Shown: in pieces, positions 1 to 64,000 of the stretch
How positions within the stretch are numbered: position 1 is the stretch's first letter
Layout: every line of letters begins with the position of its first letter
Origin: Deltaproteobacteria bacterium RIFCSPHIGHO2_02_FULL_40_28
GTDB lineage: Bacteria; UBA10199; 2-12-FULL-40-28
DNA length: 64,000 nt
Assembly (NCBI GenBank): GCA_001798135.1
Contig: MGRJ01000023.1
Coordinates: 95,239 to 159,238 of the forward strand
Reading direction: 5' to 3'
The notes under the pieces: model-generated
Seen by the model: only the letters and a program-made list of their open reading frames with translations
The model's database searches: none
What the model was told of the DNA's origin: nothing
Translations under genes and position numbers: made by a program

Positions 1-386
1 AAATGATATACACCACGACTATGAAGATAACCCAGGGATCTTAAAACCTGTACAGCAAGGTTTTCGATAACCTCCATGGGTTGTTTTTCTGTAACTTCGA
101 AAAAATCTTTTCCTGTAATAATTTCGGAGGTGAAAAAATATTTTCCCAGACGGGAATCAAATCCAAAATCGAGAATGCGGGCAATGCCTGGATGATTAAG
201 TTCTGAAAGAATGGAGAATTCGCTTTTGAAATTAACAAGGGCTTCTTCGCGGGAAACATTAAGCTGAACGCGTTTTAAAAATTTTAACGCCTTGGGACCT
301 TCGTCATCTTCCACGGCAACAACTTCGCCTGAAAGACCGCTGCCTAACGTTTTGATAATCCGATACCGGTTATCAATAGCATCCAT
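1..386 (-). CDS. Serine/threonine protein kinase, N-terminal part (cut by window edge)
   Basis: Reading leftward from an ATG at 386 gives an open frame that runs off the window. It begins MDAIDNRYRIIKTLGSG and shows a glycine-rich loop (GSGLSGEVVAV), the ATP-binding lysine (ALKFLK), an alpha-C glutamate region (FKSEFSILSELNHPGI) and the run into the catalytic loop (YLHSRGVYH). These are subdomains I to VIb of a Hanks-type Ser/Thr kinase; a Lys or Phe-containing HxD variant may follow at the edge, because the base pattern after YH reads as Phe or Leu rather than Arg. A purine-rich GGGGGGAG lies about 10 nt before the start. The rest of the kinase and any sensor domain lie outside the window. 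Family assignment is secure; the substrate is unknown. Confidence 0.85.
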   Translation of the reverse strand, partial: MDAIDNRYRIIKTLGSGLSGEVVAVEDDEGPKALKFLKRVQLNVSREEALVNFKSEFSILSELNHPGIARILDFGFDSRLGKYFFTSEIITGKDFFEVTEKQPMEVIENLAVQVLRSLGYLHSRGVYH

Positions 387-470
387 TGCTTAAGACTCCC
401 CCCACCCGAAGTTAAAATTATAAACGATTTGGAAGTAAATGTGTATATAAAACAAACATATTTTTTTAAC

Positions 471-486
471 AGTCAAATATTTGACT
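471..486. promoter_or_regulatory. Perfect 16-bp palindrome upstream of the kinase gene
   Basis: AGTCAAATATTTGACT is a perfect inverted repeat in the AT-rich 170-bp gap between dapL and the kinase gene. It lies about 85 bp before the kinase ATG and contains TTGACT, which could be a -35 element on either strand. It may be an operator; no regulator is identifiable. Confidence 0.35.
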
Positions 487-556
487 TATATAATAATAAA
501 TATAATAATATTAATAAGTTAAGAGATTTATCTTGAGTGAAAAAGAAGGAGGGTAT

Positions 557-1792
557 TTAAAAAGCAAGTTTATTTTGGATGCGATCGATGGCTTTTAATA
601 CTTGCTCTCTAAATCCAAAAGCTGAGAGGCGAAAATATCCTTCTCCATGGGGACCAAAACCTACACCTGGTGTTCCTACAACATGGGTTTCATTTAAAAG
701 TTTATCGAAAAAATTCCATGAGGAAATTCCATTTGGAGTTTTAAGCCAAATGTAGGGAGCATTTTCACCACCATACAGGGGAAATCCTAATTTTGATAAA
801 CCGTGGCGAATGAGACGGGCATTTTCTAAAGTATAATCAATATTGGCTTTGACTTGTTTTTTACCTTTGGCAGAATACACCGCTTCTGCTGCACGTTGAA
901 TAGGATAAGAAACCCCATTAAACTTTGTTGTGTGGCGCCTCTTCCAAAGAAAATTCAACGAAACCCGGGATCCCTTGGTATCGGGCAGTTTAAGCTCTTG
1001 GGGTATCACTGTGTAGGCACATCGCATTCCTGTAAAACCAGCTGTTTTTGAAAAACTTCGAAATTCAATGGCCACTTCCTTTGCACCTTTAATTTCATAA
1101 ATGGAATGGGGAAGTTTGGAATCTGTAATAAAAGCTTCATAAGCTGCGTCAAAAAGGATGATAGACCCATGGTATTTTGCATAGTCTACCCATTTTTGCA
1201 GCTCTGTGATGGGAAGCACCGAACCCGTGGGATTATTGGGTGAGCACAGATAGATTAAATCTATTTTTGTTGATGGTATTCTTGGGCAAAAATTATTTTC
1301 AGGAGTTTGAGGCATGTACATAATGCCTGTATAGCAACCTTTTGCATCCATTTCTCCTGTGCGGCCCGACATCACATTGGTATCCACGTATACAGGGTAC
1401 ACAGGATCAGTAACAGCCACTGTGTTTTCCAGCCCGAAGATATCCAAAATATTTCCTGTGTCGCATTTAGATCCATCAGAAATAAAAATTTCACTCGGGT
1501 TCAAGTTAATACCCCGAGGTGCAAAATCGTTTTTTAAAATAGCATCAATGAGAAAGGGATAACCCTGTTCGGGTCCGTAACCCCGAAAAGTTTTAGGCTT
1601 GGCCATTTCATCAAGAGCTTTTTGTGCTGCGGTAATAACAGCAGCAGGGAGTGGCAAAACCACATCGCCAATTCCTAAACGAATAATATCGGCCTTTGGA
1701 TTTTTTTCTTGAAAAGTTTTTACCCGTCTCCCAATTTCTGGGAACAAGTAACCAGCCTGCAGTTTTAAGTAATGGGTGTTGACTTGTGCCAT
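557..1792 (-). CDS. dapL: LL-diaminopimelate aminotransferase
   Basis: This enzyme converts tetrahydrodipicolinate plus glutamate directly to LL-diaminopimelate, a shortcut in lysine and peptidoglycan precursor synthesis. It uses pyridoxal phosphate (PLP) in the cytosol. The protein has the fold-type I aminotransferase layout: an N-terminus [20 protein letters not shown] typical of DapL, the [11 protein letters not shown] segment, CSPNNPTG, and the PLP lysine in [15 protein letters not shown] chose the ATG at 1792 because homologues begin at this MAQVN-like sequence; an upstream in-frame start at 1861 would add 23 unlikely residues and run into the divergent folK. Length is 411 aa, normal for the family. 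It is divergent from folK, with only about 20 bp between the starts. Confidence 0.95.
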
Positions 1793-1811
1793 TTCTCTAG
1801 TGGTAGTAGAT

Positions 1812-2366
1812 ATGAAAAGAGAAATCAATATGCAAGAAGTGGATAGAAAAGAAATAGCCATCGGTATCGGATCTAATTTAGGTGACCCTCTGGCCCAAGT
1901 TAAAGAAGCTATTTTGCACTTAAAACAAATTTCACACCTAAAAATTTCTAAGGTTTCTTCTTTCTACCAAAGTAAGGCTTTAGTGCCCACAGGGTGTACT
2001 GACATTGTCCCCAACTACATTAATGCAGTTGCCATCGGCCAAACTTCACTTTATCCTCAGGCACTTTTAGATAATCTTTTAAGTATTGAAAAACACATGG
2101 GGCGGTGTCGTCAAAAAAAATGGGAATCCCGTGTCATCGATCTTGATTTACTCTTGTATGGAATGGAAATTTATGAAAGAAAGGGTTTGCAAATTCCTCA
2201 TCCTGAAATGCTGGCAAGACGCTTTGTGTTAGAACCTCTAGCAGAAATTAAACCCGAGTGGATTCATCCAAGGGTACATAAAACTATGAAAGAATTAGCG
2301 GGACAAATTTTTGGGAGTGGAGATATTTGTTTGATAGAGAGGAGTGAAAATGGAAATTTTTATTGA
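1812..2366 (+). CDS. folK: 2-amino-4-hydroxy-6-hydroxymethyldihydropteridine diphosphokinase
   Basis: HPPK transfers pyrophosphate from ATP to 6-hydroxymethyl-dihydropterin in folate synthesis. The family motifs are all present: [10 protein letters not shown] near the N-terminus, YINAVA, the ATP/Mg block [11 protein letters not shown], and the [18 protein letters not shown] segment. Two in-frame ATGs are possible, at 1812 and 1830; the second has a purine-rich AAGAGAAA before it, while the first would lie just downstream of a TTGACT-containing promoter region. The reading frame can also start at a GTG at 1776, inside the divergent dapL, which is unlikely. The 3' end overlaps the next gene by 17 bp, so translation is probably coupled. 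Confidence 0.92.
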
Positions 2367-2994
2367 TTCAGCTGATATTAACGAAATTAAAGAAGCCTAT
2401 GCCATGGGGGTTATTGATGGGGTAACCACCAACCCTTCGTTGGTAGCTAAAACAGGGCGTAAATTTGAAGATGTAATCAAAGATATTATTGCCGTTGTTG
2501 ATGGCCCTATTTCACTAGAAACTGTAACCCTGGAAGCTTCTAGCATTGTAGAAGAAGCTAAAAAACTGGCTGCCATTCATAAAAATGTAGTGGTTAAAAT
2601 TCCTCTCATTGAAGAGGGCTTAAAGGCCATCAAGCTTTGTGCCCAAATGGGAATTAAAACTAATTGTACTCTTTGTTTTTCAGCTAACCAAGCTTTGTTG
2701 GCTGCAAAAGCTGGGGCTACTTACATTAGTCCTTTCGTAGGGCGCTTGGATGATATTGGTCAAACAGGGATGGATTTAATTCGTGAGATTAAAACCATTT
2801 ATACCAACTATGGACTTAAAACTAAAATTTTAGTGGCTTCTATTCGTAATCCCATTCACTTTAAAGATTCAGCTTTAATGGGAGCCGATGTTGCTACCTT
2901 GCCTTATCATGTTATTTTACAACTGGCCAAACACACCCTCACAGATGTGGGATTAAAAAAATTTCTGGATGATTGGAAAAAAGTCCCGCGGTAG
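2350..2994 (+). CDS. Transaldolase (TalC/fructose-6-phosphate aldolase-like, short form)
   Basis: A 214-aa class I aldolase of the short transaldolase family. It starts [16 protein letters not shown], followed by [11 protein letters not shown]; the Schiff-base lysine lies in [14 protein letters not shown], followed by [17 protein letters not shown] and [13 protein letters not shown]. The expected reaction is transfer of a dihydroxyacetone unit between sugar phosphates in the pentose phosphate pathway. Subfamily members also act as fructose-6-phosphate aldolases, and sequence reading cannot separate the two. The ATG at 2350 is preceded by a good Shine-Dalgarno (GAGAGGAG, 2337-2344); a GTG at 2344 is an alternative. 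It overlaps the end of folK. Confidence 0.92.
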
Positions 2995-3020
2995 CATGGG
3001 CGCTGCTTGCTGCGCCCATG
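2995..3020. terminator. GC-rich hairpin between convergent genes
   Basis: CATGGGCGC and GCGCCCATG form a perfect 9-bp stem with an 8-nt loop, starting right after the transaldolase stop codon and ending 11 bp before the stop of the convergent GTPase gene. There is no T tract, so this may be a Rho-type or bidirectional stop rather than a classic intrinsic terminator. Confidence 0.5.
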
Positions 3021-3031
3021 AGAAGCGACGC

Positions 3032-3613
3032 CTACAAATCCTTCAAGGTCATCAGGACTTGTCTTACACACTCACGAAAAGCATCATGAACCCCACTGCC
3101 GGTGGTGGCAATGGTTTCAAAATCAGGCACATGAAAAATATTAATGGCTTTTCTGAGTTCGTCAATAGGTGGAATGTTAGGAAGATCTACTTTGTTTAAC
3201 TGAATCACCATGGGAATTTCTTGCGGGGTATAACCCATTTCATGTAAGAGAACCTTTAATTCTTCCAGGCTGTTTAAGTTATCCTGGATACGATCAAGCT
3301 GGGCATCAGCTACAAAGATGATGCCATCTACTCCCTTTAAAAGAAGCCGACGCGAATCTTCGTAAAGAGGTTGTCCTGGAACCGTATATACCTGGAAGCG
3401 CGTTTTGTAGCCGCCGATTGAATCGGACTTTAAAGCCAAGAAATCAAAAAAAATGGTTCGTTCGGTTTTAGAGGCTTTAGTGACTTCTGATTTTTTTTTG
3501 GATTTAACCGAAGAATGCAGTTCTTGCAAAGTGGTGGTTTTTCCTGACTCTGCAGGCCCATAATAAACGATTTTAAAATTGATTTCTTTTTTGGTGGAGT
3601 CAATAACAGCCAT
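3032..3613 (-). CDS. MglA-family small GTPase
   Basis: A 193-aa Ras-like GTPase of the bacterial MglA group, which acts as a cell-polarity switch in myxobacteria and relatives. Visible motifs are the P-loop GPAESGKTT (about residues 19-27), FDFLAL and the switch II region VPGQPLYEDSRR (the catalytic-Gln equivalent is in PGQ), and the guanine-specificity motif NKVDLP. The strand order and spacing match MglA rather than translation GTPases. No MglB-type roadblock partner is next to it in this window. The gene is transcribed alone, convergent with the transaldolase. The role in polarity, motility or development is inferred from the family. Confidence 0.88.
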   Translation of the reverse strand: MAVIDSTKKEINFKIVYYGPAESGKTTTLQELHSSVKSKKKSEVTKASKTERTIFFDFLALKSDSIGGYKTRFQVYTVPGQPLYEDSRRLLLKGVDGIIFVADAQLDRIQDNLNSLEELKVLLHEMGYTPQEIPMVIQLNKVDLPNIPPIDELRKAINIFHVPDFETIATTGSGVHDAFRECVRQVLMTLKDL

Positions 3614-3624
3614 ATTAAAGATCT

Positions 3625-3653
3625 ATGCTAAGGGGATAAACCCCCTCTGTCAA
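3625..3653 (-). promoter_or_regulatory. Predicted promoter of the MglA-like GTPase
   Basis: On the minus strand TTGACA (3648-3653) is followed by a 17-nt spacer and TAGCAT (3625-3630). The ATG is only 11 nt beyond the -10 box, leaving a leader of a few nucleotides. The spacer contains the short inverted repeat GGGG-N5-CCCC. Confidence 0.5.
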
Positions 3654-3668
3654 TTGAGAAAATAAAGA

Positions 3669-4256
3669 TTAAAAGTCCACTCGAGATTCCAAGGCACGGG
3701 CCAGGGTGAGTTGGTCGGTATATTCAATATTGCCACCCAAGGGAAGCCCCGAAGCAATGCGTGTAATTTTAAGCCCCATGGGTTTTAAAAGCCTGGAAAG
3801 ATAGAGGGCTGTTGCATCACCACCTACATTGGGATTGGTTGCTAAAATGATTTCATGAATACTTCCACCTTGCAAACGGGCTAAAAGTTCCCTAATTTTT
3901 AGCTGTTCTGGGCCAATGCCATCAATGGGAGATAAAACTCCATGGAGCACGTGATAGCAGCCTCTAAAGCTATGGGAACGCTCAATAGCTAAAAGATCGG
4001 GAGCTTCTTCCACAACACATATCATACTGCTATCTCTTTTAGGATCGAGGCAAATAGAGCAGAGGGGGCCATTACTTAAGTGTTGGCAGGTTTCACAAAA
4101 ACGTATTTGAGTAATGGCCTCTAAAAGAGCTTGCGAGAGATTTTTAGCAAAATGCTCGGGCTGGCGAATAATGTGCAAGGCAAGTCTTAAGGCTGTTTTT
4201 TTCCCTACACTGGGGAGTTTGGCTAGCTCTTCTGTAAGGCGATCTAGGGGATTCAT
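3669..4256 (-). CDS. recR: Recombination mediator protein RecR
   Basis: RecR works with RecF and RecO to load RecA onto gapped DNA. The 195-aa protein has the helix-hairpin-helix segment LPSVGKKTALRLALHII, the four-cysteine zinc finger CETC...CSIC, and the Toprim domain with VVEEAPDL and ATNPNVGGDATALY. The ATG at 4256 shares its A with the TGA stop of ybaB (TGATG), so the two are translationally coupled. dnaX-ybaB-recR is a widely conserved operon, which supports the call. Confidence 0.95.
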   Translation of the reverse strand: MNPLDRLTEELAKLPSVGKKTALRLALHIIRQPEHFAKNLSQALLEAITQIRFCETCQHLSNGPLCSICLDPKRDSSMICVVEEAPDLLAIERSHSFRGCYHVLHGVLSPIDGIGPEQLKIRELLARLQGGSIHEIILATNPNVGGDATALYLSRLLKPMGLKITRIASGLPLGGNIEYTDQLTLARALESRVDF

Positions 4257-4576
4257 CAAAACAGTCCTGGAATTTTAAGGCCCATGTTGCCCATCAAAGA
4301 TCCCATTTGGTCTTGGCTAGCTTCTGCTGCCTGTCTTGCTGCCTCATTTACTGCAGCAATCACTAAATCTTGCAGCATATCGGCCTCATCTTTATTAATC
4401 ACTTCGGGCTCAATTTTAAGGGCAACCAGTTCACTTTTTCCATTCACAGTGGCGGTAACCATTCCTCCACCCGCTTGTGCACTAAAAGAGCGCTTTTCCA
4501 GCTCTGCTTGTTTTTCTTGCAGCTTTTTTTGAAGCTCACCCGCTTGTTTTAAAATTTGATTCATTTTCATATTCAT
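4256..4576 (-). CDS. ybaB: YbaB/EbfC family nucleoid-associated protein
   Basis: A 106-aa DNA-binding protein of the YbaB/EbfC family. The coiled-coil N-terminus (MNQILKQAGELQKKLQEKQ), the central AGGGMVTATVNGKSELV strand region and the C-terminal helix (DLVIAAVNEAARQA) are typical. It lies between dnaX and recR, its usual place. A Shine-Dalgarno AAGGAAAA precedes the ATG at 4576; two further ATGs follow within three codons. It is thought to bind the nucleoid or help recombination, but the exact role is unsettled for the family. Confidence 0.93.
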   Translation of the reverse strand: MNMKMNQILKQAGELQKKLQEKQAELEKRSFSAQAGGGMVTATVNGKSELVALKIEPEVINKDEADMLQDLVIAAVNEAARQAAEASQDQMGSLMGNMGLKIPGLF

Positions 4577-4586
4577 ATTTTTTTCC

Positions 4587-4614
4587 TTACAGGGCGGGAA
4601 AACCCCGCCCCTAC
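4587..4614. repeat. GTAGGGGC-type palindromic repeat between dnaX and ybaB
   Basis: GGGCGGG and CCCGCCC form a stem with a short loop, flanked on the minus strand by GTAGGGGC. The same GTAGGGGC...GCCCCTAC ends occur at 54354-54381 and 62108-62165, so it belongs to a dispersed REP-like family. It may act as an attenuating hairpin in the dnaX-ybaB transcript. Confidence 0.55.
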
Positions 4615-6216
4615 TTAAGATTTAATCCGATTAATCTCGGTAATTTTAGCTCCCAGGACATTTTGAGTCATTTGAATCGCACTGCTTTCAACTGCTTTTT
4701 TACGAATTGCACCCATTTCTTTTTGTTCATCAGCCTCCCTCATTTCTAGGGCCGTAGGGTTTATGGTATGTTCTGGGCTCTGGGGTTTAATTTTAATCAC
4801 CATGTCTGATTTAAAATATTCTAACGCCATTTCATTAATGACAGCCATTTTATCTTTAATCATTTCTAAATAAACCGAGCCTGCTTCAAATCCGATGATA
4901 ATTGTGGGAGGATTAAATTCAATCAATCGCGCTCTTTCTAAAAAGGACCCAACCTGGGGTTTTTTTGTCAGTACAACTTGGGTAAATCGTTTCCAGCTTT
5001 GTATTTCTTCGTTGCCAGAGGGGGATGACAAAGTCGGGATTAAGGGAAGTAAAGTTGGAGATGAAGTTTTGGCTGGCTGAGGATTTGAAGTTTGGTTTTT
5101 AAGTCTTTGAAGAATTTCGGAGACAGAAAGAAAATCTTCGGATTGAATCATTTTTATCACAGTAATTTCTAAAACCATTTTAGGATATTCACTGCGGGAT
5201 AGTTCTTCTAATCCTTTAAGTAAAATTTGAAAAAGATGTACAAAACGAATGGTTGGATATTTTTTAGAAAGTGTTTCTGCTAGTTCTTTTTCTCCTGGTG
5301 AAAGATCAACAAAGGCAGCTCCCCCTTCTTTGATAAGAATAATATGACGTAAAAATTCTAAAACTCCTTCTGCAAAAATTTTAAGATCAAATCCTTTTTC
5401 AAAAACCTGAGCGATACTTTGAAGACATTGAGTGGTATTTTTTTCTGTTAAAGCAGAAACGATGCCACAAATTAAGGCTCTATCGGTTAATCCCAACATT
5501 TCACGTATTTTTTGGGGATTGGTTTCATTGCCACAAAAACTTAAAATTTGATCCAAAAGAGAAAGCGCATCACGCAGTGAACCATCGGCACACCCAGCAA
5601 TCAAGGTTAAAGATTCTTCATCGAGGCTTAAATTTTCTTGAGACAGAATATTTTTTAAATGACCTTTAAGTGTTGGAACAGAAATGCGTCTAAAATCGAA
5701 GCGCTGACAGCGTGAGAGAATGGTAATTGGAATTTTATGAGGCTCTGTAGTTGCAAAAATAAAAATGAGATGAGGAGGTGGTTCTTCCAAGATTTTAAGC
5801 AAGGCATTAAAGGCCGAGGTAGATAGCATGTGAACTTCATCGATAATGTAAATTTTGTATTTTCCACTTGAGGGAAGGTACTTGGCAGCTTCTCTTAACT
5901 CGCGAATATTATCCACGCTGGTATGAGAAGCCCCATCAATTTCTAAAACATTAAGTGAATTGGTTTGGGTAATGCCAATGCAGGCTTCGCAAGTTTGGCA
6001 AGGAGTTAAGGTTGGGCCTGCTGTACAATTGATGGATTTGGCAAAAATACGGGCGAGGGAAGTTTTTCCTACCCCTCTGGCTCCACAAAAAAGATAAGCT
6101 TGATGAAGACGATTTAAGGTAATGGCATTTTTTAACGTGGTAATCACCGCATCTTGGCCAATGACTTGGTCAAAAAACTGGGGGCGATACTTACGTGCTA
6201 AAATTAAGTAGGACAT
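4615..6216 (-). CDS. dnaX: DNA polymerase III subunits gamma/tau
   Basis: A 533-aa AAA+ clamp-loader subunit. It begins MSYLILARKYRPQFFDQVIG and carries Walker A GARGVGKTSLA, a four-cysteine zinc module (NC...CQTCEAC), Walker B IYIIDEVHML, sensor 1 FATTEPHKIP and the SRC box (ILSRCQRFDF). The C-terminal third is less conserved and would hold the tau-specific polymerase and helicase contacts. I saw no obvious programmed frameshift signal, but did not search for one exhaustively. The gene follows the SRP RNA gene by 8 bp and precedes ybaB-recR, a common bacterial arrangement. Confidence 0.96.
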   Translation of the reverse strand: MSYLILARKYRPQFFDQVIGQDAVITTLKNAITLNRLHQAYLFCGARGVGKTSLARIFAKSINCTAGPTLTPCQTCEACIGITQTNSLNVLEIDGASHTSVDNIRELREAAKYLPSSGKYKIYIIDEVHMLSTSAFNALLKILEEPPPHLIFIFATTEPHKIPITILSRCQRFDFRRISVPTLKGHLKNILSQENLSLDEESLTLIAGCADGSLRDALSLLDQILSFCGNETNPQKIREMLGLTDRALICGIVSALTEKNTTQCLQSIAQVFEKGFDLKIFAEGVLEFLRHIILIKEGGAAFVDLSPGEKELAETLSKKYPTIRFVHLFQILLKGLEELSRSEYPKMVLEITVIKMIQSEDFLSVSEILQRLKNQTSNPQPAKTSSPTLLPLIPTLSSPSGNEEIQSWKRFTQVVLTKKPQVGSFLERARLIEFNPPTIIIGFEAGSVYLEMIKDKMAVINEMALEYFKSDMVIKIKPQSPEHTINPTALEMREADEQKEMGAIRKKAVESSAIQMTQNVLGAKITEINRIKS

Positions 6217-6224
6217 AGAAATAA

Positions 6225-6294
6225 CCGTGCACTCCCCCCTTCTTACCGTTGCTTCCTTTCGGACCTGGCGGGGTTAGGAAGAGTGGATGCACGG
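6225..6294 (-). ncRNA. ffs: Bacterial small SRP RNA (4.5S type)
   Basis: Minus-strand RNA with the hallmark conserved apical domain CCAGGTCCGAAAGGAAGCA, which binds the M domain of Ffh. The ends pair: 5' CCGTGCA with 3' TGCACGG, and inner parts pair across the hairpin. About 70 nt are included between the paired ends, though the transcript may be longer. It targets membrane and secreted proteins to the translocon with Ffh. Placement just upstream of dnaX is common in bacteria. Confidence 0.92.
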
Positions 6295-6300
6295 AAACCT

Positions 6301-6330
6301 AACCTAGCTGACAAGGCAATCTAAGATCAA
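6301..6330 (-). promoter_or_regulatory. Predicted promoter of the SRP RNA
   Basis: TTGATC (6325-6330) and TAGGTT (6301-6306) with an 18-nt spacer, on the minus strand. The -10 box ends 6 nt before the first paired base of the SRP RNA at 6294, which fits the expected transcription start. Confidence 0.5.
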
Positions 6331-6548
6331 TGGTAAATTTGAGGTTGATTGTTTTCTTGATGTCTGGGGGAATTCTCACTATACGATTACTTTTTTGGAC
6401 GTTCAAACATGAAAGATCTTTAAGAGGATTCCAGGATTTCCTGCAGACAAGGAAGTTTGAGGAGGGAACCGGAAACGTATGTGGGTATACGTTGAGGATT
6501 CCCGACGAAAAACTGACGCAGTATGAGGAAATTTATGGGATCCGACAT
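6331..6548. other. Non-coding stretch between ffs and the tRNA-Ser locus
   Basis: No convincing gene. A 97-codon plus-strand open frame (6330-6623) crosses this stretch and the partial tRNA copy, but has no recognisable domain or ribosome-binding site, so it is not annotated. Confidence 0.5.
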
Positions 6549-6566
6549 TGGAGAGGTGGCCGAGCG
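6549..6566 (+). repeat. Partial duplication of the 5' end of tRNA-Ser
   Basis: TGGAGAGGTGGCCGAGCG is identical to 6685-6702, the first 17 nt of the tRNA-Ser gene plus one upstream base. The copy then diverges and has no anticodon arm. The two lie 136 bp apart in direct orientation, like an attachment-site duplication or a recombination scar at a tRNA gene. Confidence 0.6.
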
Positions 6567-6685
6567 CCCGCTCCGAGGGTACCCACCCGAGGGGCAAAAA
6601 AAACAGAAGGCGTTTTTGCCTGAAGCCGCAATTATTTTTTGCAGGCGGGATATTTGATAAAAGCATAAAGTTTTCATTTGATTAT

Positions 6686-6775
6686 GGAGAGGTGGCCGAG
6701 CGGCTGAAGGCGCACGCTTGGAAAGCGTGTTTACTTTAAACGGTAACGAGGGTTCGAATCCCTCCCTCTCCGCCA
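6686..6775 (+). tRNA. tRNA-Ser (anticodon GGA)
   Basis: A 90-nt class II tRNA. The acceptor arms GGAGAGG and CCTCTCC pair, the anticodon stem-loop is CACGCTTGGAAAGCGTG with anticodon GGA, a long variable arm follows, the T-loop reads GGTTCGAATCC, and CCA is encoded (6773-6775). It decodes UCC and UCU serine codons. Confidence 0.95.
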
Positions 6776-6778
6776 AGT

Positions 6779-6892
6779 AGGTATATTCCGGGCACATCCT
6801 TAACAGTTTATACCTTTTTTAGAGCAGGTTACATTGAAGCCTGGGGAAGAGGTATTGACAAAATTAATGAAGAATGTCGCAAACACGGCTAG
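6779..6892 (+). pseudogene. Remnant of an AlbA_2/RecG-like DNA-binding transcriptional regulator
   Basis: Immediately after the tRNA, one frame reads VYTFFRAGYIEAWGRGID followed by KINEECRKHG and a stop. FFRAGYIEAWGRGI is the signature of the C-terminal region of AlbA_2 (schlafen-like, formerly RecG-like) ATP-binding regulators, which are normally about 400-500 aa long. Only about 38 codons are left and there is no start codon, so this is a decayed 3' fragment. Its position fits a mobile or defence gene once inserted at the tRNA. Confidence 0.75.
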
Positions 6893-6935
6893 GCTTAGAA
6901 CGTGCCCTTGCCCAATCAAACATCCCCCAGCGACG

Positions 6936-8117
6936 TTAAAAAAGCGCCGTTAAGGGAACACAATGAAGTCCCTTGTTTGTTTGATGCCACAAATCTGACT
7001 GATAAAACAGGACGCCTTCAAAATTGGAATATTTTTTTTTGAGTGCCGCGAAGCTGTTAAGCACTTTGTGTGTAGGATGGTCAGTTTCCTCGATAAAGAT
7101 TCCAAGTTTTCTACCTGATTGATATTCAATAAAAAATGGAACATTCAATCCCCCTCGCGACTGTAAAGGGCTAAACTTTACCCCCAAGCGATGGGTATAA
7201 TTTATCTGTGCCACAAGTTCATGATACACAAGATGGATCAGTCCATTTCTGTCAAGGGAGACAGGCTTAAATGACAAATGCTGCGATAGACCACAGTCTT
7301 GAATAAAATAGGTCTTGCCATAAGATCGTATTAAAAACAGGTTTTCCATGGCCTGCAACAGATTTTTGATGGTTGGGACAGAGCTTCCAACAAGTTGTGC
7401 CAGCACTGACATGTTTAAGCCCCGCCCTTCAAGAACGGCAATTTCCGATAAAATATGGCGGAGCTTAGAATAGGGAATCTGTACTTTTCTGACGAGCTGA
7501 ATATCCCGAGCCAAAAGAGTTTCCAGGTGGTCTTCAAACATTTCCCTTCGGATTTTGGCATCACGACGAAAACAGATTCCTGGCAATCCACCCGTTTCCA
7601 GATATTTCGTTAGCTCTGAATTTGTCACCCAACTTTTTTTCTTGAGCTGTTTAACCACCTCATCAGCCTTGCTTTTTTCCATTTTGTCCACAAATGACGA
7701 GAGAGATCTTTGATGACATTCTGCCACTGTAAATGGCAACAGCTCAATCAGTGCAATTCTTCCGGTGAGTGACTCACGAATCTGTTTTCTGGAGGCAAAA
7801 CGGACCGAACCGCTCATCAAAAAACGACCGGGGGTCTTTTTTCTGTCAACGACATATTTAACAGCATCAAAAGCCATGGGTGATTTTTGAATCTCATCCA
7901 AAGCCAAGGGAAATTGGGCAACCTCCAGAAAGGACTGGGAATTAGCTTCGAAACGAAGCAAAAAACCCTGTTCATCAAAAGTGTGATATTCTTTGGCAAA
8001 CCTCTGCAACAGCGTCGACTTGCCAACTTGTCTCATGCCTACAAGCCCCACACAAGGGGAATAGGACATTTTTTTTGCAATTTCTGTTTCAACAAAACGG
8101 TTTCGTAAATGAGTCAT
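6936..8117 (-). CDS. AAA_14/DUF4143-type ATPase
   Basis: A 393-aa P-loop ATPase of the group often annotated ATP-binding protein or AAA_14/DUF4143. It has Walker A GMRQVGKST (about residues 27-35), Walker B LALDEIQKSP, a sensor-like LMSGSVRF and the TGRIALIELLPFTVAE segment; the C-terminal half has a winged-helix-like region and a nuclease-like DUF4143 portion, which here is divergent. The family is common next to mobile elements and toxin modules, and its physiological role is unknown. This copy lies beside the tRNA-Ser scar. A relative with the more typical C-terminal half is at 15680-16843. Confidence 0.82.
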   Translation of the reverse strand: MTHLRNRFVETEIAKKMSYSPCVGLVGMRQVGKSTLLQRFAKEYHTFDEQGFLLRFEANSQSFLEVAQFPLALDEIQKSPMAFDAVKYVVDRKKTPGRFLMSGSVRFASRKQIRESLTGRIALIELLPFTVAECHQRSLSSFVDKMEKSKADEVVKQLKKKSWVTNSELTKYLETGGLPGICFRRDAKIRREMFEDHLETLLARDIQLVRKVQIPYSKLRHILSEIAVLEGRGLNMSVLAQLVGSSVPTIKNLLQAMENLFLIRSYGKTYFIQDCGLSQHLSFKPVSLDRNGLIHLVYHELVAQINYTHRLGVKFSPLQSRGGLNVPFFIEYQSGRKLGIFIEETDHPTHKVLNSFAALKKKYSNFEGVLFYQSDLWHQTNKGLHCVPLTALF

Positions 8118-8124
8118 ATCCTAG

Positions 8125-8153
8125 AGAATGGATTATTTTTAAACATATGTCAA
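8125..8153 (-). promoter_or_regulatory. Predicted near-leaderless promoter of the ATPase gene
   Basis: Minus strand: TTGACA (8148-8153), 17-nt spacer, CATTCT (8125-8130), then 7 nt to the ATG at 8117. The -10 match is weak, but the spacing repeats the pattern of other genes in the window. The palindrome ACATATGT (8143-8150) overlaps the -35 box and could be an operator. Confidence 0.4.
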
Positions 8154-8246
8154 ATTTAAATCGAATATTTAAATAAAGCATATGTACAAAATGCTTCACG
8201 AACATCGACCTTGGTTCTGCTGAATCTTGGTTCTAACAAACTGCTT

Positions 8247-9464
8247 TTATTGAGGAGGAACGTTGTGGGCTAGTTTGTCTGTTAAAACCCATACCGCTGC
8301 TTTGGTCATTAGGGTAAAGATTAAAGCGCCCAGGGCAGTAACGCCAAGGCTTACCGCAATTTCTCCAAGGTTGGGCGAATATTCCACGATTTCACCCAAT
8401 GGGGTTGGAATAAAACCAGGGAAAATAAGACCCATTCCTTTTTCAATCCAAATTCCCACAATAGTAAGAACACAACAAGCAATGAGAATTTTGTTTTGTT
8501 TGCTCCATTTGGGAATAAGAATCAGGACAGTAGCTACACAGTTCATAAAAACTGCGCTCCAGATCCATTTGGTCAACATATTATGGCCATCAAGACCAAA
8601 GAAGAGATACTGGGCCGATGCCGCATGCAGGGTATTGGGATAGATTTCTTTGAAAAACTCACACAAAAACAAGAAGAGATTGACCGGAAGAGTTACCATC
8701 ATGACTTTTCTTAAATAATCAATAATGGAACTTTGAATTTTCAAAGTGGTGAAATGACTCAAGACCAGAAAGATAATGATTAACAAGGCGGGGCCCGAAG
8801 CAAAGGCGCTGATTAGAAAACGGGGAGCTAAGATGGAGGTGTTCCAGAAATAACGGGCCCCCAAACCTACAAGAAGAAAAGCTGTTACGGTGTGAATGCT
8901 GATGGCGAAAAAAATCGAAATCCAGGTGAGAGGAAGGTAAAAAATTTTCTTGGCCGGTTTTCCACGATATTTTTGATAGAGCAAATAACCAGGAATGTGC
9001 AAATTAAGAACAAGGTATACATTGAAGACAATAACATCCCAAGCCAAAAGAGAATTGGGGATATTCAACCGACCGATAACTGGAAGCAAATGCCAAAATC
9101 TTTCGGGATGTCCAATATCGGTAAAGATAAACAAGAGACACATCATAATGGCAATAAATGCCAAGAGTTCACCGATAATCACGACACTTTTCAGATCTTC
9201 CCTTTTAAAAATATAAGCTGGAAACACCAGAATAACGGCGGTGGCAGCAATACCAACAAAAAAAACAAAATTGGCAATGCCAATTCCCCAGCTTACTGCA
9301 TCGCTCATGTTGGTGGTGATCAATCCATATTTAAGATGATGATAATAATTGAACGCGCCCCATAATACAAAAGCCGTTAAGAAGAGGAGCCACAGACGAT
9401 ACCAAACGCTTCCCTTGAGAGAACATGCCACCATTCTTTGCCAATAGATTAAATAATTTTTCAT
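8247..9464 (-). CDS. NrfD/HybB-like quinone-interacting membrane subunit
   Basis: A 405-aa polytopic protein with about ten hydrophobic segments, closest in length and layout to HybB/DsrP members of the NrfD/PsrC superfamily. Typical segments are FTDIGHPERFWHLLP (a conserved family motif near the quinone site), SLLAWDVIVFNVY, and IHTVTAFLLVGLGARYFWN. It should exchange electrons between menaquinol and the periplasmic iron-sulfur subunit encoded just upstream, 7 bp away. The three-gene order (tetraheme cytochrome, ferredoxin, NrfD-like) matches DsrJOP, NrfBCD and Hyb-type modules. Direction of electron flow cannot be read from sequence. Confidence 0.88.
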   Translation of the reverse strand: MKNYLIYWQRMVACSLKGSVWYRLWLLFLTAFVLWGAFNYYHHLKYGLITTNMSDAVSWGIGIANFVFFVGIAATAVILVFPAYIFKREDLKSVVIIGELLAFIAIMMCLLFIFTDIGHPERFWHLLPVIGRLNIPNSLLAWDVIVFNVYLVLNLHIPGYLLYQKYRGKPAKKIFYLPLTWISIFFAISIHTVTAFLLVGLGARYFWNTSILAPRFLISAFASGPALLIIIFLVLSHFTTLKIQSSIIDYLRKVMMVTLPVNLFLFLCEFFKEIYPNTLHAASAQYLFFGLDGHNMLTKWIWSAVFMNCVATVLILIPKWSKQNKILIACCVLTIVGIWIEKGMGLIFPGFIPTPLGEIVEYSPNLGEIAVSLGVTALGALIFTLMTKAAVWVLTDKLAHNVPPQ

Positions 9465-9471
9465 GAGAACC

Positions 9472-10401
9472 TCAACTAAAAAAATAATAAAACCGCGGTA
9501 ATGTGTTCAACTCCTCCTTAAGCACAAAAACTCTTTCATTTTTGATGATTTTAGCAACATCACTTTCGGGGTCGAGAATATTGCCAAATTTTCTGGCCCC
9601 GGTGGGACAGGCTTCCAGGCACGCGGGTAGTTTGCCAACACGGGTTCGATGGAGACAAAAGGTGCATTTTTCAACCACTCCACGCGGACGAATTCGATTG
9701 CTCAAATATCCCTGATCGGGATTGATTTCATTTTCTGGAATTTCGGGGGTGCGAAAATTAAAATGTCTGGCCTCATAAGGGCAGGCCGCCTGACAATAAC
9801 GACACCCAATGCACCAGTCGTAATCAATAACCACGATTCCATCTTTTTCTTTCCAGGTGGCTGCAACAGGGCAAGCCTTAACGCAAGGGGGGTTGTCGCA
9901 TTGATTGCATTGAACAGGGAGATAAAATTTCCCTTCTTTGGGCACAGGGCCTAAATAATGAGTGGTACCTTTTTCAAGATTAAAACCACCGTTCTCCATT
10001 TCTAATACCTTGATATAGGAAAACGAACGATCGGTGTTGTTTTCTTTTTGGCACGCTTCCACACATTTGCGGTTTCCGTTGCATTTGGAAAGATTTAAGC
10101 AGTAGACAAATTCAACCCCATCCATGGGACGATGGTCGGAAATTTTGACTTCAGTGTGGTGGCGTTCTAGAGTTTGTTTTTCGATGCGTTCAAAAATTCT
10201 TTTTTTATCTTCGGGAGTAAGTTCTTTATAATGCTTTTGCCAAAATTCGTCGAAGGACAAAGCATTGGCTGTTTTTTCTGGAGAAAACAAAGCCAAACCC
10301 AGCCCTGTGGCCAATCCTTTGAGAAAGGTGCGTCGCTCTATTTTTTCTTCAAGCTTTTTTTCCAGAAAAAGCTTGTTTCTTTTTGAACGATCTGTGGTCA
10401 T
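9472..10401 (-). CDS. Tat-exported four-cluster ferredoxin (HybA/DsrO/NrfC-like)
   Basis: A 309-aa iron-sulfur protein. Residues about 20-45 form a twin-arginine signal (ERRTFLKGLATGLGLALF), so it is exported folded. Sixteen cysteines form four [4Fe-4S] sites: an atypical first set (CLNLSKC, CNGNRKC, CVEAC), then CNQCDNPPCVKACP, CIGCRYCQAACP and CTFC...CLEACP. This is the HybA/DsrO/NrfC pattern, and the protein would relay electrons between the NrfD-like subunit and the tetraheme cytochrome. It overlaps the upstream cytochrome gene by 4 nt (ATGA), which supports one operon. Confidence 0.9.
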   Translation of the reverse strand: MTTDRSKRNKLFLEKKLEEKIERRTFLKGLATGLGLALFSPEKTANALSFDEFWQKHYKELTPEDKKRIFERIEKQTLERHHTEVKISDHRPMDGVEFVYCLNLSKCNGNRKCVEACQKENNTDRSFSYIKVLEMENGGFNLEKGTTHYLGPVPKEGKFYLPVQCNQCDNPPCVKACPVAATWKEKDGIVVIDYDWCIGCRYCQAACPYEARHFNFRTPEIPENEINPDQGYLSNRIRPRGVVEKCTFCLHRTRVGKLPACLEACPTGARKFGNILDPESDVAKIIKNERVFVLKEELNTLPRFYYFFS

Positions 10402-10970
10402 GATTTTTTACTCCTGGTTGGTTCTGGAATTGGATCTACCTGTTTCATTTTTGGATCATGAGCATTATGACAAGAGGTACAGGAGTGTTGTTTTTTATTA
10501 TTTAACCAGCCTCCAACGACTTTCCCATGAATATTGTTTTTCCAATCTTTCAAAGTTGGCCCATGGCATTGCCCACAAAGTCGATAAGATTCGTTAAAGC
10601 TGATTTTTTCTTCCGATTGAAGAATAAGTTTGTTGTAATTTTTTGAAGCATGACAGTTATTGCACCAAAAGTTTGGGTCATCCTTTTTTTCTGGATGAAA
10701 GGTTGTGATACTTTCGTGGTCTTTATCTTTTGCCATTGGCCTGATTTTACTATTAAAAGATTCTTCACTGTCGTGACATTCGTCACAGCGATACATTTCT
10801 ATTTTAGGCGTCCGTTTTATGATTTCATTTGGTAACTCTTCTTGAGAAGAAACCGTAGCTGGAGTATCTTCTTGGGCATGGAGAAAGGTGTTGAAAAATA
10901 GACAGCTTATAATAATAAGCACAATCATTAACATCGTGCATATTTTTATCATTTGCATGATTAATATCAT
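10398..10970 (-). CDS. Periplasmic tetraheme cytochrome c of the quinone module
   Basis: A 190-aa protein with a hydrophobic N-terminus (signal peptide or anchor) and four CXXCH sites: CDECH, CNNCH, CGQCH and CTSCH. The spacing resembles NrfB- or DsrJ-like small multiheme cytochromes. It is the first gene of a leftward operon with the ferredoxin and NrfD-like genes, so it probably passes electrons to or from periplasmic carriers. In-frame ATGs at 10970, 10958 and 10952 compete; the 10970 ATG overlaps a TGAT-N4-ATCA palindrome, so one of the later starts may be real. Confidence 0.88.
   Translation of the reverse strand: MILIMQMIKICTMLMIVLIIISCLFFNTFLHAQEDTPATVSSQEELPNEIIKRTPKIEMYRCDECHDSEESFNSKIRPMAKDKDHESITTFHPEKKDDPNFWCNNCHASKNYNKLILQSEEKISFNESYRLCGQCHGPTLKDWKNNIHGKVVGGWLNNKKQHSCTSCHNAHDPKMKQVDPIPEPTRSKKS
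10958..10969. promoter_or_regulatory. FNR/CRP-type palindrome TGAT-N4-ATCA
   Basis: TGATTAATATCA fits the TGAT-N4-ATCA core bound by FNR/CRP-family regulators (consensus TTGAT-N4-ATCAA). It overlaps the first possible start codon of the tetraheme cytochrome gene and lies about 25 bp from a second copy at 10994-11007. Confidence 0.45.
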
Positions 10971-10993
10971 AGAATGTAATTATTTTATTGTAC

Positions 10994-11007
10994 ATGATCT
11001 ATATCAT
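10994..11007. promoter_or_regulatory. FNR/CRP-type palindrome ATGAT-N4-ATCAT in the divergent promoter
   Basis: ATGATCTATATCAT is a 14-bp inverted repeat between the leftward quinone module and the rightward porin-cytochrome operon. The same outer half-sites recur at 24396-24409 upstream of the 20-heme gene. An oxygen- or redox-responsive FNR/CRP-family factor is the obvious candidate, by inference. Confidence 0.55.
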
Positions 11008-11057
11008 GGATGCTTTAATGAAAATATTGTTTAACTTAAAACATGGAGAAGAAACTT

Positions 11058-11456
11058 ATGAAGTGCTTACGGATGGTAAAAGTTGTGATTGTTATTTTAT
11101 TAACGGGTTTGTTTTTTATTTCTCAGGCCTATGCAGATGGCAAAAAAATATTTTTGGATAACAAATGCAACAAGTGCCACACCTTTAAAAAATTAGGCAT
11201 CGAGAAACTTCCCAAAAAAGCCCTGGCTGCAGAGGATGATGGGGAAGAAGCCGACGAAGAGGTGCTTGATAAAGCCGGGAAAAAAATCGAACCCAAGGAT
11301 ATGTTGGATGCTGTTGTGGCATCCAAAAAAGCCAAACTTGATATTGGCAAGTGGTTGAAAAAAGAGGCCACCATAGAAGATCGTAAGCACAAGAAGAAAT
11401 TTCAAGGAACAGAAGGAGATCTTAAAATACTGGTTGATTGGCTTAATACTTTTTAG
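11058..11456 (+). CDS. Small monoheme c-type cytochrome
   Basis: A 132-aa exported protein. A signal peptide (VIVILLTGLFFISQAYA, cleavage before DGKK) precedes one heme site, CNKCH, in the context FLDNKCNKCHTF. A lysine/glutamate-rich stretch follows, then a C-terminal helix EGDLKILVDWLNTF as in class I cytochromes. I chose the ATG at 11058 because GGAG lies 9 nt upstream; an earlier ATG at 11043 is in frame. It is the first gene of the porin-cytochrome operon and may shuttle electrons across the periplasm. No Met ligand is obvious. Confidence 0.85.
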   Translation: MKCLRMVKVVIVILLTGLFFISQAYADGKKIFLDNKCNKCHTFKKLGIEKLPKKALAAEDDGEEADEEVLDKAGKKIEPKDMLDAVVASKKAKLDIGKWLKKEATIEDRKHKKKFQGTEGDLKILVDWLNTF

Positions 11457-11508
11457 GATGTTGTTGTTAAGTGGTATGTGAACGCAGAAAGTGAAGTAGG
11501 GTTTGGGG

Positions 11509-12924
11509 GTGTGTGTGGTAACGGTAAGAAAAATAAGTTGTTTGGTTTTTTTTAGCATGCTGGTTTGGTTTGGTGGTGTGTTAGCAAAAGAGGTTCCTGC
11601 GAAAGCAGTTCCTGCTCAAGAAACCATAGCCACGGTAGAAAAAACAAGCTCAACCAAAACAAACAAATTTTTTAATCTTTTTAGTGGCTCCTTCCTTAAT
11701 CGCTATCGTTTGCGTTCTACTGGTGGTGTTAGTGATCACGATGCAGACACGCTTCTTACCCTCAATATTGGGGACTCATCCTATCAAAAAGTAACAGGGG
11801 CCTTACAGACGGGGTATCATTTTGAATTAAACGGGGATCAGGGCGCTCCTCTTAATAGTATATATGATACGTTTGATAGCCGGGCGGTAGGCCGCTTCTA
11901 TTATGGATATGCCAATATCCAAAAGGTAGGTTTATTTGAACAGGCGCGTGTTGGTCGTCAATACAAATATGATTTTGAGTCTTTGTATTTTGATGGAGTG
12001 TCGGTTGAGTCTAACCCTTATTACGGTATCCGTTTAAGTACCTATGCCGGTATTCCTGTTCATTTGTTCGAAAACCAGTTTGGTTGGAATGAAGGGGATT
12101 GGCTTGTTGGTTCAGCTTTAAGCTGGACTCCTATCAAGCAAATCAGGGTCCGTTTTGATCAGGTTCATTTAAAGGATAATGCCGCTGCTTTTCGCATGAG
12201 CCAAGCAGATCAGGAAGATGATTTATTTGGAGGAACGTTGTGGGTTGATATCCTTAAAAACTGGGATGCTGCAGCTCGCTTTACTTCGTTTTCAGATCAA
12301 ACCCGCGATTTAACTTTGGAGTCAAAATTGCGCTTTGCTAAGCAGGATTTGCGAATTGGGATGAAGGTATTTAGGCTTTTAGAGGGGTATGATATTCGTG
12401 TACCTGAACTGGATACTTATTCTATTGCTGGAACTTATAAACCGTTTACTGAGTATGCCATTAACGCCACTAAAGGTTTAGGGAAACATTTTTTTTTAGA
12501 TGGTGGTTTTAATTGGCGCAAACTGGATGATTCTCAAACTGCCAGTGCTTTTAACCATGGTTACAAACGAGGGTTTTTGTCTGTCACTTCCTCAGATATC
12601 CCCGTAAAAAATTTAAGCCTAACAGCCACAGGGGATTACTATCATGGGGAAGATAATGATCTTAGCGATAATTATTTTGGTGGATCCTTTTCTGCCCTAC
12701 AAAGTTTTTTTAAGAAGCGTTTGATTTTAAGTGGTGGCACAGCCTACTATCTTTATCGATTTAATTTTGCAACTGGCAGTGAGTCAAATGATGTGCAAAC
12801 TTATTTTGCAAAAGTGGAAGGAAAGCTAACAAAAGAGTTGAAGGCAAAAACTAGTTATGAGTTTGAACATAATGACATCAATAGTTTTCATACGTTTAAT
12901 CTTGGTTTAATATGGGATTTTTAA
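11509..12924 (+). CDS. Outer-membrane beta-barrel, candidate porin of a porin-cytochrome conduit
   Basis: About 471 aa with an N-terminal signal peptide (ISCLVFFSMLVWFGGVLA), then alternating hydrophobic/aromatic strands through to a C-terminal ...LGLIWDF ending in Phe, the usual BAM recognition signature. It lies between a monoheme cytochrome and 9- and 8-heme cytochromes, so the likely job is the MtrB/OmbB-type sheath that lets a periplasmic multiheme protein cross the outer membrane. The sequence was not recognised as MtrB itself. No CXXCH occurs in it. The start is uncertain: TTG 11503, GTG 11509 and GTG 11515 are in frame; TAGGG is 7 nt before 11509. Confidence 0.8.
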   Translation: MCVVTVRKISCLVFFSMLVWFGGVLAKEVPAKAVPAQETIATVEKTSSTKTNKFFNLFSGSFLNRYRLRSTGGVSDHDADTLLTLNIGDSSYQKVTGALQTGYHFELNGDQGAPLNSIYDTFDSRAVGRFYYGYANIQKVGLFEQARVGRQYKYDFESLYFDGVSVESNPYYGIRLSTYAGIPVHLFENQFGWNEGDWLVGSALSWTPIKQIRVRFDQVHLKDNAAAFRMSQADQEDDLFGGTLWVDILKNWDAAARFTSFSDQTRDLTLESKLRFAKQDLRIGMKVFRLLEGYDIRVPELDTYSIAGTYKPFTEYAINATKGLGKHFFLDGGFNWRKLDDSQTASAFNHGYKRGFLSVTSSDIPVKNLSLTATGDYYHGEDNDLSDNYFGGSFSALQSFFKKRLILSGGTAYYLYRFNFATGSESNDVQTYFAKVEGKLTKELKAKTSYEFEHNDINSFHTFNLGLIWDF

Positions 12925-12925
12925 A

Positions 12926-13627
12926 ATGAATCACACACGAATCATCATCATGTTGTTGGTAATTATATTAACTCCTTTTTTGCTTGCCAACCAGAGTTGC
13001 GAACGCTCAACTACATGGGGAGAAAAGTATTTTACTAAATGGGAATCAGACCATGTGGATATCGACAAAGACACCAAGTGTATTGATTGCCATGATGATA
13101 TTAAAAACACGAAAGTAAAACCATTAAATCATGATGCTACCTGGAAGCGCGAGCATGGAAAATTTGAGTCGCAGAGGTATGGTTTTAAAAACGAAAATGT
13201 TTGCTCCCTTTGTCACACGGAAGCCCAATGCACCAAATGTCATCAACAAGAAGCTCCCCAGCAACATACTGAATTCTGGAAGCAAAGAGGGCATGGGGTT
13301 TTTGTAGGGCTTGATAGGTCTAGTTGTATGACTTGTCATAACGATGCCCAATTTTGCGAACGTTGCCATCGTCTTACGGAACCAAGAAGCCATACCGCAG
13401 GTTGGGGTGCCACGACAAATCGGCATTGCAATAGTTGCCACTTCCCATTGACAGCTGCTGGAGGGCAACAATGTGCGGTATGTCATGCAGGTACGCCATC
13501 TCACAATAGTACACCATCTCAACCTAGTGATGCTTTACATGTTACAGGCGCTAATTGTGCGGGTTGTCATACCTCTCTGCGCCATCCGGATAATGGTATG
13601 GCTTGTACGATTTGCCATACACAATGA
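12926..13627 (+). CDS. Nonaheme c-type cytochrome (MtrA-like role)
   Basis: A 233-aa exported protein with nine CXXCH sites: CIDCH, CSLCH, CTKCH, CMTCH, CERCH, CNSCH, CAVCH, CAGCH and CTICH. The N-terminal hydrophobic segment ends ...LANQSCERS; a cysteine is present there but the lipobox is poor, so a plain signal peptide is more likely. Nine hemes in about 200 residues is enough to span an outer membrane as a wire, as ten-heme MtrA does inside MtrB. It starts 1 bp after the barrel gene stop, so the two should be co-translated. Confidence 0.88.
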   Translation: MNHTRIIIMLLVIILTPFLLANQSCERSTTWGEKYFTKWESDHVDIDKDTKCIDCHDDIKNTKVKPLNHDATWKREHGKFESQRYGFKNENVCSLCHTEAQCTKCHQQEAPQQHTEFWKQRGHGVFVGLDRSSCMTCHNDAQFCERCHRLTEPRSHTAGWGATTNRHCNSCHFPLTAAGGQQCAVCHAGTPSHNSTPSQPSDALHVTGANCAGCHTSLRHPDNGMACTICHTQ

Positions 13628-13667
13628 GTTTTGATGAAAACGGAATGAATAAATATATGGAGTTATT

Positions 13668-15587
13668 ATGATCATTAAAAAACACGTCAGTATTATTATC
13701 GGGTTTCTATTTTTCTCTAGTCTCTTGTTAGCTTGTGGAGGCAGTGTCGATTTAAGCGACAGTGTAAGTGAAAATGAAAGGAGTCAATCCGCAGGCCTCT
13801 ATGGAACTGTTACTGATAACGCAGGAGCCGCTATAGAAAGCGCCACTGTGATTTTGATTCCAGCAGATGATATCAACACAGCGAGGCTGGATATTGCCGA
13901 TTTTTCACCTGATGCCACTGATGATGAACCTTTGGAGGATCTTGTAAACGATACGACAAAGTCTTACCAAACGACAACAACCGATGTAAATGGTGACTAC
14001 AGTTTTGCTTCTGTTACTGAGGACAGCTATTTTATTTATGTAAAACCTGCAGATACCGACACAAGCCATTTGCCCGGTGGAAGTCTTTGCCGTATCTCAC
14101 GGCAATTGACCAACACAGGGTTGAACTTTGACATTGAGATATCCACAAATCCCTCTGCAGCAGCCACTTACGTGGGTTCCTCAACCTGTTTAACCTGTCA
14201 CTCGGACAAAACAACTATTTACAAAACTGGACATTTCAACAGTTTGCATGTTCCCGCCTCTGATAGCGACATGCAGGATGTCTCGGCATTCGATGACTTT
14301 AATGACGCGCTCGACAAGTTTAATGGGACCACAACTGTATATTTCTATGACTATGATTCGACCCGCGGGTTTGATAAATATAAAACAGCCGAAACTAGTT
14401 CTGGTACGGTTAGCTTTCGCATTCGCCTGCTCAAAACTGGTGATACGTATCAAATGGAATTTACCAACGTCAAAAATGCATCCGATCCCAATAATGGAAT
14501 AGTTTATGATGTTGACTTAGCCTACGGCGGTGCTGTTTATAAGCAACGATACCTTACTCGGCTTGCCGTATCGCACGCCGTGCTGCCCCTGCAATATCAA
14601 CAAGAGGGCAGTGAATCAAACTCTCCGCGTACCCGTAAGGTCTGGCGGGATTACCATGGTAGCTACTGGTATAACGAAACCACCCAGCTCTTTACAACTC
14701 CGGCTAATAGCAAGTCCTTTGATAATAACTGCGCTGGGTGTCATTTCACTGGTTATAGCTTAGGAGGTGATAGCACTAACGGATATGCAGCGACTGCAGT
14801 CAGCGACACAGATGGCACCTACGACTTTGATGCTGATGGTGATCTTGATGAAATCAATACAGGTTGTGAGGTGTGTCATGGCCCCGGTTCCGAGCATGTG
14901 GCTAGTGGTGGTGCGACGGTAGCTCTTGGTTTGCTCACACCAGAACGTGAGTCGATTGTTTGTGGTCAATGTCATAGTCGCCCCAAAGGTGCTTTGGGAA
15001 CCGATGTTCCAGATAACGCTGATGGGGATATGATGCGCCCCGGTAATTCACGTAGCTACTTTTTGGAAAACCACACCAACGGCACTCAGTACGACACATC
15101 TTCCAGTGATCTTTACACGGACGTGGATCAAAGCTCGAAGTCCCATCACCAACAATACACTGATTTTATCCGCTCCTCGCTCTACAAAAACAACGAGCAA
15201 TTGGTGACATGTTCGAATTGTCATAACATGCATGGGACGGATAATTTCCGTAGCTTAACAGCCACCACAAGCGATGATGCCCTCTGTACCGATTGTCATC
15301 CTGACAAAACCACAGTTACGGAGCATACAGAAGATAAGCTTGGAACCTCAACAGATATGGGTGCGGTATGCATTGATTGTCATATGAATAAGATTGCCAA
15401 AACGGGTGCTGGTCGTCAGGGTAATGGCAGTTATTGGGAAAATGATGTGACCTCACATCTTTTTTCTGTGGCACGCAAGACAACGTCTATTGTTGCGGGT
15501 CAGACGGTTAGCGATAGTCTGATGTCTATCCCGTATACAAACAGCTGTACCAGTGCTTGTCACGACTCAGATCTTTCGGATGACTGA
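13668..15587 (+). CDS. Multiheme lipoprotein cytochrome with an Ig-like N-terminal domain (candidate surface terminal)
   Basis: A 639-aa lipoprotein (lipobox LLLAC, Cys at about residue 23, then GGS). Residues about 43-135 form a carboxypeptidase-regulatory/SpaA-like beta domain (GLYGTVTDNAGAAIESATV ... DVNGDYSFASV). The rest is cytochrome, with seven CXXCH sites (CLTCH, CAGCH, CEVCH, CGQCH, CSNCH, CTDCH, CIDCH) and a last CX3CH (CTSACH). The layout recalls cytochrome c554-like proteins. As the last gene of the operon with the barrel and nonaheme protein it would be the outer-surface partner, as MtrC is. A ribosome-binding site GGAG precedes the ATG. Confidence 0.88.
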   Translation: MIIKKHVSIIIGFLFFSSLLLACGGSVDLSDSVSENERSQSAGLYGTVTDNAGAAIESATVILIPADDINTARLDIADFSPDATDDEPLEDLVNDTTKSYQTTTTDVNGDYSFASVTEDSYFIYVKPADTDTSHLPGGSLCRISRQLTNTGLNFDIEISTNPSAAATYVGSSTCLTCHSDKTTIYKTGHFNSLHVPASDSDMQDVSAFDDFNDALDKFNGTTTVYFYDYDSTRGFDKYKTAETSSGTVSFRIRLLKTGDTYQMEFTNVKNASDPNNGIVYDVDLAYGGAVYKQRYLTRLAVSHAVLPLQYQQEGSESNSPRTRKVWRDYHGSYWYNETTQLFTTPANSKSFDNNCAGCHFTGYSLGGDSTNGYAATAVSDTDGTYDFDADGDLDEINTGCEVCHGPGSEHVASGGATVALGLLTPERESIVCGQCHSRPKGALGTDVPDNADGDMMRPGNSRSYFLENHTNGTQYDTSSSDLYTDVDQSSKSHHQQYTDFIRSSLYKNNEQLVTCSNCHNMHGTDNFRSLTATTSDDALCTDCHPDKTTVTEHTEDKLGTSTDMGAVCIDCHMNKIAKTGAGRQGNGSYWENDVTSHLFSVARKTTSIVAGQTVSDSLMSIPYTNSCTSACHDSDLSDD

Positions 15588-15624
15588 TCATAGCCTATGA
15601 GTAGAACTGGTGTCATGACATGTG

Positions 15625-15669
15625 CAAATTGTAAATCAGATTGACAATTTGTGTAATTTCGCCTATCCT
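15625..15669 (+). promoter_or_regulatory. Promoter and inverted repeat before the second ATPase gene
   Basis: TTGACA (15641-15646), 17-nt spacer, TATCCT (15664-15669), then 10 nt to the ATG at 15680, so the leader would be very short. CAAATTGT (15625-15632) and ACAATTTG (15644-15651) form a perfect 8-bp inverted repeat that overlaps the -35 box and may be an operator. Confidence 0.45.
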
Positions 15670-15679
15670 GTCTCTTGCA

Positions 15680-16843
15680 ATGATTCCAAGGGAGCTACAG
15701 CATCAGATTTTACGGGCATCGAAAAAATACCCTTTGGTGGGGATTTTGGGTCCGCGGCAGTCGGGAAAGACAACCTTGGCCCAGATGGCCTTTCCTAAAA
15801 AAACCTACATTTCTTTTGAAAATCCTCAAATACGGTCCTTTGCAACCCATGATCCCCAAGGTTTTTTCAAACAATATGCCAAGGGAGCAATCTTGGATGA
15901 AATCCAGAGGGTTCCTTCCCTCTTTTCTTATCTACAAACGATCGTGGATGAGAGAAAAAGCAAGGGGATGTTTATCCTGACGGGGTCACAGAATTTCGTT
16001 TTGATGGAGAACGTGACTCAATCGCTAGCTGGCCGTATTTCACTTCATAAATTGCTTCCGCTTTCTTTGACAGAACTTAAAAAAGGTGTGGGCAAAATTC
16101 CCCAATTGAATGACCTCCTTTTTTCAGGGGGTTATCCGCGTATTTACGACCAATCTTTGCAACCGACTGACTGGCTTCAAAATTATGTAGAAACCTACCT
16201 GGAACGCGATGTCCGTTCCCTCAAAAATGTTGGGAATCTTTCCTCATTTCAGAAATTTATCCGGATGTGCGCTGCTCGCTCGGGTCAACTGCTTAATCTC
16301 TCCGAACTGGGCAATGATTGTGGAATCACACATAATACCGCCAAAGCCTGGCTTTCGGTTCTTGAGGCAAGTTTTCTCGTTTTTCAGCTTGCCCCACATT
16401 ATCGCAATTTCAATAAACGGCTTAAAAAATCGCCCAAACTCTATTTTTATGATACTGGCCTTCTTTGTTATCTGCTGGGGATTACCAAGCCGCAAGAACT
16501 TGTTATTCATTCACAGCGAGGTGCCATTTTTGAAACATTTGTTTTAAGTGAACTGATCAAGCAGAGGCTCAATCACGGAATTCCTCTGAATTTTTATTTT
16601 TGGCAAGAACAACGGAAACGGGAAATTGACTGCTTGATCGAACGGGGCGAAAAATTAACTCCGGTGGAAATTAAATCAGGTCAAACAATTGCCGATGATT
16701 ATTTTGATCACCTCCGCTATTGGCAGAAAATGGCGGGACGTTTTGCATCCAAGGCCTATCTTGTTTATGCTGGAGATGTCCGTCAAAAAAGGGTTGATGT
16801 TGAGGTGATCCCCTGGACTGCGCTTGATGAAATTTCTTTGTAA
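15680..16843 (+). CDS. AAA_14/DUF4143-type ATPase
   Basis: A 387-aa protein of a very common ATPase family. Walker A is GPRQSGKTT, Walker B GAILDEIQRVP, a sensor FILTGSQNF follows, then LSGRISLHKLLPLS-like text (here LAGRISLHKLLPLS). The C-terminal DUF4143 domain includes RGAIFETFVLSELIKQ and the nuclease-like FYFWQEQRKREIDCLIE...VEIKSG, with D-x(n)-E-x-K spacing. Family members accumulate near mobile and toxin-antitoxin genes; function is not established. The ATG at 15680 is preferred over a TTG at 15641, which lies inside the -35 box. It interrupts the cytochrome island. Confidence 0.9.
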   Translation: MIPRELQHQILRASKKYPLVGILGPRQSGKTTLAQMAFPKKTYISFENPQIRSFATHDPQGFFKQYAKGAILDEIQRVPSLFSYLQTIVDERKSKGMFILTGSQNFVLMENVTQSLAGRISLHKLLPLSLTELKKGVGKIPQLNDLLFSGGYPRIYDQSLQPTDWLQNYVETYLERDVRSLKNVGNLSSFQKFIRMCAARSGQLLNLSELGNDCGITHNTAKAWLSVLEASFLVFQLAPHYRNFNKRLKKSPKLYFYDTGLLCYLLGITKPQELVIHSQRGAIFETFVLSELIKQRLNHGIPLNFYFWQEQRKREIDCLIERGEKLTPVEIKSGQTIADDYFDHLRYWQKMAGRFASKAYLVYAGDVRQKRVDVEVIPWTALDEISL

Positions 16844-16936
16844 CATTCCCTCTGGATAAAAAATAAAACTCAAATTCCCTTTTAGAGGGTAGAGACTTAT
16901 GGGGCAAGGAGGTCATTACAAAGTAGGTCATTAACA

Positions 16937-16966
16937 TTGACAATGCTTACCCTGTAAGCATATAAT
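16937..16966 (+). promoter_or_regulatory. Consensus promoter with built-in operator, leaderless
   Basis: Perfect TTGACA (16937-16942) and TATAAT (16961-16966) with an 18-nt spacer. The spacer is a near-perfect palindrome, ATGCTTAC-CCT-GTAAGCAT (16943-16961), placed to block RNA polymerase. The ATG at 16974 is 7 nt after the -10 box, so the mRNA should start at or next to the start codon. The arrangement suggests autorepression by the first gene product. Confidence 0.7.
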
Positions 16967-16973
16967 ATTTGGT

Positions 16974-17366
16974 ATGAAATATTTACCAAAGACAGCCCAA
17001 GTCATTTTTAAGAAATGGGGAAAGCAAGGAGGGAATGCTCGGAACAAAAGGCTTTCCCCAAGCCAACGGCACTCTATTGCTTCTCACGCAGCTTTAGTGC
17101 GTTGGAGAAAGAACAGCGTTGTTCCCCCAATGCCAAGCGTTCGTTTATCCAGCCTTTCTTGGAAAAACCCCGTCTATCTTGAAGAAGTTCTTGCCGAAGG
17201 AAGCCTCTCCGATTGGAGACAGCTTTATCAACAAATTGTTAACTATCCCTTTGGTGAAGTGGCGGAAGCCTTAGAGCGAGTTGTTAATTCCGTAACTATC
17301 TATGGGGCAACAAGGCTTTGGAAGGGTCTTTTGGCTTGTTTGCAGGGGGCGGCGCCAGGTGCCTAA
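16974..17366 (+). CDS. Putative antitoxin or regulator with a KQGGNAR motif
   Basis: A 130-aa basic protein. Its N-terminus (KWGKQGGNARNKRLSPSQRH ... AALVRW) matches the recurring small motif GRKGGKARAKxLSPExR...AAxARW found in many short DNA-binding or antitoxin-like proteins. The C-terminal part (DWRQLYQQIVNYPFGEVAEALERV) is helical. It is the first gene of a two-gene unit with a nucleotidyltransferase-like gene, overlapping it by 8 bp, and has its own palindromic promoter. An antitoxin/autorepressor role is inferred from this layout. Confidence 0.6.
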   Translation: MKYLPKTAQVIFKKWGKQGGNARNKRLSPSQRHSIASHAALVRWRKNSVVPPMPSVRLSSLSWKNPVYLEEVLAEGSLSDWRQLYQQIVNYPFGEVAEALERVVNSVTIYGATRLWKGLLACLQGAAPGA

Positions 17367-18063
17367 AAAACTAAAAAAACCAACTCAAAAGAAAACAGCA
17401 ACACAAGCGGAAGAATGGGAACATCTTCTCTCAGCACAAATGATGTTTCAATCTCACTTTCCCGAATGCGTTTTGGTGGGAGGTACAGCTGCGGCTATTC
17501 ACGTGGGGCATCGAATCTCCCTGGATGCTGATTATACTCACTCTCGACTTAAAGAACGATTTAGTGAGATCCTTACAAGGGTAGAGGCTGAGGCGGGGTG
17601 GCGTACCAAAAGACTGGAACCACCAGTCTTGATTCTTGGAAATTTTCAGGGGGTTCGTACGGGTATTCGTCAATTGATTCGTTTAAAGCCATTAGAAACG
17701 ATGATGGTTCGTGGTTTGAAGATTCCCACGCCGGAGGAGATTTTGAGAATAAAGGCCTATCTTATCGTCAAACGAAATGCGACACGAGATTATATCGATT
17801 TTATTGCGCTCTTTGACCATTTAGGAACCGAACATGCTTTTATTGCACTCTCAACACTTGATTCTTGTTATCCCCAGGATGATGATCAATCTATGAGCCA
17901 ACAACTGGCTTTACAGTTGGCTGAGCCAAAACCGTGGGATCTTTTTCAGACCGATTTAAGTTCTTACCGAAATCTTCAGGAGCCTTACACTAACTGGAAA
18001 GAAATTCAAAAACGTGTTTTTGCTGCTTCTCAAAAGATAATCACTGCACACTGTAGGGTTTGA
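17359..18063 (+). CDS. AbiEii/AbiGii-like nucleotidyltransferase (putative toxin)
   Basis: A 234-aa protein with a nucleotidyltransferase core: VLVGGTAAAIHVGHRISLDAD has the glycine-rich GG...(T/S) turn and the D-x-D-like HRISLDAD seen in AbiEii toxins of type IV toxin-antitoxin systems. A helical RATRDYIDFIALFDHLG-type segment (here NATRDYIDFIALFDHLG) follows, which is also usual in that family. The GTG at 17359 overlaps the upstream stop and has GGGGGCGG before it; an earlier ATG at 17302 would overlap the first gene by 65 bp. AbiE toxins modify tRNA; that activity is only inferred here. Confidence 0.65.
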   Translation: MPKKLKKPTQKKTATQAEEWEHLLSAQMMFQSHFPECVLVGGTAAAIHVGHRISLDADYTHSRLKERFSEILTRVEAEAGWRTKRLEPPVLILGNFQGVRTGIRQLIRLKPLETMMVRGLKIPTPEEILRIKAYLIVKRNATRDYIDFIALFDHLGTEHAFIALSTLDSCYPQDDDQSMSQQLALQLAEPKPWDLFQTDLSSYRNLQEPYTNWKEIQKRVFAASQKIITAHCRV

Positions 18064-18120
18064 GAGGGCGCCTCTAAAAACCACCCATCTCCATGGCTCA
18101 CCATTATTTATTTAGTTTTT

Positions 18121-18774
18121 CTAGGATTTTGCTCTCTTGGACAACTGACGTTTCATCAAATAAAGAAAAACAACAAGCACAACCAAGAAAAGAAAAAGAG
18201 CCACCACTTTTTGTGGAGATTGTTTCAAGCTTCCAGAAGCCGTTTTTTTCGCCGGGGAAGCTTGCCCCGCTGGCATTCCTGACATGCCCTGAGAAGCTGC
18301 TTGTTGCTCCATCTGTGCATTAATAATTTCCTCTGGAACCAGATAGGGAGAGCCTTCCCCTACACGAAAATCAACATTAATAGCATCCTTACCCTTTTCC
18401 AGTTTTAAACCATTGATGACAAAAAGTTGCCCCTCATGGTAAAAACCAAGGGCATATTCAAAGGCAGGATCCTTGAAAATATTTTTGAAAATAAAATGGC
18501 CTTTTTCATCTGTGTGTTTGTTTAATGACAACAGTTCGTCGTTTTGCCTGTAAACCTTGATCATCACTTCATGATTTGGAAGAAATTTTTTTTCGCCGGT
18601 AGAATCTATTGCAAACAAATCACCTTCCAACCGTCCCATCTCCATTCCCGGCATCACACTATGCATATCTTTGCCTGGTATGGGTGTAGACCCAACCTGT
18701 CCTTGGGCTTTTACCCCAAAAGATACACACAGTAATAACAAAACCAGGCCGGTTACAAATTTTTGATGAGACAT
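18121..18774 (-). CDS. Exported membrane-anchored protein of the cytochrome maturation operon
   Basis: A 217-aa protein with an N-terminal signal (VTGLVLLLLCVSFGVKAQG), a central beta-rich region that reads like a carboxypeptidase-regulatory fold (EVMIKVYRQNDELLSLNKHT ... DEKGHFIFKNIF), a low-complexity Ala/Gly/Ser/Pro stretch, and a C-terminal transmembrane helix (VVALFLFLVVLVVFLYLMK) with a basic tail. The ATG at 18774 shares its A with the TGA of the CcmI-like gene (TGATG). No catalytic motif was recognised. Its position after ccmFH and ccmI suggests a part in cytochrome c assembly, by context only. Confidence 0.7.
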   Translation of the reverse strand: MSHQKFVTGLVLLLLCVSFGVKAQGQVGSTPIPGKDMHSVMPGMEMGRLEGDLFAIDSTGEKKFLPNHEVMIKVYRQNDELLSLNKHTDEKGHFIFKNIFKDPAFEYALGFYHEGQLFVINGLKLEKGKDAINVDFRVGEGSPYLVPEEIINAQMEQQAASQGMSGMPAGQASPAKKTASGSLKQSPQKVVALFLFLVVLVVFLYLMKRQLSKRAKS

Positions 18775-19058
18775 CACAATTGTCCTTTCTGTTGGTTGTC
18801 TATTTGTTTTAGCAATGTGGCACCTTCATTCATTGCCTCGTTTTCCATTTCTTTAAAATCCTCTTCTGAAACCTTATTTAAAGCACGATCCAATTTTAAA
18901 TCCTTGAGGCCAGCTATCACATTGGCTTTGCGAAGAGCCAAATCTTCCTGGAAGGTCGATAATGATATTTCGTCTGTGTCATTTTTGGCAAGAGGTGAAA
19001 ACAGAAACCAGAGCCCTGCTCCAAAAATAATCATGATGGCAATAATTTCAATCGTCAT
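18774..19058 (-). CDS. Short CcmI-like cytochrome c maturation protein
   Basis: A 94-aa protein with one N-terminal membrane helix (IEIIAIMIIFGAGLWFLFSP) and a soluble helical tail whose LALRKANVIAGLKDLKLDRALNK pattern and VSEEDFKEME resemble the N-terminal domain of CcmI. The usual C-terminal TPR domain of CcmI is missing. CcmI presents apocytochrome to the heme ligation complex. It overlaps the end of ccmFH by 11 bp and is coupled to the next gene, consistent with one operon. Confidence 0.65.
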   Translation of the reverse strand: MTIEIIAIMIIFGAGLWFLFSPLAKNDTDEISLSTFQEDLALRKANVIAGLKDLKLDRALNKVSEEDFKEMENEAMNEGATLLKQIDNQQKGQL

Positions 19059-21579
19059 TTTTGTCTGCCTCCTCTTTGAAAAGCTTATAATATGGATCCT
19101 GTACTTCTGTTGCCACTTTTTTTGTCAAAGGGCTTTCTTCCCTGTTTTTTCTCCACTTGTAAATCAGGCAAAAACCACCCAAAAAGGAAGCCACCAAAGC
19201 CAGGGTTGGCAATATAAAACCAATTTCAAAAAAACCACTTCGTGGAGGCTCCATCAGAATATGCAAGCCATATTTGCTGGTAAAAGCTGCCATGATGTCG
19301 TTATCCGTTTTTCCTTCATTCAGCATGGACAAAATTTTTCCACGCTCATTTTTTGCGTAATCGCAGGTGCAGGTTCTGAGTGCCATGCGCACACAACCCT
19401 TACAAGCACATTTTAATTTTTCAGAAATGCTTTTTTGTTTTTCAATCAATGGATCGGTTTTATTGACAGCAAAAGGGTCTTCTCCTGTTTCGAGATGCTT
19501 AAAGGAAGCCGTGTTTGCTGGAGGATTGGATACATCTTCCGCCCTGGCTGTTGAAAATCCTCCGGTCAGATGAAAAAGAATGCTTGTGAGGAGCAACGTT
19601 TTTAATCCACCTTTAAAAATCTTTTTTTGTCCCGGAGTTCCCTTGGGAATAATGACGATAAGGCTGGACACCAAAATGACAATTCCACCAATCCATAAAA
19701 AACTAATCAGCGGGTTGATGGTGGCCCTAAAATCAGCCCTGCCGGTTTTTGTGTTTAAATTGGCAAGAACAAGGTAAACATCCCTGAATGGCGCATGAAA
19801 AATAGCAGCTTCTGTTGTGGGTTGCTCGCTTGATTTGTAAAAAAACCGGGCCGGCTTTAACTCCACAATCTTTTTCTCGTTTTTAAAAACATCCACCCTG
19901 GCTACCAGGGCATCCTTGTTTTCGTCCGAATTGACCACGGGTTCTTGATATACAAAATGGTACTCACCCAAGGTGAATTTATTTCCAGGATTTAATGAAA
20001 AATCAGCCTCATTTTTGAACAGGGTTCCTGCAATGCCAACGAAAATCATGAGAACCCCAAGGTGTACAAGGTATCCTCCGTAACGTCTGTTATTGTTGGT
20101 TATCAGATCCACCATGGCCACCATCAAGGGAAGTTTTTTCTGTTTTTTGATCACAGTGATCCCACGATGAAATTCAAGATAAATAACCCCTACAACAAAT
20201 CCAATAAGTGTTGCTGAAAGAATGGCATACCAATATCCACCAGAAATCGGGAAAAACACACAACCGGATAAAATCCCAAAAAGAAGGGGACCTAAAAGGT
20301 TAGATTTGAGATTGGTCCAGCTGCCTTTTTTCCATGAAACCATGGGACCAAAGCCCATGAGGAAAATCAAAATCAGGCCAATGGGAGCCATCATCTTGTT
20401 GAAAAAAGAAGGCCCAACAGTAATGCGCTGCCCTGTTATCCACTCCGAAAGAGAGGGAAACATGGTTGCCCACATCACACAAAAAGCCCCCACCACCAAA
20501 ATAATATTGTTAAGGACAAAGGCACTTTCCTTGGAAAAATAAGACTGGAGTATGTTTGCTGATTGAAGCTGCGTCCGCCGCGTAACAATCAACCATGTTG
20601 ATACCGCTATGGCAAACAAAATAAAGGCCAAAAAATAAGGCCCCAGGCTAGAACCTGAAAAGGCATGCACCGATTCTACAACACCACTACGAGTGAGGAA
20701 AGTTCCAAAAAGAGTCAGGATAAAGGTGAGGCAAATGAGGGAAATATTCCATACAGCAAACATGCCCCTCCTTTTTTGGATGAGCACAGAGTGAAAATAA
20801 GCCGTGGCTGTTAACCAAGGCATGAAACTGGCATTTTCAACAGGATCCCAAGCCCAAAATCCTCCCCATCCCAACTCCACGTAAGCCCAGGCCGCTCCTA
20901 AAAGATTTCCCATGGTTAGAAAAAACCAGGCTACAAAGGTCCATCTCCTGGAGTCTTCAATCCAAACAGAATCCAGCCGTCTGGTTACCAAAGCAGCAAT
21001 GGCAAAGGCAAAAGGCACTGAAAAACCCGTAAACCCCAAGTACAAAGAAGGGGGATGAATAACCATGGCAATGTTTTGCAGCAACGGATTCAAACCCTTC
21101 CCATCCAACGGAATGGCCCCTTCAACAGGAGTAAAAGGATTATTGGCAAACACAATCAGGGCCAAAAAGAAGAGCACAATCGTCATCATGACTGCATTGA
21201 TGTAAGGCATCCAGTCGGGATTTTTTTTCATGTTCTGAAAAAGAACAATCACCGAATAAAGAGAAACCAACCAAACCCAAAATAATATAGAACCATCCAA
21301 ACCAGCCCAAAGCCCGGCAAATTTAAAAAAGAGAGGGAGTGTGATGTTGGAATAATGTGCAACATACACAATACTAAAATCATTTGTAACAAAGGCTAAT
21401 ATCAGAAAACACACAGACAATGTAAGAAGAGCAAAGGTAAAAATAGTAGCCCTTTGCCCTATTTTTACAAGAGCAGATTTTTGCCACCAATAACCCCCAA
21501 GATAAAAAAGGATGCTTAAAAGTGTTGAAGGAAAAGCCAATGCTAAGGTGTAGCTTCCCAAAATAGATAATGAAATCAA
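19048..21579 (-). CDS. ccmF: Cytochrome c heme lyase CcmF fused to CcmH
   Basis: An 843-aa fusion. Residues 1 to about 650 are CcmF: many membrane helices and the WWD heme-handling motif WGGFWAWDPVENASF near residue 240, with the periplasmic loop and final helices. After a linker, residues about 710-830 are CcmH-like: KLKCACKGCVRMALRTC, DNDIMAAFTSKYG, PPRSGFFEIGFILP and a last helix. Together they ligate heme to apocytochromes and reduce the CXXCH thiols. Normally CcmF (about 650 aa) and CcmH (about 130-150 aa) are separate. The start is TTG at 21579, supported by AAGGAG 7 nt upstream. No ccmABCDEG genes are in the window. Confidence 0.9.
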   Translation of the reverse strand: MISLSILGSYTLALAFPSTLLSILFYLGGYWWQKSALVKIGQRATIFTFALLTLSVCFLILAFVTNDFSIVYVAHYSNITLPLFFKFAGLWAGLDGSILFWVWLVSLYSVIVLFQNMKKNPDWMPYINAVMMTIVLFFLALIVFANNPFTPVEGAIPLDGKGLNPLLQNIAMVIHPPSLYLGFTGFSVPFAFAIAALVTRRLDSVWIEDSRRWTFVAWFFLTMGNLLGAAWAYVELGWGGFWAWDPVENASFMPWLTATAYFHSVLIQKRRGMFAVWNISLICLTFILTLFGTFLTRSGVVESVHAFSGSSLGPYFLAFILFAIAVSTWLIVTRRTQLQSANILQSYFSKESAFVLNNIILVVGAFCVMWATMFPSLSEWITGQRITVGPSFFNKMMAPIGLILIFLMGFGPMVSWKKGSWTNLKSNLLGPLLFGILSGCVFFPISGGYWYAILSATLIGFVVGVIYLEFHRGITVIKKQKKLPLMVAMVDLITNNNRRYGGYLVHLGVLMIFVGIAGTLFKNEADFSLNPGNKFTLGEYHFVYQEPVVNSDENKDALVARVDVFKNEKKIVELKPARFFYKSSEQPTTEAAIFHAPFRDVYLVLANLNTKTGRADFRATINPLISFLWIGGIVILVSSLIVIIPKGTPGQKKIFKGGLKTLLLTSILFHLTGGFSTARAEDVSNPPANTASFKHLETGEDPFAVNKTDPLIEKQKSISEKLKCACKGCVRMALRTCTCDYAKNERGKILSMLNEGKTDNDIMAAFTSKYGLHILMEPPRSGFFEIGFILPTLALVASFLGGFCLIYKWRKNREESPLTKKVATEVQDPYYKLFKEEADKNDD

Positions 21580-21744
21580 GTGTTAACTCCTTATTGTAAG
21601 TGTCATTAATAGAATATCATCCATACTGAATAAGGGTGGGTATTACAACCTGAAAAATAAAAAAATAAAAAAAGATACTGGAAAAAGAAATTGCATTTGT
21701 ACTATAGCATTGCAACTTTAACTTTATAAAAAAAGGAGAACTTA

Positions 21745-22083
21745 ATGAAATATGTTTTGATGTTTACTTTTTTGTTTTCCATTGTGGCTGTGAACAATGT
21801 GTATGCAGCAGCAGATACTGCTGCGGGTAAGGCCAAGTTTGATATGCTTTGTGCTGGATGCCATGGCGCAGGAGGCGCAGGAGATGGCCCTGCTGGCCCC
21901 AGCCTGAAGCCGCCGCCCGCCAATCTTACAAAAACCAAACTGGATGATGCTGGTTTGACAAAAATCATTACTGAAGGTGGACCTGCCGTAGGTAGATCTC
22001 CTACCATGGCAGCTTTTGGTTCTTCATTGAAGGCCGATGAAATAGCCGATGTTGTTGCCTACATTAGAACCTTGAAAAAATAA
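21745..22083 (+). CDS. Periplasmic class I monoheme cytochrome c
   Basis: A 112-aa protein with a signal peptide ending ...VYAAAD, one heme site CAGCH in MLCAGCHGAGGAGDGPAGP, a likely axial methionine in SPTMAAFG, and the C-terminal helix ADEIADVVAYIRTL. This is a textbook small c-type cytochrome that carries electrons in the periplasm. AAAAGGAG lies 7 nt before the ATG. It opens the second rightward cytochrome cluster and is separated from the fused porin-cytochrome gene by a long hairpin. Confidence 0.93.
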   Translation: MKYVLMFTFLFSIVAVNNVYAAADTAAGKAKFDMLCAGCHGAGGAGDGPAGPSLKPPPANLTKTKLDDAGLTKIITEGGPAVGRSPTMAAFGSSLKADEIADVVAYIRTLKK

Positions 22084-22097
22084 AAAGGGCGGCAATT

Positions 22098-22132
22098 GGG
22101 TCTGTTGAAAAACGTAGTTTTTCAACAGACCC
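22098..22132 (+). terminator. Perfect 16-bp stem hairpin after the monoheme gene
   Basis: GGGTCTGTTGAAAAAC and GTTTTTCAACAGACCC pair perfectly around a GTA loop. It ends 10 nt before the start codon of the fused porin gene. There is no T tract after it, so it could be an attenuator or an mRNA-stabilising 3' end that lets the monoheme cytochrome be made in excess, rather than a full terminator. Confidence 0.6.
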
Positions 22133-22142
22133 ACAAGGTGTA

Positions 22143-23801
22143 ATGTTTTTTTTAAAAACGAAAATTTCAAAAAAAGTTTATGTTTTTTCTTTTTTGGTTT
22201 TTATTTGTCTGGTTATCAACCTCGTTTTTTTTGGAGATGCATTAAGTCAAACCCCTCCCCCACCATCAGCCAAAATTCATGCTCCCGATTGGATCGTTAA
22301 GCATGGCAAGGAATTTGTAAAAAACAGGGATTTTTGTAAGGCCTGTCACGCCCCTGATCTCACTGGAGGATTTACCGGCATTAAGTGTGATTTGTGCCAT
22401 CTCCTGCCAGCCCATCCCCCTGACTGGAAGGAAATTCACGGCGATAAATTTCTGGAAAACCAGAGTCAGTGTACCCTGTGCCATGGGCGGGATCCTTTTT
22501 CTGGAAAAAAACAGCCATTCACCATGAACTGCACCCGCTGTCATGCTGTAAATGCCGATATTGGTCGGTGGCAGGCAGAATCCCAAACCTCTCAAATGTA
22601 TCTTAGTTTTCTGCAAACAGCTCAAGTACGTGAGGATCGTTTTTCAAAAACGGAAACTGCTACTAACAATTATGCGGGCTTTCATCTGAGTGAGCGAAGC
22701 AAGCAAATAACTGCTTCTAGTCAGGTTCGTTTTACACGGGAGTGGCTGGATGAAAAAGAAAATAATCTGGATATCTATGAGGCCTATCTGGAGAAAGATA
22801 ACCTTTTAAAAAATCATCTTGATGTAAAAGTGGGTCGACGGGGTTTTGGATCCAATGTGGATTATTTTCTCATGGATGGAATGGATCTTACTATCAAGCC
22901 TGCCAAGTTTTTTAATGTAATGGCTTATGCCGGTATTCCCCGTTACATCGAACAAGAAGATATCGATGGTAACCTTGGCTTTGTGTCTGGTTTAAGTTTG
23001 AGAATGAAGGAATATAAATACACCAAGGCCAAAATTGATTTTACTTATCAAAAAAAGGATTTTTCAGCAGGTGGTTTAAACCTGAACGACAAAATGTATG
23101 CGGCAGCCTCGTTATCCAAGGGCATTTCCATTTTTAAGCTTTATGGACTTGGCGAGTACGACCTGACAGAAACTCTTCCAACCGCTCTCACGGCCGGAAC
23201 CGAAATTTATCCTTTTGTCAAAAAGATCAGCTTTCTTTTGGAAGGCAGTTATTTCAATGAAAGCCGCAACGACAATTTTGACAGTATCTTCACCATTTTT
23301 TCGGAAGGGGCTCTTTGGCAGGGGCGCAGTGGATTTGCGGTGAATGTCATAAAAAATCTCTCTCTTTCGGATTATTTTTCTTTTCAGCGCTATGAGGTTT
23401 TGCCCAGCTTATCCAAAAATGGCTACAACAATAGCATGGGTGCCAGTTACCTCTTTAAAAAAATAAAACTTGAAACAGCTCTGAACTACAATTTTTATAA
23501 AAGCTATGGCGGAACCTTGCACGGGTTTTCACTTTCACTTTACGAAGACTGGACACGTGATTTTTATACTAGAGCCTTTGTCGATTTCATTACTTATACC
23601 AAGGTGACCAACAATGATGACAAGGCGTTTGATGCCCTGCTTGAGGTTGGATATCAATTGCGGAGAGGGTTGAGGTTGGCGGCAGTTGCAGAATATGTGA
23701 ACAACAATGTTCGGGAAACAGATTTAAAAGGAACCATTAAACTCAACTATCTATTTGACACCAAGTTTCTGGAATTTGAAAAACAAAAAGAAAAAAAATG
23801 A
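22143..23801 (+). CDS. Tetraheme cytochrome fused to an outer-membrane beta-barrel
   Basis: A 552-aa exported protein. After a signal peptide (VFSFLVFICLVINLVFF) residues about 40-140 hold four heme sites, CKACH, CDLCH, CTLCH and CTRCH, at about residues 65, 82, 110 and 130. From about residue 150 to the end there is no cysteine-histidine motif but a run of amphipathic, aromatic strands typical of a large beta-barrel (for example GRRGFGSNVDYFLMDGMDLT and FSLSLYEDWTRDFYTRAFVD), ending in a basic/acidic tail. A heme domain plus barrel in one chain recalls Cyc2 (one heme), here with four hemes. It should carry electrons through the outer membrane. Confidence 0.85.
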   Translation: MFFLKTKISKKVYVFSFLVFICLVINLVFFGDALSQTPPPPSAKIHAPDWIVKHGKEFVKNRDFCKACHAPDLTGGFTGIKCDLCHLLPAHPPDWKEIHGDKFLENQSQCTLCHGRDPFSGKKQPFTMNCTRCHAVNADIGRWQAESQTSQMYLSFLQTAQVREDRFSKTETATNNYAGFHLSERSKQITASSQVRFTREWLDEKENNLDIYEAYLEKDNLLKNHLDVKVGRRGFGSNVDYFLMDGMDLTIKPAKFFNVMAYAGIPRYIEQEDIDGNLGFVSGLSLRMKEYKYTKAKIDFTYQKKDFSAGGLNLNDKMYAAASLSKGISIFKLYGLGEYDLTETLPTALTAGTEIYPFVKKISFLLEGSYFNESRNDNFDSIFTIFSEGALWQGRSGFAVNVIKNLSLSDYFSFQRYEVLPSLSKNGYNNSMGASYLFKKIKLETALNYNFYKSYGGTLHGFSLSLYEDWTRDFYTRAFVDFITYTKVTNNDDKAFDALLEVGYQLRRGLRLAAVAEYVNNNVRETDLKGTIKLNYLFDTKFLEFEKQKEKK

Positions 23802-24361
23802 GAAAAATCTTTCTAAAATATTTTATTTTTCTGGGATTGGGCCTTGTTACTATACTTGGTGCAGAAGCCCGATGGGAACCAAAACAGGTTAATATACCGC
23901 TTGATCTCTACAACCATACCAAACATTTTGCCCGTTTTGCCCAGTATGCCATTGCGTGCACCATGTGCCACAAAACGCCGGATTCCTTTAACCGCGAAAA
24001 AGTCGACCATATGGGATGCCATTTTTGTCATAACAATGATCAATCCCCAGCTCCCGCAGCCGCCCGATTTAAATGTATCACCTGTCATAAAGATCTTTTC
24101 CAGGTTAAACCAGATAACCACCAGTTAAACTGGATAGACAGACATCAAACTGTTGCCAAACAGGACAAGGATTATTGTTTTAAATGTCACAAAACTTTCT
24201 TTTGTACCGACTGTCATCAAAAAAGAGATTTTGAAAATCAAAGAATGCATACCAGTAATTTTCGCTACTACCATTCCATTGTGGCCAGAAGTAATCCACG
24301 CACCTGCAGTAATTGCCATCAAATGAATTTTTGCAAGGATTGTCATTCTGACAGTGACTAG
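23798..24361 (+). CDS. Heptaheme c-type cytochrome
   Basis: A 187-aa exported protein (signal peptide ...FLGLGLVTILGAEA) with seven CXXCH sites: CTMCH, CHFCH, CITCH, CFKCH, CTDCH, CSNCH and CKDCH, plus extra histidines (YNHTKHF, NHQLNW, DRHQ, MHTSNF) that could be axial ligands. The spacing near the N-terminus (LYNHTKHF...CTMCH) resembles cytochrome c7/c3-type class III cytochromes. It overlaps the fused porin gene by 4 nt (ATGA), so it is co-translated and probably docks on its periplasmic side. Confidence 0.9.
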   Translation: MRKIFLKYFIFLGLGLVTILGAEARWEPKQVNIPLDLYNHTKHFARFAQYAIACTMCHKTPDSFNREKVDHMGCHFCHNNDQSPAPAAARFKCITCHKDLFQVKPDNHQLNWIDRHQTVAKQDKDYCFKCHKTFFCTDCHQKRDFENQRMHTSNFRYYHSIVARSNPRTCSNCHQMNFCKDCHSDSD

Positions 24362-24395
24362 TAACTATATGAATCATTGGCGGTAAATGGGAAAA

Positions 24396-24409
24396 ATGAT
24401 ATAGATCAT
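24396..24409. promoter_or_regulatory. FNR/CRP-type palindrome ATGAT-N4-ATCAT before the 20-heme gene
   Basis: ATGATATAGATCAT is a 14-bp inverted repeat 47 bp before the start codon at 24456. It shares both half-sites with 10994-11007 in the divergent promoter of the other cytochrome operons, so the island may be co-regulated. Confidence 0.5.
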
Positions 24410-24455
24410 GGCAACTTTGTCTATTATTGGCCGATAATATTCATTGGAAGGAAGA

Positions 24456-26849
24456 ATGCATATAAATCATATCGTTTTATATTTTTTTATTTCATTTGTT
24501 TCATTTATTATTGGCTGTTCTGGCGGAGGCACATCTGATTCTGCCTCGAATGAGTTTGCTTCTGTTGATTTAAGTGTTGGCGAGCATGCTGTTTTTCCCC
24601 ATCCCGATCGTTGGGCTGATTCCACTTATTCAGGTTTTCATGGCTACTGGCTCAAGGCTAATGGTTTTAATGTGATTGATACCACCTGCGTGCGTTGTCA
24701 CGACAAAGAATCAACCATATCCAGCGCTAATGCCGGTGGAGGCCCTCCCGGATGCAAATCCTGTCACACTGTTTTTCCACATGTTACAGGCTGGCGAAAT
24801 GGTGTGGATGAGGGCGGACATGGAAAGTATGTGTTGTCTCTCAGGGAGGCGGATGCATCTGTGACTGGGACAGAGGAGTGTCAACAATGTCATGGTGATG
24901 ATCTCAATGGCGGTATAACGGGTGTTTCCTGTAATCAGTGTCACACCGTGTATCCCCACGGAGATGCCACCGCCTGGGCTTTAAAAACAAATCATGGGCA
25001 AGCAGCATTGGAAAACGGGTTTGATGTTTGCCAACGATGTCATGGAGATGATTTTGAAGGGGGCGATACCGGAATTCGCTGCCGCAGTTGTCATGAAGGA
25101 GTATTTCCCCATGGAGTTGATGTAATGCCTGAGGGGGGCATTGATGTTGAGGTTGCGGAGGATGGTAGTAATGACTATGTGTTATCCGATGATGATATGA
25201 TAACCAGTGCTGCAACCGGTGCAGACTACGAAAATATTTACGACAGCGAATGGAGAGAAAAAATAAATCATGGTCGAACGACTATCCAGCTTGGTTACGA
25301 TGTGTGCCGCGGATGCCATGGAAGCGACTTAACCGGTGGGGATGTGGGGGTGAGCTGTTACCAATGCCATTCCTTTGCTCCCCATGTTGATGGCTGGGCC
25401 GAACCAGACGTGCATGGTGTGACAGCAAAAGGAAATGGAAAAGAACTGTGCACGGGATGTCATGGTGAGGATCTTTCTGGAGAAGATACAGGCACGGCTT
25501 GTAACAAGTGCCATATCATTTATCCCCATACGAAAGGAAAAAATGCCACAGCAGCCATTGCTGATATGCCTACTGGGACAGAGTGGAGCGACATTGAAAA
25601 CCACGGTTACTACGCCCTCAACAATGGAACAACCCTGTGTGCCGGCCAATGTCATGGTTCTGACCTGGAAGGAGGCCTTTCTGGGGTTGCTTGTACAACT
25701 GCTTGTCATGCCGTACCCGCGCCACACGATGCAGCCACCCTCCCCAGTTGGGCTGATTCTACCTATCGAAAAAATGCGGGCGAAGCCATTGATACAGACC
25801 ATCCCTTCCATGGAGACTATGCCGAAGGGGCCGCTAAAAGCACTTGCATGGGTTGTCATGGCAATGACTTAACCGGCGGAGATGCCGGGGTTAGCTGTTT
25901 TCAATGCCATGTCTACGCGCCTCATCAAGACTCTGATGGTTTGCCTGATCACCTGAAGGTGTTAAACGATGCAGTTGATAGCAATGGAGACGGCACCTTT
26001 GACCGAATTTGGGATACCGACGGTGATGCTGATGATGTGTGGGTTGCTGATGCCACTGGTTCAAACGGAAAAGACATTGTCCATGCCGCCATTGCTGTGT
26101 CTCTCATGCGCCAGGGCAATATCTCTGAATGCACCCGTTGTCATGGCGAAAACTTTGATCGTGAAGTGGGAGGCATTAAATGCACTAACTGCCATGAAAA
26201 TGGAGTGACTCATACAAGTGCTTCCATGACGATTGAAGGTACAACCTATACTGGCGGCTGGGGGCCCAATATTGGCGGTGGCTCCAACCATGGTACTTAT
26301 TTTTCAACTTACTTCACAGCCAATGATTCGGACGCCTTTTGTTGGGACTGCCATGGATCACCCATCGTATTTACAGATTCAAGTACCACAGGAACTTATT
26401 TTAATGCTTGCAACAACTGCCATGGGGTTTCAGGCCGATCGTCCGATCAAACCCAAGCAAGTTTGGCTGAACAAACGTTCTGCTATTCATGCCATCTGTA
26501 TCCACATCTTGCTCTTGAGACAGAATCCTTAGACAGTGCAGGAGACCCTGTTATTAATAGGCCCGCCTGGGGACCCAACAATTATGCCAAGAATGGAAAT
26601 GAAAACGGATTTTATTGGAGCCATGTTTATACGATTACACGCTGGGCCAACACTGTTGATGAATCGGGAAATTACTATGCTGACGAACCAACAGACCCCC
26701 GTTCTCCCGGCTCCACTGCATCTGCTGTAATTGCCAATACCTGCGGTGGCGGTACAGAAAATAAATGCCATTACGATGGGTATAGGGCACCACGAAACAA
26801 TCTAACCAATTATGGACTTTGTCGGGGTTATTGCCATGTAGACTGGTAA
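24456..26849 (+). CDS. Large multiheme lipoprotein cytochrome, about 20 hemes
   Basis: A 797-aa lipoprotein (signal VLYFFISFVSFIIGC, then GGGTSDSAS). It has 17 CXXCH sites and three CX3CH sites (CAGQCH, CTTACH, CRGYCH), about 20 hemes in all. Most come in pairs as a diheme unit, CxxCHGxDLxGG...GVxCxxCHxxxPH, repeated some eight times, which is also present in the tetraheme domain of the fused porin protein. A C...CH with seven intervening residues (CGGGTENKCH) near the end is probably not a heme site. The ATG at 24456 has GGAAGGAAG just before it; a TTG at 24444 is less likely. It is the best candidate for the outer-surface terminal of this cluster. Confidence 0.9.
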   Translation: MHINHIVLYFFISFVSFIIGCSGGGTSDSASNEFASVDLSVGEHAVFPHPDRWADSTYSGFHGYWLKANGFNVIDTTCVRCHDKESTISSANAGGGPPGCKSCHTVFPHVTGWRNGVDEGGHGKYVLSLREADASVTGTEECQQCHGDDLNGGITGVSCNQCHTVYPHGDATAWALKTNHGQAALENGFDVCQRCHGDDFEGGDTGIRCRSCHEGVFPHGVDVMPEGGIDVEVAEDGSNDYVLSDDDMITSAATGADYENIYDSEWREKINHGRTTIQLGYDVCRGCHGSDLTGGDVGVSCYQCHSFAPHVDGWAEPDVHGVTAKGNGKELCTGCHGEDLSGEDTGTACNKCHIIYPHTKGKNATAAIADMPTGTEWSDIENHGYYALNNGTTLCAGQCHGSDLEGGLSGVACTTACHAVPAPHDAATLPSWADSTYRKNAGEAIDTDHPFHGDYAEGAAKSTCMGCHGNDLTGGDAGVSCFQCHVYAPHQDSDGLPDHLKVLNDAVDSNGDGTFDRIWDTDGDADDVWVADATGSNGKDIVHAAIAVSLMRQGNISECTRCHGENFDREVGGIKCTNCHENGVTHTSASMTIEGTTYTGGWGPNIGGGSNHGTYFSTYFTANDSDAFCWDCHGSPIVFTDSSTTGTYFNACNNCHGVSGRSSDQTQASLAEQTFCYSCHLYPHLALETESLDSAGDPVINRPAWGPNNYAKNGNENGFYWSHVYTITRWANTVDESGNYYADEPTDPRSPGSTASAVIANTCGGGTENKCHYDGYRAPRNNLTNYGLCRGYCHVDW

Positions 26850-26883
26850 GACGTGAGGGCCATGGCTCTCATGGAGCAAATTT

Positions 26884-29800
26884 ATGCTGGAATGTGTGAA
26901 CAAAAAATTAATGGTGCACACAGTAGTTGTTTTACTGAGCCTTGGGCTTTGCCCTGTGCTTTCGTGGGCCCGAAGCATGGATTATCTCAACAAAGATCAG
27001 GTTAATTCCACACTCGATGTCTCCATTATCTCACTCGAAGATATCGATGTAGGCCCTTCGTTTCCAAGCATGGGATCTCATGCAATAGCCCTAGATCGTA
27101 ACGGGTATCCACACATCGTTTATGGGGGCGATAATCTTTATCACACCTACTACGATGGTGCCACTTGGAACACAGAAACCGTGGATAGCGAAAATGGCAC
27201 CGGTGAAGAAGCCACCATCGCCATTGATTCCAGCGGGGCTACGGATGTAATTCATGTTATCTATACCGATTCAGTTAATGCGGATCTTAAATATGCTACC
27301 AATGCTACAGGAAGCTGGGTGATTACTGCAAGCATTGACACATTAGAAGGCACCTCTCTTTCAATGGCCCTTGATTCCTCTGGTTATGTTCATGCCACCT
27401 ACCAGGTTGCCTCTGCTTATCTAACCCATCTTACCAACAGAAGTGGAAGCTGGGTCGATGTAAACATCGATAGTGGAAGTAATGGAACAGGATCACCTAA
27501 CAATATTGTCATTGACTCTTCGGATAACCTGCACGTGATTTATTACGAAGCGCGAGGCAGCGGTAATTATGGTATCAGCTACGCCACCAAGGCTGCGTCT
27601 GGAAGTAGCTGGACTGTTACCGAGTTAAGCTCGGTCTGGCCTGCCTATACCTGGCCTTCGGTTGCACTTGATACAAGTCAAAATTTGCATATGGTCTATA
27701 AAAATGGCAGCACGGGGGGGCTTGATTATCAGACTAAACCTAGCGGTTCTTCCACTTGGGGGGCTGTTACGACAGTTCTTTCCTCTGGGGTGGATGAATA
27801 TGTCAATCTAGTCGCGGATGCCTCAAACAATCTGTATGTGAGTTTCTACAATTCAACTGACGACGACTTAAAATACGTCCATTACGATAATTCAGGAGGA
27901 ATGGGTTGGGATGCAAGCGCCACAACACTTGATTCTAGTGGAGATGTGGGTTCTTACAACGCAATTGTAGCTTCTGGGGGAACGGCTCATATCAGCTATT
28001 ACGATGCAACCAATGGGGCTTTAAAATACACGACGGGGAGTGGTTCTTCTTGGAGTACAAGCACCCTAGCCAATTCGGAAGATCTTGGTCGGTATTCCTC
28101 GATGGTTCTTGATTCTGCCGGCAATATCCATGTGGCCTACTATGAGGCCGATCAAGCTAATCTTAAGTATGCTACCAATACTAGCGGGAGCTGGGTGGCC
28201 GAAACAGTGGATAGTACGGGGGATGTAGGCATGTATGCCTCCTTGGGCATTGATACTCGCGGTTATCTGCATATTGCTTATTATGATGCCACCAATACCA
28301 GTCTTAAATACGCCACCAATAGTAGTGGTGCGTGGGTTTCTAGCACCCTAGACAATAGCACGAACATCACTGGTGAAATAAGCACCTTGATTTTGGATGC
28401 TGCCAACGCGGTTCATATTTTTCATTACTGGAGCTACACCGATTCGGGCACAGGTCTTGGCACCACCGATTTCATGCATATCACCAATGCCAGCGGAGCC
28501 TGGGTTTCAGAAACCGTGGCCAGTAGGGCCTTTACTGTGGATTCCCTGGCCTTTGTCGAACAGGGAGATGTTGATGTTTTCATCGATTCCTCCGGATATT
28601 TTCAGGTTACTTTTTCGGATATCAGTTCTACTGAAGGGTATTACACCTATTACGCCACTAACATGAGCGGAACCTGGGTTTCCGATGATCCGGATACCTG
28701 TGCCGAAAGCGATGAGATCTTCAATGAAATTTTTCAAGACTCCAATGGAGACATTCATATTTTCTTTGTTAGTGCACAGCTCAACTACACCACCAATATC
28801 CCAGGATGGTGGTCTTGTTCCAAGCTGGCAAATCCTTCACCAGTTGATGCCTACTATCCGTCGGCTCTCATTGATGATCAGGATTATTTGTATGTTGCGT
28901 ATCAAGAAACTGATGATGATGAACTGCAGTTTTTAACTTCAATTAGCATGGATGCCAACTACGACTGGAACAAGGCTGTTTTGGTTGATAGTGATGTTAC
29001 ACATGTTTCTTTGCAACAAGATGCTATTGGATATTTTCATGCCACTTTTTACGATGTGGCCAATCAAGATCACAAATATGTCAAGTTTACCATTGATGCC
29101 GATGCAGATGGATCTGAAAATATCGATGATTGCGATGATGGTGTTGCAACAACCTACCCAGGAGCTACAGAAATATGTGGAGACTCGGTAGATAACGATT
29201 GTGATGGTACAACTGATGAACAAGATTCTGGTAGTACCCCTATTACCTGGTACGCCGATGGCGACCGAGATGGTTATGGTACAACATCCCTCACAACCGA
29301 GGCCTGTTCGGAACCCACCGGTTATTCTACTGAGAGTTCAGATTGCAATGATAACGATAGCGCCATCAGCCCCGATGTAGCTGAGGTATGTGTTGATGGT
29401 ATCGATAACGATTGCGATGACAATATCGACGAGGGATGCGTTGGCGAAAGTAACTACGATGACGATGGGGATGGCTATTCTGAAAATGCCGGTGACTGCG
29501 ATGATGCCGATAGTAGCATCAACCCAGGAGCTACTGAAATTTGCGATGGTGTTGACAACGACTGCGATCGTGACCTGGATGATGGCGATGTTGATGTGGT
29601 TGGTGCCTCCATCTGGTATCCCAATTTTGATGGGGATGCATATGGGGCTAGTGGCACCTCCATCGCGGCCTGCAGTCAGCCCAACATGTATTTGTCTGTT
29701 GGAGGGGATTGTAATGACAACAATTCTGCCATCTATCCAGGTGCGGACGAAGTTTGTGGGGACAGTATTGATAATAATTGTGATGATAATGTGGATGAAG

Positions 29801-30102
29801 AAACAGCCTCTTTTTCCATCATTTCTTGGTATCCGGATGGTGATGAAGATGGTTACGGGAGTGCCGATGTGGTTACAGAGACAGAAGTGTTAACAAGCTG
29901 TAGCCAGCCTGCTGCCAATTATGTTGCTGACAATTCAGACTGTAATGATTCCAATCCGGATATTAGTGCGGATGCTGCTGAAATTTGCAGTGACCAAATC
30001 GACAATAACTGTGACGGTGCAATTGATGAAGCCAGTTGCGCTAGAAATAGTGAGTGGAATCTGGATGCTGATTCTGGTGCGGGATGTTCTCTTAGAAGGT
30101 AA
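26884..30102 (+). CDS. Secreted beta-propeller protein with C-terminal MopE-type metal-binding repeats
   Basis: A 1072-aa exported protein (signal VVVLLSLGLCPVLSWA). Residues about 50-740 hold a dozen or so repeats of roughly 45 residues with HIAYYDATNxxLKYATN and SGSWV, a beta-propeller-like fold. Residues about 745-1060 hold four to five MopE-type units (for example YPGATEICGDSVDNDCDG and DGDRDGYG), a putative metal-binding motif named after the Methylococcus copper protein MopE. It ends abruptly in SGAGCSLRR. GGAG lies 8 nt before the ATG. It follows the 20-heme gene by 34 bp, so it is probably an extracellular partner; copper binding or adhesion is inferred only. Confidence 0.8.
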   Translation: MLECVNKKLMVHTVVVLLSLGLCPVLSWARSMDYLNKDQVNSTLDVSIISLEDIDVGPSFPSMGSHAIALDRNGYPHIVYGGDNLYHTYYDGATWNTETVDSENGTGEEATIAIDSSGATDVIHVIYTDSVNADLKYATNATGSWVITASIDTLEGTSLSMALDSSGYVHATYQVASAYLTHLTNRSGSWVDVNIDSGSNGTGSPNNIVIDSSDNLHVIYYEARGSGNYGISYATKAASGSSWTVTELSSVWPAYTWPSVALDTSQNLHMVYKNGSTGGLDYQTKPSGSSTWGAVTTVLSSGVDEYVNLVADASNNLYVSFYNSTDDDLKYVHYDNSGGMGWDASATTLDSSGDVGSYNAIVASGGTAHISYYDATNGALKYTTGSGSSWSTSTLANSEDLGRYSSMVLDSAGNIHVAYYEADQANLKYATNTSGSWVAETVDSTGDVGMYASLGIDTRGYLHIAYYDATNTSLKYATNSSGAWVSSTLDNSTNITGEISTLILDAANAVHIFHYWSYTDSGTGLGTTDFMHITNASGAWVSETVASRAFTVDSLAFVEQGDVDVFIDSSGYFQVTFSDISSTEGYYTYYATNMSGTWVSDDPDTCAESDEIFNEIFQDSNGDIHIFFVSAQLNYTTNIPGWWSCSKLANPSPVDAYYPSALIDDQDYLYVAYQETDDDELQFLTSISMDANYDWNKAVLVDSDVTHVSLQQDAIGYFHATFYDVANQDHKYVKFTIDADADGSENIDDCDDGVATTYPGATEICGDSVDNDCDGTTDEQDSGSTPITWYADGDRDGYGTTSLTTEACSEPTGYSTESSDCNDNDSAISPDVAEVCVDGIDNDCDDNIDEGCVGESNYDDDGDGYSENAGDCDDADSSINPGATEICDGVDNDCDRDLDDGDVDVVGASIWYPNFDGDAYGASGTSIAACSQPNMYLSVGGDCNDNNSAIYPGADEVCGDSIDNNCDDNVDEETASFSIISWYPDGDEDGYGSADVVTETEVLTSCSQPAANYVADNSDCNDSNPDISADAAEICSDQIDNNCDGAIDEASCARNSEWNLDADSGAGCSLRR

Positions 30103-30107
30103 ACTTT

Positions 30108-32900
30108 ATGCAACTTTCAAAATCCTTGAAACTTCTGACTGGCCTTGGTTTTTTTGTGTTGTTGTTTTCACCTGTGGCCCACGGTGCTGATATTGCCGTG
30201 GATAATACCTTGGATGTTCTTGATGGCACTGACAGTAGTTGCTCACTTCGCGAAGCGATCATCAATGCCAACAATGATACCGCCACTTACACGGATTGCA
30301 CAGCGGGTTCAGGCACAGATACTATCATTCTCCCTGCGGGAACATATTCCTTAAGCATGTCAGGGATCGACGAAGAATACGCTGCGACTGGCGACCTGGA
30401 CATCCGCTCCAGTATGACGATTCAGGGGGCTGGCTCTGGTTCAACAATTATCGACGGCGGTGGTTCCTCAGGAACCCTGCAAGATAGAATTTTTGACATC
30501 GTCTCTGGAGGGCTTACTATTAATTTCGAAGATTTAACCATCCAAAATGCCTATTTTACATCCTCTAATTACTGTGGCTCTTCTTCTTCAGTTGGAGGAG
30601 CTGGCATCTGCAATCATGATAAAAACAACACTGTTACCCTGACTGATTCTGTTGTTCAAAACAACACGATTAGCACTGGTGCATGGATTTATGGGGCGGG
30701 TATCCTTTTTAGTTCTTCATCCACTTCTGCCTCTCTTACTCTCACCAATACTGTAGTTACGGGTAACCAGGCGACCAGTTCAAGTGCTTCCCAGATCTGG
30801 GGAGGGGGCATCTATGTAAGCAATGCCTCCCTGCATCTTGTTGATTCCACCGTTAGCTCAAATAGTGCTGAGGTTACCTACTCCAGCTCCTCCAGTTATG
30901 CCCTTGGAGGCGGTATTCATGGGTATTGGTATGCCACTATTGAAATTGAAAACTCAACCATCAAAGACAATGGGGTTATCAGCAAAAATTCTTCCAGTTC
31001 TTCTAGCCACAACCCGGGAGCCTCTGGTGGAGGAGTTTACATTTACGGATTGAGCGATTTAGACATCACAGGGTCCACAATCAGCGGCAATTCCACATCA
31101 ACAAGCAATGGCAGAAAATCATCAGGAGGAGGGCTTGCGTTATCTGGAGATACTGTCAATATTTTCAACAGCACCATTGCCGATAATGATTCTATATGCG
31201 GTACCACTGCTGCATGCAGTTATTCCGCTTATGGGGCCGGTGTTGCTGTTACTTCGGGAACTATCAATATTTCCAACAGCACCATCGCAGACAACACATC
31301 CAGCATCTACAGTAGTGGAAGCGCTACGGCAGGTGGTCTCTATCGATCAGGGGGAACAGTCAATATTGGCAGCTCCATTATTGCTGACAATACAGCGGTC
31401 ACTTCTAACGCAAACTGTTCTGGAACAGTGGCTACAGCTACCTCAAGCTTGATCGAAGGCACATCAGAATGCACCATTACGAGTGGTTCTGTGCTTACGG
31501 ATGATCCAAACTTTGAGGAGCTTCTAGCTGACAATGGTGGTCCAACGTACACCATAGCCATCAATGAAACCAGCCCGGCCGTCGATACCGGGAACTGCAC
31601 GTCCATCGTTAATCTCGACGGGGTTACCGGTTATGACACGGCTACCAACGATCAGCGGGGTTTTACACGAAACGATGGCGATACAGCCTGTGACATGGGG
31701 GCTTATGAATTCATCGAACATGAAACAAACGATTGTGATGATAGTGAAGATAATGATGACGATGGGGTTACTGATGACGACGATGCTGATTGCGGTTCAA
31801 CAGAAGCTGATTGTACCGATGGGATAGACAATGATGGTGATGGGTCTGACTGTGACGACGCTAGTTCTGACTGTGATTATTATTATCAATGCGGAGGTAC
31901 AGAAACAAGTTGCTCCAATTCGATCGATGATGATGTTGATGGCGCAACAGATTGTGATGATTCTGATTGCACTAGTAGTACCGACTGCACCGTGGATGAC
32001 CTTGATAGCGATGGCTATGACGAAACCGTAGATTGCAATGACAATGAGGCCAGCGTTAGCCCGGGGGCTACAGAAACCTGCAATAATGTCGATGACAATT
32101 GTGATGGAGCCACTGATGAGGGGTTTGATTCAGACGGTGATGGAACTACAGACTGCAATGATACTGAGGAGTGTGATGGAATCGATAATGATGGTGATGG
32201 TTCTATAGACGAAGGGGTTACCAGCACTTACTACCAGGATGCAGATGGTGATGGTTACGGTGATGTTACCGCAACAACGGCGGCTTGTTCTCTTCCAGCA
32301 GGTTATAGTGATAATGGGGATGACTGTAATGATACAGATGCAAGCGTGAGCCCTCTTGGGGTTGATACTTGCGATGGGGTCGATCAGGATTGTGATGGTA
32401 CCGACACATCGTGTACAACAGGTGAAACCGTTGAAACAGAATGTAACGATGGGCAAGACAATGACATCGATGGTCAAGCCGATTGTATTGATGCTGATTG
32501 TAGTGCAGATACAGTTTGTATTGATGATGAGTGTTCCTCCTCAGAATGCCAGGATAATGATGCCGATGGTTATGCTGAGGCTGACAACGATTGCAATGAC
32601 AGTAATTTTTCTATCCATCCTGGGGCCACTGAAACCTGTGGAGATTCCAAGGATCAGGATTGTGATGGTTTAACAGATTGTGATGATACTGATTGCATTG
32701 ATAATCCTCAGTGTGCCAGTACAACATCAGGAGCTACCAACACGCCAGAATCAGATTGCAGTAATGGGCTTGATGATGATGCAGATGGCAGTTTGGATTG
32801 TTCTGATAGTGATTGTTTTTCCAGTACTGCCTGTACGGTCACAGTTGATGCAAACAGTGCCGATACTGGTCAAGCTGCTGGCTGTAGTTTGGTTAGGTAA
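30108..32900 (+). CDS. CSLREA-type right-handed beta-helix protein with MopE-type repeats
   Basis: A 930-aa exported protein (signal LLTGLGFFVLLFSPVAHG). The N-terminal segment DSSCSLREAIINANN is the CSLREA domain found on many surface or secreted proteins. Residues about 80-530 are a Ser/Thr/Asn/Gly-rich parallel beta-helix with polymorphic-outer-membrane-type repeats (for example GGGIHGYW, NISNSTIADN). Residues about 540-910 are aspartate/cysteine-rich units related to MopE (CDGIDNDGDGSIDEG, YYQDADGDGYGD). It ends GQAAGCSLVR, much like the C-terminus of the neighbouring propeller protein. Starts 5 bp after the upstream stop. Probably cell-surface; function unknown. Confidence 0.8.
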   Translation: MQLSKSLKLLTGLGFFVLLFSPVAHGADIAVDNTLDVLDGTDSSCSLREAIINANNDTATYTDCTAGSGTDTIILPAGTYSLSMSGIDEEYAATGDLDIRSSMTIQGAGSGSTIIDGGGSSGTLQDRIFDIVSGGLTINFEDLTIQNAYFTSSNYCGSSSSVGGAGICNHDKNNTVTLTDSVVQNNTISTGAWIYGAGILFSSSSTSASLTLTNTVVTGNQATSSSASQIWGGGIYVSNASLHLVDSTVSSNSAEVTYSSSSSYALGGGIHGYWYATIEIENSTIKDNGVISKNSSSSSSHNPGASGGGVYIYGLSDLDITGSTISGNSTSTSNGRKSSGGGLALSGDTVNIFNSTIADNDSICGTTAACSYSAYGAGVAVTSGTINISNSTIADNTSSIYSSGSATAGGLYRSGGTVNIGSSIIADNTAVTSNANCSGTVATATSSLIEGTSECTITSGSVLTDDPNFEELLADNGGPTYTIAINETSPAVDTGNCTSIVNLDGVTGYDTATNDQRGFTRNDGDTACDMGAYEFIEHETNDCDDSEDNDDDGVTDDDDADCGSTEADCTDGIDNDGDGSDCDDASSDCDYYYQCGGTETSCSNSIDDDVDGATDCDDSDCTSSTDCTVDDLDSDGYDETVDCNDNEASVSPGATETCNNVDDNCDGATDEGFDSDGDGTTDCNDTEECDGIDNDGDGSIDEGVTSTYYQDADGDGYGDVTATTAACSLPAGYSDNGDDCNDTDASVSPLGVDTCDGVDQDCDGTDTSCTTGETVETECNDGQDNDIDGQADCIDADCSADTVCIDDECSSSECQDNDADGYAEADNDCNDSNFSIHPGATETCGDSKDQDCDGLTDCDDTDCIDNPQCASTTSGATNTPESDCSNGLDDDADGSLDCSDSDCFSSTACTVTVDANSADTGQAAGCSLVR

Positions 32901-32901
32901 G

Positions 32902-33219
32902 ATGGTTATGGAAATGTTTCGATATTTTTTATCCTTTATTTTTTTTGTTGCTCTCATTTCCTGTGGGAGTGAAGCCGATGACAATGGTGAGGATTTTGGC
33001 AATATTCTCGACTCTCCTTCCAGCCTTGTTCTGACTGAAGATGAGCATGTGTATGGGTGGGGGCGTTCCGATTGTTTGATGTGTCACAACATCAACAACA
33101 TCCATCTCCAAAATAGAACTGATGTCACAATCGATATGGAGGAGATTCAGGATCAAGTAGCCGAAGAAGGCGAGTCGATTTGTATGGATTGTCACGGATC
33201 CAATGGTACCACCGAATAA
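32902..33219 (+). CDS. Small diheme c-type lipoprotein
   Basis: A 105-aa lipoprotein (lipobox LISC, at about residue 21, then GSEADD) with two heme sites, CLMCH and CMDCH. It starts 1 bp after the stop of the beta-helix gene; the ATG at 32902 has AGG a few bases upstream, and later ATGs at 32908 and 32914 are possible. It closes the second cytochrome cluster and overlaps the convergent radical SAM gene by 28 bp. Likely an extra electron-transfer lipoprotein of the same system. Confidence 0.82.
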   Translation: MVMEMFRYFLSFIFFVALISCGSEADDNGEDFGNILDSPSSLVLTEDEHVYGWGRSDCLMCHNINNIHLQNRTDVTIDMEEIQDQVAEEGESICMDCHGSNGTTE

Positions 33220-33953
33220 GAAATGTTTTGAGCACCCATCACTACCAGTTGTCCATTTTCATAAGAATAAAAACTAACTGTTTTGGAGCCATACATGTCT
33301 TTTCTTTTGTAGATGGTGAAAGGCCATAATTTTTTTTTCAATTGGCCAATGGCTTGTTGATAGTCTGTCTCTAATACGCCATGGTATGTGGCATGAGTAA
33401 AACCACCGCGCCCATACGGCAAAAAACGATACAAATGCCATGCATGAACCCTGCCTCCAGTACGGCAATAGTCATTAAGGAATTTGGCAATTTCAACTAA
33501 ATGTTGAATGTTTTGTTTGGTGACAACGGTTGAGATGGTTACTTCCTTGCCGGCCTCTTGCAAGGCTTGGAGCCGATCATAAATGAGGGCATGGTGGCCC
33601 TTGCTATAAATTCTCATTTGATTGTGCACGGTATCAAATACAGAATCAAGTGGCAGGACAAAACGGTCAATGCAGTCCAGTGATGCAAACTGGCTGGGCA
33701 GCCGAATGCCGTTAGTACCCACCTGGACAGTTAATCCCAGTGCCTTGGCATGGCCCGCCAGAGTTACCACATTGTGTGGCCAGGTAAAGGGTTCGCCACC
33801 ACCAAGCACCACATTTGTAACACCCTGGGACACAAGCTGATCCAGTAATTCCAGCACCTGGGGCATTGTCATGGTGTCAATGGAATTTTCTGTTACACAA
33901 AAAGTGCAGGTCATGTTGCAGAAGGGGTGAAGAAGCAAAACAGCAATATTCAT
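33192..33953 (-). CDS. Radical SAM protein
   Basis: A 253-aa radical S-adenosylmethionine enzyme. The cluster motif is CNMTCTFC (CxxxCxxC), followed by a GGGEPF S-adenosylmethionine-binding turn and VQVGTNGIRLP. There is no second iron-sulfur motif or SPASM domain, and the protein is short, so it resembles small activase or generic radical SAM enzymes; the substrate is not identifiable. The ATG at 33953 begins MNIAVLLLHPFC, and an upstream GTG at 33983 is in frame. It is convergent with the diheme lipoprotein gene and overlaps it by 28 bp, so a link to the cytochrome cluster is possible but unproven. Confidence 0.82.
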   Translation of the reverse strand: MNIAVLLLHPFCNMTCTFCVTENSIDTMTMPQVLELLDQLVSQGVTNVVLGGGEPFTWPHNVVTLAGHAKALGLTVQVGTNGIRLPSQFASLDCIDRFVLPLDSVFDTVHNQMRIYSKGHHALIYDRLQALQEAGKEVTISTVVTKQNIQHLVEIAKFLNDYCRTGGRVHAWHLYRFLPYGRGGFTHATYHGVLETDYQQAIGQLKKKLWPFTIYKRKDMYGSKTVSFYSYENGQLVVMGAQNISYSVVPLDP

Positions 33954-34063
33954 AACATGGTTATTGCCATACTCAGTGCACACCTTTCAACACCGATTCC
34001 AATGCGTGGTTTGCAAATACTTCAAGACAGTATTTTAAAATAGATTAATTTATTGTTTATTAA

Positions 34064-34102
34064 GCAATAATTTATTGCATTAAAATTTAATTTTAGTATA
34101 AT
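34064..34102 (+). promoter_or_regulatory. Leaderless promoter with overlapping palindrome
   Basis: TTGCAT (34075-34080), 16-nt spacer, TATAAT (34097-34102), then 6 nt to the ATG at 34109. GCAATAA-T-TTATTGC (34064-34078) is a perfect palindrome covering the -35 box, as expected for an autoregulatory operator. Confidence 0.62.
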
Positions 34103-34108
34103 ATTTTT

Positions 34109-34663
34109 ATGCAAATGGATAAAAATCAATTACTTAGGAATTTGACGGAATTAGGAACGGTCTATGAACAATTAAATGGGCCAGTTATCGATGTGGGCAT
34201 TTGTGGGGGAGCGGCGTTGATATTTAAGGATTTGGTTTATCGAACAACGAAGGATATTGACACTCTCTTTCCGGTCCCGTGGCCAGAAAAATTTAAAGAA
34301 GCTGTCAAGATTGTCGCACGTAATTTTGGACTTCCTGAATCTTGGATCAACTCAGGTCCGGATATGATTACTACTATGGGCCTCCCCGAGGGATTTAAGG
34401 ATCGTGCAGAGGTAAGTCAGTTTGGCACACGGTTTACGGCCTACTTTGCTTCTCGTTACGATCAGATTTTTTTCAAAGTTTATGCTGCAGCGGATCGTGG
34501 AGGTTATCATGTGGATGATTTGCTTTCCTTAAAGCCAACAAATGAAGAAATATTGGCTGCAGCAAGATGGTGCCAGACTCATGATACCTCAGAAGGATTT
34601 TTGATTATCCTAAAAAGTATGTTGGAGACACTGGGCTATGGCGAGTCCGCAAAACAATTATAG
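34109..34663 (+). CDS. DUF6036-type nucleotidyltransferase-like protein
   Basis: A 184-aa protein. VGICGGAALIFKDL...RTTKDIDTLF has the GG...(x)...D-x-D pattern of minimal nucleotidyltransferases, the form seen in DUF6036 proteins, which often appear in toxin-antitoxin or defence settings. The ATG at 34109 sits at the predicted transcription start; a second ATG follows six bases later. It overlaps the next gene by 26 bp, so the two form a unit. No toxin activity can be deduced from sequence alone. Confidence 0.7.
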   Translation: MQMDKNQLLRNLTELGTVYEQLNGPVIDVGICGGAALIFKDLVYRTTKDIDTLFPVPWPEKFKEAVKIVARNFGLPESWINSGPDMITTMGLPEGFKDRAEVSQFGTRFTAYFASRYDQIFFKVYAAADRGGYHVDDLLSLKPTNEEILAAARWCQTHDTSEGFLIILKSMLETLGYGESAKQL

Positions 34664-35921
34664 TAAAAACTTGCTGAGTATTGTTCGCGATGTCATCTGG
34701 GCTCAATGGAATCGTTTAGGTCTTCATGGAACTGGGGGCATCAATTGCTACTCGACCGACATCGAGTCTTCACTCATCCTAGCTGCATATGGCTCGAGAT
34801 TAGATGGTCGTTTTTATGAAGGAGTGTGGTGCTGGCTGAAATGCTACGGGAATCTTGTTAATGGCCAACGCCTGGCAACACTGATAGCTTCGAGCAATGA
34901 TGAGTGGATCGCTCGATTTTTTGGGGGGCTTTTAGAAAATACGGATCCAAAACAATGGAAAGGAGTGATCCAACAATGTAAAAAATTGCTTTCTTTGCCC
35001 CTAAATCTGGAACCTCTTCTCATACATTCAGTAAAAAGAGAATGGCGTGCTCGAGATCCAGTGCTTTCAAAATGGGGTGTCCTCTACAATCAAGTAATCC
35101 CTACACAAAAAATGCAGGATCATGAACGCATCCTTCTTAATAATTCTCTCATGAGATATCGGTATTTATATGGAACGGTCATACGTGCGGATGTCTTCTA
35201 TTTGTTGTCGGTGAGCCATCATTGTCGGATTAAAAGAGAGATTGATTTTTTAACCACTGTCCGGTTAGCCGATCGTTTATGTTGTTATATTTCGACCATC
35301 CACAGAATTCAAAAAAATCTCGAAACGGGCGGCTTTATCCATGCATCCGGCGAATTAAAGAAAAAGCGTGCAAAAATGACTACGTGGGTTGTAAAGGATT
35401 TACCATGTCTGCAAAGTACTGCGGGCTATGATCTGGGTACTATCGATTGGATAAAAATAAATGCGTGGTTAATCGCCATTTTTAAACTTACGCTCGCGCT
35501 TGAAAAAATTGAGTATGAATCTATCTCTAAAGTGCGTATTCAGGAGTTCCAAAGCGAAACTTTTCATTTGCTAACAGATCATGGAGTCCATTTGCCCTTA
35601 TCGTATGGATCGACACTAGGTCCTCTTCAGGATTATTCCATTGAAGCTCTGATGAAAATGCTTGTAGAGGCTTTGCAGATGTTTTATCGAATCATTTGTT
35701 GCATTATCTTGGTTCGATGCAGAACATGCCGCATAGTTTTTCAGTCTCCAATTCAGGGAAATCCCGCATCGATGATCCAAATCACCTTGATCAACAACAC
35801 CATCACATGCCCGCACTGCAAAGCTAAGCTCCTTCTAAGCAAACCTGATTTTTTCTATTATGATGGATTGGGGAGGGAACAAGAATTAAAATTTATAAGT
35901 AATAACAATAGGTTAATTTAA
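34638..35921 (+). CDS. Unknown protein with C-terminal zinc ribbon, partner of the nucleotidyltransferase
   Basis: A 427-aa cytosolic protein with no signal peptide and no recognised domain in its first 350 residues, which are mixed helical and rich in Leu, Trp and Arg. Near the C-terminus CRTC (about residue 361) and CPHC (about 394) form a CxxC...CxxC zinc-ribbon-like knuckle. It overlaps the upstream nucleotidyltransferase by 26 bp and shares its palindromic promoter. The pairing is what one expects of a toxin-antitoxin or phage-defence module; function is unknown. Confidence 0.6.
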   Translation: MASPQNNYSKNLLSIVRDVIWAQWNRLGLHGTGGINCYSTDIESSLILAAYGSRLDGRFYEGVWCWLKCYGNLVNGQRLATLIASSNDEWIARFFGGLLENTDPKQWKGVIQQCKKLLSLPLNLEPLLIHSVKREWRARDPVLSKWGVLYNQVIPTQKMQDHERILLNNSLMRYRYLYGTVIRADVFYLLSVSHHCRIKREIDFLTTVRLADRLCCYISTIHRIQKNLETGGFIHASGELKKKRAKMTTWVVKDLPCLQSTAGYDLGTIDWIKINAWLIAIFKLTLALEKIEYESISKVRIQEFQSETFHLLTDHGVHLPLSYGSTLGPLQDYSIEALMKMLVEALQMFYRIICCIILVRCRTCRIVFQSPIQGNPASMIQITLINNTITCPHCKAKLLLSKPDFFYYDGLGREQELKFISNNNRLI

Positions 35922-36079
35922 AATATCTTTCCAGCAACCTTTTCTGTAAATTCTCGATAATTAAAGTAAATCAGGCATTGTGCATAGTGTATGAATAGAG
36001 CATGGGACTTCTTGACAATGGCTATGGGAAGTGGGAGATAATTCCTATCGTTCTAATTTAATTTAAGTATTTAAAGCTC

Positions 36080-37384
36080 ATGAGAAAAATATTTGTTTTA
36101 TTTATTTTGTTTCTTTGGCCTTTGTCTTCCTTAGCTGAGACTCATTTTCCCCAAATTCTCAAAGTACCTGGAACATCCAAGGCGCATGGGAATCCGGGCC
36201 ATACTCATCCCTATTGTGGTGATGGTACTCTCAATTTAGGTGAAGATTGTGATGATGGCAATGTTGTGGATGGAGATGGCTGTTCTGCTCGTTGTCAAAA
36301 AGAAGAAAACCCTAACCCTGTTTGTGGCAATGGTATTTTAGAATCAGGTGAAGATTGTGATGATGGAAATAGTTTAGATGGGGATGGTTGTTCTAGCCTT
36401 TGTAAAACCGAAGCTTGTGGCGATGGGGTTTTAAATGCAGGTGAAGGTTGTGATGATGGTAATTTTGTAGATGGTGATGGGTGTAATTCACTGTGTCTTT
36501 TAGAATCTTGTGGTGATGGCATTGTGCAATCGGGTTTGGGTGAAGAATGTGAATCAGGAGTTACAATTCTCCCCGATCATTATAGTTGTGGCACAACTTG
36601 TTTAGTTGAGGTTGAGCCTTATTGTGGAGATAACACCTTAGACTCAGGCGAAGCCTGCGATGATGGTAATGGCACTCCCAATGATGGTTGTGATGCCACT
36701 TGTACCTTAGAGGGTGTTTGTGATGAGGATAGTATCCAGGTGTGTGGAAGTGATGTGGGAGAATGTGCGCAGGGAACTCTCGTTTGTGAAGAAGATGGAG
36801 AGTGGAGTACCACTTGTGAAGGTGAAGAAACTTCTACAGATGAAGCGTGTGATGGTTTAGATAACGACTGCGATGGAGTAGTGGATGATAATTTACAACA
36901 AGGTTGTAGTAATTCCTGTGGCGATGCAGGAGTGATGATTTGCACCAATGGTGAGTGGTCAGATTGTTCGGCAGCAGAGACAAATTGTAGTGATTTATCT
37001 TTACCCCCTCCCGAAGAAGAAACCCCCGCCCAGGATGAAACTGCTAATTCCTGCCAGCTTTTAGGTATTAGTTCCCTTGAAGATTTGCCAGTCATGAGTG
37101 CTTCTTATAGCTTGTCTTTTGCGCAGGGTGACACTGTAACCGTAGCCACAGATGATGGTATTTTGGTAGATGTGGTTCCTCTGATGAACGAAAATGGTAT
37201 GTATACAGGCTTTGTTACTGTACAGAATTGTTTAACTAGCTCTATGGATAGTATATTTCAGGGAGAGACATCTTGTTCTCTCAACACGGAAGCTTCAACT
37301 TCTATTTCTTGGATGATTTTTATTTTATTAGTTTTTGTCTCATTAAGTCCCCGCGTAGTTTTTCATTTTATCAAAAGGCGTTGA
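36080..37384 (+). CDS. Surface protein with DUF4215 and MopE-type repeats and a C-terminal anchor
   Basis: A 434-aa exported protein (signal IFVLFILFLWPLSSLAE). Residues about 50-215 hold five DUF4215/Myxococcus cysteine-rich units (CGDGxLNxGEDCDDGN, DGDGC). A MopE-type CDGLDNDCDGVVDDN follows at about 260-270. The end has CSLNTEASTS, a hydrophobic helix (ISWMIFILLVFVSLS) and a basic KRR tail, a layout resembling MYXO-CTERM-like or GlyGly-CTERM-like sorting signals with Cys-Ser-Leu at the cleavage side. It may be lipid-anchored or sorted to the surface. No partner is evident. Confidence 0.8.
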   Translation: MRKIFVLFILFLWPLSSLAETHFPQILKVPGTSKAHGNPGHTHPYCGDGTLNLGEDCDDGNVVDGDGCSARCQKEENPNPVCGNGILESGEDCDDGNSLDGDGCSSLCKTEACGDGVLNAGEGCDDGNFVDGDGCNSLCLLESCGDGIVQSGLGEECESGVTILPDHYSCGTTCLVEVEPYCGDNTLDSGEACDDGNGTPNDGCDATCTLEGVCDEDSIQVCGSDVGECAQGTLVCEEDGEWSTTCEGEETSTDEACDGLDNDCDGVVDDNLQQGCSNSCGDAGVMICTNGEWSDCSAAETNCSDLSLPPPEEETPAQDETANSCQLLGISSLEDLPVMSASYSLSFAQGDTVTVATDDGILVDVVPLMNENGMYTGFVTVQNCLTSSMDSIFQGETSCSLNTEASTSISWMIFILLVFVSLSPRVVFHFIKRR

Positions 37385-38568
37385 GTAAAACCATTTTTTA
37401 TTTATTGCTCTGTTTTTTTTGCATTCTTTCTATTTCTTGGAAAAACTTTACTCAAGTTACAAAACCGATTGAAGATCGTTTATATTATCTCAAAATAGCC
37501 AAAGGAGAACAACACGAAGTAATATCTCCTTTTTCTAAAAGAGTAGCCCATCCCTTATTTGCAGCAGCTTTTTCTCAAATTTTTAAAGGGGATTTAAGAA
37601 AGTCTTTCCAGGTTATTTCTTTATTATCCCTGATTGTTTTTTTATTGGCTATAACCCTGCTTTACCGTCGGTTTCAAATTGCTCCCCCTTTAATTTTATT
37701 TACTGTTTCTCCTTACCTAGTTCAAATTTTTTACGATTACTACATGCATGATTTATTTTATGGTGCTCTTTTAGCCCTGTTTTTGGTTTTATTTTCTCGT
37801 TCTATTTTATCATCTTTTATTTTCATTCCCCTTCTTTTTATAGTGAGAGAATCAACTCTTTTAGTTTCTTTGGTTTTATTTTTTGTTTTATTACGGGAAA
37901 AAAAGTATAGGGATATTCTTATTATTTTAGGTGCTACAGCTATTGGCATTGTTCTCTCAAACTTTTTTGCTCACGCGGGCTTACCAAATCGTTATGGGTT
38001 TTCAGAAATCTTTTATATGGGTTCTAAAATTATTTATAATACTTCTCTTAATTTTTTTGGAATTGAACTTTGGAATTCTTCAATGAACTCATGTACTCCA
38101 AAAGTTATTTTTAATCTTCCTTTTCTAGTGGGGAAAATAAATCAAATCGGTTATTGTGCTTGGCATCCAATCAATTCACTGATTACACTGGTTCAATGGC
38201 TTACTATTTTTGGGCTTCTTCCTTCTCTTTTATTAAAAATAAAATCTCGTTTATCCGTAGTTGATTCACACAAAACTATTATTTATTTTTGTTTAATTTA
38301 TGGCTTTTTATCTTTTGTATTGGGTCCCATGATTGGCCCAGGTGGATTTCGGCTTACTGGTTATGGTTGGCCTTGTTTTTGGGTGGCAATTTTAGCACTT
38401 CAAAAAACAATTTCTTGGCCATTTTTTATTTTAAATCTTTTTTTAACTTGGGTTCCGCCTCTTACTTATTATTTTTTAGGTTGGACACATTTAGCTATTT
38501 GGGTTGTTTTTTGTATTGCAGTCATCACCCATCTTGTTTTTTGGTTAAGGGTTAAAAATGAGTTCTAA
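37381..38568 (+). CDS. Polytopic membrane protein of unknown function
   Basis: About 395 aa with some ten hydrophobic helices and few charged loops (for example LIVFLLAITLLYRRF and FIPLLFIVRESTLLVSLVLF). A short loop near residue 30 contains the sequence YLKIAKGEQHEVISPF. The pattern resembles lipid-linked sugar transferases or O-antigen/undecaprenyl-related membrane proteins, but no motif is diagnostic. I set the start at TTG 37381, overlapping the previous stop; the frame is open from 37273, inside the DUF4215 gene. It overlaps mtgA by 11 bp, suggesting a cell-envelope operon. Confidence 0.6.
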   Translation: MSKTIFYLLLCFFCILSISWKNFTQVTKPIEDRLYYLKIAKGEQHEVISPFSKRVAHPLFAAAFSQIFKGDLRKSFQVISLLSLIVFLLAITLLYRRFQIAPPLILFTVSPYLVQIFYDYYMHDLFYGALLALFLVLFSRSILSSFIFIPLLFIVRESTLLVSLVLFFVLLREKKYRDILIILGATAIGIVLSNFFAHAGLPNRYGFSEIFYMGSKIIYNTSLNFFGIELWNSSMNSCTPKVIFNLPFLVGKINQIGYCAWHPINSLITLVQWLTIFGLLPSLLLKIKSRLSVVDSHKTIIYFCLIYGFLSFVLGPMIGPGGFRLTGYGWPCFWVAILALQKTISWPFFILNLFLTWVPPLTYYFLGWTHLAIWVVFCIAVITHLVFWLRVKNEF

Positions 38569-39235
38569 ACGCAGATTTCGGTTAATTAAAATTTTTTTAC
38601 GTGATGTTTTTTTGTTTTTTTTAGCCTTAATTCTCCTTTGGTTGGGAAAAATTTCTCTCTGGGATATTCCCAGGTTAAAAAATCATAATCCAACTCAAAC
38701 GGCCTTTATTCATTATCGAGGAGGAAAATTAGTTGGCGAATGGGCAGAGCTTTCTAAGATTTCCTCTCATCTTAAAAAAGCAGTTGTTATTTCAGAGGAT
38801 GGACGTTTTTATGATCATTATGGATTGGATTGGAAAGAAATCAAAAATTCTTTTTGGATAAATTTGAAGAAGAAAAAATTTGTAAGAGGTGGTTCTACAA
38901 TTACCATGCAATTGGCAAAAAATCTTTACTTTTCACCGCGTAAATCTTTATGGAGAAAAGGAGGAGAGATTATTTTGGCCCTACGACTCGAATCTTGTCT
39001 TTCTAAAGATCGCATTTTAGAAATTTATCTCAACATTATTGAATGGGGAAATGGCATTTACGGTATAACAGAAGCAAGTCAGCATTATTTTGGGAAATCT
39101 CCCTTAAGTCTTTCGGTAGAGGATGCTTCTTTTTTGACTTCTATTATTCCTAATCCACTTCGTTTTGGGAAACGTCCACCAGACCCCTCAAGTGAAGATC
39201 AAGAAATTCCTGATTATTTCTTTATGGAAAACTAA
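38558..39235 (+). CDS. mtgA: Monofunctional biosynthetic peptidoglycan transglycosylase
   Basis: A 225-aa glycosyltransferase family 51 enzyme anchored by one N-terminal helix. The catalytic glutamate lies in ISEDGRFYDHYGLD, followed by RGGSTITMQLAKNLYFSPRKS, KDRILEIYLNIIEWGNGIYG and EASQHYFGKS, the five GT51 motifs. It polymerises lipid II glycan strands without a transpeptidase domain. Length matches MtgA. The ATG overlaps the preceding membrane-protein gene. Confidence 0.94.
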   Translation: MSSKRRFRLIKIFLRDVFLFFLALILLWLGKISLWDIPRLKNHNPTQTAFIHYRGGKLVGEWAELSKISSHLKKAVVISEDGRFYDHYGLDWKEIKNSFWINLKKKKFVRGGSTITMQLAKNLYFSPRKSLWRKGGEIILALRLESCLSKDRILEIYLNIIEWGNGIYGITEASQHYFGKSPLSLSVEDASFLTSIIPNPLRFGKRPPDPSSEDQEIPDYFFMEN

Positions 39236-39285
39236 AAGTAAAACTTCTATACTTCTTTTGCTTTTATTTTCAAAAAAGAGGGTTA

Positions 39286-42200
39286 ATGCGTTTCTGGACT
39301 TTTTTATTTTTGATCCCCTACGCCTGTACCACAGGCACTTCCTTTGGTCGTTGGCTTCGGGGACGAGCTTTGCTGGGTAATACCCTGGTGCTTATATCCT
39401 TGATCTTTTTTTTACTTCCTGTTGCAGGGGCCCGCCCCTCTGATTTGCCTAAGCCAACACAAAAGCAAGAGCAATTATCTCCAAATACTATTTCCATGCC
39501 TTGGCATACCTTTATCTCGCTTTGGGAAAAGGCAAAAGATAGAGAGGCTAAAAGAAATGTGCCCTATGCTTATGGCAAAGCTCTTTATATGGGCAAAAGT
39601 GTAGAATCCAAGGGTGAGTTATTGGTACAATTAGATTTAAGTTTAGTCATTAAGTCTTATGGAGATGGTGAAAAACTTGTTCCTTTTCTTCCTGCTTCTA
39701 TCAATTTAGAATCAGTTACCGTTGATGAAGAACCTTCTATCTGGACAGAAAAAGATGCTGCTTTTCAAGTGCTTTTAACAGATGAAAACGAGCATATTCT
39801 TCATGCTACCTTTAGTGTGAAGCTTAACTCTAACGATTGGCCCAGGGTTTTAAGCCTGCCAGTTATTCCTATCCCCCAATCTGAAATTGTTCTCAATATT
39901 CCCGAAAAAAATAGAGATGCTACTTTAAGCCCTGGAGTAAGTGTAGAGCCAGTTGTTATTGAGGGAGGATCACAATTACAGGGTTTTTTCCCTGCTACTT
40001 CTAAAATTTCAATGACTTGGTTTGAAAAGAAGGCTTCTAAAAATAAATTGCCATTAAAGATGAAGGCCAGCGTTTATCAGTATGTTCAGCTTCAAGAAGG
40101 TGGTGCCCTAGGGCAAATTCTTGTTAACTTTCAAGTAGCAGAAGGGGAAACAAATACTTTTAATATCATTTTTCCTGCTCACATTGGTTTAGTTGAGGTT
40201 CGTGAAGCGCAAGCCTTTAATAAAGTGGCCCAGTGGTATAGTGAAGATCAGGGTGATTCTAAATTACTCCATGTGATTACATCCTATAAACAAGAACAGT
40301 CCTTTAAACTTCTGATTAAGTATGAAACGAGCCATCCAGCAGATTCTTATTCGTTTGAATTTCCAAAAATGATGCCTCAAAATATTGAAAGTCAGGAAAA
40401 CTTTTATGCACTGGGTTCTACAACTAGTCTCCAGATTAATGAAAGTAAAAATGAGGGAGTAGAAAGAGATGAAATTCAAAATAGGCCCGAAGATTTAAAA
40501 ATTCTTTCAAAAGATCAACCCCTTTTTTATTACAAAGCCAAGACACCAGAACACCAATTAGCTTTTGAAGTGAAAGCACACAAAGCCATTCCCCTGATGG
40601 GTACTCGTATTGAACAAGCTCTGGCTGATACGATTATGGCAGAATCTGGTGCTGGTATTACCAGACTTACCTACCAGGTTAAAAATAATCAGGCTCAGTT
40701 TTTAAAATTAAAATTACCAGGACATACTCGTCTTTTAAGTGCTTCTTTAGATGGGAGAGATATTGAGCCTGCGAGTGACGAAAATTATCTTTTGTTGCCC
40801 CTGATTAAATCAATAGAAAAAGCACATCCTTTAGAAATTATTTTTCAATCAGAGTTGGGACGTTTTAGCATGATAGGGCATCGTGTTTTAAACCTTCCCG
40901 AAACCGATGTGCAGATTAGTGAATTGGTGTGGAATATTTATAGCCCTAAAGCGTATCCTGTTTTGTTTGCTAGAGGTAATGTAGAACGGGTACAGGATGG
41001 TTTGGATTATTTTTTTTTAAATCTTAAAAAATTACCCAATCCCTTATTTACAAAGTTATATGCAAAAGAGAAAACACATCTCCGTTTTGAAGTCCCTTTT
41101 TTTGGAGTTCCTCAAAAATTTGAATCTTATTTAATTCAAGGGAAGGCTCCTATTCTTCATTTTTACTTTGTGTGTGAAGCTTTTCACAAAGTACTGGCTT
41201 TGATTCTCAGTGTATTTTTCTTCATCAGTCTTTTTTGGACTTTGAGTTATATTTTAGAGAGAGCTCATATGCCTGAGTTTTTTGTAGGACAGAAAAAATA
41301 TCTTTGGACCATGCTGGGTTTTTCTATCATCATTGGTCTTACTCAAATTTTCACTCTTTATCTTTTTGAATACTGGGCCTGGACTTTTATTTTTTGTCTG
41401 GCTGTTTTTTTGGTGTGGCAAAAAATACAAGTAAAAAAACGTTTAAAGATGCTTTCAACGGGTTGGCTTAAAGCTTGGCCAAGTCTTATTTGCTGGGCAG
41501 CTTATCTTGCAAGTGGTTTTTTTCTTACTCTTTCTGCGTGGCATTGGGTTGTTTTAAGTTTTGTATCAGGAATTTTTTTAAATTCATTGATCGACTGGAT
41601 AGCCCCCCGAGTTTTTGTCCCAAAGCTAAAATTAGATTCACAAAACGAAGAAAAATCAGAACTTACCTTTCTTCCTCTTGTTTTTCTTTTTCTTATGTTG
41701 ATGGGCGGGGGATCCCTAGCCCTTGCTCAAACAAATACCAGTACCAGTGAATTTGAAGGTGTAGAAAAAGACCAGTCTCAAGTGAATGTGGTGTGGAGTG
41801 TTGTCGAAGAGATGTTAAATAAAATTGAGGAAAAAGAAAAAAGAGAACAAGATGAACTTGGTTTGGGTTACATTTTTGGAGATTCTACTGTGGGAGGACG
41901 TATTACTAAACGGGCAGCAGAAATTAGCTTAACCATTCCTCTCAAAGTTTTGTCGAGGGATTATGTTAAAATCCCACTTTTTTCTGAAGGTGTTGTGATT
42001 ACCGATGCAGCGTTAGATGGTGAATCTTTGGCCTTAAATCGCGAAAATGGGCAGATATTTTTTGAAGCCAGAAAAACAGGATTATTAGAGGCACAAATCT
42101 TGGAGTTGCAACTGATGATTCCCTTGGAAGAAAAGGGAGGAATCAAAGAATTTATTTTAGAATCTCCTATTTTAAAGGGAGGCACCATTGAGATTAACTT

Positions 42201-43698
42201 TGGTGATGAAGTACAGTCTATGTTGATTCATGATGCTATTTGGCAAAAACAAGAAAAAAACATCATGAAAGCAGCTCTTGGAACAAATCAAAAGCTGGAT
42301 GTTGAATATGCAGTTTTTCAAAAGGCAGAAAATGTAAAACCAGATAAATTATCCATGGTACAAAAAATTTATGCGGAGTCTGGAACTTTGGCAAGCTTTG
42401 AAGAAAATAAACTTAATTTTCTGACCACAGTTCATTTTAGAGTTTTAAATACCGAAATGACGGGAGTTGTTTTTCAGGTGGGAAGCACGGCCAGTGTAAG
42501 TCAGGTGAAAGGAAAAGGGGTATCTTCTTGGTTACCAGTAGAATCATCAGAGGGGTTAACTACCTATACCGTCCAGATGCAGTATCCTTTAAATCAAGAT
42601 TTTGATCTTTCTATCGAATATTTTTTGCCTGTGGATGAAACTGTTCAAGAGATTAACCTTCCAGCCTTTGTTATTACAGGAGTTGCCAGACATCTCGATC
42701 TCATGGGGATTGAAATGAAAGAAAATGCAGAACTGGTTCCTAAAAAAATAGAGAAGGTTCGTCTTGTTGATGGAGGAGAGTTGCCAGAGGTAGTAAGTAA
42801 GGCTGCCAGGTCACCTTTGGTTTATGCCTTAAGATCGATGGAACATCCTTTTACGGCTGTGTTTGAACTTCATCGTCATGATCCAGTGGAATTAGATGAA
42901 GCTATTATTGATCGGGCCCATTTTACTTCTGTTATTTCTCCTGATGGAAAGGTTTTAACTCAAGCTAGTCTTGTTATTCGCAATACCACCAAACAGTTTC
43001 TTACCATGGAACTACCTCATGTGCAGGTTCTTAATAGTTACTTGGATGGCGGGCCCGTTAAACCTTCTGAAGCCAATAAGGGAGTGGCTTTATTTCCTGT
43101 AAGAAGGCAGGGAGATAACCCTTTTCTTTTAGAAATTGTTTATGAAAATGAGGAAGTGATCCTTTCGCCCGTGGGAGGATTAATTCGTTTTAGTTTTCCA
43201 AAGTTTGATTTACCCCTTTCTCTCTTACTTGCTGATGTATATGCCCCAGAAAAGTTATCACTTTTTAAACCGCATGGCGATTTATACAGAACCGATGAAT
43301 CTTTTGTTTCTACTGCGCATACAGTTCCATTAAAAATTGATCTTCCAACTCGTGGTAAAAAGTTAAGGACAAAAACTAGTGGGCTTAAAGCAAACCAGGA
43401 AATTACTTTAGGATTTTTTTATACATCCCGTGTTATGTATGTTGTGGCTTACTATCTTGTTTTAGTTTTATTTCTTTTAGTTGGTTATCAATTAGCTTGC
43501 TGGAAAAATCATGGATGGTTTCGAAAATGTTTTCTCGTATTTTTTCTTTTGGCTTTTTTTACCCTGGTTAATATGCCCTTATTATTAACATTAGGGAGTC
43601 TGGGATTTGGAGCTATTCTTTTTTGGTTAAGAGCTAAAATACTGGCCAAAAAAGAAAAAAGGCCACAACTTCAATGGACCATCAATAAAGTTTCATAA
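39286..43698 (+). CDS. Very large membrane-anchored protein of unknown function
   Basis: A 1470-aa protein. The N-terminus has a hydrophobic segment (NTLVLISLIFFLLPVAGA, about residues 32-50) that may be a signal, followed by a large beta-rich extracytoplasmic region to about residue 620. Then come several membrane helices (about 625-740 and 770-815, including LILSVFFFISLFWTLSYI and FIFCLAVFLVWQKIQ), a second beta-rich region to about 1380, and two final helices (YVVAYYLVLVLFLLVGY). The two halves look related in layout, as if duplicated. No catalytic motif was recognised. AGAGG precedes the ATG. It lies next to mtgA but 50 bp apart, and a cell-envelope role is only inferred. Confidence 0.7.
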   Translation: MRFWTFLFLIPYACTTGTSFGRWLRGRALLGNTLVLISLIFFLLPVAGARPSDLPKPTQKQEQLSPNTISMPWHTFISLWEKAKDREAKRNVPYAYGKALYMGKSVESKGELLVQLDLSLVIKSYGDGEKLVPFLPASINLESVTVDEEPSIWTEKDAAFQVLLTDENEHILHATFSVKLNSNDWPRVLSLPVIPIPQSEIVLNIPEKNRDATLSPGVSVEPVVIEGGSQLQGFFPATSKISMTWFEKKASKNKLPLKMKASVYQYVQLQEGGALGQILVNFQVAEGETNTFNIIFPAHIGLVEVREAQAFNKVAQWYSEDQGDSKLLHVITSYKQEQSFKLLIKYETSHPADSYSFEFPKMMPQNIESQENFYALGSTTSLQINESKNEGVERDEIQNRPEDLKILSKDQPLFYYKAKTPEHQLAFEVKAHKAIPLMGTRIEQALADTIMAESGAGITRLTYQVKNNQAQFLKLKLPGHTRLLSASLDGRDIEPASDENYLLLPLIKSIEKAHPLEIIFQSELGRFSMIGHRVLNLPETDVQISELVWNIYSPKAYPVLFARGNVERVQDGLDYFFLNLKKLPNPLFTKLYAKEKTHLRFEVPFFGVPQKFESYLIQGKAPILHFYFVCEAFHKVLALILSVFFFISLFWTLSYILERAHMPEFFVGQKKYLWTMLGFSIIIGLTQIFTLYLFEYWAWTFIFCLAVFLVWQKIQVKKRLKMLSTGWLKAWPSLICWAAYLASGFFLTLSAWHWVVLSFVSGIFLNSLIDWIAPRVFVPKLKLDSQNEEKSELTFLPLVFLFLMLMGGGSLALAQTNTSTSEFEGVEKDQSQVNVVWSVVEEMLNKIEEKEKREQDELGLGYIFGDSTVGGRITKRAAEISLTIPLKVLSRDYVKIPLFSEGVVITDAALDGESLALNRENGQIFFEARKTGLLEAQILELQLMIPLEEKGGIKEFILESPILKGGTIEINFGDEVQSMLIHDAIWQKQEKNIMKAALGTNQKLDVEYAVFQKAENVKPDKLSMVQKIYAESGTLASFEENKLNFLTTVHFRVLNTEMTGVVFQVGSTASVSQVKGKGVSSWLPVESSEGLTTYTVQMQYPLNQDFDLSIEYFLPVDETVQEINLPAFVITGVARHLDLMGIEMKENAELVPKKIEKVRLVDGGELPEVVSKAARSPLVYALRSMEHPFTAVFELHRHDPVELDEAIIDRAHFTSVISPDGKVLTQASLVIRNTTKQFLTMELPHVQVLNSYLDGGPVKPSEANKGVALFPVRRQGDNPFLLEIVYENEEVILSPVGGLIRFSFPKFDLPLSLLLADVYAPEKLSLFKPHGDLYRTDESFVSTAHTVPLKIDLPTRGKKLRTKTSGLKANQEITLGFFYTSRVMYVVAYYLVLVLFLLVGYQLACWKNHGWFRKCFLVFFLLAFFTLVNMPLLLTLGSLGFGAILFWLRAKILAKKEKRPQLQWTINKVS

Positions 43699-44350
43699 AA
43701 TTTTCAATCTCATCAAAATTTTTAAAAATTTTATCAGCGTTTTCAAGTTGTTCGGGAGGATAAGTATGGGCTAGGGCATAAACCGTCATCCTTGCCCTTT
43801 TAGCAGCTTCTATTCCTGCTTGTGAATCTTCAAGAACAAGACAATTTGCAGCAACAATTTTGGGATTATTTTTTTTAAGCCCCGATAAAGCTAATAGATA
43901 ACCTTCAGGATCTGGTTTTCCATGTTTGGTTTCATGAGCACTGATAATGATGGGGAAAAAAGAAAAAAGATTTGTTTCCTTTAATACGTATTCAATTTCG
44001 GATCTTAAGGCTCCAGAAACTATGGCTAGAGAAAAACTGTGGGATACTTTTTTGATAAATTCATCTACGCCTGGGAAAAGCCGAAGCTTGTTTTTGAGAG
44101 CAGGAAAGTAAAGTTTATTTTTTTTTTGGATGAGATCTTTTATTTTTTTGGGTGTTACATTTTTTTTAGAAGCTAAAAACACAGCTTCAATTAACCCTTT
44201 GTCGTCAAATCCCAAATATTTTTCCCAATAATCTTTTTCAGTTAAATCAATTTCTTCTTCTCTTAATATTTTTTTAAAAAGTTCAAAGTGAATGGCTTCA
44301 TCATCAATAATAAGGCCGTTAAAATCAAACAGACAGGCTTCAAATTTCAT
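43682..44350 (-). CDS. HAD-superfamily hydrolase, beta-phosphoglucomutase-like, with Asp-to-Asn change
   Basis: A 222-aa HAD phosphatase of the phosphoglucomutase-like subfamily. Motif I reads LFDFNGLIIDDEAIHF: the nucleophile Asp is kept but the second acid (usually D-x-D) is Asn, a known variation in some HAD proteins. Motif II is AIVSGALRSEIE, motif III KHGKPDPEGYLLAL, and motif IV VLEDSQAGIEAAKRA. The ATG at 44350 overlaps the hemB stop by 4 nt (ATGA). It probably dephosphorylates a small sugar phosphate or nucleotide; substrate unknown. It is the last gene of mgtE-hemB-HAD, and its 3' end overlaps that of the large membrane protein gene by 17 bp. Confidence 0.85.
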   Translation of the reverse strand: MKFEACLFDFNGLIIDDEAIHFELFKKILREEEIDLTEKDYWEKYLGFDDKGLIEAVFLASKKNVTPKKIKDLIQKKNKLYFPALKNKLRLFPGVDEFIKKVSHSFSLAIVSGALRSEIEYVLKETNLFSFFPIIISAHETKHGKPDPEGYLLALSGLKKNNPKIVAANCLVLEDSQAGIEAAKRARMTVYALAHTYPPEQLENADKIFKNFDEIENFMKLY

Positions 44351-45318
44351 ACAAGCCTGGCCCATTCTTTTGCAAAATAAGATACAATCATTTGTGCCCC
44401 TGCTCTTTTAATAGCAACAAAACTTTCATGAATGAGTTCTTTTTTAGAATAGCCTGCATTTTGAGAGAGGGCATTAATCATCATGTATTCACCACTTACT
44501 TGATAAGCTGCCACAGGCAGAGAACTTGCTTGAGAAATTTTTGAGATAATATCCAAATAAAAAAGAGCTGGTTTAACAAGAAGAATATCGGCTCCTTGTT
44601 TTTCATCAAGCCTGGCCTCACGCAGAGCTTCTTTGGCGTTGGCATAATCCATTTGATAGTCCTTGCGATCACCAAATTGTATCTTAGATCTGGCAGCATC
44701 TCGAAAGGTAGCATACAAGGGTGAAGCATATTTAACTGCATAGCTCATGATGGGGGTATTGCTATATCCTTTTGTATCAAGGGCAGCACGAATGGCCCCA
44801 ATGCGTCCATCCATCATATCGGAAGGAGCTACCATGTCGGCTCCAGCTTTGGCATGACTCACCGCAACTTGGGATAAGATGTCCAAGGTAGCATCGTTAT
44901 CAACAGAGCCTTTTTTATTGATGAGTCCACAATGTCCATGGCTTGTATATTCACACAAACAAACATCCGAGATTACTAAAAGCTCGGGACATTTATTTTT
45001 AATGGCATCAATGGCTTTTTGTATAATTCCATTTGCAGCATGGGCATAACTTCCTTGGGAATTTTTTTTTTGTGGAATGCCAAAAAGAATAACAGCAGGG
45101 ATTCCAGCTTGGTAACAGGATTTAGCTTCAAGGGCGCAATCCTTTAAACTCCATTGATATTGGCCTGGCATGCTTGGAATTGGTTTTTTTGTTTTAAGCC
45201 CTTCCTTGATGAAGAGAGGTTGGATTAAATGTTTACTACTTACCGTTGTTTCGCTCACTAGGGCGCGCAAGTGAGAATTTATTCTTAATCTGCGAGGTCT
45301 TTGAATGAGAGTTTTCAT
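44347..45318 (-). CDS. hemB: Porphobilinogen synthase (delta-aminolevulinate dehydratase)
   Basis: Condenses two aminolevulinates to porphobilinogen, the second step of heme synthesis from ALA. The 323-aa protein has the metal-binding block DVCLCEYTSHGHCG (three cysteines, the zinc type), the Schiff-base lysines in SYAVKYASPLYATFRDAA and ILLVKPALFYLD, and the GIPAVILFGIP strand. Product supply suits a genome with many cytochromes. It overlaps mgtE by 4 nt and the HAD gene by 4 nt, so all three should be one transcript. Confidence 0.96.
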   Translation of the reverse strand: MKTLIQRPRRLRINSHLRALVSETTVSSKHLIQPLFIKEGLKTKKPIPSMPGQYQWSLKDCALEAKSCYQAGIPAVILFGIPQKKNSQGSYAHAANGIIQKAIDAIKNKCPELLVISDVCLCEYTSHGHCGLINKKGSVDNDATLDILSQVAVSHAKAGADMVAPSDMMDGRIGAIRAALDTKGYSNTPIMSYAVKYASPLYATFRDAARSKIQFGDRKDYQMDYANAKEALREARLDEKQGADILLVKPALFYLDIISKISQASSLPVAAYQVSGEYMMINALSQNAGYSKKELIHESFVAIKRAGAQMIVSYFAKEWARLV

Positions 45319-46676
45319 ACTCCATGTCCTTCTAGATAGGTCATCATCAAAGTAGCAATTTCTAAAAGAAGACCAAAGGAAATAAAATCAGTAAACATGG
45401 TAATAATAACCGATGTCCCAACAGCGGGATCAAGTTTTAATCGTCTAAAGAGAAATGGAATAGCAGCACCAATGAAAGATCCCAAAATCAAAGCAAGAAT
45501 GGTGGAGGTAGAAAGAACAAAGCCAAGATACCAGTTTTGTTTCCAGAAAGCCCCGGCTAATCCCATCAAGAGCCCGCAAATAATACCAATCATGGCACCG
45601 CTCATGGTTTCTTTAAAAACCGCCTTATAGCCTTTAATAAATGAAAATTCATCGGTGGCCATGGCTCGTACCATCACAGTTAAACTTTGAATAGCGCCAT
45701 TACCCACAATATTGGAAATAATGGGTAGAAAAACAGCAAGGACTACCATGTTTTTGATTGATCCTTGAAAAAAACCAACCACGGTTGCAGCTAGGGCTGC
45801 TGTAAACAGATTCATAATCATCCAGGGAAGTCTTTTAGTAATTTTGATGACAATGGGAGTTAAGGCGCGATCTTGCCCAGATAATCCTGCTAAGTTATAA
45901 ATATCTTCTTCGGCTTCTTCTTTTACGATGTCGATAACATCATCAACAGTAATCACTCCCACCAACTCACGAGTGCGTGTAACCACAGGGATGGCCAGAA
46001 GATTGTAGCGTTCTACAATATGGGCAGCATGGGTTGCAGGTTCATCAGCAAAAACGGAAGTGACTTCTTGCCCCATGATATCACAAATTTTAGCGCCTGG
46101 TTTAGACATCACCAGGCCCCTTAATGATTGCACTCCTAAAAGATGCCCCTCATCATTGATAACGTAGATATAAAAAATACCTTCAATTTCTGGTTTATTT
46201 CGGAGGCTTTCAATAGCTTGTTCTACTGTCATATCAATGTGAACAACTAAGTAGTTAGAAGTCATCACCGATCCCGCAGAATTTTTGGGATAGATGAGAA
46301 GTTTTTCTAATTTTGATTTTTGATTTTCTGGGAGGAGGTCGATAATTTCTTTCCAGCGGGATTCAGGTAATTTTTCTAAAAGAAAAAAAGCATCATCACT
46401 TTCCATGCGAGAAAGCATGGAGGTTAGTTTATCATTTTCGATGGATTCTAAAATATCTGGAATCATAAACTCCGGGAGTTCCAGGAGGGTTTTCCCTGCT
46501 TTAGCTACCAAGAGAAGAGAATACAAAAGTCGTTTGGTATCACCGGGAGCCAGTTCCGAGAAAAGTATGGTAAGGTCTGTGGGATGAATTTTTTCGATCA
46601 TTCGGGCAATGTCACCCTCGGCGCCTGAATGAAGGAACTTTTTGATCATCTTAATTTGAGTTGGGTTCAAGGCCAT
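45315..46676 (-). CDS. mgtE: Magnesium transporter MgtE
   Basis: A 453-aa protein with the MgtE order: an N-terminal superhelical domain (IHPTDLTILFSELAPGDTKR), two CBS repeats (VVHIDMTVEQAIESLRN and VIVGVITVDDVIDIV-type, here LVGVITVDDVIDIVKEEAEE), the RLPWMIMNLFTAA plug helix and five membrane helices with PIISNIVGNGAIQSLT and GAAIPF motifs. It is a gated Mg2+ channel that senses cytosolic magnesium. It is the first gene of the mgtE-hemB-HAD operon, with a promoter very close to the ATG. Confidence 0.95.
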   Translation of the reverse strand: MALNPTQIKMIKKFLHSGAEGDIARMIEKIHPTDLTILFSELAPGDTKRLLYSLLLVAKAGKTLLELPEFMIPDILESIENDKLTSMLSRMESDDAFFLLEKLPESRWKEIIDLLPENQKSKLEKLLIYPKNSAGSVMTSNYLVVHIDMTVEQAIESLRNKPEIEGIFYIYVINDEGHLLGVQSLRGLVMSKPGAKICDIMGQEVTSVFADEPATHAAHIVERYNLLAIPVVTRTRELVGVITVDDVIDIVKEEAEEDIYNLAGLSGQDRALTPIVIKITKRLPWMIMNLFTAALAATVVGFFQGSIKNMVVLAVFLPIISNIVGNGAIQSLTVMVRAMATDEFSFIKGYKAVFKETMSGAMIGIICGLLMGLAGAFWKQNWYLGFVLSTSTILALILGSFIGAAIPFLFRRLKLDPAVGTSVIITMFTDFISFGLLLEIATLMMTYLEGHGV

Positions 46677-46682
46677 ATCTTA

Positions 46683-46711
46683 TTTTTACCCTTTTTTAGC
46701 AGGAACATCAA
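46683..46711 (-). promoter_or_regulatory. Predicted leaderless promoter of mgtE
   Basis: Minus strand: TTGATG (46706-46711), 17-nt spacer, TAAAAA (46683-46688), then 6 nt to the ATG at 46676. No Shine-Dalgarno is present in between, consistent with a leaderless message. Confidence 0.42.
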
Positions 46712-46753
46712 CGAACTCTTTACTTTGCTGCCTGATTTTGATTGATTGCCCTC

Positions 46754-47512
46754 ATGAAATTGGCTTGTTGGAACGTTAATGGAATTCGCTCTATTCTCAC
46801 AAAGGGGTTTTTAAACTATGTCTGTGATGAAAACCCCGATATTCTTTGCTTGCAAGAAACCAAGGCTCATCCCGATCAGGTTGATCTAGTCCTGCCCAAT
46901 TATGAGCATCATTTTTGGAATTCAGCTCAAAAAAAAGGTTATTCTGGAACAGCCGTATTTTCAAAAAAAGAGCCTCTTGCTTTTTTTTATGGCATGGGAA
47001 TAGAAAAACACGATTTAGAAGGGCGCATCATTACTCTCGAATTTGATGCCCACTTTTTAGTGAATGTGTATACGCCCAACTCCAAAAGAGAGTTAGAGCG
47101 GCTTAATTATCGCATGGGATGGGATAGGGATTTTTTACAGTTTTTAAAAAAATTGGAAAAAAAGAAACCAGTGATATTTTGTGGTGATCTTAATGTAGCC
47201 CACAAAGAAATTGATTTGGCTAATCCTAAAACAAATCACCGTAATGCTGGTTTTACTGATGAAGAAAGAGAAGGATTTGATCATTTAATGCAAGCTGGTT
47301 TTACAGATTCTTTTCGTCATTTTAATCAAGATCCCGGGCATTATACCTGGTGGAGTTATTTTGCAAATTCCAGAGCCAGAAATATTGGATGGCGTATCGA
47401 TTATTTTTGTCTCTCTAAAAACCTTGTCCCCCATATGAAAGCCGCTGGTATTCGGCCAAAGATCATGGGTTCAGACCATTGTCCTGTTTTTTTAGAGGTG
47501 AAAGGGCTTTAA
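46754..47512 (+). CDS. xthA: Exodeoxyribonuclease III / AP endonuclease
   Basis: A 252-aa EEP-family nuclease for base excision repair. It shows CWNVNGIRSIL, DILCLQETKAHPDQV (catalytic Glu), GYSGTAVFSKK, FCGDLNVAHKEIDL (Asp/Asn), GWRIDYFCLS and GSDHCPVFLE (Asp-His). The ATG at 46754 begins at the conserved MKLACWNVNG; the TTG at 46742 is an unlikely extension. Divergent from mgtE. Confidence 0.95.
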   Translation: MKLACWNVNGIRSILTKGFLNYVCDENPDILCLQETKAHPDQVDLVLPNYEHHFWNSAQKKGYSGTAVFSKKEPLAFFYGMGIEKHDLEGRIITLEFDAHFLVNVYTPNSKRELERLNYRMGWDRDFLQFLKKLEKKKPVIFCGDLNVAHKEIDLANPKTNHRNAGFTDEEREGFDHLMQAGFTDSFRHFNQDPGHYTWWSYFANSRARNIGWRIDYFCLSKNLVPHMKAAGIRPKIMGSDHCPVFLEVKGL

Positions 47513-47518
47513 TTTTTC

Positions 47519-48388
47519 ATGCAAACCAAAAAAATCACCCTTAATGGTATTAAGCATCAGGTTTATTTTTGGGGAAAAGAAAATAAACCAAAATTATTTT
47601 TTCTTCATGGTTGGTTGGATACTGGGGCCAGCTTTCAATTTGTATGCGATGAACTACAGAAAGATTTTTTTTGTATTGCCCCAGATCTTCGGGGATATGG
47701 AAAAAGCGCACATACTTCTAATCCCTTGGGTTATTTTTTTTACGAATACATAGCTGATATTGCATGCCTCTTTGATTATTTTTCATCTCAAAAACCAGTA
47801 AGGCTTGTGGGGCATTCTCTTGGTGGGCATCTTGCCTCGATGTATGCGGGCACTTATCCCCATCGGTTAAGTCATCTGGCAAATTTAGAAGGTTTTGGGG
47901 TAACAGATCATTCTGAAAGTGAAGCGCCTCTTAAATTACGTCAATGGTTAGAAAGTAAAACGGGCAAGGGTTTTCATATTTATCCAAGCAGGGAAGCTTT
48001 TGCCTTAAGGTTAGTAGCTAATAATCCTCGTTTAACCTTGGATCGGGCTAAAAAAATTACCCCTTTTCTTTGTAAGAAAATGAAGGGGGGGTATCAAATG
48101 GCGGCGGATTTTAAGCATCGCATGCCCAATCCTCATTTGTTTCAAATGAATCAAATTATTCCATTTTGGGAGGCCATTTCTGCCAAATGTTTGCTTTTAA
48201 TGGGAGAGAGTACCGAAATGCGGGCCTGGATTAAAACACATCATAGTTTGAAAGAAGAAATTACAAGACGCTTAAAACATTTTCCTAAGGGGTCACCGCT
48301 GGTTACGCTTAAGGGATGCGGGCATATGATGCATCTCGAAAAACCAAAAGAGCTAGCCCAAATTATTTTGGATTTTGTAAAAGACTAA
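47519..48388 (+). CDS. Alpha/beta-hydrolase fold protein
   Basis: A 289-aa cytosolic hydrolase. The oxyanion segment FFLHGWLDTGASF, the nucleophile elbow GHSLGGHLA (Ser), and the late histidine in LKGCGHMMHLEKP with an acid in between make a catalytic triad. RGYGKSA is the usual loop after the first strand. Substrate is unknown: an ester, lactone or haloalkane are all possible. It starts 6 bp after xthA, so it is likely in the same transcript. Confidence 0.85.
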   Translation: MQTKKITLNGIKHQVYFWGKENKPKLFFLHGWLDTGASFQFVCDELQKDFFCIAPDLRGYGKSAHTSNPLGYFFYEYIADIACLFDYFSSQKPVRLVGHSLGGHLASMYAGTYPHRLSHLANLEGFGVTDHSESEAPLKLRQWLESKTGKGFHIYPSREAFALRLVANNPRLTLDRAKKITPFLCKKMKGGYQMAADFKHRMPNPHLFQMNQIIPFWEAISAKCLLLMGESTEMRAWIKTHHSLKEEITRRLKHFPKGSPLVTLKGCGHMMHLEKPKELAQIILDFVKD

Positions 48389-48413
48389 GAAATACCCCTC
48401 CCCGGCTTTTGCA

Positions 48414-49049
48414 CTATTCCAATCCAATATTAAATTTCATGGATATAATGATCTCCTCGATTTTTTTTCTTTCTTCTGAAGTTTGATAAATGGCAATTAA
48501 ATTTAAAAAATATTCTCTTCTGATTGTTGTAAAATGAATCTGGTAAATAGGCTTGGTATACAGCATCGATTTTCCTTCTAAAACATCAAACATCACCCCA
48601 TCAATTTTTGTCATACTGATGGATTTATCAAACTGATAAGGGGGTTCAAACTTTATCAGTAAGCTCTTTACCTTCTCTAAGTAGTTTTTGCGGTTTATAG
48701 TTGTTGCAAACCAATGGGTTTTTTCGGCAGTGATGAGAAAAGAAGCATTAAAACTAGCGGGTGGGCCTGCTTTTTTGGCAAAAATACTGGCAAGAGTGAT
48801 AATTTCTTGCTGAGAAGGATTAAGCCATTTTTCGAAAGTTTTTAATTGCTGCGGATTTAATTTTGAATTTTTAAGATAGTCAGCAATTTTTTCACTTTGA
48901 AAATGCCATTCTGATGGGATGATTAATTGAAAACCAAAATAATTGTGATAATAAGTGTTGCCTTCTCTATGTCCTAAATCTGGGATTTGATGCAGGTAGT
49001 GGCAATGCCAAGAAAAAAGAGCCATGAAAAAAAACAAAATAAATTTCAT
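48414..49049 (-). CDS. Exported protein of unknown function, PsbP/DUF1795-like
   Basis: A 211-aa protein with a short signal-like start (FILFFFMALFSWHC). A cysteine is present there but the preceding residues do not fit a lipobox well. The mature part reads YYHNYFGFQLIIPSEWHF, then a helical region and ...ILEGKSMLY-like beta segments, the general pattern of PsbP/DUF1795 single-domain proteins. Such proteins often have assembly or stress roles. Uncertain assignment; no operon partner. Confidence 0.55.
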   Translation of the reverse strand: MKFILFFFMALFSWHCHYLHQIPDLGHREGNTYYHNYFGFQLIIPSEWHFQSEKIADYLKNSKLNPQQLKTFEKWLNPSQQEIITLASIFAKKAGPPASFNASFLITAEKTHWFATTINRKNYLEKVKSLLIKFEPPYQFDKSISMTKIDGVMFDVLEGKSMLYTKPIYQIHFTTIRREYFLNLIAIYQTSEERKKIEEIIISMKFNIGLE

Positions 49050-49070
49050 TCTTTTTCATTGGAACATCGC

Positions 49071-49099
49071 GTGACAAAAATCAAGGAAGAAGCTAGAAT
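49071..49099 (+). promoter_or_regulatory. Predicted leaderless promoter of aroC
   Basis: GTGACA (49071-49076), 17-nt spacer, TAGAAT (49094-49099), then 8 nt to the ATG at 49108 with no ribosome-binding site in the gap. Confidence 0.45.
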
Positions 49100-49107
49100 A
49101 TCCAGTC

Positions 49108-50190
49108 ATGGCAGGAAATAGTTTTGGTCAATCTTTTAGAATTACCACTGCTGGTGAAAGCCATGGGCCTGGGAATGTGGTGATTATTGATGGTGTACCA
49201 CCTGGCATTCCTCTTCTCGAAAAGGATTTTCTTTTTGATTTAAGTCGAAGGCGTCCCGGACAATCTAAAATTACAACTCAAAGAAAAGAAGCTGATACCC
49301 CCGAAATTTTATCTGGTGTTTTTGAAGGAAAAACAACAGGCACCTCACTTTCTATTTTAATTCGCAACCAAGATCAGCGCTCCAAAGATTACGAAGATAT
49401 CAAAGACAAATATCGTCCTGGTCATGCCGATTTTACCTTTGATGCCAAATATGGGTTTAGAGACTATCGTGGCGGTGGAAGAGCCAGCGCCAGGGAAACC
49501 GTGGTACGTGTGGCTGCGGGGGTGGTGGCTAAAAAAATTCTAGCACGTGCCGGGGTTGTAGTTGTGGGGTATGTAAAACAAATAGGTCCTTTAGTGGCCA
49601 CTATTCCTCATCCTGAAAAAATAACTCTTTCGGAAGTAGAATCCAATATTGTGAGATGTCCTGATGTAGAAATGGCTCCTCAAATGATAGCTCTTATTGA
49701 TGAAGTGAGAAAAAATGTGGATTCAATAGGAGGAGTAGCTGAAATTGTAACCAAAGGAATTCCTGCTGGTTGGGGAGAACCTGTTTTCGACAAATTAAAA
49801 GCCGATTTAGCCAAGGGTCTTTTTAGTTTACCTGCAGTGATGGGTGTAGAATATGGGGAAGGTTTTAATGTAGCTACCCTGCGGGGAAGCGAAAATAATG
49901 ATTATTTCATTTCAAAAAGAGGAAAAATTACCACTCAAACAAACAGGCATGGGGGCATGCTTGGGGGAATTTCTTCCGGGTTACCACTGGTGCTTCGTTG
50001 TGCGATTAAACCAACCAGTTCTTTAGCAAGGCCACAACCTACAGTGACTAGAAAAGGCAAGAAAACAACTATTCAAACCAAGGGACGTCACGATCCCTGC
50101 CTTCTCCCACGCTTTATTCCCATGGGAGAGGCCATGGTAGCTATTACCCTGGCCGACCACTATCTTCGGTATCAATCTTGTCGTATCTAA
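49108..50190 (+). CDS. aroC: Chorismate synthase
   Basis: Last step of the shikimate pathway: 5-enolpyruvylshikimate-3-phosphate to chorismate, needing reduced FMN. The 360-aa protein starts [20 protein letters not shown] and has [35 protein letters not shown], the [18 protein letters not shown] signature, and [19 protein letters not shown]. All catalytic-site motifs are present. It is the only gene of its transcript as far as visible. Confidence 0.97.
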
Positions 50191-50209
50191 ATATTTTTGA
50201 ACAGCGCTC

Positions 50210-50788
50210 TTAAGTTCTTACCATAAAGGCGGAAAGATCCATCGAATATTGAGCGCTTAAGCGGGTAAAGATGTTATTGGTGAAGGGGCCAACAGCGGGA
50301 TCAACAGTTAAAGTGCCTGGAGGAAAATCAACAGAGATTCTTGCACCACTCATGGCATCGTTAATGGCAGAGTGAGATCCAGTGTGTTTGGGATCTTCCA
50401 TCAGCTTTTGAATACTTGTTCCAATATCCTTGTCATCCATAATGTACCAATGCAGGAGTTCCATACAAATAGCATAAGCATAAATTTCATCACTTGAACC
50501 GGAAAAGGAAACCTTATATTGCTGGCGGGGTTTAAAGTCGTTTCCAGTATTTACATAGCTCATATTTATTTTAGCTTGTCCTGTGGGAGTTCTGGCAGCC
50601 AAGGCACTTATCTGATCGAGTGCCTGATAGAAATCAACACACTCAGAAGTGAAGCCTCTTTTTTCAAGACAAATACTGGTTGCTGTATCCGACCCATAGA
50701 GAGGCCATATTTCTTTAAAATTCCCATCACCCTTACCATCCAGGCGATCTATGCGGTCGTTAATAGTTCTTGCTGTAGTTCCATCCAT
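50210..50788 (-). CDS. Protein of unknown function
   Basis: A 192-aa cytosolic protein, predicted without signal peptide. It is acidic and contains CLEKRGFTSECVDFY and MELLHWYIMDDKDIG, but no known motif. The start MDGTTARTINDRID is the only good ATG. It lies between aroC and a gene remnant, on the opposite strand. Coding is plausible from length and composition only. Confidence 0.45.
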   Translation of the reverse strand: MDGTTARTINDRIDRLDGKGDGNFKEIWPLYGSDTATSICLEKRGFTSECVDFYQALDQISALAARTPTGQAKINMSYVNTGNDFKPRQQYKVSFSGSSDEIYAYAICMELLHWYIMDDKDIGTSIQKLMEDPKHTGSHSAINDAMSGARISVDFPPGTLTVDPAVGPFTNNIFTRLSAQYSMDLSAFMVRT

Positions 50789-50885
50789 TTTTGTTTACTC
50801 ATTTTTACAAAATGATACACTGCGTTATAATCCCTTATCGCCAATAACATAAAAGGGTTGTGAAAAAAAGATAAAAGTGCCAAAA

Positions 50886-51053
50886 ATGTCTAAAGTTATG
50901 GGAAGTACCCAGATTTATTTAGGTTTTATAGGGGCTGGCCAAAATACCCGTGAAAAACATCTCGCTTTAATTGATGTTTCAAAGATTTTTGTATTGTTTT
51001 TTGAAGATCAAAAGAATATCCAGATAACCTATGACTTTCAAGCCGCTCGATAA
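50886..51053 (+). pseudogene. N-terminal remnant of a Gfo/Idh/MocA-type oxidoreductase
   Basis: A 55-codon open frame contains IYLGFIGAGQNTREKHLALI, which matches the NAD(P)-binding Rossmann start of Gfo/Idh/MocA dehydrogenases (GFIGAGxNTRxxH). The remaining 25 or so codons do not continue the family, and no further domain follows before the pdxH gene, whose ATG lies inside this frame. A truncated 5' fragment is the simplest reading. Confidence 0.45.
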
Positions 51054-51642
51054 AAAAGATTTAAACCCAGATCCAACGGATCAATTTGCATCTTGGTTTG
51101 AAGAAGCCACCCAAACTAAATCCATTTGCTTACCGGAAGCTTTTTGTCTTTCTACCACCTCCCCCAAGGGAGACCCAGAGGGGCGTATGGTGCTTTTAAA
51201 AGGTTTTGATTCAACAGGATTTGTTTTTTATACCAATGCGCATTCTGCTAAGGGGTGCAGTTTAAAAAAAGAACCCAGAGCAGCCCTTACTTTTTATTGG
51301 AGTGAATTAGGCAAACAAATTCGAATTCATGGAAAAACTAAAAGAACAAGCGTGGATGAAGCCGATGCTTATTTTGCAACAAGGCCAAAAGAAAGCCAAA
51401 TTGGAGCTTGGGCTTCGCTGCAAAGTGAAGTGTTAGAATCACGGGATATTCTCGAAAAACGCTTTGATGAATTTTCGAAAAAATTTGAAGGGCAAGTGGT
51501 ACCTCGTCCTCCCCATTGGGTAGGATATTGCTTGGTTCCCCATCTTTTCGAGTTTTGGCAAGAACGCCCTAACAGACTACACGACCGATTTTGTTATCAG
51601 AAAATAGCCTCTGGCTGGACCCTTACAAGGCTTTATCCTTAA
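51031..51642 (+). CDS. pdxH: Pyridoxamine 5'-phosphate oxidase
   Basis: FMN enzyme that makes pyridoxal phosphate from pyridoxine or pyridoxamine phosphate. The 203-aa protein has DPTDQFASWFEEA, RMVLLKGFDSTGFVFYTN, SAKGCSLKKEPRAALTFYW, QIRIHGKTKRTSVDEADAYF, SQIGAWASLQSE and the C-terminal WQERPNRLHDRFCY with the substrate-binding RxxRLHD. The ATG at 51031 overlaps the preceding remnant. Confidence 0.95.
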   Translation: MTFKPLDKKDLNPDPTDQFASWFEEATQTKSICLPEAFCLSTTSPKGDPEGRMVLLKGFDSTGFVFYTNAHSAKGCSLKKEPRAALTFYWSELGKQIRIHGKTKRTSVDEADAYFATRPKESQIGAWASLQSEVLESRDILEKRFDEFSKKFEGQVVPRPPHWVGYCLVPHLFEFWQERPNRLHDRFCYQKIASGWTLTRLYP

Positions 51643-51662
51643 ACAATAACCCAACCTTAGGA

Positions 51663-51992
51663 TTACAAATCAAAAAGAATTTTTAAGTGGGAACGTATTT
51701 TTTTTCTTTCCGGGGATCCAAGCTTACCTAGTTTTTTAAGTACAAGGCGTTTATCGAGAGTGGCAATCTTTGAAAGTCTGATGACAGAAGCAAGCAGTAA
51801 ACCACATTGCTTCCAGGAAGATACCACAAAATCATAGGCATCTCTGGCATCCCCGCTCGTGATCCGGGCAATGATAAAATCATAATCTCCCGTATCTGCT
51901 AGTACAACTGCTGGTCTTTTTTTAACTTCTGAAAGATGGAAATAAGGAAATGCGTTAAGAAGAACAATGTCACCAAATTCAAAGCGTGTCAT
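51663..51992 (-). CDS. PemK/MazF-like toxin
   Basis: A 109-aa protein starting MTRFEFGDIVLLNAFPYF, with KKRPAVVLAD in the position of the PemK/MazF RP-x-V(L) strand, and SVIRLSKIATLDKRLV, where MazF-like proteins have a conserved S/T-(K/R)-x(n)-L-(D/E). MazF enzymes are mRNA interferases; the substrate cannot be told. The ATG at 51992 gives the typical family start; an in-frame ATG at 52022 would add ten lysine-rich residues. It overlaps the antitoxin gene by 14 bp. Confidence 0.72.
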   Translation of the reverse strand: MTRFEFGDIVLLNAFPYFHLSEVKKRPAVVLADTGDYDFIIARITSGDARDAYDFVVSSWKQCGLLLASVIRLSKIATLDKRLVLKKLGKLGSPERKKIRSHLKILFDL

Positions 51993-52215
51993 AAATACTG
52001 TCTTTTTCTTCGTCGTCTTCAAAAAAGGCCTGCGTGGTTAATTTTTGCCAATTATCTTCGTCGGAAAGACGTTTTTTTTCTTCAATGAGATGTTGTCTCA
52101 AGATTCCTGAAACAGCCTGGGAAAAGGACCAACGGTTTTTTTTAGCGATGGTTTCAATGGGCTTTCGCAGGAGTTTTTCTTCTTTTTTTGAGATGTAAAT
52201 AGACCAGTAACTCAT
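51979..52215 (-). CDS. Antitoxin of the PemK/MazF-like module
   Basis: A 78-aa acidic protein preceding the toxin. The N-terminus (MSYWSIYISKKEEKLLRKPI) begins with a short beta strand and helices that suit a ribbon-helix-helix DNA-binding domain (IETIAKKNRWSFSQAVSGIL), and the C-terminus (DDEEKDSIYDTL) is acidic, as expected for the toxin-wrapping tail. It likely represses its own promoter through the palindrome over its start codon. Assignment is from size, position and character. Confidence 0.65.
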   Translation of the reverse strand: MSYWSIYISKKEEKLLRKPIETIAKKNRWSFSQAVSGILRQHLIEEKKRLSDEDNWQKLTTQAFFEDDEEKDSIYDTL

Positions 52216-52251
52216 ATATATGAGAATATATGAGATTCAATGATATGTCAA
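52211..52251 (-). promoter_or_regulatory. Leaderless promoter and palindromic operator of the toxin-antitoxin pair
   Basis: Minus strand: TTGACA (52246-52251), 17-nt spacer, TATTCT (52223-52228), then 7 nt to the ATG at 52215. CTCATATATATGAG (52211-52224) is a perfect palindrome covering the -10 edge and start codon, with ATATATGAG repeated once more upstream. This is a typical autoregulated toxin-antitoxin operator. Confidence 0.6.
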
Positions 52252-52263
52252 GACGGAGGCTTT

Positions 52264-53232
52264 TTAATTCCCCAACACATAATTGAAAATAAGAGGGGCT
52301 ACAATAGAGGCATCGGATTCGATGATAAAGCTTGGAGTTTCTTTTCCTAACTTTCCCCAGGAAATTTTTTCATTGGGAACAGCTCCGCTATACGAGCCAT
52401 AGGATGTAGTGGAATCACTGATTTGGCAAAAATATCCCCACAGCTTGCAATCTTTTTGTAAATCTTGGTGGATTAACGGAACCACGCAAATAGGAAAATC
52501 ACCGGCAATACCCCCACCAATTTGAAAAAATCCCATAGAGTTTTTGGAAGTATTTTCTAAATACCAATCGATAAAATGATTCATTTGTTCTGCTCCGCTT
52601 TTCACAATACTAAAGCGTTTAATATTTCCCAGGCGATTATGAGCTACAAAAACATTTCCGCAGGTGGAGTCTTCCCAGCCTGGAGTGTAAATGGGAATTT
52701 TTTTCTCATGGGCAGCCAACACCCAGGAATATTCTGGATTACCCTCGTAGTGTTGTTTAAGCTCGCCCGAGTCGATCATTTGATAGAGGTATTCGTAGGG
52801 GAAATAACTTTTTCCCTCGGTATCAGCTTTTTGCCAAACTTTCAGAAGGCTTTCTTCGATGCGACGAATAGCTTCTTCTTCGGGAATGCAGGTATCTGTT
52901 ACACGATTAAAACCATTTTCTCTAAGATCGAGTTCTTCTTGAGCTTGCAGCGAGCGATATCCAGGGATTCTTTTGTAATGTTTATGAGCCACTAAATTGT
53001 AGATATCTTCTTCCAAATTAGCACCAGTGGTACAAATGCCGTGGATTTTTCCTTTACGAATCATTTCAGCTAAGGAAATTCCAAGCTCTGCTGTGCTCAT
53101 AGCCCCAGCCATGGCCAAAAACATTTTTCCACCTTGATCAATCAGTTTAATCCAGGCTTCAGCAGCATCAACGGTAACAGCAGAGTTAAAATGCCGATAA
53201 TTTAATTTCATGAAGGATTTAATTTGTCCCAT
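52264..53232 (-). CDS. Deoxyhypusine synthase-like protein
   Basis: A 322-aa enzyme of the deoxyhypusine synthase family. It has LAGAMSTAELG-type nucleotide loops (here MAGAMSTAELGISLAEMI), ICTTGANLEEDIYN, IYTPGWEDSTCGNVF, the GGGIAGDFPICVVP segment and SYSGAVPNEKISWGKLG, in which the lysine of SWGK is the catalytic lysine of the family. Bacterial members typically make homospermidine or modify spermidine rather than eIF5A. I chose the ATG at 53232 because AAAGGAG is 7 nt upstream; an upstream in-frame start at 53286 is possible. Confidence 0.85.
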   Translation of the reverse strand: MGQIKSFMKLNYRHFNSAVTVDAAEAWIKLIDQGGKMFLAMAGAMSTAELGISLAEMIRKGKIHGICTTGANLEEDIYNLVAHKHYKRIPGYRSLQAQEELDLRENGFNRVTDTCIPEEEAIRRIEESLLKVWQKADTEGKSYFPYEYLYQMIDSGELKQHYEGNPEYSWVLAAHEKKIPIYTPGWEDSTCGNVFVAHNRLGNIKRFSIVKSGAEQMNHFIDWYLENTSKNSMGFFQIGGGIAGDFPICVVPLIHQDLQKDCKLWGYFCQISDSTTSYGSYSGAVPNEKISWGKLGKETPSFIIESDASIVAPLIFNYVLGN

Positions 53233-53321
53233 GCGTACTCCTTTTAAAAAAGAAAAAGAGTTAACATCGGGTTTAGTTTGAATCAAGAGGAAAGGATTAA
53301 TCGGATGAGGCAGTCACATGT

Positions 53322-53433
53322 AAAAACCTGGAGGGGTGTTCCTGGAGGTTTCGAGGACTGTCTGACGAGCCCCGAGAGTAGTCGAGGGCGAGGAGTTCCG
53401 CAGAAACCGGAAGGAATACCCCTCCAGGTTTTT
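53322..53433. ncRNA. Structured RNA element, copy A
   Basis: A 112-nt element with a 21-bp terminal stem (53322-53342 with 53413-53433, one G-U pair) and an inner GGTTTC/GAAACC stem. Inside lies a conserved core, including TGACGAGCCCCGAGAGTAG and GAGGAGTTCCGCAG, that forms another hairpin (GCCCCGA with TCG-A-GGGC). A second copy at 54524-54632 keeps the core but changes nearly every base of the outer stem while preserving all pairs, which supports RNA structure. A T run follows the right arm on the plus strand, so it could also terminate transcription. It is between two minus-strand genes. Strand of the transcript is unknown. Confidence 0.6.
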
Positions 53434-53455
53434 GTATCGGATTCTCACTAAAAAT

Positions 53456-53689
53456 TCAGTTCGTCATTTCTTTTTCTGGTTTAGCCAAGTGAATCAAAAT
53501 CTCTGCGACTACATCCCCTAAAGGAATATGGAGTAGCGGTTGTTTTTTTTCTAGCGGCCTAGGTACTGTTGTTTGGTGCGGTAAAAAAGAAAGAGTTGGT
53601 TGTGTGGGTTGACTTGATTGAGTAGGCGTTTCAAACCCCTCCAAACATACCTCTTCTAAGCCCTCCCTAAAGGTATTGAGCGCGGACAT
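53456..53689 (-). CDS. Small Pro/Gln/Thr-rich protein of unknown function
   Basis: A 77-aa protein, mostly low complexity (QSSQPTQPTLSFLPHQTTVP), with a more ordered C-terminal stretch (LHIPLGDVVAEILIHLAKPE). A strong Shine-Dalgarno GGAGGGGG lies 6 nt before the ATG, which supports translation. No family recognised; the sequence reads like an intrinsically disordered linker or regulatory protein. Confidence 0.55.
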   Translation of the reverse strand: MSALNTFREGLEEVCLEGFETPTQSSQPTQPTLSFLPHQTTVPRPLEKKQPLLHIPLGDVVAEILIHLAKPEKEMTN

Positions 53690-53783
53690 AAGACCCCCTC
53701 CATTGGTAATAGAACGGCCATCTCATCTCAAAATTAAGTCTTTTTTAAGGTTGCAAAATAGATAAACAATATCATATATTTGC

Positions 53784-54506
53784 ATGATGTCTCAGGCTTT
53801 TATTTTAGCAGCTGGTGTGGGTTCTCGTTTAAAGGGTTTAAAAGAAGGTTTACCCAAATGTTTACTTTCTTTTAAGGGGCAAACCTTTTTAGAGCGTCAT
53901 CTTGAGGCCCTTATTCAAAGAAAAATAAATCCGATAACGATAGTAGTAGGGTATGCCAAGGAAAAAGTAATGGGGTGGGTTAAGTCTCAGTTTCCAAAAG
54001 CTTCCATTCAATTTATTTTTAATCCTCTTTTTGAATCGACAAATAATTCTTATTCACTTTATTTGGCTTTAAAAGAAAATCCCCAAGATTTTTTTCTATG
54101 TGATGGAGATCTTTTATGTGATCCCACTTTTTGGGATGATTTAGCAGCTTCTCATTTTTCTGCCGCCATGATGGTGGAAAATAATTTAGAGAAAGTAGAT
54201 GAAGAAGCCATGAAGGTAAAATGTGTTGATCAAAAAATGATAGCATTGGGAAAAAATATTCCTATGAATGAAGCAGCAGGAGAATTTATTGGGTTATCTC
54301 GTTTTGATCAAGATTGGGCCATGGCCTATGTGAAAATTTATGAAGAAGGAGGGGTAGGGGCAAATGATCATTTGCCCCTACAAGGTTATTACTACGAGGA
54401 TGTTTTTTCTCTTCTTTTAAGAACAGAATTAACGATAGGGATGGTGTCAACTCAGGGTAAGTGGTGGAGAGAGATAGATACGGTGGAGGATTATGAAAAT
54501 CTTTAA
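53784..54506 (+). CDS. Nucleotidyltransferase (sugar-phosphate or phosphocholine cytidylyltransferase-like)
   Basis: A 240-aa NTP transferase: ILAAGVGSRLKGLKEGLPKCLLSF is the pyrophosphorylase signature, VVGYAKEK is the second strand, FNPLFESTNNSYSLYLALKE and FFLCDGDLLCD are metal-binding and substrate segments. The closest functional guess is LicC-like cytidylyltransferases or glucose-1-phosphate nucleotidyltransferases. A 28-bp palindrome (54354-54381) of a REP family is embedded in the frame at about residue 191-199, encoding GVGANDHLPLQ; the insert is tolerated. Copy B of the structured element starts 18 bp after the stop. Confidence 0.82.
   Translation: MMSQAFILAAGVGSRLKGLKEGLPKCLLSFKGQTFLERHLEALIQRKINPITIVVGYAKEKVMGWVKSQFPKASIQFIFNPLFESTNNSYSLYLALKENPQDFFLCDGDLLCDPTFWDDLAASHFSAAMMVENNLEKVDEEAMKVKCVDQKMIALGKNIPMNEAAGEFIGLSRFDQDWAMAYVKIYEEGGVGANDHLPLQGYYYEDVFSLLLRTELTIGMVSTQGKWWREIDTVEDYENL
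54354..54381. repeat. 28-bp REP-type perfect palindrome inside a coding sequence
   Basis: A perfect 28-bp inverted repeat beginning GTAGGGGCAAATGATC and ending with the complementary sequence. It shares the GTAGGGGC...GCCCCTAC ends with other repeats at 4587-4614 and 62108-62165. It lies in frame within the nucleotidyltransferase gene. Confidence 0.8.
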
Positions 54507-54523
54507 CCAAACCTCAATGGCGC

Positions 54524-54632
54524 GGAAGGGGGAGGATGTTCCTGGAGGTTTCGAGGACTGTTTGACGAGCCCCGAGAGTAGCCTTCGGGCGAGGAGTTCC
54601 GCAGAAACCGGAAGGAATATCCTCCCCCTTCC
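54524..54632. ncRNA. Structured RNA element, copy B
   Basis: A 109-nt relative of 53322-53433. The outer stem is 19 bp (54524-54542 with 54614-54632), with one G-U pair in the same place as in copy A. The conserved core, GGAGGTTTCGAGGACTG, TGACGAGCCCCGAGAGTAG, GAGGAGTTCCGCAG and GAAACCGG, is kept almost unchanged. The outer-stem sequence is different but still fully paired, so it covaries. It starts 18 bp after the nucleotidyltransferase stop codon, possibly in its 3' untranslated region, and precedes apaH. Confidence 0.6.
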
Positions 54633-54686
54633 ATTCAGATTAAAATTAAACTATGCTTCATTTTAAATTTTATGTTGATATAAGTT

Positions 54687-55487
54687 ATGGCAACGTATGT
54701 AGTAGGGGACATTCAGGGTTGTTTTAAAACCTTCAAAAAACTTTTATCCCATGTTTCATTTAATCCTAAAAAAGATCGCTTATGGTTGGTTGGAGATTTG
54801 GTAAATCGTGGTCCTCATTCTCTTGAGGTTCTTCGCTTTGCGGCACATCAAAAAAAATTAGTTTCTGTTATAGGCAACCACGATCTTTATTGCCTGGCTA
54901 GGTATTTTGGTTTGCTAAAACCCGAAGAGTTAGACACCCTGGGGCCCTTATTAAAAGCAAATAATCGAACATTGATAAATTGGCTTCGCACAAGACCTCT
55001 CATGCATGAAGAAAAGGGTTTTATTTTGGTTCATGCAGGGCTTCATCCTTCTTGGAGTTTGGCAGATGCCAGAAAGTATGCACGAGTTTTAGAGAAAATT
55101 TTACGAAGTAAAAAAGCCCCAGAATTTTTAGAAATGGTTTATTCAAAACGAATTGATGCACCACAAAAAATAAAAAACAGTAATGATGAACTTAATTTTG
55201 CATTGGGTGTTTTTACACGTATGCGGGTTATCAATAAAAAAGGGCAGCTGCATTTTAAATACAAGGGTCCTCCAGATGAAGCCCCTGCACCTTTTAAGCC
55301 CTGGTTTGAAATTGCTAAAAGAAAAACAGCCCATCAAACTATTTTATTTGGTCACTGGGCTCATTTAGGGCATATCAAAAGAAAGTATTTGGTTTCTCTC
55401 GATACAGCCTGTGTGTGGGGAGTAAAACTTACGGCTTATCGATTAGAGGATGGAAAGGTTTTTCAAGTGCATTATTGTGATGGATAA
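54687..55487 (+). CDS. apaH: Symmetrical bis(5'-nucleosyl)-tetraphosphatase
   Basis: A 266-aa metallophosphatase that splits Ap4A to two ADP and can decap Np4-capped RNA. Motifs: VVGDIQGCFKTF (metal ligand), LWLVGDLVNRGPHSLEVL, SVIGNHDLYCLARYF, LVHAGLHPSW and FGHWAHLG. Family length matches. The stop overlaps the next gene by 8 bp. Confidence 0.95.
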   Translation: MATYVVGDIQGCFKTFKKLLSHVSFNPKKDRLWLVGDLVNRGPHSLEVLRFAAHQKKLVSVIGNHDLYCLARYFGLLKPEELDTLGPLLKANNRTLINWLRTRPLMHEEKGFILVHAGLHPSWSLADARKYARVLEKILRSKKAPEFLEMVYSKRIDAPQKIKNSNDELNFALGVFTRMRVINKKGQLHFKYKGPPDEAPAPFKPWFEIAKRKTAHQTILFGHWAHLGHIKRKYLVSLDTACVWGVKLTAYRLEDGKVFQVHYCDG

Positions 55488-56628
55488 AATGCAAACTGAT
55501 TTACAAATTATTATTGCAGGGGCTGGTTTAGGTGGATTGGCTTCTGCCTTGGCTTTAAAAAGAAATGGTTTTCGGGTTTCCCTTTATGAACAAGGGGGAG
55601 ATAAGCCAATACCCACAGGTCTTATTTTGCATGGAAGTACCCTCCAATCTTTGCAGTCTTTAGAGATTGCTCATCGTGTGGTTAATTTAGGCTTTGCCAT
55701 CAAGTGCTTTGAATTGCGTCATTGGAATGGTGTTTTACTTAAAATGGTAAATCTTGATTTTATTTCTAAATTATCCGGGTTTCCTCTTGTAGCTTTTTTA
55801 CGCAGTGATTTGCATAAACTGTTAGCAGATGAAATTGGAGGAGCCTCTATATTTTCTGATCATCGTGTTCTTGGTTACTATCAAGACTCAAAAGAAGCGA
55901 CTTTAATTTTTAGTGGGGGAAGACGCATTGCAGGTGATTTATTGATTGGAGCTGATGGGATGAGTTCTTGTATACGGAAGCAGCTTGTTCGGGTGAATAA
56001 ACTTACTTATACAGGTGTAACTTCATGGCGGGGTATTTCTACGTGGGGAGAAAGCAAAGAAGGTGTTTTAACTGAATATTGGGGGAAAGGCATGATTTTT
56101 GGTTATGTAGGAATAGGTGGTGGAAAATCTTATTGGTATGCTTACGATCATTCTTTGCCTAATCTTATTGAACCTGCAGGTCAAATGCGGATGAGTCTTG
56201 TAAAGCGGTTTGAAACAGGATCTAAAAATATTTTAGAACTTCTTAATGCAACGCCTGAGAATTTAATTTTTCGCACGGATATTTATGACCATGCTCTTGT
56301 AAAACCCTGGATGGATGGCCTGGTTATTTTAGTAGGAGATGCAGCCCATCCTGTTTTACCAAGTGGTTTTTGGGGAGCAAGCCTTGCCTTAGAGGATGCT
56401 GTTTGTCTTGCACAGGAGTTGGGCACAAGTGAAGTTTCCATAGCTCTTCAACATTTTCAAAAAAAGAGAATAGAGCGTGTCAAAAAAATAAAAAATTATT
56501 CTAAAAAAATCTGGAAGACCCAAATGCGTCATTTAGGATTGTCTCGTTGGCTTCGGGATATTTTTTTAAAATTCACCCCCCAGAAAAAATTTTCTGCTCC
56601 TCTCCATACATTTGAAAAATTTAATTAA
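55480..56628 (+). CDS. FAD-dependent monooxygenase (UbiH/salicylate hydroxylase-like)
   Basis: A 382-aa flavoprotein of the group A aromatic hydroxylase fold. The FAD Rossmann motif is IIIAGAGLGGLASALALKR, the second FAD motif DLLIGADGMSSCIRKQLV, and the third GDAAHPVLPSGFWGASLALEDA. The centre has a GFP-like LSGFPLVAFLRSDLHKLL conserved segment. It could hydroxylate an aromatic or quinone precursor, or act as a halogenase-like relative; none is decisive. Start chosen at ATG 55480 (MDKMQTDLQ), overlapping apaH; ATG 55489 is possible. Confidence 0.85.
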   Translation: MDKMQTDLQIIIAGAGLGGLASALALKRNGFRVSLYEQGGDKPIPTGLILHGSTLQSLQSLEIAHRVVNLGFAIKCFELRHWNGVLLKMVNLDFISKLSGFPLVAFLRSDLHKLLADEIGGASIFSDHRVLGYYQDSKEATLIFSGGRRIAGDLLIGADGMSSCIRKQLVRVNKLTYTGVTSWRGISTWGESKEGVLTEYWGKGMIFGYVGIGGGKSYWYAYDHSLPNLIEPAGQMRMSLVKRFETGSKNILELLNATPENLIFRTDIYDHALVKPWMDGLVILVGDAAHPVLPSGFWGASLALEDAVCLAQELGTSEVSIALQHFQKKRIERVKKIKNYSKKIWKTQMRHLGLSRWLRDIFLKFTPQKKFSAPLHTFEKFN

Positions 56629-56645
56629 TTTCTAGCCTTTATCAT

Positions 56646-56663
56646 TTGTCAATTTTTTGACAA
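56646..56663. promoter_or_regulatory. Perfect inverted repeat TTGTCAA-N4-TTGACAA
   Basis: Two 7-bp arms with a TTTT spacer, 46 bp before the ATG of the unknown gene at 56710. It may be a regulator-binding site or a weak terminator for the upstream flavoprotein gene. Confidence 0.4.
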
Positions 56664-56673
56664 ATATTATTTA

Positions 56674-56702
56674 TAGACGGATTTTTGTTTTAGGCTCATA
56701 AT
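56674..56702 (+). promoter_or_regulatory. Predicted leaderless promoter of the 140-aa gene
   Basis: TAGACG (56674-56679), 17-nt spacer, CATAAT (56697-56702), then 7 nt to the ATG at 56710. The boxes are weak individually, but the spacing repeats the pattern seen at several genes here. Confidence 0.3.
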
Positions 56703-56709
56703 ACCTCGT

Positions 56710-57132
56710 ATGATTGATGATTCTGGTCACAATTGGTCTAAGATTGAAACTCGTTTTATTCCTTCAGATTCTGATGAACTTCGTTTTGTGGAACAACGTC
56801 GTTTTTTAGGTTTAAATGATCAAAATCCAGAAAAAATTGATCGTTTTGTAGAATATCGCCAGTCGGATGGAAGTTTTCTCCCTTCAAGGCCAGGAATGGA
56901 TGGAGAAGAAGTGTATTTTGAAGGCCGCTCCTATCAAGCCTCCATTGAATCTCCTGATAGTTGGGTAGATGGTGTTAATTGTAATGATGGCACCGTGGTT
57001 CTTATTCCCTTGGATCCCTTACCTTCCGAAGTAATCGATTTGCCTTTTTTGATGGAAGATAGTGTAGGCAATGCCTTTGATCGGGTGTTAACAGTGAGTA
57101 TTGTACCCACTTCTAAAGTAGAAACAGCTTAA
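56710..57132 (+). CDS. Acidic protein of unknown function
   Basis: A 140-aa acidic cytosolic protein (MIDDSGHNWSKIETRF...). It has no signal peptide, no cysteines except one (VNCNDG), and no motif I know. The reading frame is open from a probable leaderless ATG to the stop, and it is not a shadow of another gene. Call it hypothetical. Confidence 0.5.
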   Translation: MIDDSGHNWSKIETRFIPSDSDELRFVEQRRFLGLNDQNPEKIDRFVEYRQSDGSFLPSRPGMDGEEVYFEGRSYQASIESPDSWVDGVNCNDGTVVLIPLDPLPSEVIDLPFLMEDSVGNAFDRVLTVSIVPTSKVETA

Positions 57133-57135
57133 GAT

Positions 57136-57240
57136 TCATAAATAGTATAAAGTAACTTTGATTTCTTTTTTGATTTCAGGATGTAAAATCCTGATTTGTT
57201 GATAGGCTTCGTGAGAATAAACAAGTTTCATTTTTTTCAT
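57136..57240 (-). pseudogene. Decayed RelE/ParE-type toxin fragment
   Basis: A 34-codon frame from ATG 57240 to TGA 57136 reads MKKMKLVYSHEAYQQIRILH, then PEIKKEIKVTLYYL. The early strand and helix, with HPEIKKEIK, resemble the beginning of RelE/ParE-family toxins, whose full length is about 85-100 aa. It has lost most of the domain, including the catalytic residues. Too short to be active; probably a degraded toxin gene between two other genes. Confidence 0.4.
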
Positions 57241-57270
57241 TAAAAACCTACCCCTTGTCAAGTGTGAGAT

Positions 57271-58629
<1,359 letters not shown>

Positions 58630-58634
58630 CTAAC

Positions 58635-59378
58635 TTATTTTTTAGGGATGTGCAACCCACATTCTTTGTCATCCGTCTTGGTGTTAAACCAGCGCCAACG
58701 CCCAGCCCTTCTGGGCTCATTGGGACTAATGGGGGTGGTGCAAATAATGCAACCAAGGGATTCGTAGTACCAACCGTCTTTTTTCCAATCGAGGAGAGGG
58801 TGGGTTGGAACCTTATTTTTTTTGGCATAATCTCTAAGCTGGTTTTCTGTCCAGTTAACTAAGGGGGCTACTTTGAGGATGGGCCTTTTCTTTTCGCCTT
58901 GTTCTAAGATTTGGAAGCATGGGGTTTGTGAGCGTCCTTCAGATTGATCAGCCCGGAGGCCTGTAAGCCATACATCCAAAGTTTCTAAAACACGTTCGTT
59001 GGGCTCTACTTTGCGAAGATGACAACAAAATTCTTGTTTTTCTTTGCTATCAAAAAATAGAAATTCTCCATGTTGTTTAATCATCTGTTCCAATTTTTTG
59101 GGATCGGGTTTTATTTTTTTGATGGTGATTTTATATTTTTTTTCGATGGTTTTAAAAAAGGCGTAGGTTTCAGGGAAAAGACGTAAGGTATCAAGGGTAA
59201 AAACACGAGGTTTGATTTTAGCTTGAATGGCTAAGTCAATCATCACCGAGCCAGTAAGCTGAAAGCTTGTACCAATGGCAGCGCGGTTTCCAAAGCGACG
59301 AAAAATTTCACCAATTAAATCCTTCGGGTCGGTGATTTTTTCGAGTTCGGAAATAAGATTTTGGTCGATGTGGTTCAT
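58635..59378 (-). CDS. cysH: Adenylylsulfate (APS) reductase, assimilatory, [4Fe-4S] type
   Basis: A 247-aa thiol-linked reductase converting APS (or PAPS) to sulfite plus AMP. AAIGTSFQLTGSVMIDLA and FTLDTLRLFPETY are the PP-motif/ATP-sulfurylase-like fold, ECCxxR-type cysteines occur as EFCCHLRKVEP, and IICTTPISPNEPRRAGRWRW holds the second pair (CC...CxxC), the [4Fe-4S] signature that separates APS reductases from PAPS-only enzymes. The C-terminal ECGLHI carries the catalytic cysteine. The ATG at 59378 has GAGG 10 nt upstream, which lies inside the neighbouring inverted repeat. The frame stays open upstream to 59513 across that repeat. Confidence 0.92.
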   Translation of the reverse strand: MNHIDQNLISELEKITDPKDLIGEIFRRFGNRAAIGTSFQLTGSVMIDLAIQAKIKPRVFTLDTLRLFPETYAFFKTIEKKYKITIKKIKPDPKKLEQMIKQHGEFLFFDSKEKQEFCCHLRKVEPNERVLETLDVWLTGLRADQSEGRSQTPCFQILEQGEKKRPILKVAPLVNWTENQLRDYAKKNKVPTHPLLDWKKDGWYYESLGCIICTTPISPNEPRRAGRWRWFNTKTDDKECGLHIPKK

Positions 59379-59384
59379 AATTTT

Positions 59385-59534
59385 TAGACCTCGGTTGGTA
59401 TTTTTTTTAAAAAGACGCGGTTCTTGAAGCCATCGAAACTTCAATCCCGCTCGCTCTCGCCGATTTGTTTTATTTTTTCGCAAGGACAAATCGGCTGCGA
59501 GATGCTTTTTCAAAAAAATACCAACCGAGGTCTA
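59385..59534. repeat. 150-bp palindromic (MITE-like) element upstream of cysH
   Basis: Ends are perfect 23-bp inverted repeats (59385-59407 and 59512-59534), starting TAGACCTCGGTTGG. Inside are two more hairpins: TTGAAG/CTTCAA and GCCGATTTGT/ACAAATCGGC. It fills the gap between cysC and cysH on the minus strand. The right arm in the mRNA contains the GAGG used as cysH ribosome-binding site, so the folded stem could hide it. No transposase is present; origin as a non-autonomous mobile element is inferred. Confidence 0.65.
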
Positions 59535-59547
59535 AACCAGATTAAGT

Positions 59548-60153
59548 CTAAATAATTTTTTTCTCAACGAGCAAATCTAACACATGCCGTGTGGATTCTT
59601 CCAGGGTTTCTTTGCCTGTGTTGAGGATGAGCTCTGCTTTGTCTGGAGCCTCGTAGGGGGCAGAAACGCCAGTAAATTCTGGAATTTGTCCGGCCCTTGC
59701 TTTTTTATAAAGCCCCTTGGTATCACGTTGCTCACAAATTTCGATGGGGGTATCACAAAAAATTTCAAAAAATTGCCCTTGGGGAACCAAAGAACGAGCC
59801 ATGTCTCTATCGGCCTTGTAGGGAGAAATAAAGGCGGTGATGGCAATGACATTGGCTTCACAAAAAAGTTTAGAAACTTCACCAATGCGGCGGATGTTTT
59901 CTTTGCGATCATCCGGAGAAAATCCAAGATTTTTATTCAACCCATGGCGGATATTATCACCATCTAATACCGAGGCATTTTTTCCGTTGGAAACCAGGGC
60001 CAGTTCTACTTCACGCGCCACTGTTGATTTTCCAGATCCTGAAAGCCCTGTGAGCCACACCACACAGCCTTTTTGTTTCAAGTTTTTAACACGGTCTTCA
60101 TTTGTTAATTTTCCATGATGCCAGAAAATATTTTTACTTTTGGGTTCGGTCAT
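59548..60153 (-). CDS. cysC: Adenylylsulfate kinase
   Basis: A 201-aa kinase that phosphorylates APS to PAPS. Walker A is GLSGSGKST, then VLDGDNIRHGLNKNLGF, with ENIRRIGEVSKLFCEAN, ITAFISPYKADRDMAR and the KGLYKKARAGQIPEFTGV loop. All core APS kinase motifs are visible. AAGGAG lies 5-6 nt before the ATG. It is first in the leftward run cysC-[repeat]-cysH-ahcY. Having both a kinase for APS and an APS reductase suggests PAPS is needed for other sulfation, or that cysH can use either. Confidence 0.95.
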   Translation of the reverse strand: MTEPKSKNIFWHHGKLTNEDRVKNLKQKGCVVWLTGLSGSGKSTVAREVELALVSNGKNASVLDGDNIRHGLNKNLGFSPDDRKENIRRIGEVSKLFCEANVIAITAFISPYKADRDMARSLVPQGQFFEIFCDTPIEICEQRDTKGLYKKARAGQIPEFTGVSAPYEAPDKAELILNTGKETLEESTRHVLDLLVEKKII

Positions 60154-60171
60154 AATGTCTCCTTTGTGTTG

Positions 60172-60262
60172 CTCTCCCCCTTTGTAAGGGGGAGTTGGAG
60201 GGGGTAGAGTCTTACAAGATTTTCTACCTCCCCTTACCCCTCCTTACAAAGGAGGGGAATAA
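60172..60262. repeat. Imperfect inverted-repeat (MITE-like) element upstream of cysC
   Basis: Two C/T-rich and G/A-rich arms of about 37 bp, CTCTCCCCCTTTGTAAGG... and ...CCTTACAAAGGAGGGG, pair with several mismatches around a short centre. This sequence style is common in intergenic repeats of many bacteria. It lies between cysC and the protease gene, and no gene is present. Confidence 0.6.
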
Positions 60263-60458
60263 GATGGATCCTCTTTTATTTTTTTTGAGGACAAGTGTCA
60301 ATGTTTGAGGTCTCCTCCCCTCACCTGACAGAAAATTGAAGAGACAGTATTCAAAAAAAGATAAATATTTTCAACCACTTAATTTAAATGACGCAATGTG
60401 ACATTTGGCATTGTTTTTGCTTATATTTAAGGAAAAGAGGACTAGTTTTGGTAAAAAT

Positions 60459-61979
60459 ATGGCGACAACGATTTATCAATTTGATTCAAGTGATCCAAGC
60501 CTCGAGGTTTTTTTACAAACTATTGGCTTAGATAGAACTGCCCGTGCCCAGGGGAAAATGTCTTCACAAGCTTTAGTTGCCAAGGGAATTGATGAAGCTG
60601 TTTTTGCTTTTGTGGCTGGGCAAGATCATGTTTTAACTGCTCGTGAAATTGCCCCATTTTTTGACTCCGCGAGTTTAAAAACTTCTAGTGATTGCAATTT
60701 TGTGAGAACAAGTGAGGGAACAACTTTAGAATGTGGTGGTTCCACTAGTGGTCCCCTACAGACGGCCCACCCTCTTTTATTTAATCCTGATCAAATAAAA
60801 AGTTTGCTTCGTATCGATGGTTGTCCCGATGGCATCAGTGCCATGGCTATTTTAGGAGAAAAACTAAATCGTCCCCTTCAATACCAGAACACCAATGGAG
60901 TTATTCCTGAGGCAGTGTGTGAGCCAAGAGAATTATTGGCCAAAGGTTTTTCTATTGAAGATTTATCAAATATTCACTTCATGTCTGGTGTTGTTTTAGA
61001 TGTAGCCAAAGATTGTGGAAGAACAGTTAGTCCTATTGTAGTGCATGGTGCATCAGAAGGAGAGGTAAGGGGATCTAGTGTTTGGGTTTATGGCGGAATG
61101 GTAGTAACAGCTGCCCATGTGGTTTCTAACTCCCAAGGTGAAATTGCTTCTGATATGGAAATTTATTTTGATGGAGCTTATCACAGTTTTGGTCCACAAA
61201 ATGTGGTGAGTATTGATCAAGGCGCTGATTTGGCAGTTTTGTACTTTCCTGATTATTTTAATCAAGATGATATTCCCTGGGCGCCAATAGCTACAGATTT
61301 ACCACAAAATGGTGAAATTTTTTTAGCTATTGGTTATCCTAACCAGGCAACTGAAAATGTTGATCAAGGAGGCAAGGCTTACCGTTTGTACAATTATGGA
61401 ACCATCGAAGCTACCCTTGGTTATGATGTGTTGCCTGTGAATCAACAAGATCCTCGCTATGCAGCTTATAGTGGAAACCCAGATGCACAAGATTGGCTTA
61501 TTGCCAATGCAGAAAACATGCAACAAAGCGGGCATCCTTTTTTGGTTATGAATTCTGGAATTTATTATGGCAATAGTGGGGGAGCTATTTTTAGTAGAAC
61601 AGGAGAGCTTGTAGCCGTAGCGTCACGAAAAGAGTTCCCCACTAGTAGGGCGTATGGAACAAGTGTGGTTTCGCATCCCTTAGAAATTTATGAAGTTGAA
61701 ACTGTTTTAGATGATATTGCCGGCCTGCAAGAAGATCCAGATACATATCTGGATATGCTTGCTACCGTTAGGGCAGAAGTTGAACAACAATTTTTAGTAG
61801 CCATTTCAGATCGTATTGAAAGTTATGGAGCTGGTGTGCAAGGAATATTTTTAGAAGATTTTGAAGCAGCAGAACTTGAAGTAGCCGAACTTTTATCTTT
61901 CCGTGAAATTCCTCCCCATGTTTTGCGCATGGTTCTCCTTCAGATTTGTTTTGATTCTAAGATTGAAATTGTACCTTAG
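60459..61979 (+). CDS. Trypsin-like serine protease with unknown N-terminal region
   Basis: A 506-aa protein. Residues about 200-400 are a chymotrypsin-fold protease: VVTAAHVVS (His), QGADLAVLYF (Asp), and YYGNSGGAIFS (Ser) form the triad, with an HtrA-like arrangement. Residues 1-190 have no recognised domain, and the C-terminal helix-rich tail has no PDZ signature. No signal peptide is evident, which is unusual for an HtrA-like enzyme. The ATG at 60459 is preferred to an in-frame upstream start at 60405. Possible promoter GTGACA/TATATT just upstream. Confidence 0.78.
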   Translation: MATTIYQFDSSDPSLEVFLQTIGLDRTARAQGKMSSQALVAKGIDEAVFAFVAGQDHVLTAREIAPFFDSASLKTSSDCNFVRTSEGTTLECGGSTSGPLQTAHPLLFNPDQIKSLLRIDGCPDGISAMAILGEKLNRPLQYQNTNGVIPEAVCEPRELLAKGFSIEDLSNIHFMSGVVLDVAKDCGRTVSPIVVHGASEGEVRGSSVWVYGGMVVTAAHVVSNSQGEIASDMEIYFDGAYHSFGPQNVVSIDQGADLAVLYFPDYFNQDDIPWAPIATDLPQNGEIFLAIGYPNQATENVDQGGKAYRLYNYGTIEATLGYDVLPVNQQDPRYAAYSGNPDAQDWLIANAENMQQSGHPFLVMNSGIYYGNSGGAIFSRTGELVAVASRKEFPTSRAYGTSVVSHPLEIYEVETVLDDIAGLQEDPDTYLDMLATVRAEVEQQFLVAISDRIESYGAGVQGIFLEDFEAAELEVAELLSFREIPPHVLRMVLLQICFDSKIEIVP

Positions 61980-62270
61980 CGATGAAGGATTCCTCTGTTA
62001 TTCTCATGTTTTTAAACTTGCCCCCGTGAAGACGGGGGACGGGGATCCATCTCCACTCTGTCATCCCCTCGAAAGAGGGAATCCATCTTTGTCATCGCGG
62101 GTATCCCGTAGGGGCAACCCCCTGTGGTTGCCCATAATCGGGCAGGCACAGGGGCCTGCCCCTACAATTAATTGGGTTATTGCAATGACGGAATCTAAAG
62201 ATGGATCCCGGCCTCCGCCGGGATGACAAATGACGCGGGAATGACAAAAGGGATACAGGGATGGCGGGCC
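61980..62270. repeat. Intergenic repeat cluster, including a GTAGGGGC-type REP (62108-62165)
   Basis: No gene here. The stretch is full of G/C-rich inverted repeats: GATCCATCT/AGATGGATC across the region, and a nested GTAGGGGC...GCCCCTAC element at 62108-62165 of the same family as 4587-4614 and 54354-54381. Such arrays are widespread intergenic repeats, and the nesting suggests one repeat has inserted in another. Confidence 0.6.
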
Positions 62271-63230
62271 TTAAAAAGTGGCCATGAGGTCGATTAGTTT
62301 GCGCAGGTAGCCAAAAGATTGATAATTAAATCCTGTTAAAATCATACGTCCCATCGAAAAAGATACTCCCTTAAAAATTTTTCCATACTCAGTTTTGATA
62401 ATTTTTTTGAGTTCCTTTTTTTCAGATTCCACCAAGGGTTTGGCTAATTCCATATCGATGGTGTGTATTTTGTCGTAATTAATTTTTTTCACCACACTGT
62501 AGAATTGATTAATGATATGCAAGGCTGCCTTGGTGTTGTCCACAATATCAATGAGAGAGCGATCTTTAGATGAAATATAACCCTTGCGAATGGTGTGGTT
62601 AATATCATCAATTAAATGTTTAGGGTCTTTGCTAATGTAGATAATGGGCATTAAAGGAGATTTGCCAGTTTGAACGAGAGTTAACATTTCGAAGAGTTCG
62701 TCTCGTGTGCCCCAACCTCCTTCGCAAGCAATAAAGGCCGAAGAAAGAGTGCCAAAGAAAAATTTTCTAACCATAAAATAATGAAAAGTAGCATGTACCC
62801 CTACGAAGGGATTATGTTGAGGTTCAAAAGGGAGAGTAATTTTTAATCCAACGGAGTAACGTTTTAAATAATCTTTGTAAGATTTAGAGCGCCGAATATT
62901 TTTTTCTGAAAGTTTTGGATTTTCACGTTTCATGAGGTCCATAATCCCGCTAGCAACTCCTTCGTTGGCAGCTTGCATGATGCCCGAGCTGCCTCCTGTA
63001 ACAACGGCATAGCCATTTTCAAATAAGAGCTGACCCAACTCTCTGGCCTCGTGGTATTCTTTTTTATTGGGTTTGGTTCTTGCAGATCCAAAAATAGAAA
63101 CAATTCTTCGTTGAGAATTAAAAATGGGCTTAAAAATTTCCATGGCGTAAAAATATTCCAGCAAAATTCTTAAGCCACGGACATTGGAGGTTTTAGAAAA
63201 CTCGATATATTTTTTTAAGTGTTCACGCAT
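62271..63230 (-). CDS. LOG-family protein (Rossmann-fold nucleotide phosphoribohydrolase-like)
   Basis: A 319-aa protein with the LOG/YgdH core: VVTGGSSGIMQAANEGVASG and CEGGWGTRDELFEML, the GG-x-GT-x-x-E site for nucleotide monophosphate hydrolysis. IVSIFGSARTKPNKKEY is the first beta-strand loop. Related proteins cleave cytokinin-type or other nucleoside monophosphates, or AMP-like nucleotides. It is about 100 aa longer than classical LOG, with extra N- and C-terminal segments, as in longer bacterial TIGR00730-type proteins. It is transcribed leftward, alone. Confidence 0.85.
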   Translation of the reverse strand: MREHLKKYIEFSKTSNVRGLRILLEYFYAMEIFKPIFNSQRRIVSIFGSARTKPNKKEYHEARELGQLLFENGYAVVTGGSSGIMQAANEGVASGIMDLMKRENPKLSEKNIRRSKSYKDYLKRYSVGLKITLPFEPQHNPFVGVHATFHYFMVRKFFFGTLSSAFIACEGGWGTRDELFEMLTLVQTGKSPLMPIIYISKDPKHLIDDINHTIRKGYISSKDRSLIDIVDNTKAALHIINQFYSVVKKINYDKIHTIDMELAKPLVESEKKELKKIIKTEYGKIFKGVSFSMGRMILTGFNYQSFGYLRKLIDLMATF

Positions 63231-63297
63231 TGAAAGAACATTCTATCCTTTTTGGGCCTTAATGAAAAGAACTCCTCTCATATTCCCCTCACCCTGC

Positions 63298-63322
63298 ACC
63301 CTCTCCCCCAAGGGGAGAGGGG
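63298..63322. repeat. Small palindromic repeat CCTCTCCCC/GGGGAGAGG
   Basis: Nine-base arms around a short spacer, preceded by CCCTCACCCTG, a common intergenic repeat style. It lies between the LOG gene and the DUF6789-like gene terminator. Confidence 0.55.
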
Positions 63323-63330
63323 ATAGAAGG

Positions 63331-63362
63331 AAAAAAACCAGCCCCGTTTCCAGAGCTGGTTT
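63331..63362 (-). terminator. Intrinsic terminator of the DUF6789-like gene
   Basis: On the minus strand AACCAGC and GCTGGTT flank an internal loop, followed by a run of seven T. It lies 28 bp after the stop codon at 63391, as expected for a Rho-independent terminator. Confidence 0.75.
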
Positions 63363-63390
63363 AAAAAGAATTAAGTTGTGAATCGCGGTT

Positions 63391-63798
63391 TTAGTGATCC
63401 GACAAATAACCAACAGTTGCACCATAGGCTGCTAAAGCCAAAAGCATACCCACAGCCGACACAAAGGATCCGGCAAAGAGTCCCATTCCCATCATAGGCA
63501 TGAGAAGGAGCCCCATAGCCATCCAGAGTATGGCGCCAAAAATCAAACCGCGTACGGTAGATGTGGCAGGCAGCTTGTCACGCAGGTAAGCATGATAAAC
63601 ATGCGCTAACACAATACCGATTACAAAGTACGCAAACCAGGTACCCGTGGTACCTAGGTGCAGTACCTGGGCTACTAGCCCATGGAAATCTGCACGAGGC
63701 AGATGAGCCACATCGGCTAGGTAGTAGAAAGCGGTCATGGCAACCGTTCCTGCTCCTCCGATGGTAATGGCTTTTTTGAGTGTTTCGATGGGATTCAT
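63391..63798 (-). CDS. Small four-helix membrane protein (DUF6789-like)
   Basis: A 135-aa integral membrane protein with four hydrophobic helices (for example AYFVIGIVLAHVYHAYL and LIFGAILWMAMGLLLMP) and histidines in YYLADVAHLPRADFHG and FYYLADVAH. The pattern matches small membrane proteins named DUF6789. Function is not known; metal or heme binding by the histidines is possible. Start MNPIETLKKAIT, with GGAGGTAACC just upstream. Confidence 0.72.
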   Translation of the reverse strand: MNPIETLKKAITIGGAGTVAMTAFYYLADVAHLPRADFHGLVAQVLHLGTTGTWFAYFVIGIVLAHVYHAYLRDKLPATSTVRGLIFGAILWMAMGLLLMPMMGMGLFAGSFVSAVGMLLALAAYGATVGYLSDH

Positions 63799-64000
63799 GG
63801 TTACCTCCCTTGTTATGTTTAGTTTTATGTGACATGGCGCGTCACTAAAGCCGCGATTTATATATATATTTTAAAGGATTTAGAAAGTTTAAGCAAGAGG
63901 GTCGTATAAAGGGACTATTGAAAAGTGGCATAATACTCACAAAGTGTTGCTGAATGAATTGGCAACACGTTGGAAATACTAAAGAATACAGAGAAAAAGA
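63799..64000. other. Right-edge intergenic stretch
   Basis: Apart from an AT-rich region (TATATATATA) and a short GTTGC/GCAAC repeat, nothing recognisable. A minus-strand frame is open from the right edge to a TAG near 63849, and a short plus-strand ATG frame (63954) reaches the edge; both are too short to judge. Confidence 0.3.

Follow-up and report, generated by a model that had tools for sequence, protein, structure and literature searches.

Conduits of the porin-cytochrome type are built from separate chains, and a porin's capture of its cytochrome is, to our knowledge, little understood. In MtrAB(C) of Shewanella and in MtoAB/PioAB, a barrel is combined with a separate multiheme cytochrome and a surface cytochrome; MtrAB pairs a barrel of 26 strands with the decaheme MtrA, and the two are not fused. 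The porin-cytochrome (Pcc) systems, such as OmbB/OmaB/OmcB of Geobacter and the Group III loci, have a heme-free porin for which 18-22 strands have been published, an adjacent small multiheme cytochrome and a large multiheme lipoprotein cytochrome. Fused cytochrome-porins appear in the open-access literature as the monoheme Cyc2 and Cyc572, in which an N-terminal c-type heme domain precedes the porin in one chain (one heme and 16 strands in Cyc2). In addition, GM18_3465 from a pcc locus of Geobacter sp. M18, a porin predicted to have ten hemes in the loops between 21 predicted strands, was put forward by Shi et al. (2014, PMC4245776) as the first porin with multiple hemes. A first-pass annotation of the DNA studied here took Cyc2 to be the only fused exception; Cyc2 is indeed a precedent, but Cyc572 and the predicted ten-heme GM18_3465 also exist. 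The open-access literature yielded no Pcc porin with a multiheme domain fused to its N-terminus. What is new in the window (the whole stretch of 64,000 nucleotides from Deltaproteobacteria bacterium RIFCSPHIGHO2_02_FULL_40_28 that was analysed) is a Pcc porin carrying an N-terminal multiheme domain on its own chain.

The fused gene and its neighbours

The fused gene, its parts and the co-oriented genes that follow it are:

22143-23801, + strand, single intact open reading frame for a fused tetraheme cytochrome and predicted 22-strand outer-membrane barrel, 552 aa
22143-22250, + strand, Sec signal peptide, about residues 1-36, without lipobox (read from the sequence; AF2 helix at 10-35)
22278-22412, + strand, diheme repeat 1, residues 46-90, HxxxWxxxHG...CXXCH...CXXCH, with spare His 46 and 54
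22413-22547, + strand, diheme repeat 2, residues 91-135 (ending just past the final CXXCH), with spare His 91 and 99
22548-22589, + strand, short linker, residues 136-149, from the final CXXCH to strand 1
22590-23750, + strand, beta-barrel domain, residues 150-536, 22 predicted strands (from AF2, fold matches and amphipathicity)
23798-24361, + strand, heptaheme c-type cytochrome, 187 aa, 7 CXXCH, with signal peptide, overlapping the fused gene by 4 nt
24444-26849, + strand, 20-heme lipoprotein cytochrome, 801 aa, 17 CXXCH and 3 CX3CH, lipobox ...FIIGC
26884-30102, + strand, large secreted protein that contains five putative metal-binding repeats of MopE type, linked to the conduit by position only
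30108-32900, + strand, secreted repeat protein of 930 aa, its Asp-rich repeats resembling the preceding ones by eye, likewise linked by position only
32908-33219, + strand, diheme lipoprotein, 103 aa (homology read from the common N-terminal sequence)

The first-pass annotation had described four CXXCH motifs in the first 140 residues, some 400 cysteine-free residues of amphipathic strands behind them, and a 7-heme and a 20-heme protein next door, all of which we find. The motifs start at residues 65, 82, 110 and 130 (n = 4, within residues 65-134), while shuffled versions of the protein contain 0.003 on average and 2 at most in 20,000 shuffles; the final cysteine is residue 133 and the following 419 residues are free of it. 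Placed exactly between the signal peptide and strand 1, the heme domain consists of two diheme repeats of about 45 residues, to whose four CXXCH motifs heme would be attached. Its only non-motif histidines are 46, 54, 91 and 99, one per heme, and these are probably the distal ligands, as expected for bis-His ligation. AF2 modelled this domain with a pLDDT of 23-40 (at most 40 in each 10-residue block).

The usual gene order in the phylum is a large multiheme lipoprotein, the barrel, a heptaheme cytochrome (~185 aa) and a diheme lipoprotein (~100 aa), with a tetraheme instead of the heptaheme in a few loci; outside the phylum, a cytochrome of 5-14 hemes comes after the barrel in nearly every case, and the range over all surveyed relatives is 4-14 hemes. 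The heptaheme of the window, whose signal peptide suggests a periplasmic location, is thus the conserved small-cytochrome partner that nearly all relatives encode downstream of the barrel. It is 37-43% identical to the heptahemes beside un-fused barrels, including that of a Desulfurobacterium-assigned genome, and is better conserved against these un-fused loci than the barrel itself (26-31%). The 20-heme lipoprotein is the presumed cell-surface subunit. In relatives, the heptaheme gene is followed by one for a small 2-heme lipoprotein; the diheme lipoprotein is a homologue of that protein whose gene, in the window, is displaced to the end of the cluster. Two large secreted repeat proteins (26884-32900, + strand) are encoded between the 20-heme and diheme lipoprotein genes, in the same co-oriented run.

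Upstream of the cluster, a CcmF/CcmH-like protein of c-type cytochrome maturation (843 aa, recognised by eye) is encoded at 19048-21579 on the - strand, and a monoheme cytochrome c gene (21745-22083, + strand) lies directly before the cluster. The 59-nt gap between the latter and the fused gene holds a perfect 16-bp inverted repeat, GGGTCTGTTGAAAAAC, at 22098-22132, which has 13 matches in the genome with at most one mismatch, compared with 0 for the reversed control. A second, un-fused conduit-like set is found at 11503-15587 (+ strand), with a 473-aa Cys-poor barrel-like protein, a 233-aa nine-heme protein and a lipoprotein of 639 aa that has seven CXXCH and a stretch resembling MtrC/MtrF. 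With an hhalign probability of 41% and an E-value of 2.8e-4 across 92 columns, the barrel of this set is possibly distantly related to the fused one; a related genome, G004, has a similar un-fused set (L099).

The barrel and its affiliation

For the cysteine-free half of the protein, structure prediction supports an outer-membrane barrel of 22 strands, a result in line with the barrel of at least 16 strands for which the first-pass annotation had suggested looking. AF2 placed 22 strands in residues 150-536, most at pLDDT 50-80, in a model of low overall confidence (mean pLDDT 53.7) that was folded from a shallow alignment of 7 rows, the dodecaheme relative described below being left out. For an un-fused orthologue (L080, from Deltaproteobacteria bacterium RIFCSPHIGHO2_01_FULL_43_49) 22 strands were predicted as well, with moderate confidence (mean pLDDT 70.1). 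In un-fused orthologues, the strand that is aligned with strand 1 of the fused barrel comes immediately after the signal peptide. The alternation of inward and outward hydropathy along the strands was stronger than in any of 5000 shuffles, whether computed for the family or for the window sequence by itself. The top Foldseek and VIA matches, at low TM-scores, were exclusively membrane beta-barrels, nearly all from bacterial outer membranes, so that the soluble fold envisaged as the alternative was not borne out. In a test of whether inward-facing residues had diverged more in fused than in un-fused barrels, the difference was -0.02 for the window protein and the same for the un-fused L035.

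MtrB of the Mtr complex (6r2q_B) aligned along the entire barrel, with Z 15.8 for the orthologue model (349 residues) and Z 13.7 for the window model (350 residues). Membership in the MtrB/PioB sequence family was nevertheless rejected: the barrel fold agrees, but a Pfam scan returned no family for the barrel half, no similarity to solved MtrB appeared among the PDB sequence matches, and 22 predicted strands stand against 26-28. More generally, a sequence search of solved structures gave no relevant match to either the barrel or the heme domain.

The affiliation comes from a different direction. The profile of the barrel family (A2) matches the barrel of the Desulfurobacterium-assigned genome at 8.8e-34; this relative would be Desulfurobacterium thermolithotrophum and the matched barrel, from its position, the pcc porin. 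The pcc locus of that organism belongs to Group III (Shi et al., 2014, PMC4245776). Judged by sequence homology, the fused barrel is thus assigned to the Group III-type Pcc family, while its likeness to OmbB is one of description. The 22 strands predicted for the window protein and L080, at modest confidence, fall within the 18-22 trans-outer-membrane strands of Pcc porins; the heptaheme corresponds to the adjacent periplasmic c-type cytochrome of 5-14 hemes, and the lipobox-bearing 20-heme protein to the multiheme outer-membrane lipoprotein of the cluster. Pcc porins are heme-free, however, and because four CXXCH are present in the same chain the fused protein is a variant rather than a standard Pcc porin. 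Since the window retains all members of the set, the tetraheme domain appears to have been added to a complete Pcc set without taking the place of any of them.

Cyc2 and Cyc572 share the order of parts with the fused protein but differ from it in heme number (one in Cyc2, four CXXCH here) and strand number (16 against 22 predicted). Cyc2 proteins carry the motif AXPXFAR[Q/K][T/Y] upstream of their CXXCH (PMC8406198). This motif is absent before the first CXXCH of the fused protein, where the sequence is HAPDWIVKHGKEFVKNRDFCKACH, and profile comparison gave no similarity between the barrel and a Cyc2-like ORF of a related genome. Membership in Cyc2 was rejected on motif, heme count and strand count. 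GM18_3465 resembles the fused protein in being a predicted multiheme porin of one chain in a pcc locus; by description, its inter-strand hemes contrast with the N-terminal heme domain found here. As a separate observation, the related genome G030 encodes a Cyc2-like ORF, IPAWARKYNADCSMCH (L030:3573-4823, - strand), near its operon for an un-fused Pcc barrel; the phylum may therefore have porin-cytochromes of both kinds.

The fused relative and the place of the hemes

The same two-part architecture, for which a homologue search had been proposed, occurs in a second genome of the same order and another family (G001), in a protein of 725 aa with 12 CXXCH in six repeats followed by the same barrel. 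The two proteins are 47% identical in an alignment that runs unbroken from repeat to barrel across the junction; in the tree they group together as a clade supported at 100/100, which is consistent with a single origin. The fusion of a multiheme domain and a barrel in one polypeptide, as read in the first-pass annotation, is therefore confirmed as real and inherited in two families. The barrel was present in 20 of the 46 genomes of the phylum (one class) that were searched, and fused only in the window genome and G001. Across the domain it was found in 42 of 385 genomes, with every match outside the phylum in an open frame of less than 500 aa and 0 CXXCH in those frames that were examined; apart from the fused pair, every relative found inside or outside the phylum is a barrel without heme. 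A contig search with the fused protein as query gave no match. Twelve barrels together formed an alignment too divergent to serve as query, and five closer barrels were used, which led to five named loci.

Standard outer-membrane insertion puts both ends of a barrel in the periplasm, and by the standard geometry formula a barrel of 22 strands has a C-alpha radius near 20 Å; a tethered relay and a plug in the lumen are therefore both possible arrangements of the heme domain. The reading that we favour, at about an even chance, is that of a Pcc porin with a gained N-terminal heme wire that acts as a tethered periplasmic relay while the heptaheme still occupies the barrel. In a Pcc-type electron conduit across the outer membrane, the protein would serve as the porin subunit, to whose N-terminus a bis-His tetraheme domain was added; its 22-stranded barrel would lie in the outer membrane with both ends toward the periplasm. 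The heptaheme would plug this barrel, like MtrA in MtrB, and would give electrons to the 20-heme surface lipoprotein or receive them from it. Held at the periplasmic mouth by a linker of about 14 residues, the tetraheme would be a built-in relay that either lets periplasmic carriers exchange electrons with the heptaheme more rapidly or sets where they dock for this exchange, and the tether of G001, with twelve hemes, would span more of the periplasm.

It is possible, though doubtful, that the tetraheme instead sits inside its own barrel, which would make the protein a multiheme counterpart of Cyc2, with the tetraheme itself as the trans-membrane wire, and leave the heptaheme only as periplasmic donor or acceptor. 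The heme domain comes immediately before strand 1 on its short linker, the radius leaves space for a small tetraheme domain, and the heme of Cyc2, with the same order of parts, is thought to plug the pore opening (PMC8406198); yet the well-conserved heptaheme of the un-fused barrels is retained next door, the twelve hemes of G001 exceed one lumen, and the prediction of 22 strands with or without fusion gives no sign of remodelling for a different plug. We consider it unlikely that the tetraheme (or dodecaheme) domain lies inside its own 22-strand barrel, one chain being a complete multiheme wire across the outer membrane with its heme number set by repeat duplication. The first-pass annotation had proposed a distinct single-chain conduit, a view that fits poorly with the heptaheme and the 20-heme and diheme lipoproteins still encoded nearby and with un-fused orthologues that are Pcc porins; a complete conduit in one chain is possible, but the fused protein is probably not one. 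One point for the tethered relay is that the extension from four to twelve hemes suits a tether of variable length better than a plug in a lumen of fixed size.

A heme domain threaded outward through the barrel like an autotransporter passenger, to serve as an extra surface cytochrome, seems improbable. The repeats do resemble those of the large, presumed surface lipoprotein cytochromes, and the linker could cross the barrel if extended. Heme attachment occurs in the periplasm, however, and threading a multiheme domain that has already folded would be difficult; moreover, a presumed surface lipoprotein is already encoded separately (24444-26849). An autotransporter (type V) was also rejected as a class, with 22 predicted strands against about 12 and no autotransporter family match in Pfam. 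That the strand-rich half is no membrane barrel would accord with the modest AF2 confidence for the window protein and the orthologue, but is hard to credit given 22 amphipathic strands, top matches to membrane beta-barrels only and a Pcc operon context.

Origin and meaning of the fusion

Internal repeats of large lipoprotein cytochromes are similar to the fused repeats, and those that build the neighbouring 20-heme protein are among them. A comparison of the heme domain with possible tails of an ancestral upstream cytochrome matched internal repeats of many large cytochromes and no particular C-terminal tail. At two loci, L044:6334-10515 and L035:6900-9605 (+ strand), an upstream multiheme cytochrome and the barrel are in frame and 0-3 nt apart, with effectively one stop codon between them. 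A plausible route to the fusion would be loss of the stop codon together with deletion of the inner signal peptide, because the upstream cytochrome gene is in the frame of the barrel, 0-6 nt away, in four of the nine un-fused relatives checked. The same proximity could also point to an assembly or annotation error, a recent stop-loss artefact or a decaying gene, but this is very improbable, and a stop-loss artefact was rejected, since the fused form recurs in G001 with its frame intact, no internal signal peptide and identity maintained across the junction.

Where annotation handles porin and cytochrome as distinct genes, such fusions will be overlooked; the fused protein may also offer a compact part for engineered electron conduits. 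For the family itself, a porin that carries its own hemes, in repeat-based numbers of four in one protein and twelve in the other, would provide a natural test of heme placement in the conduit and of the reach of the tether.
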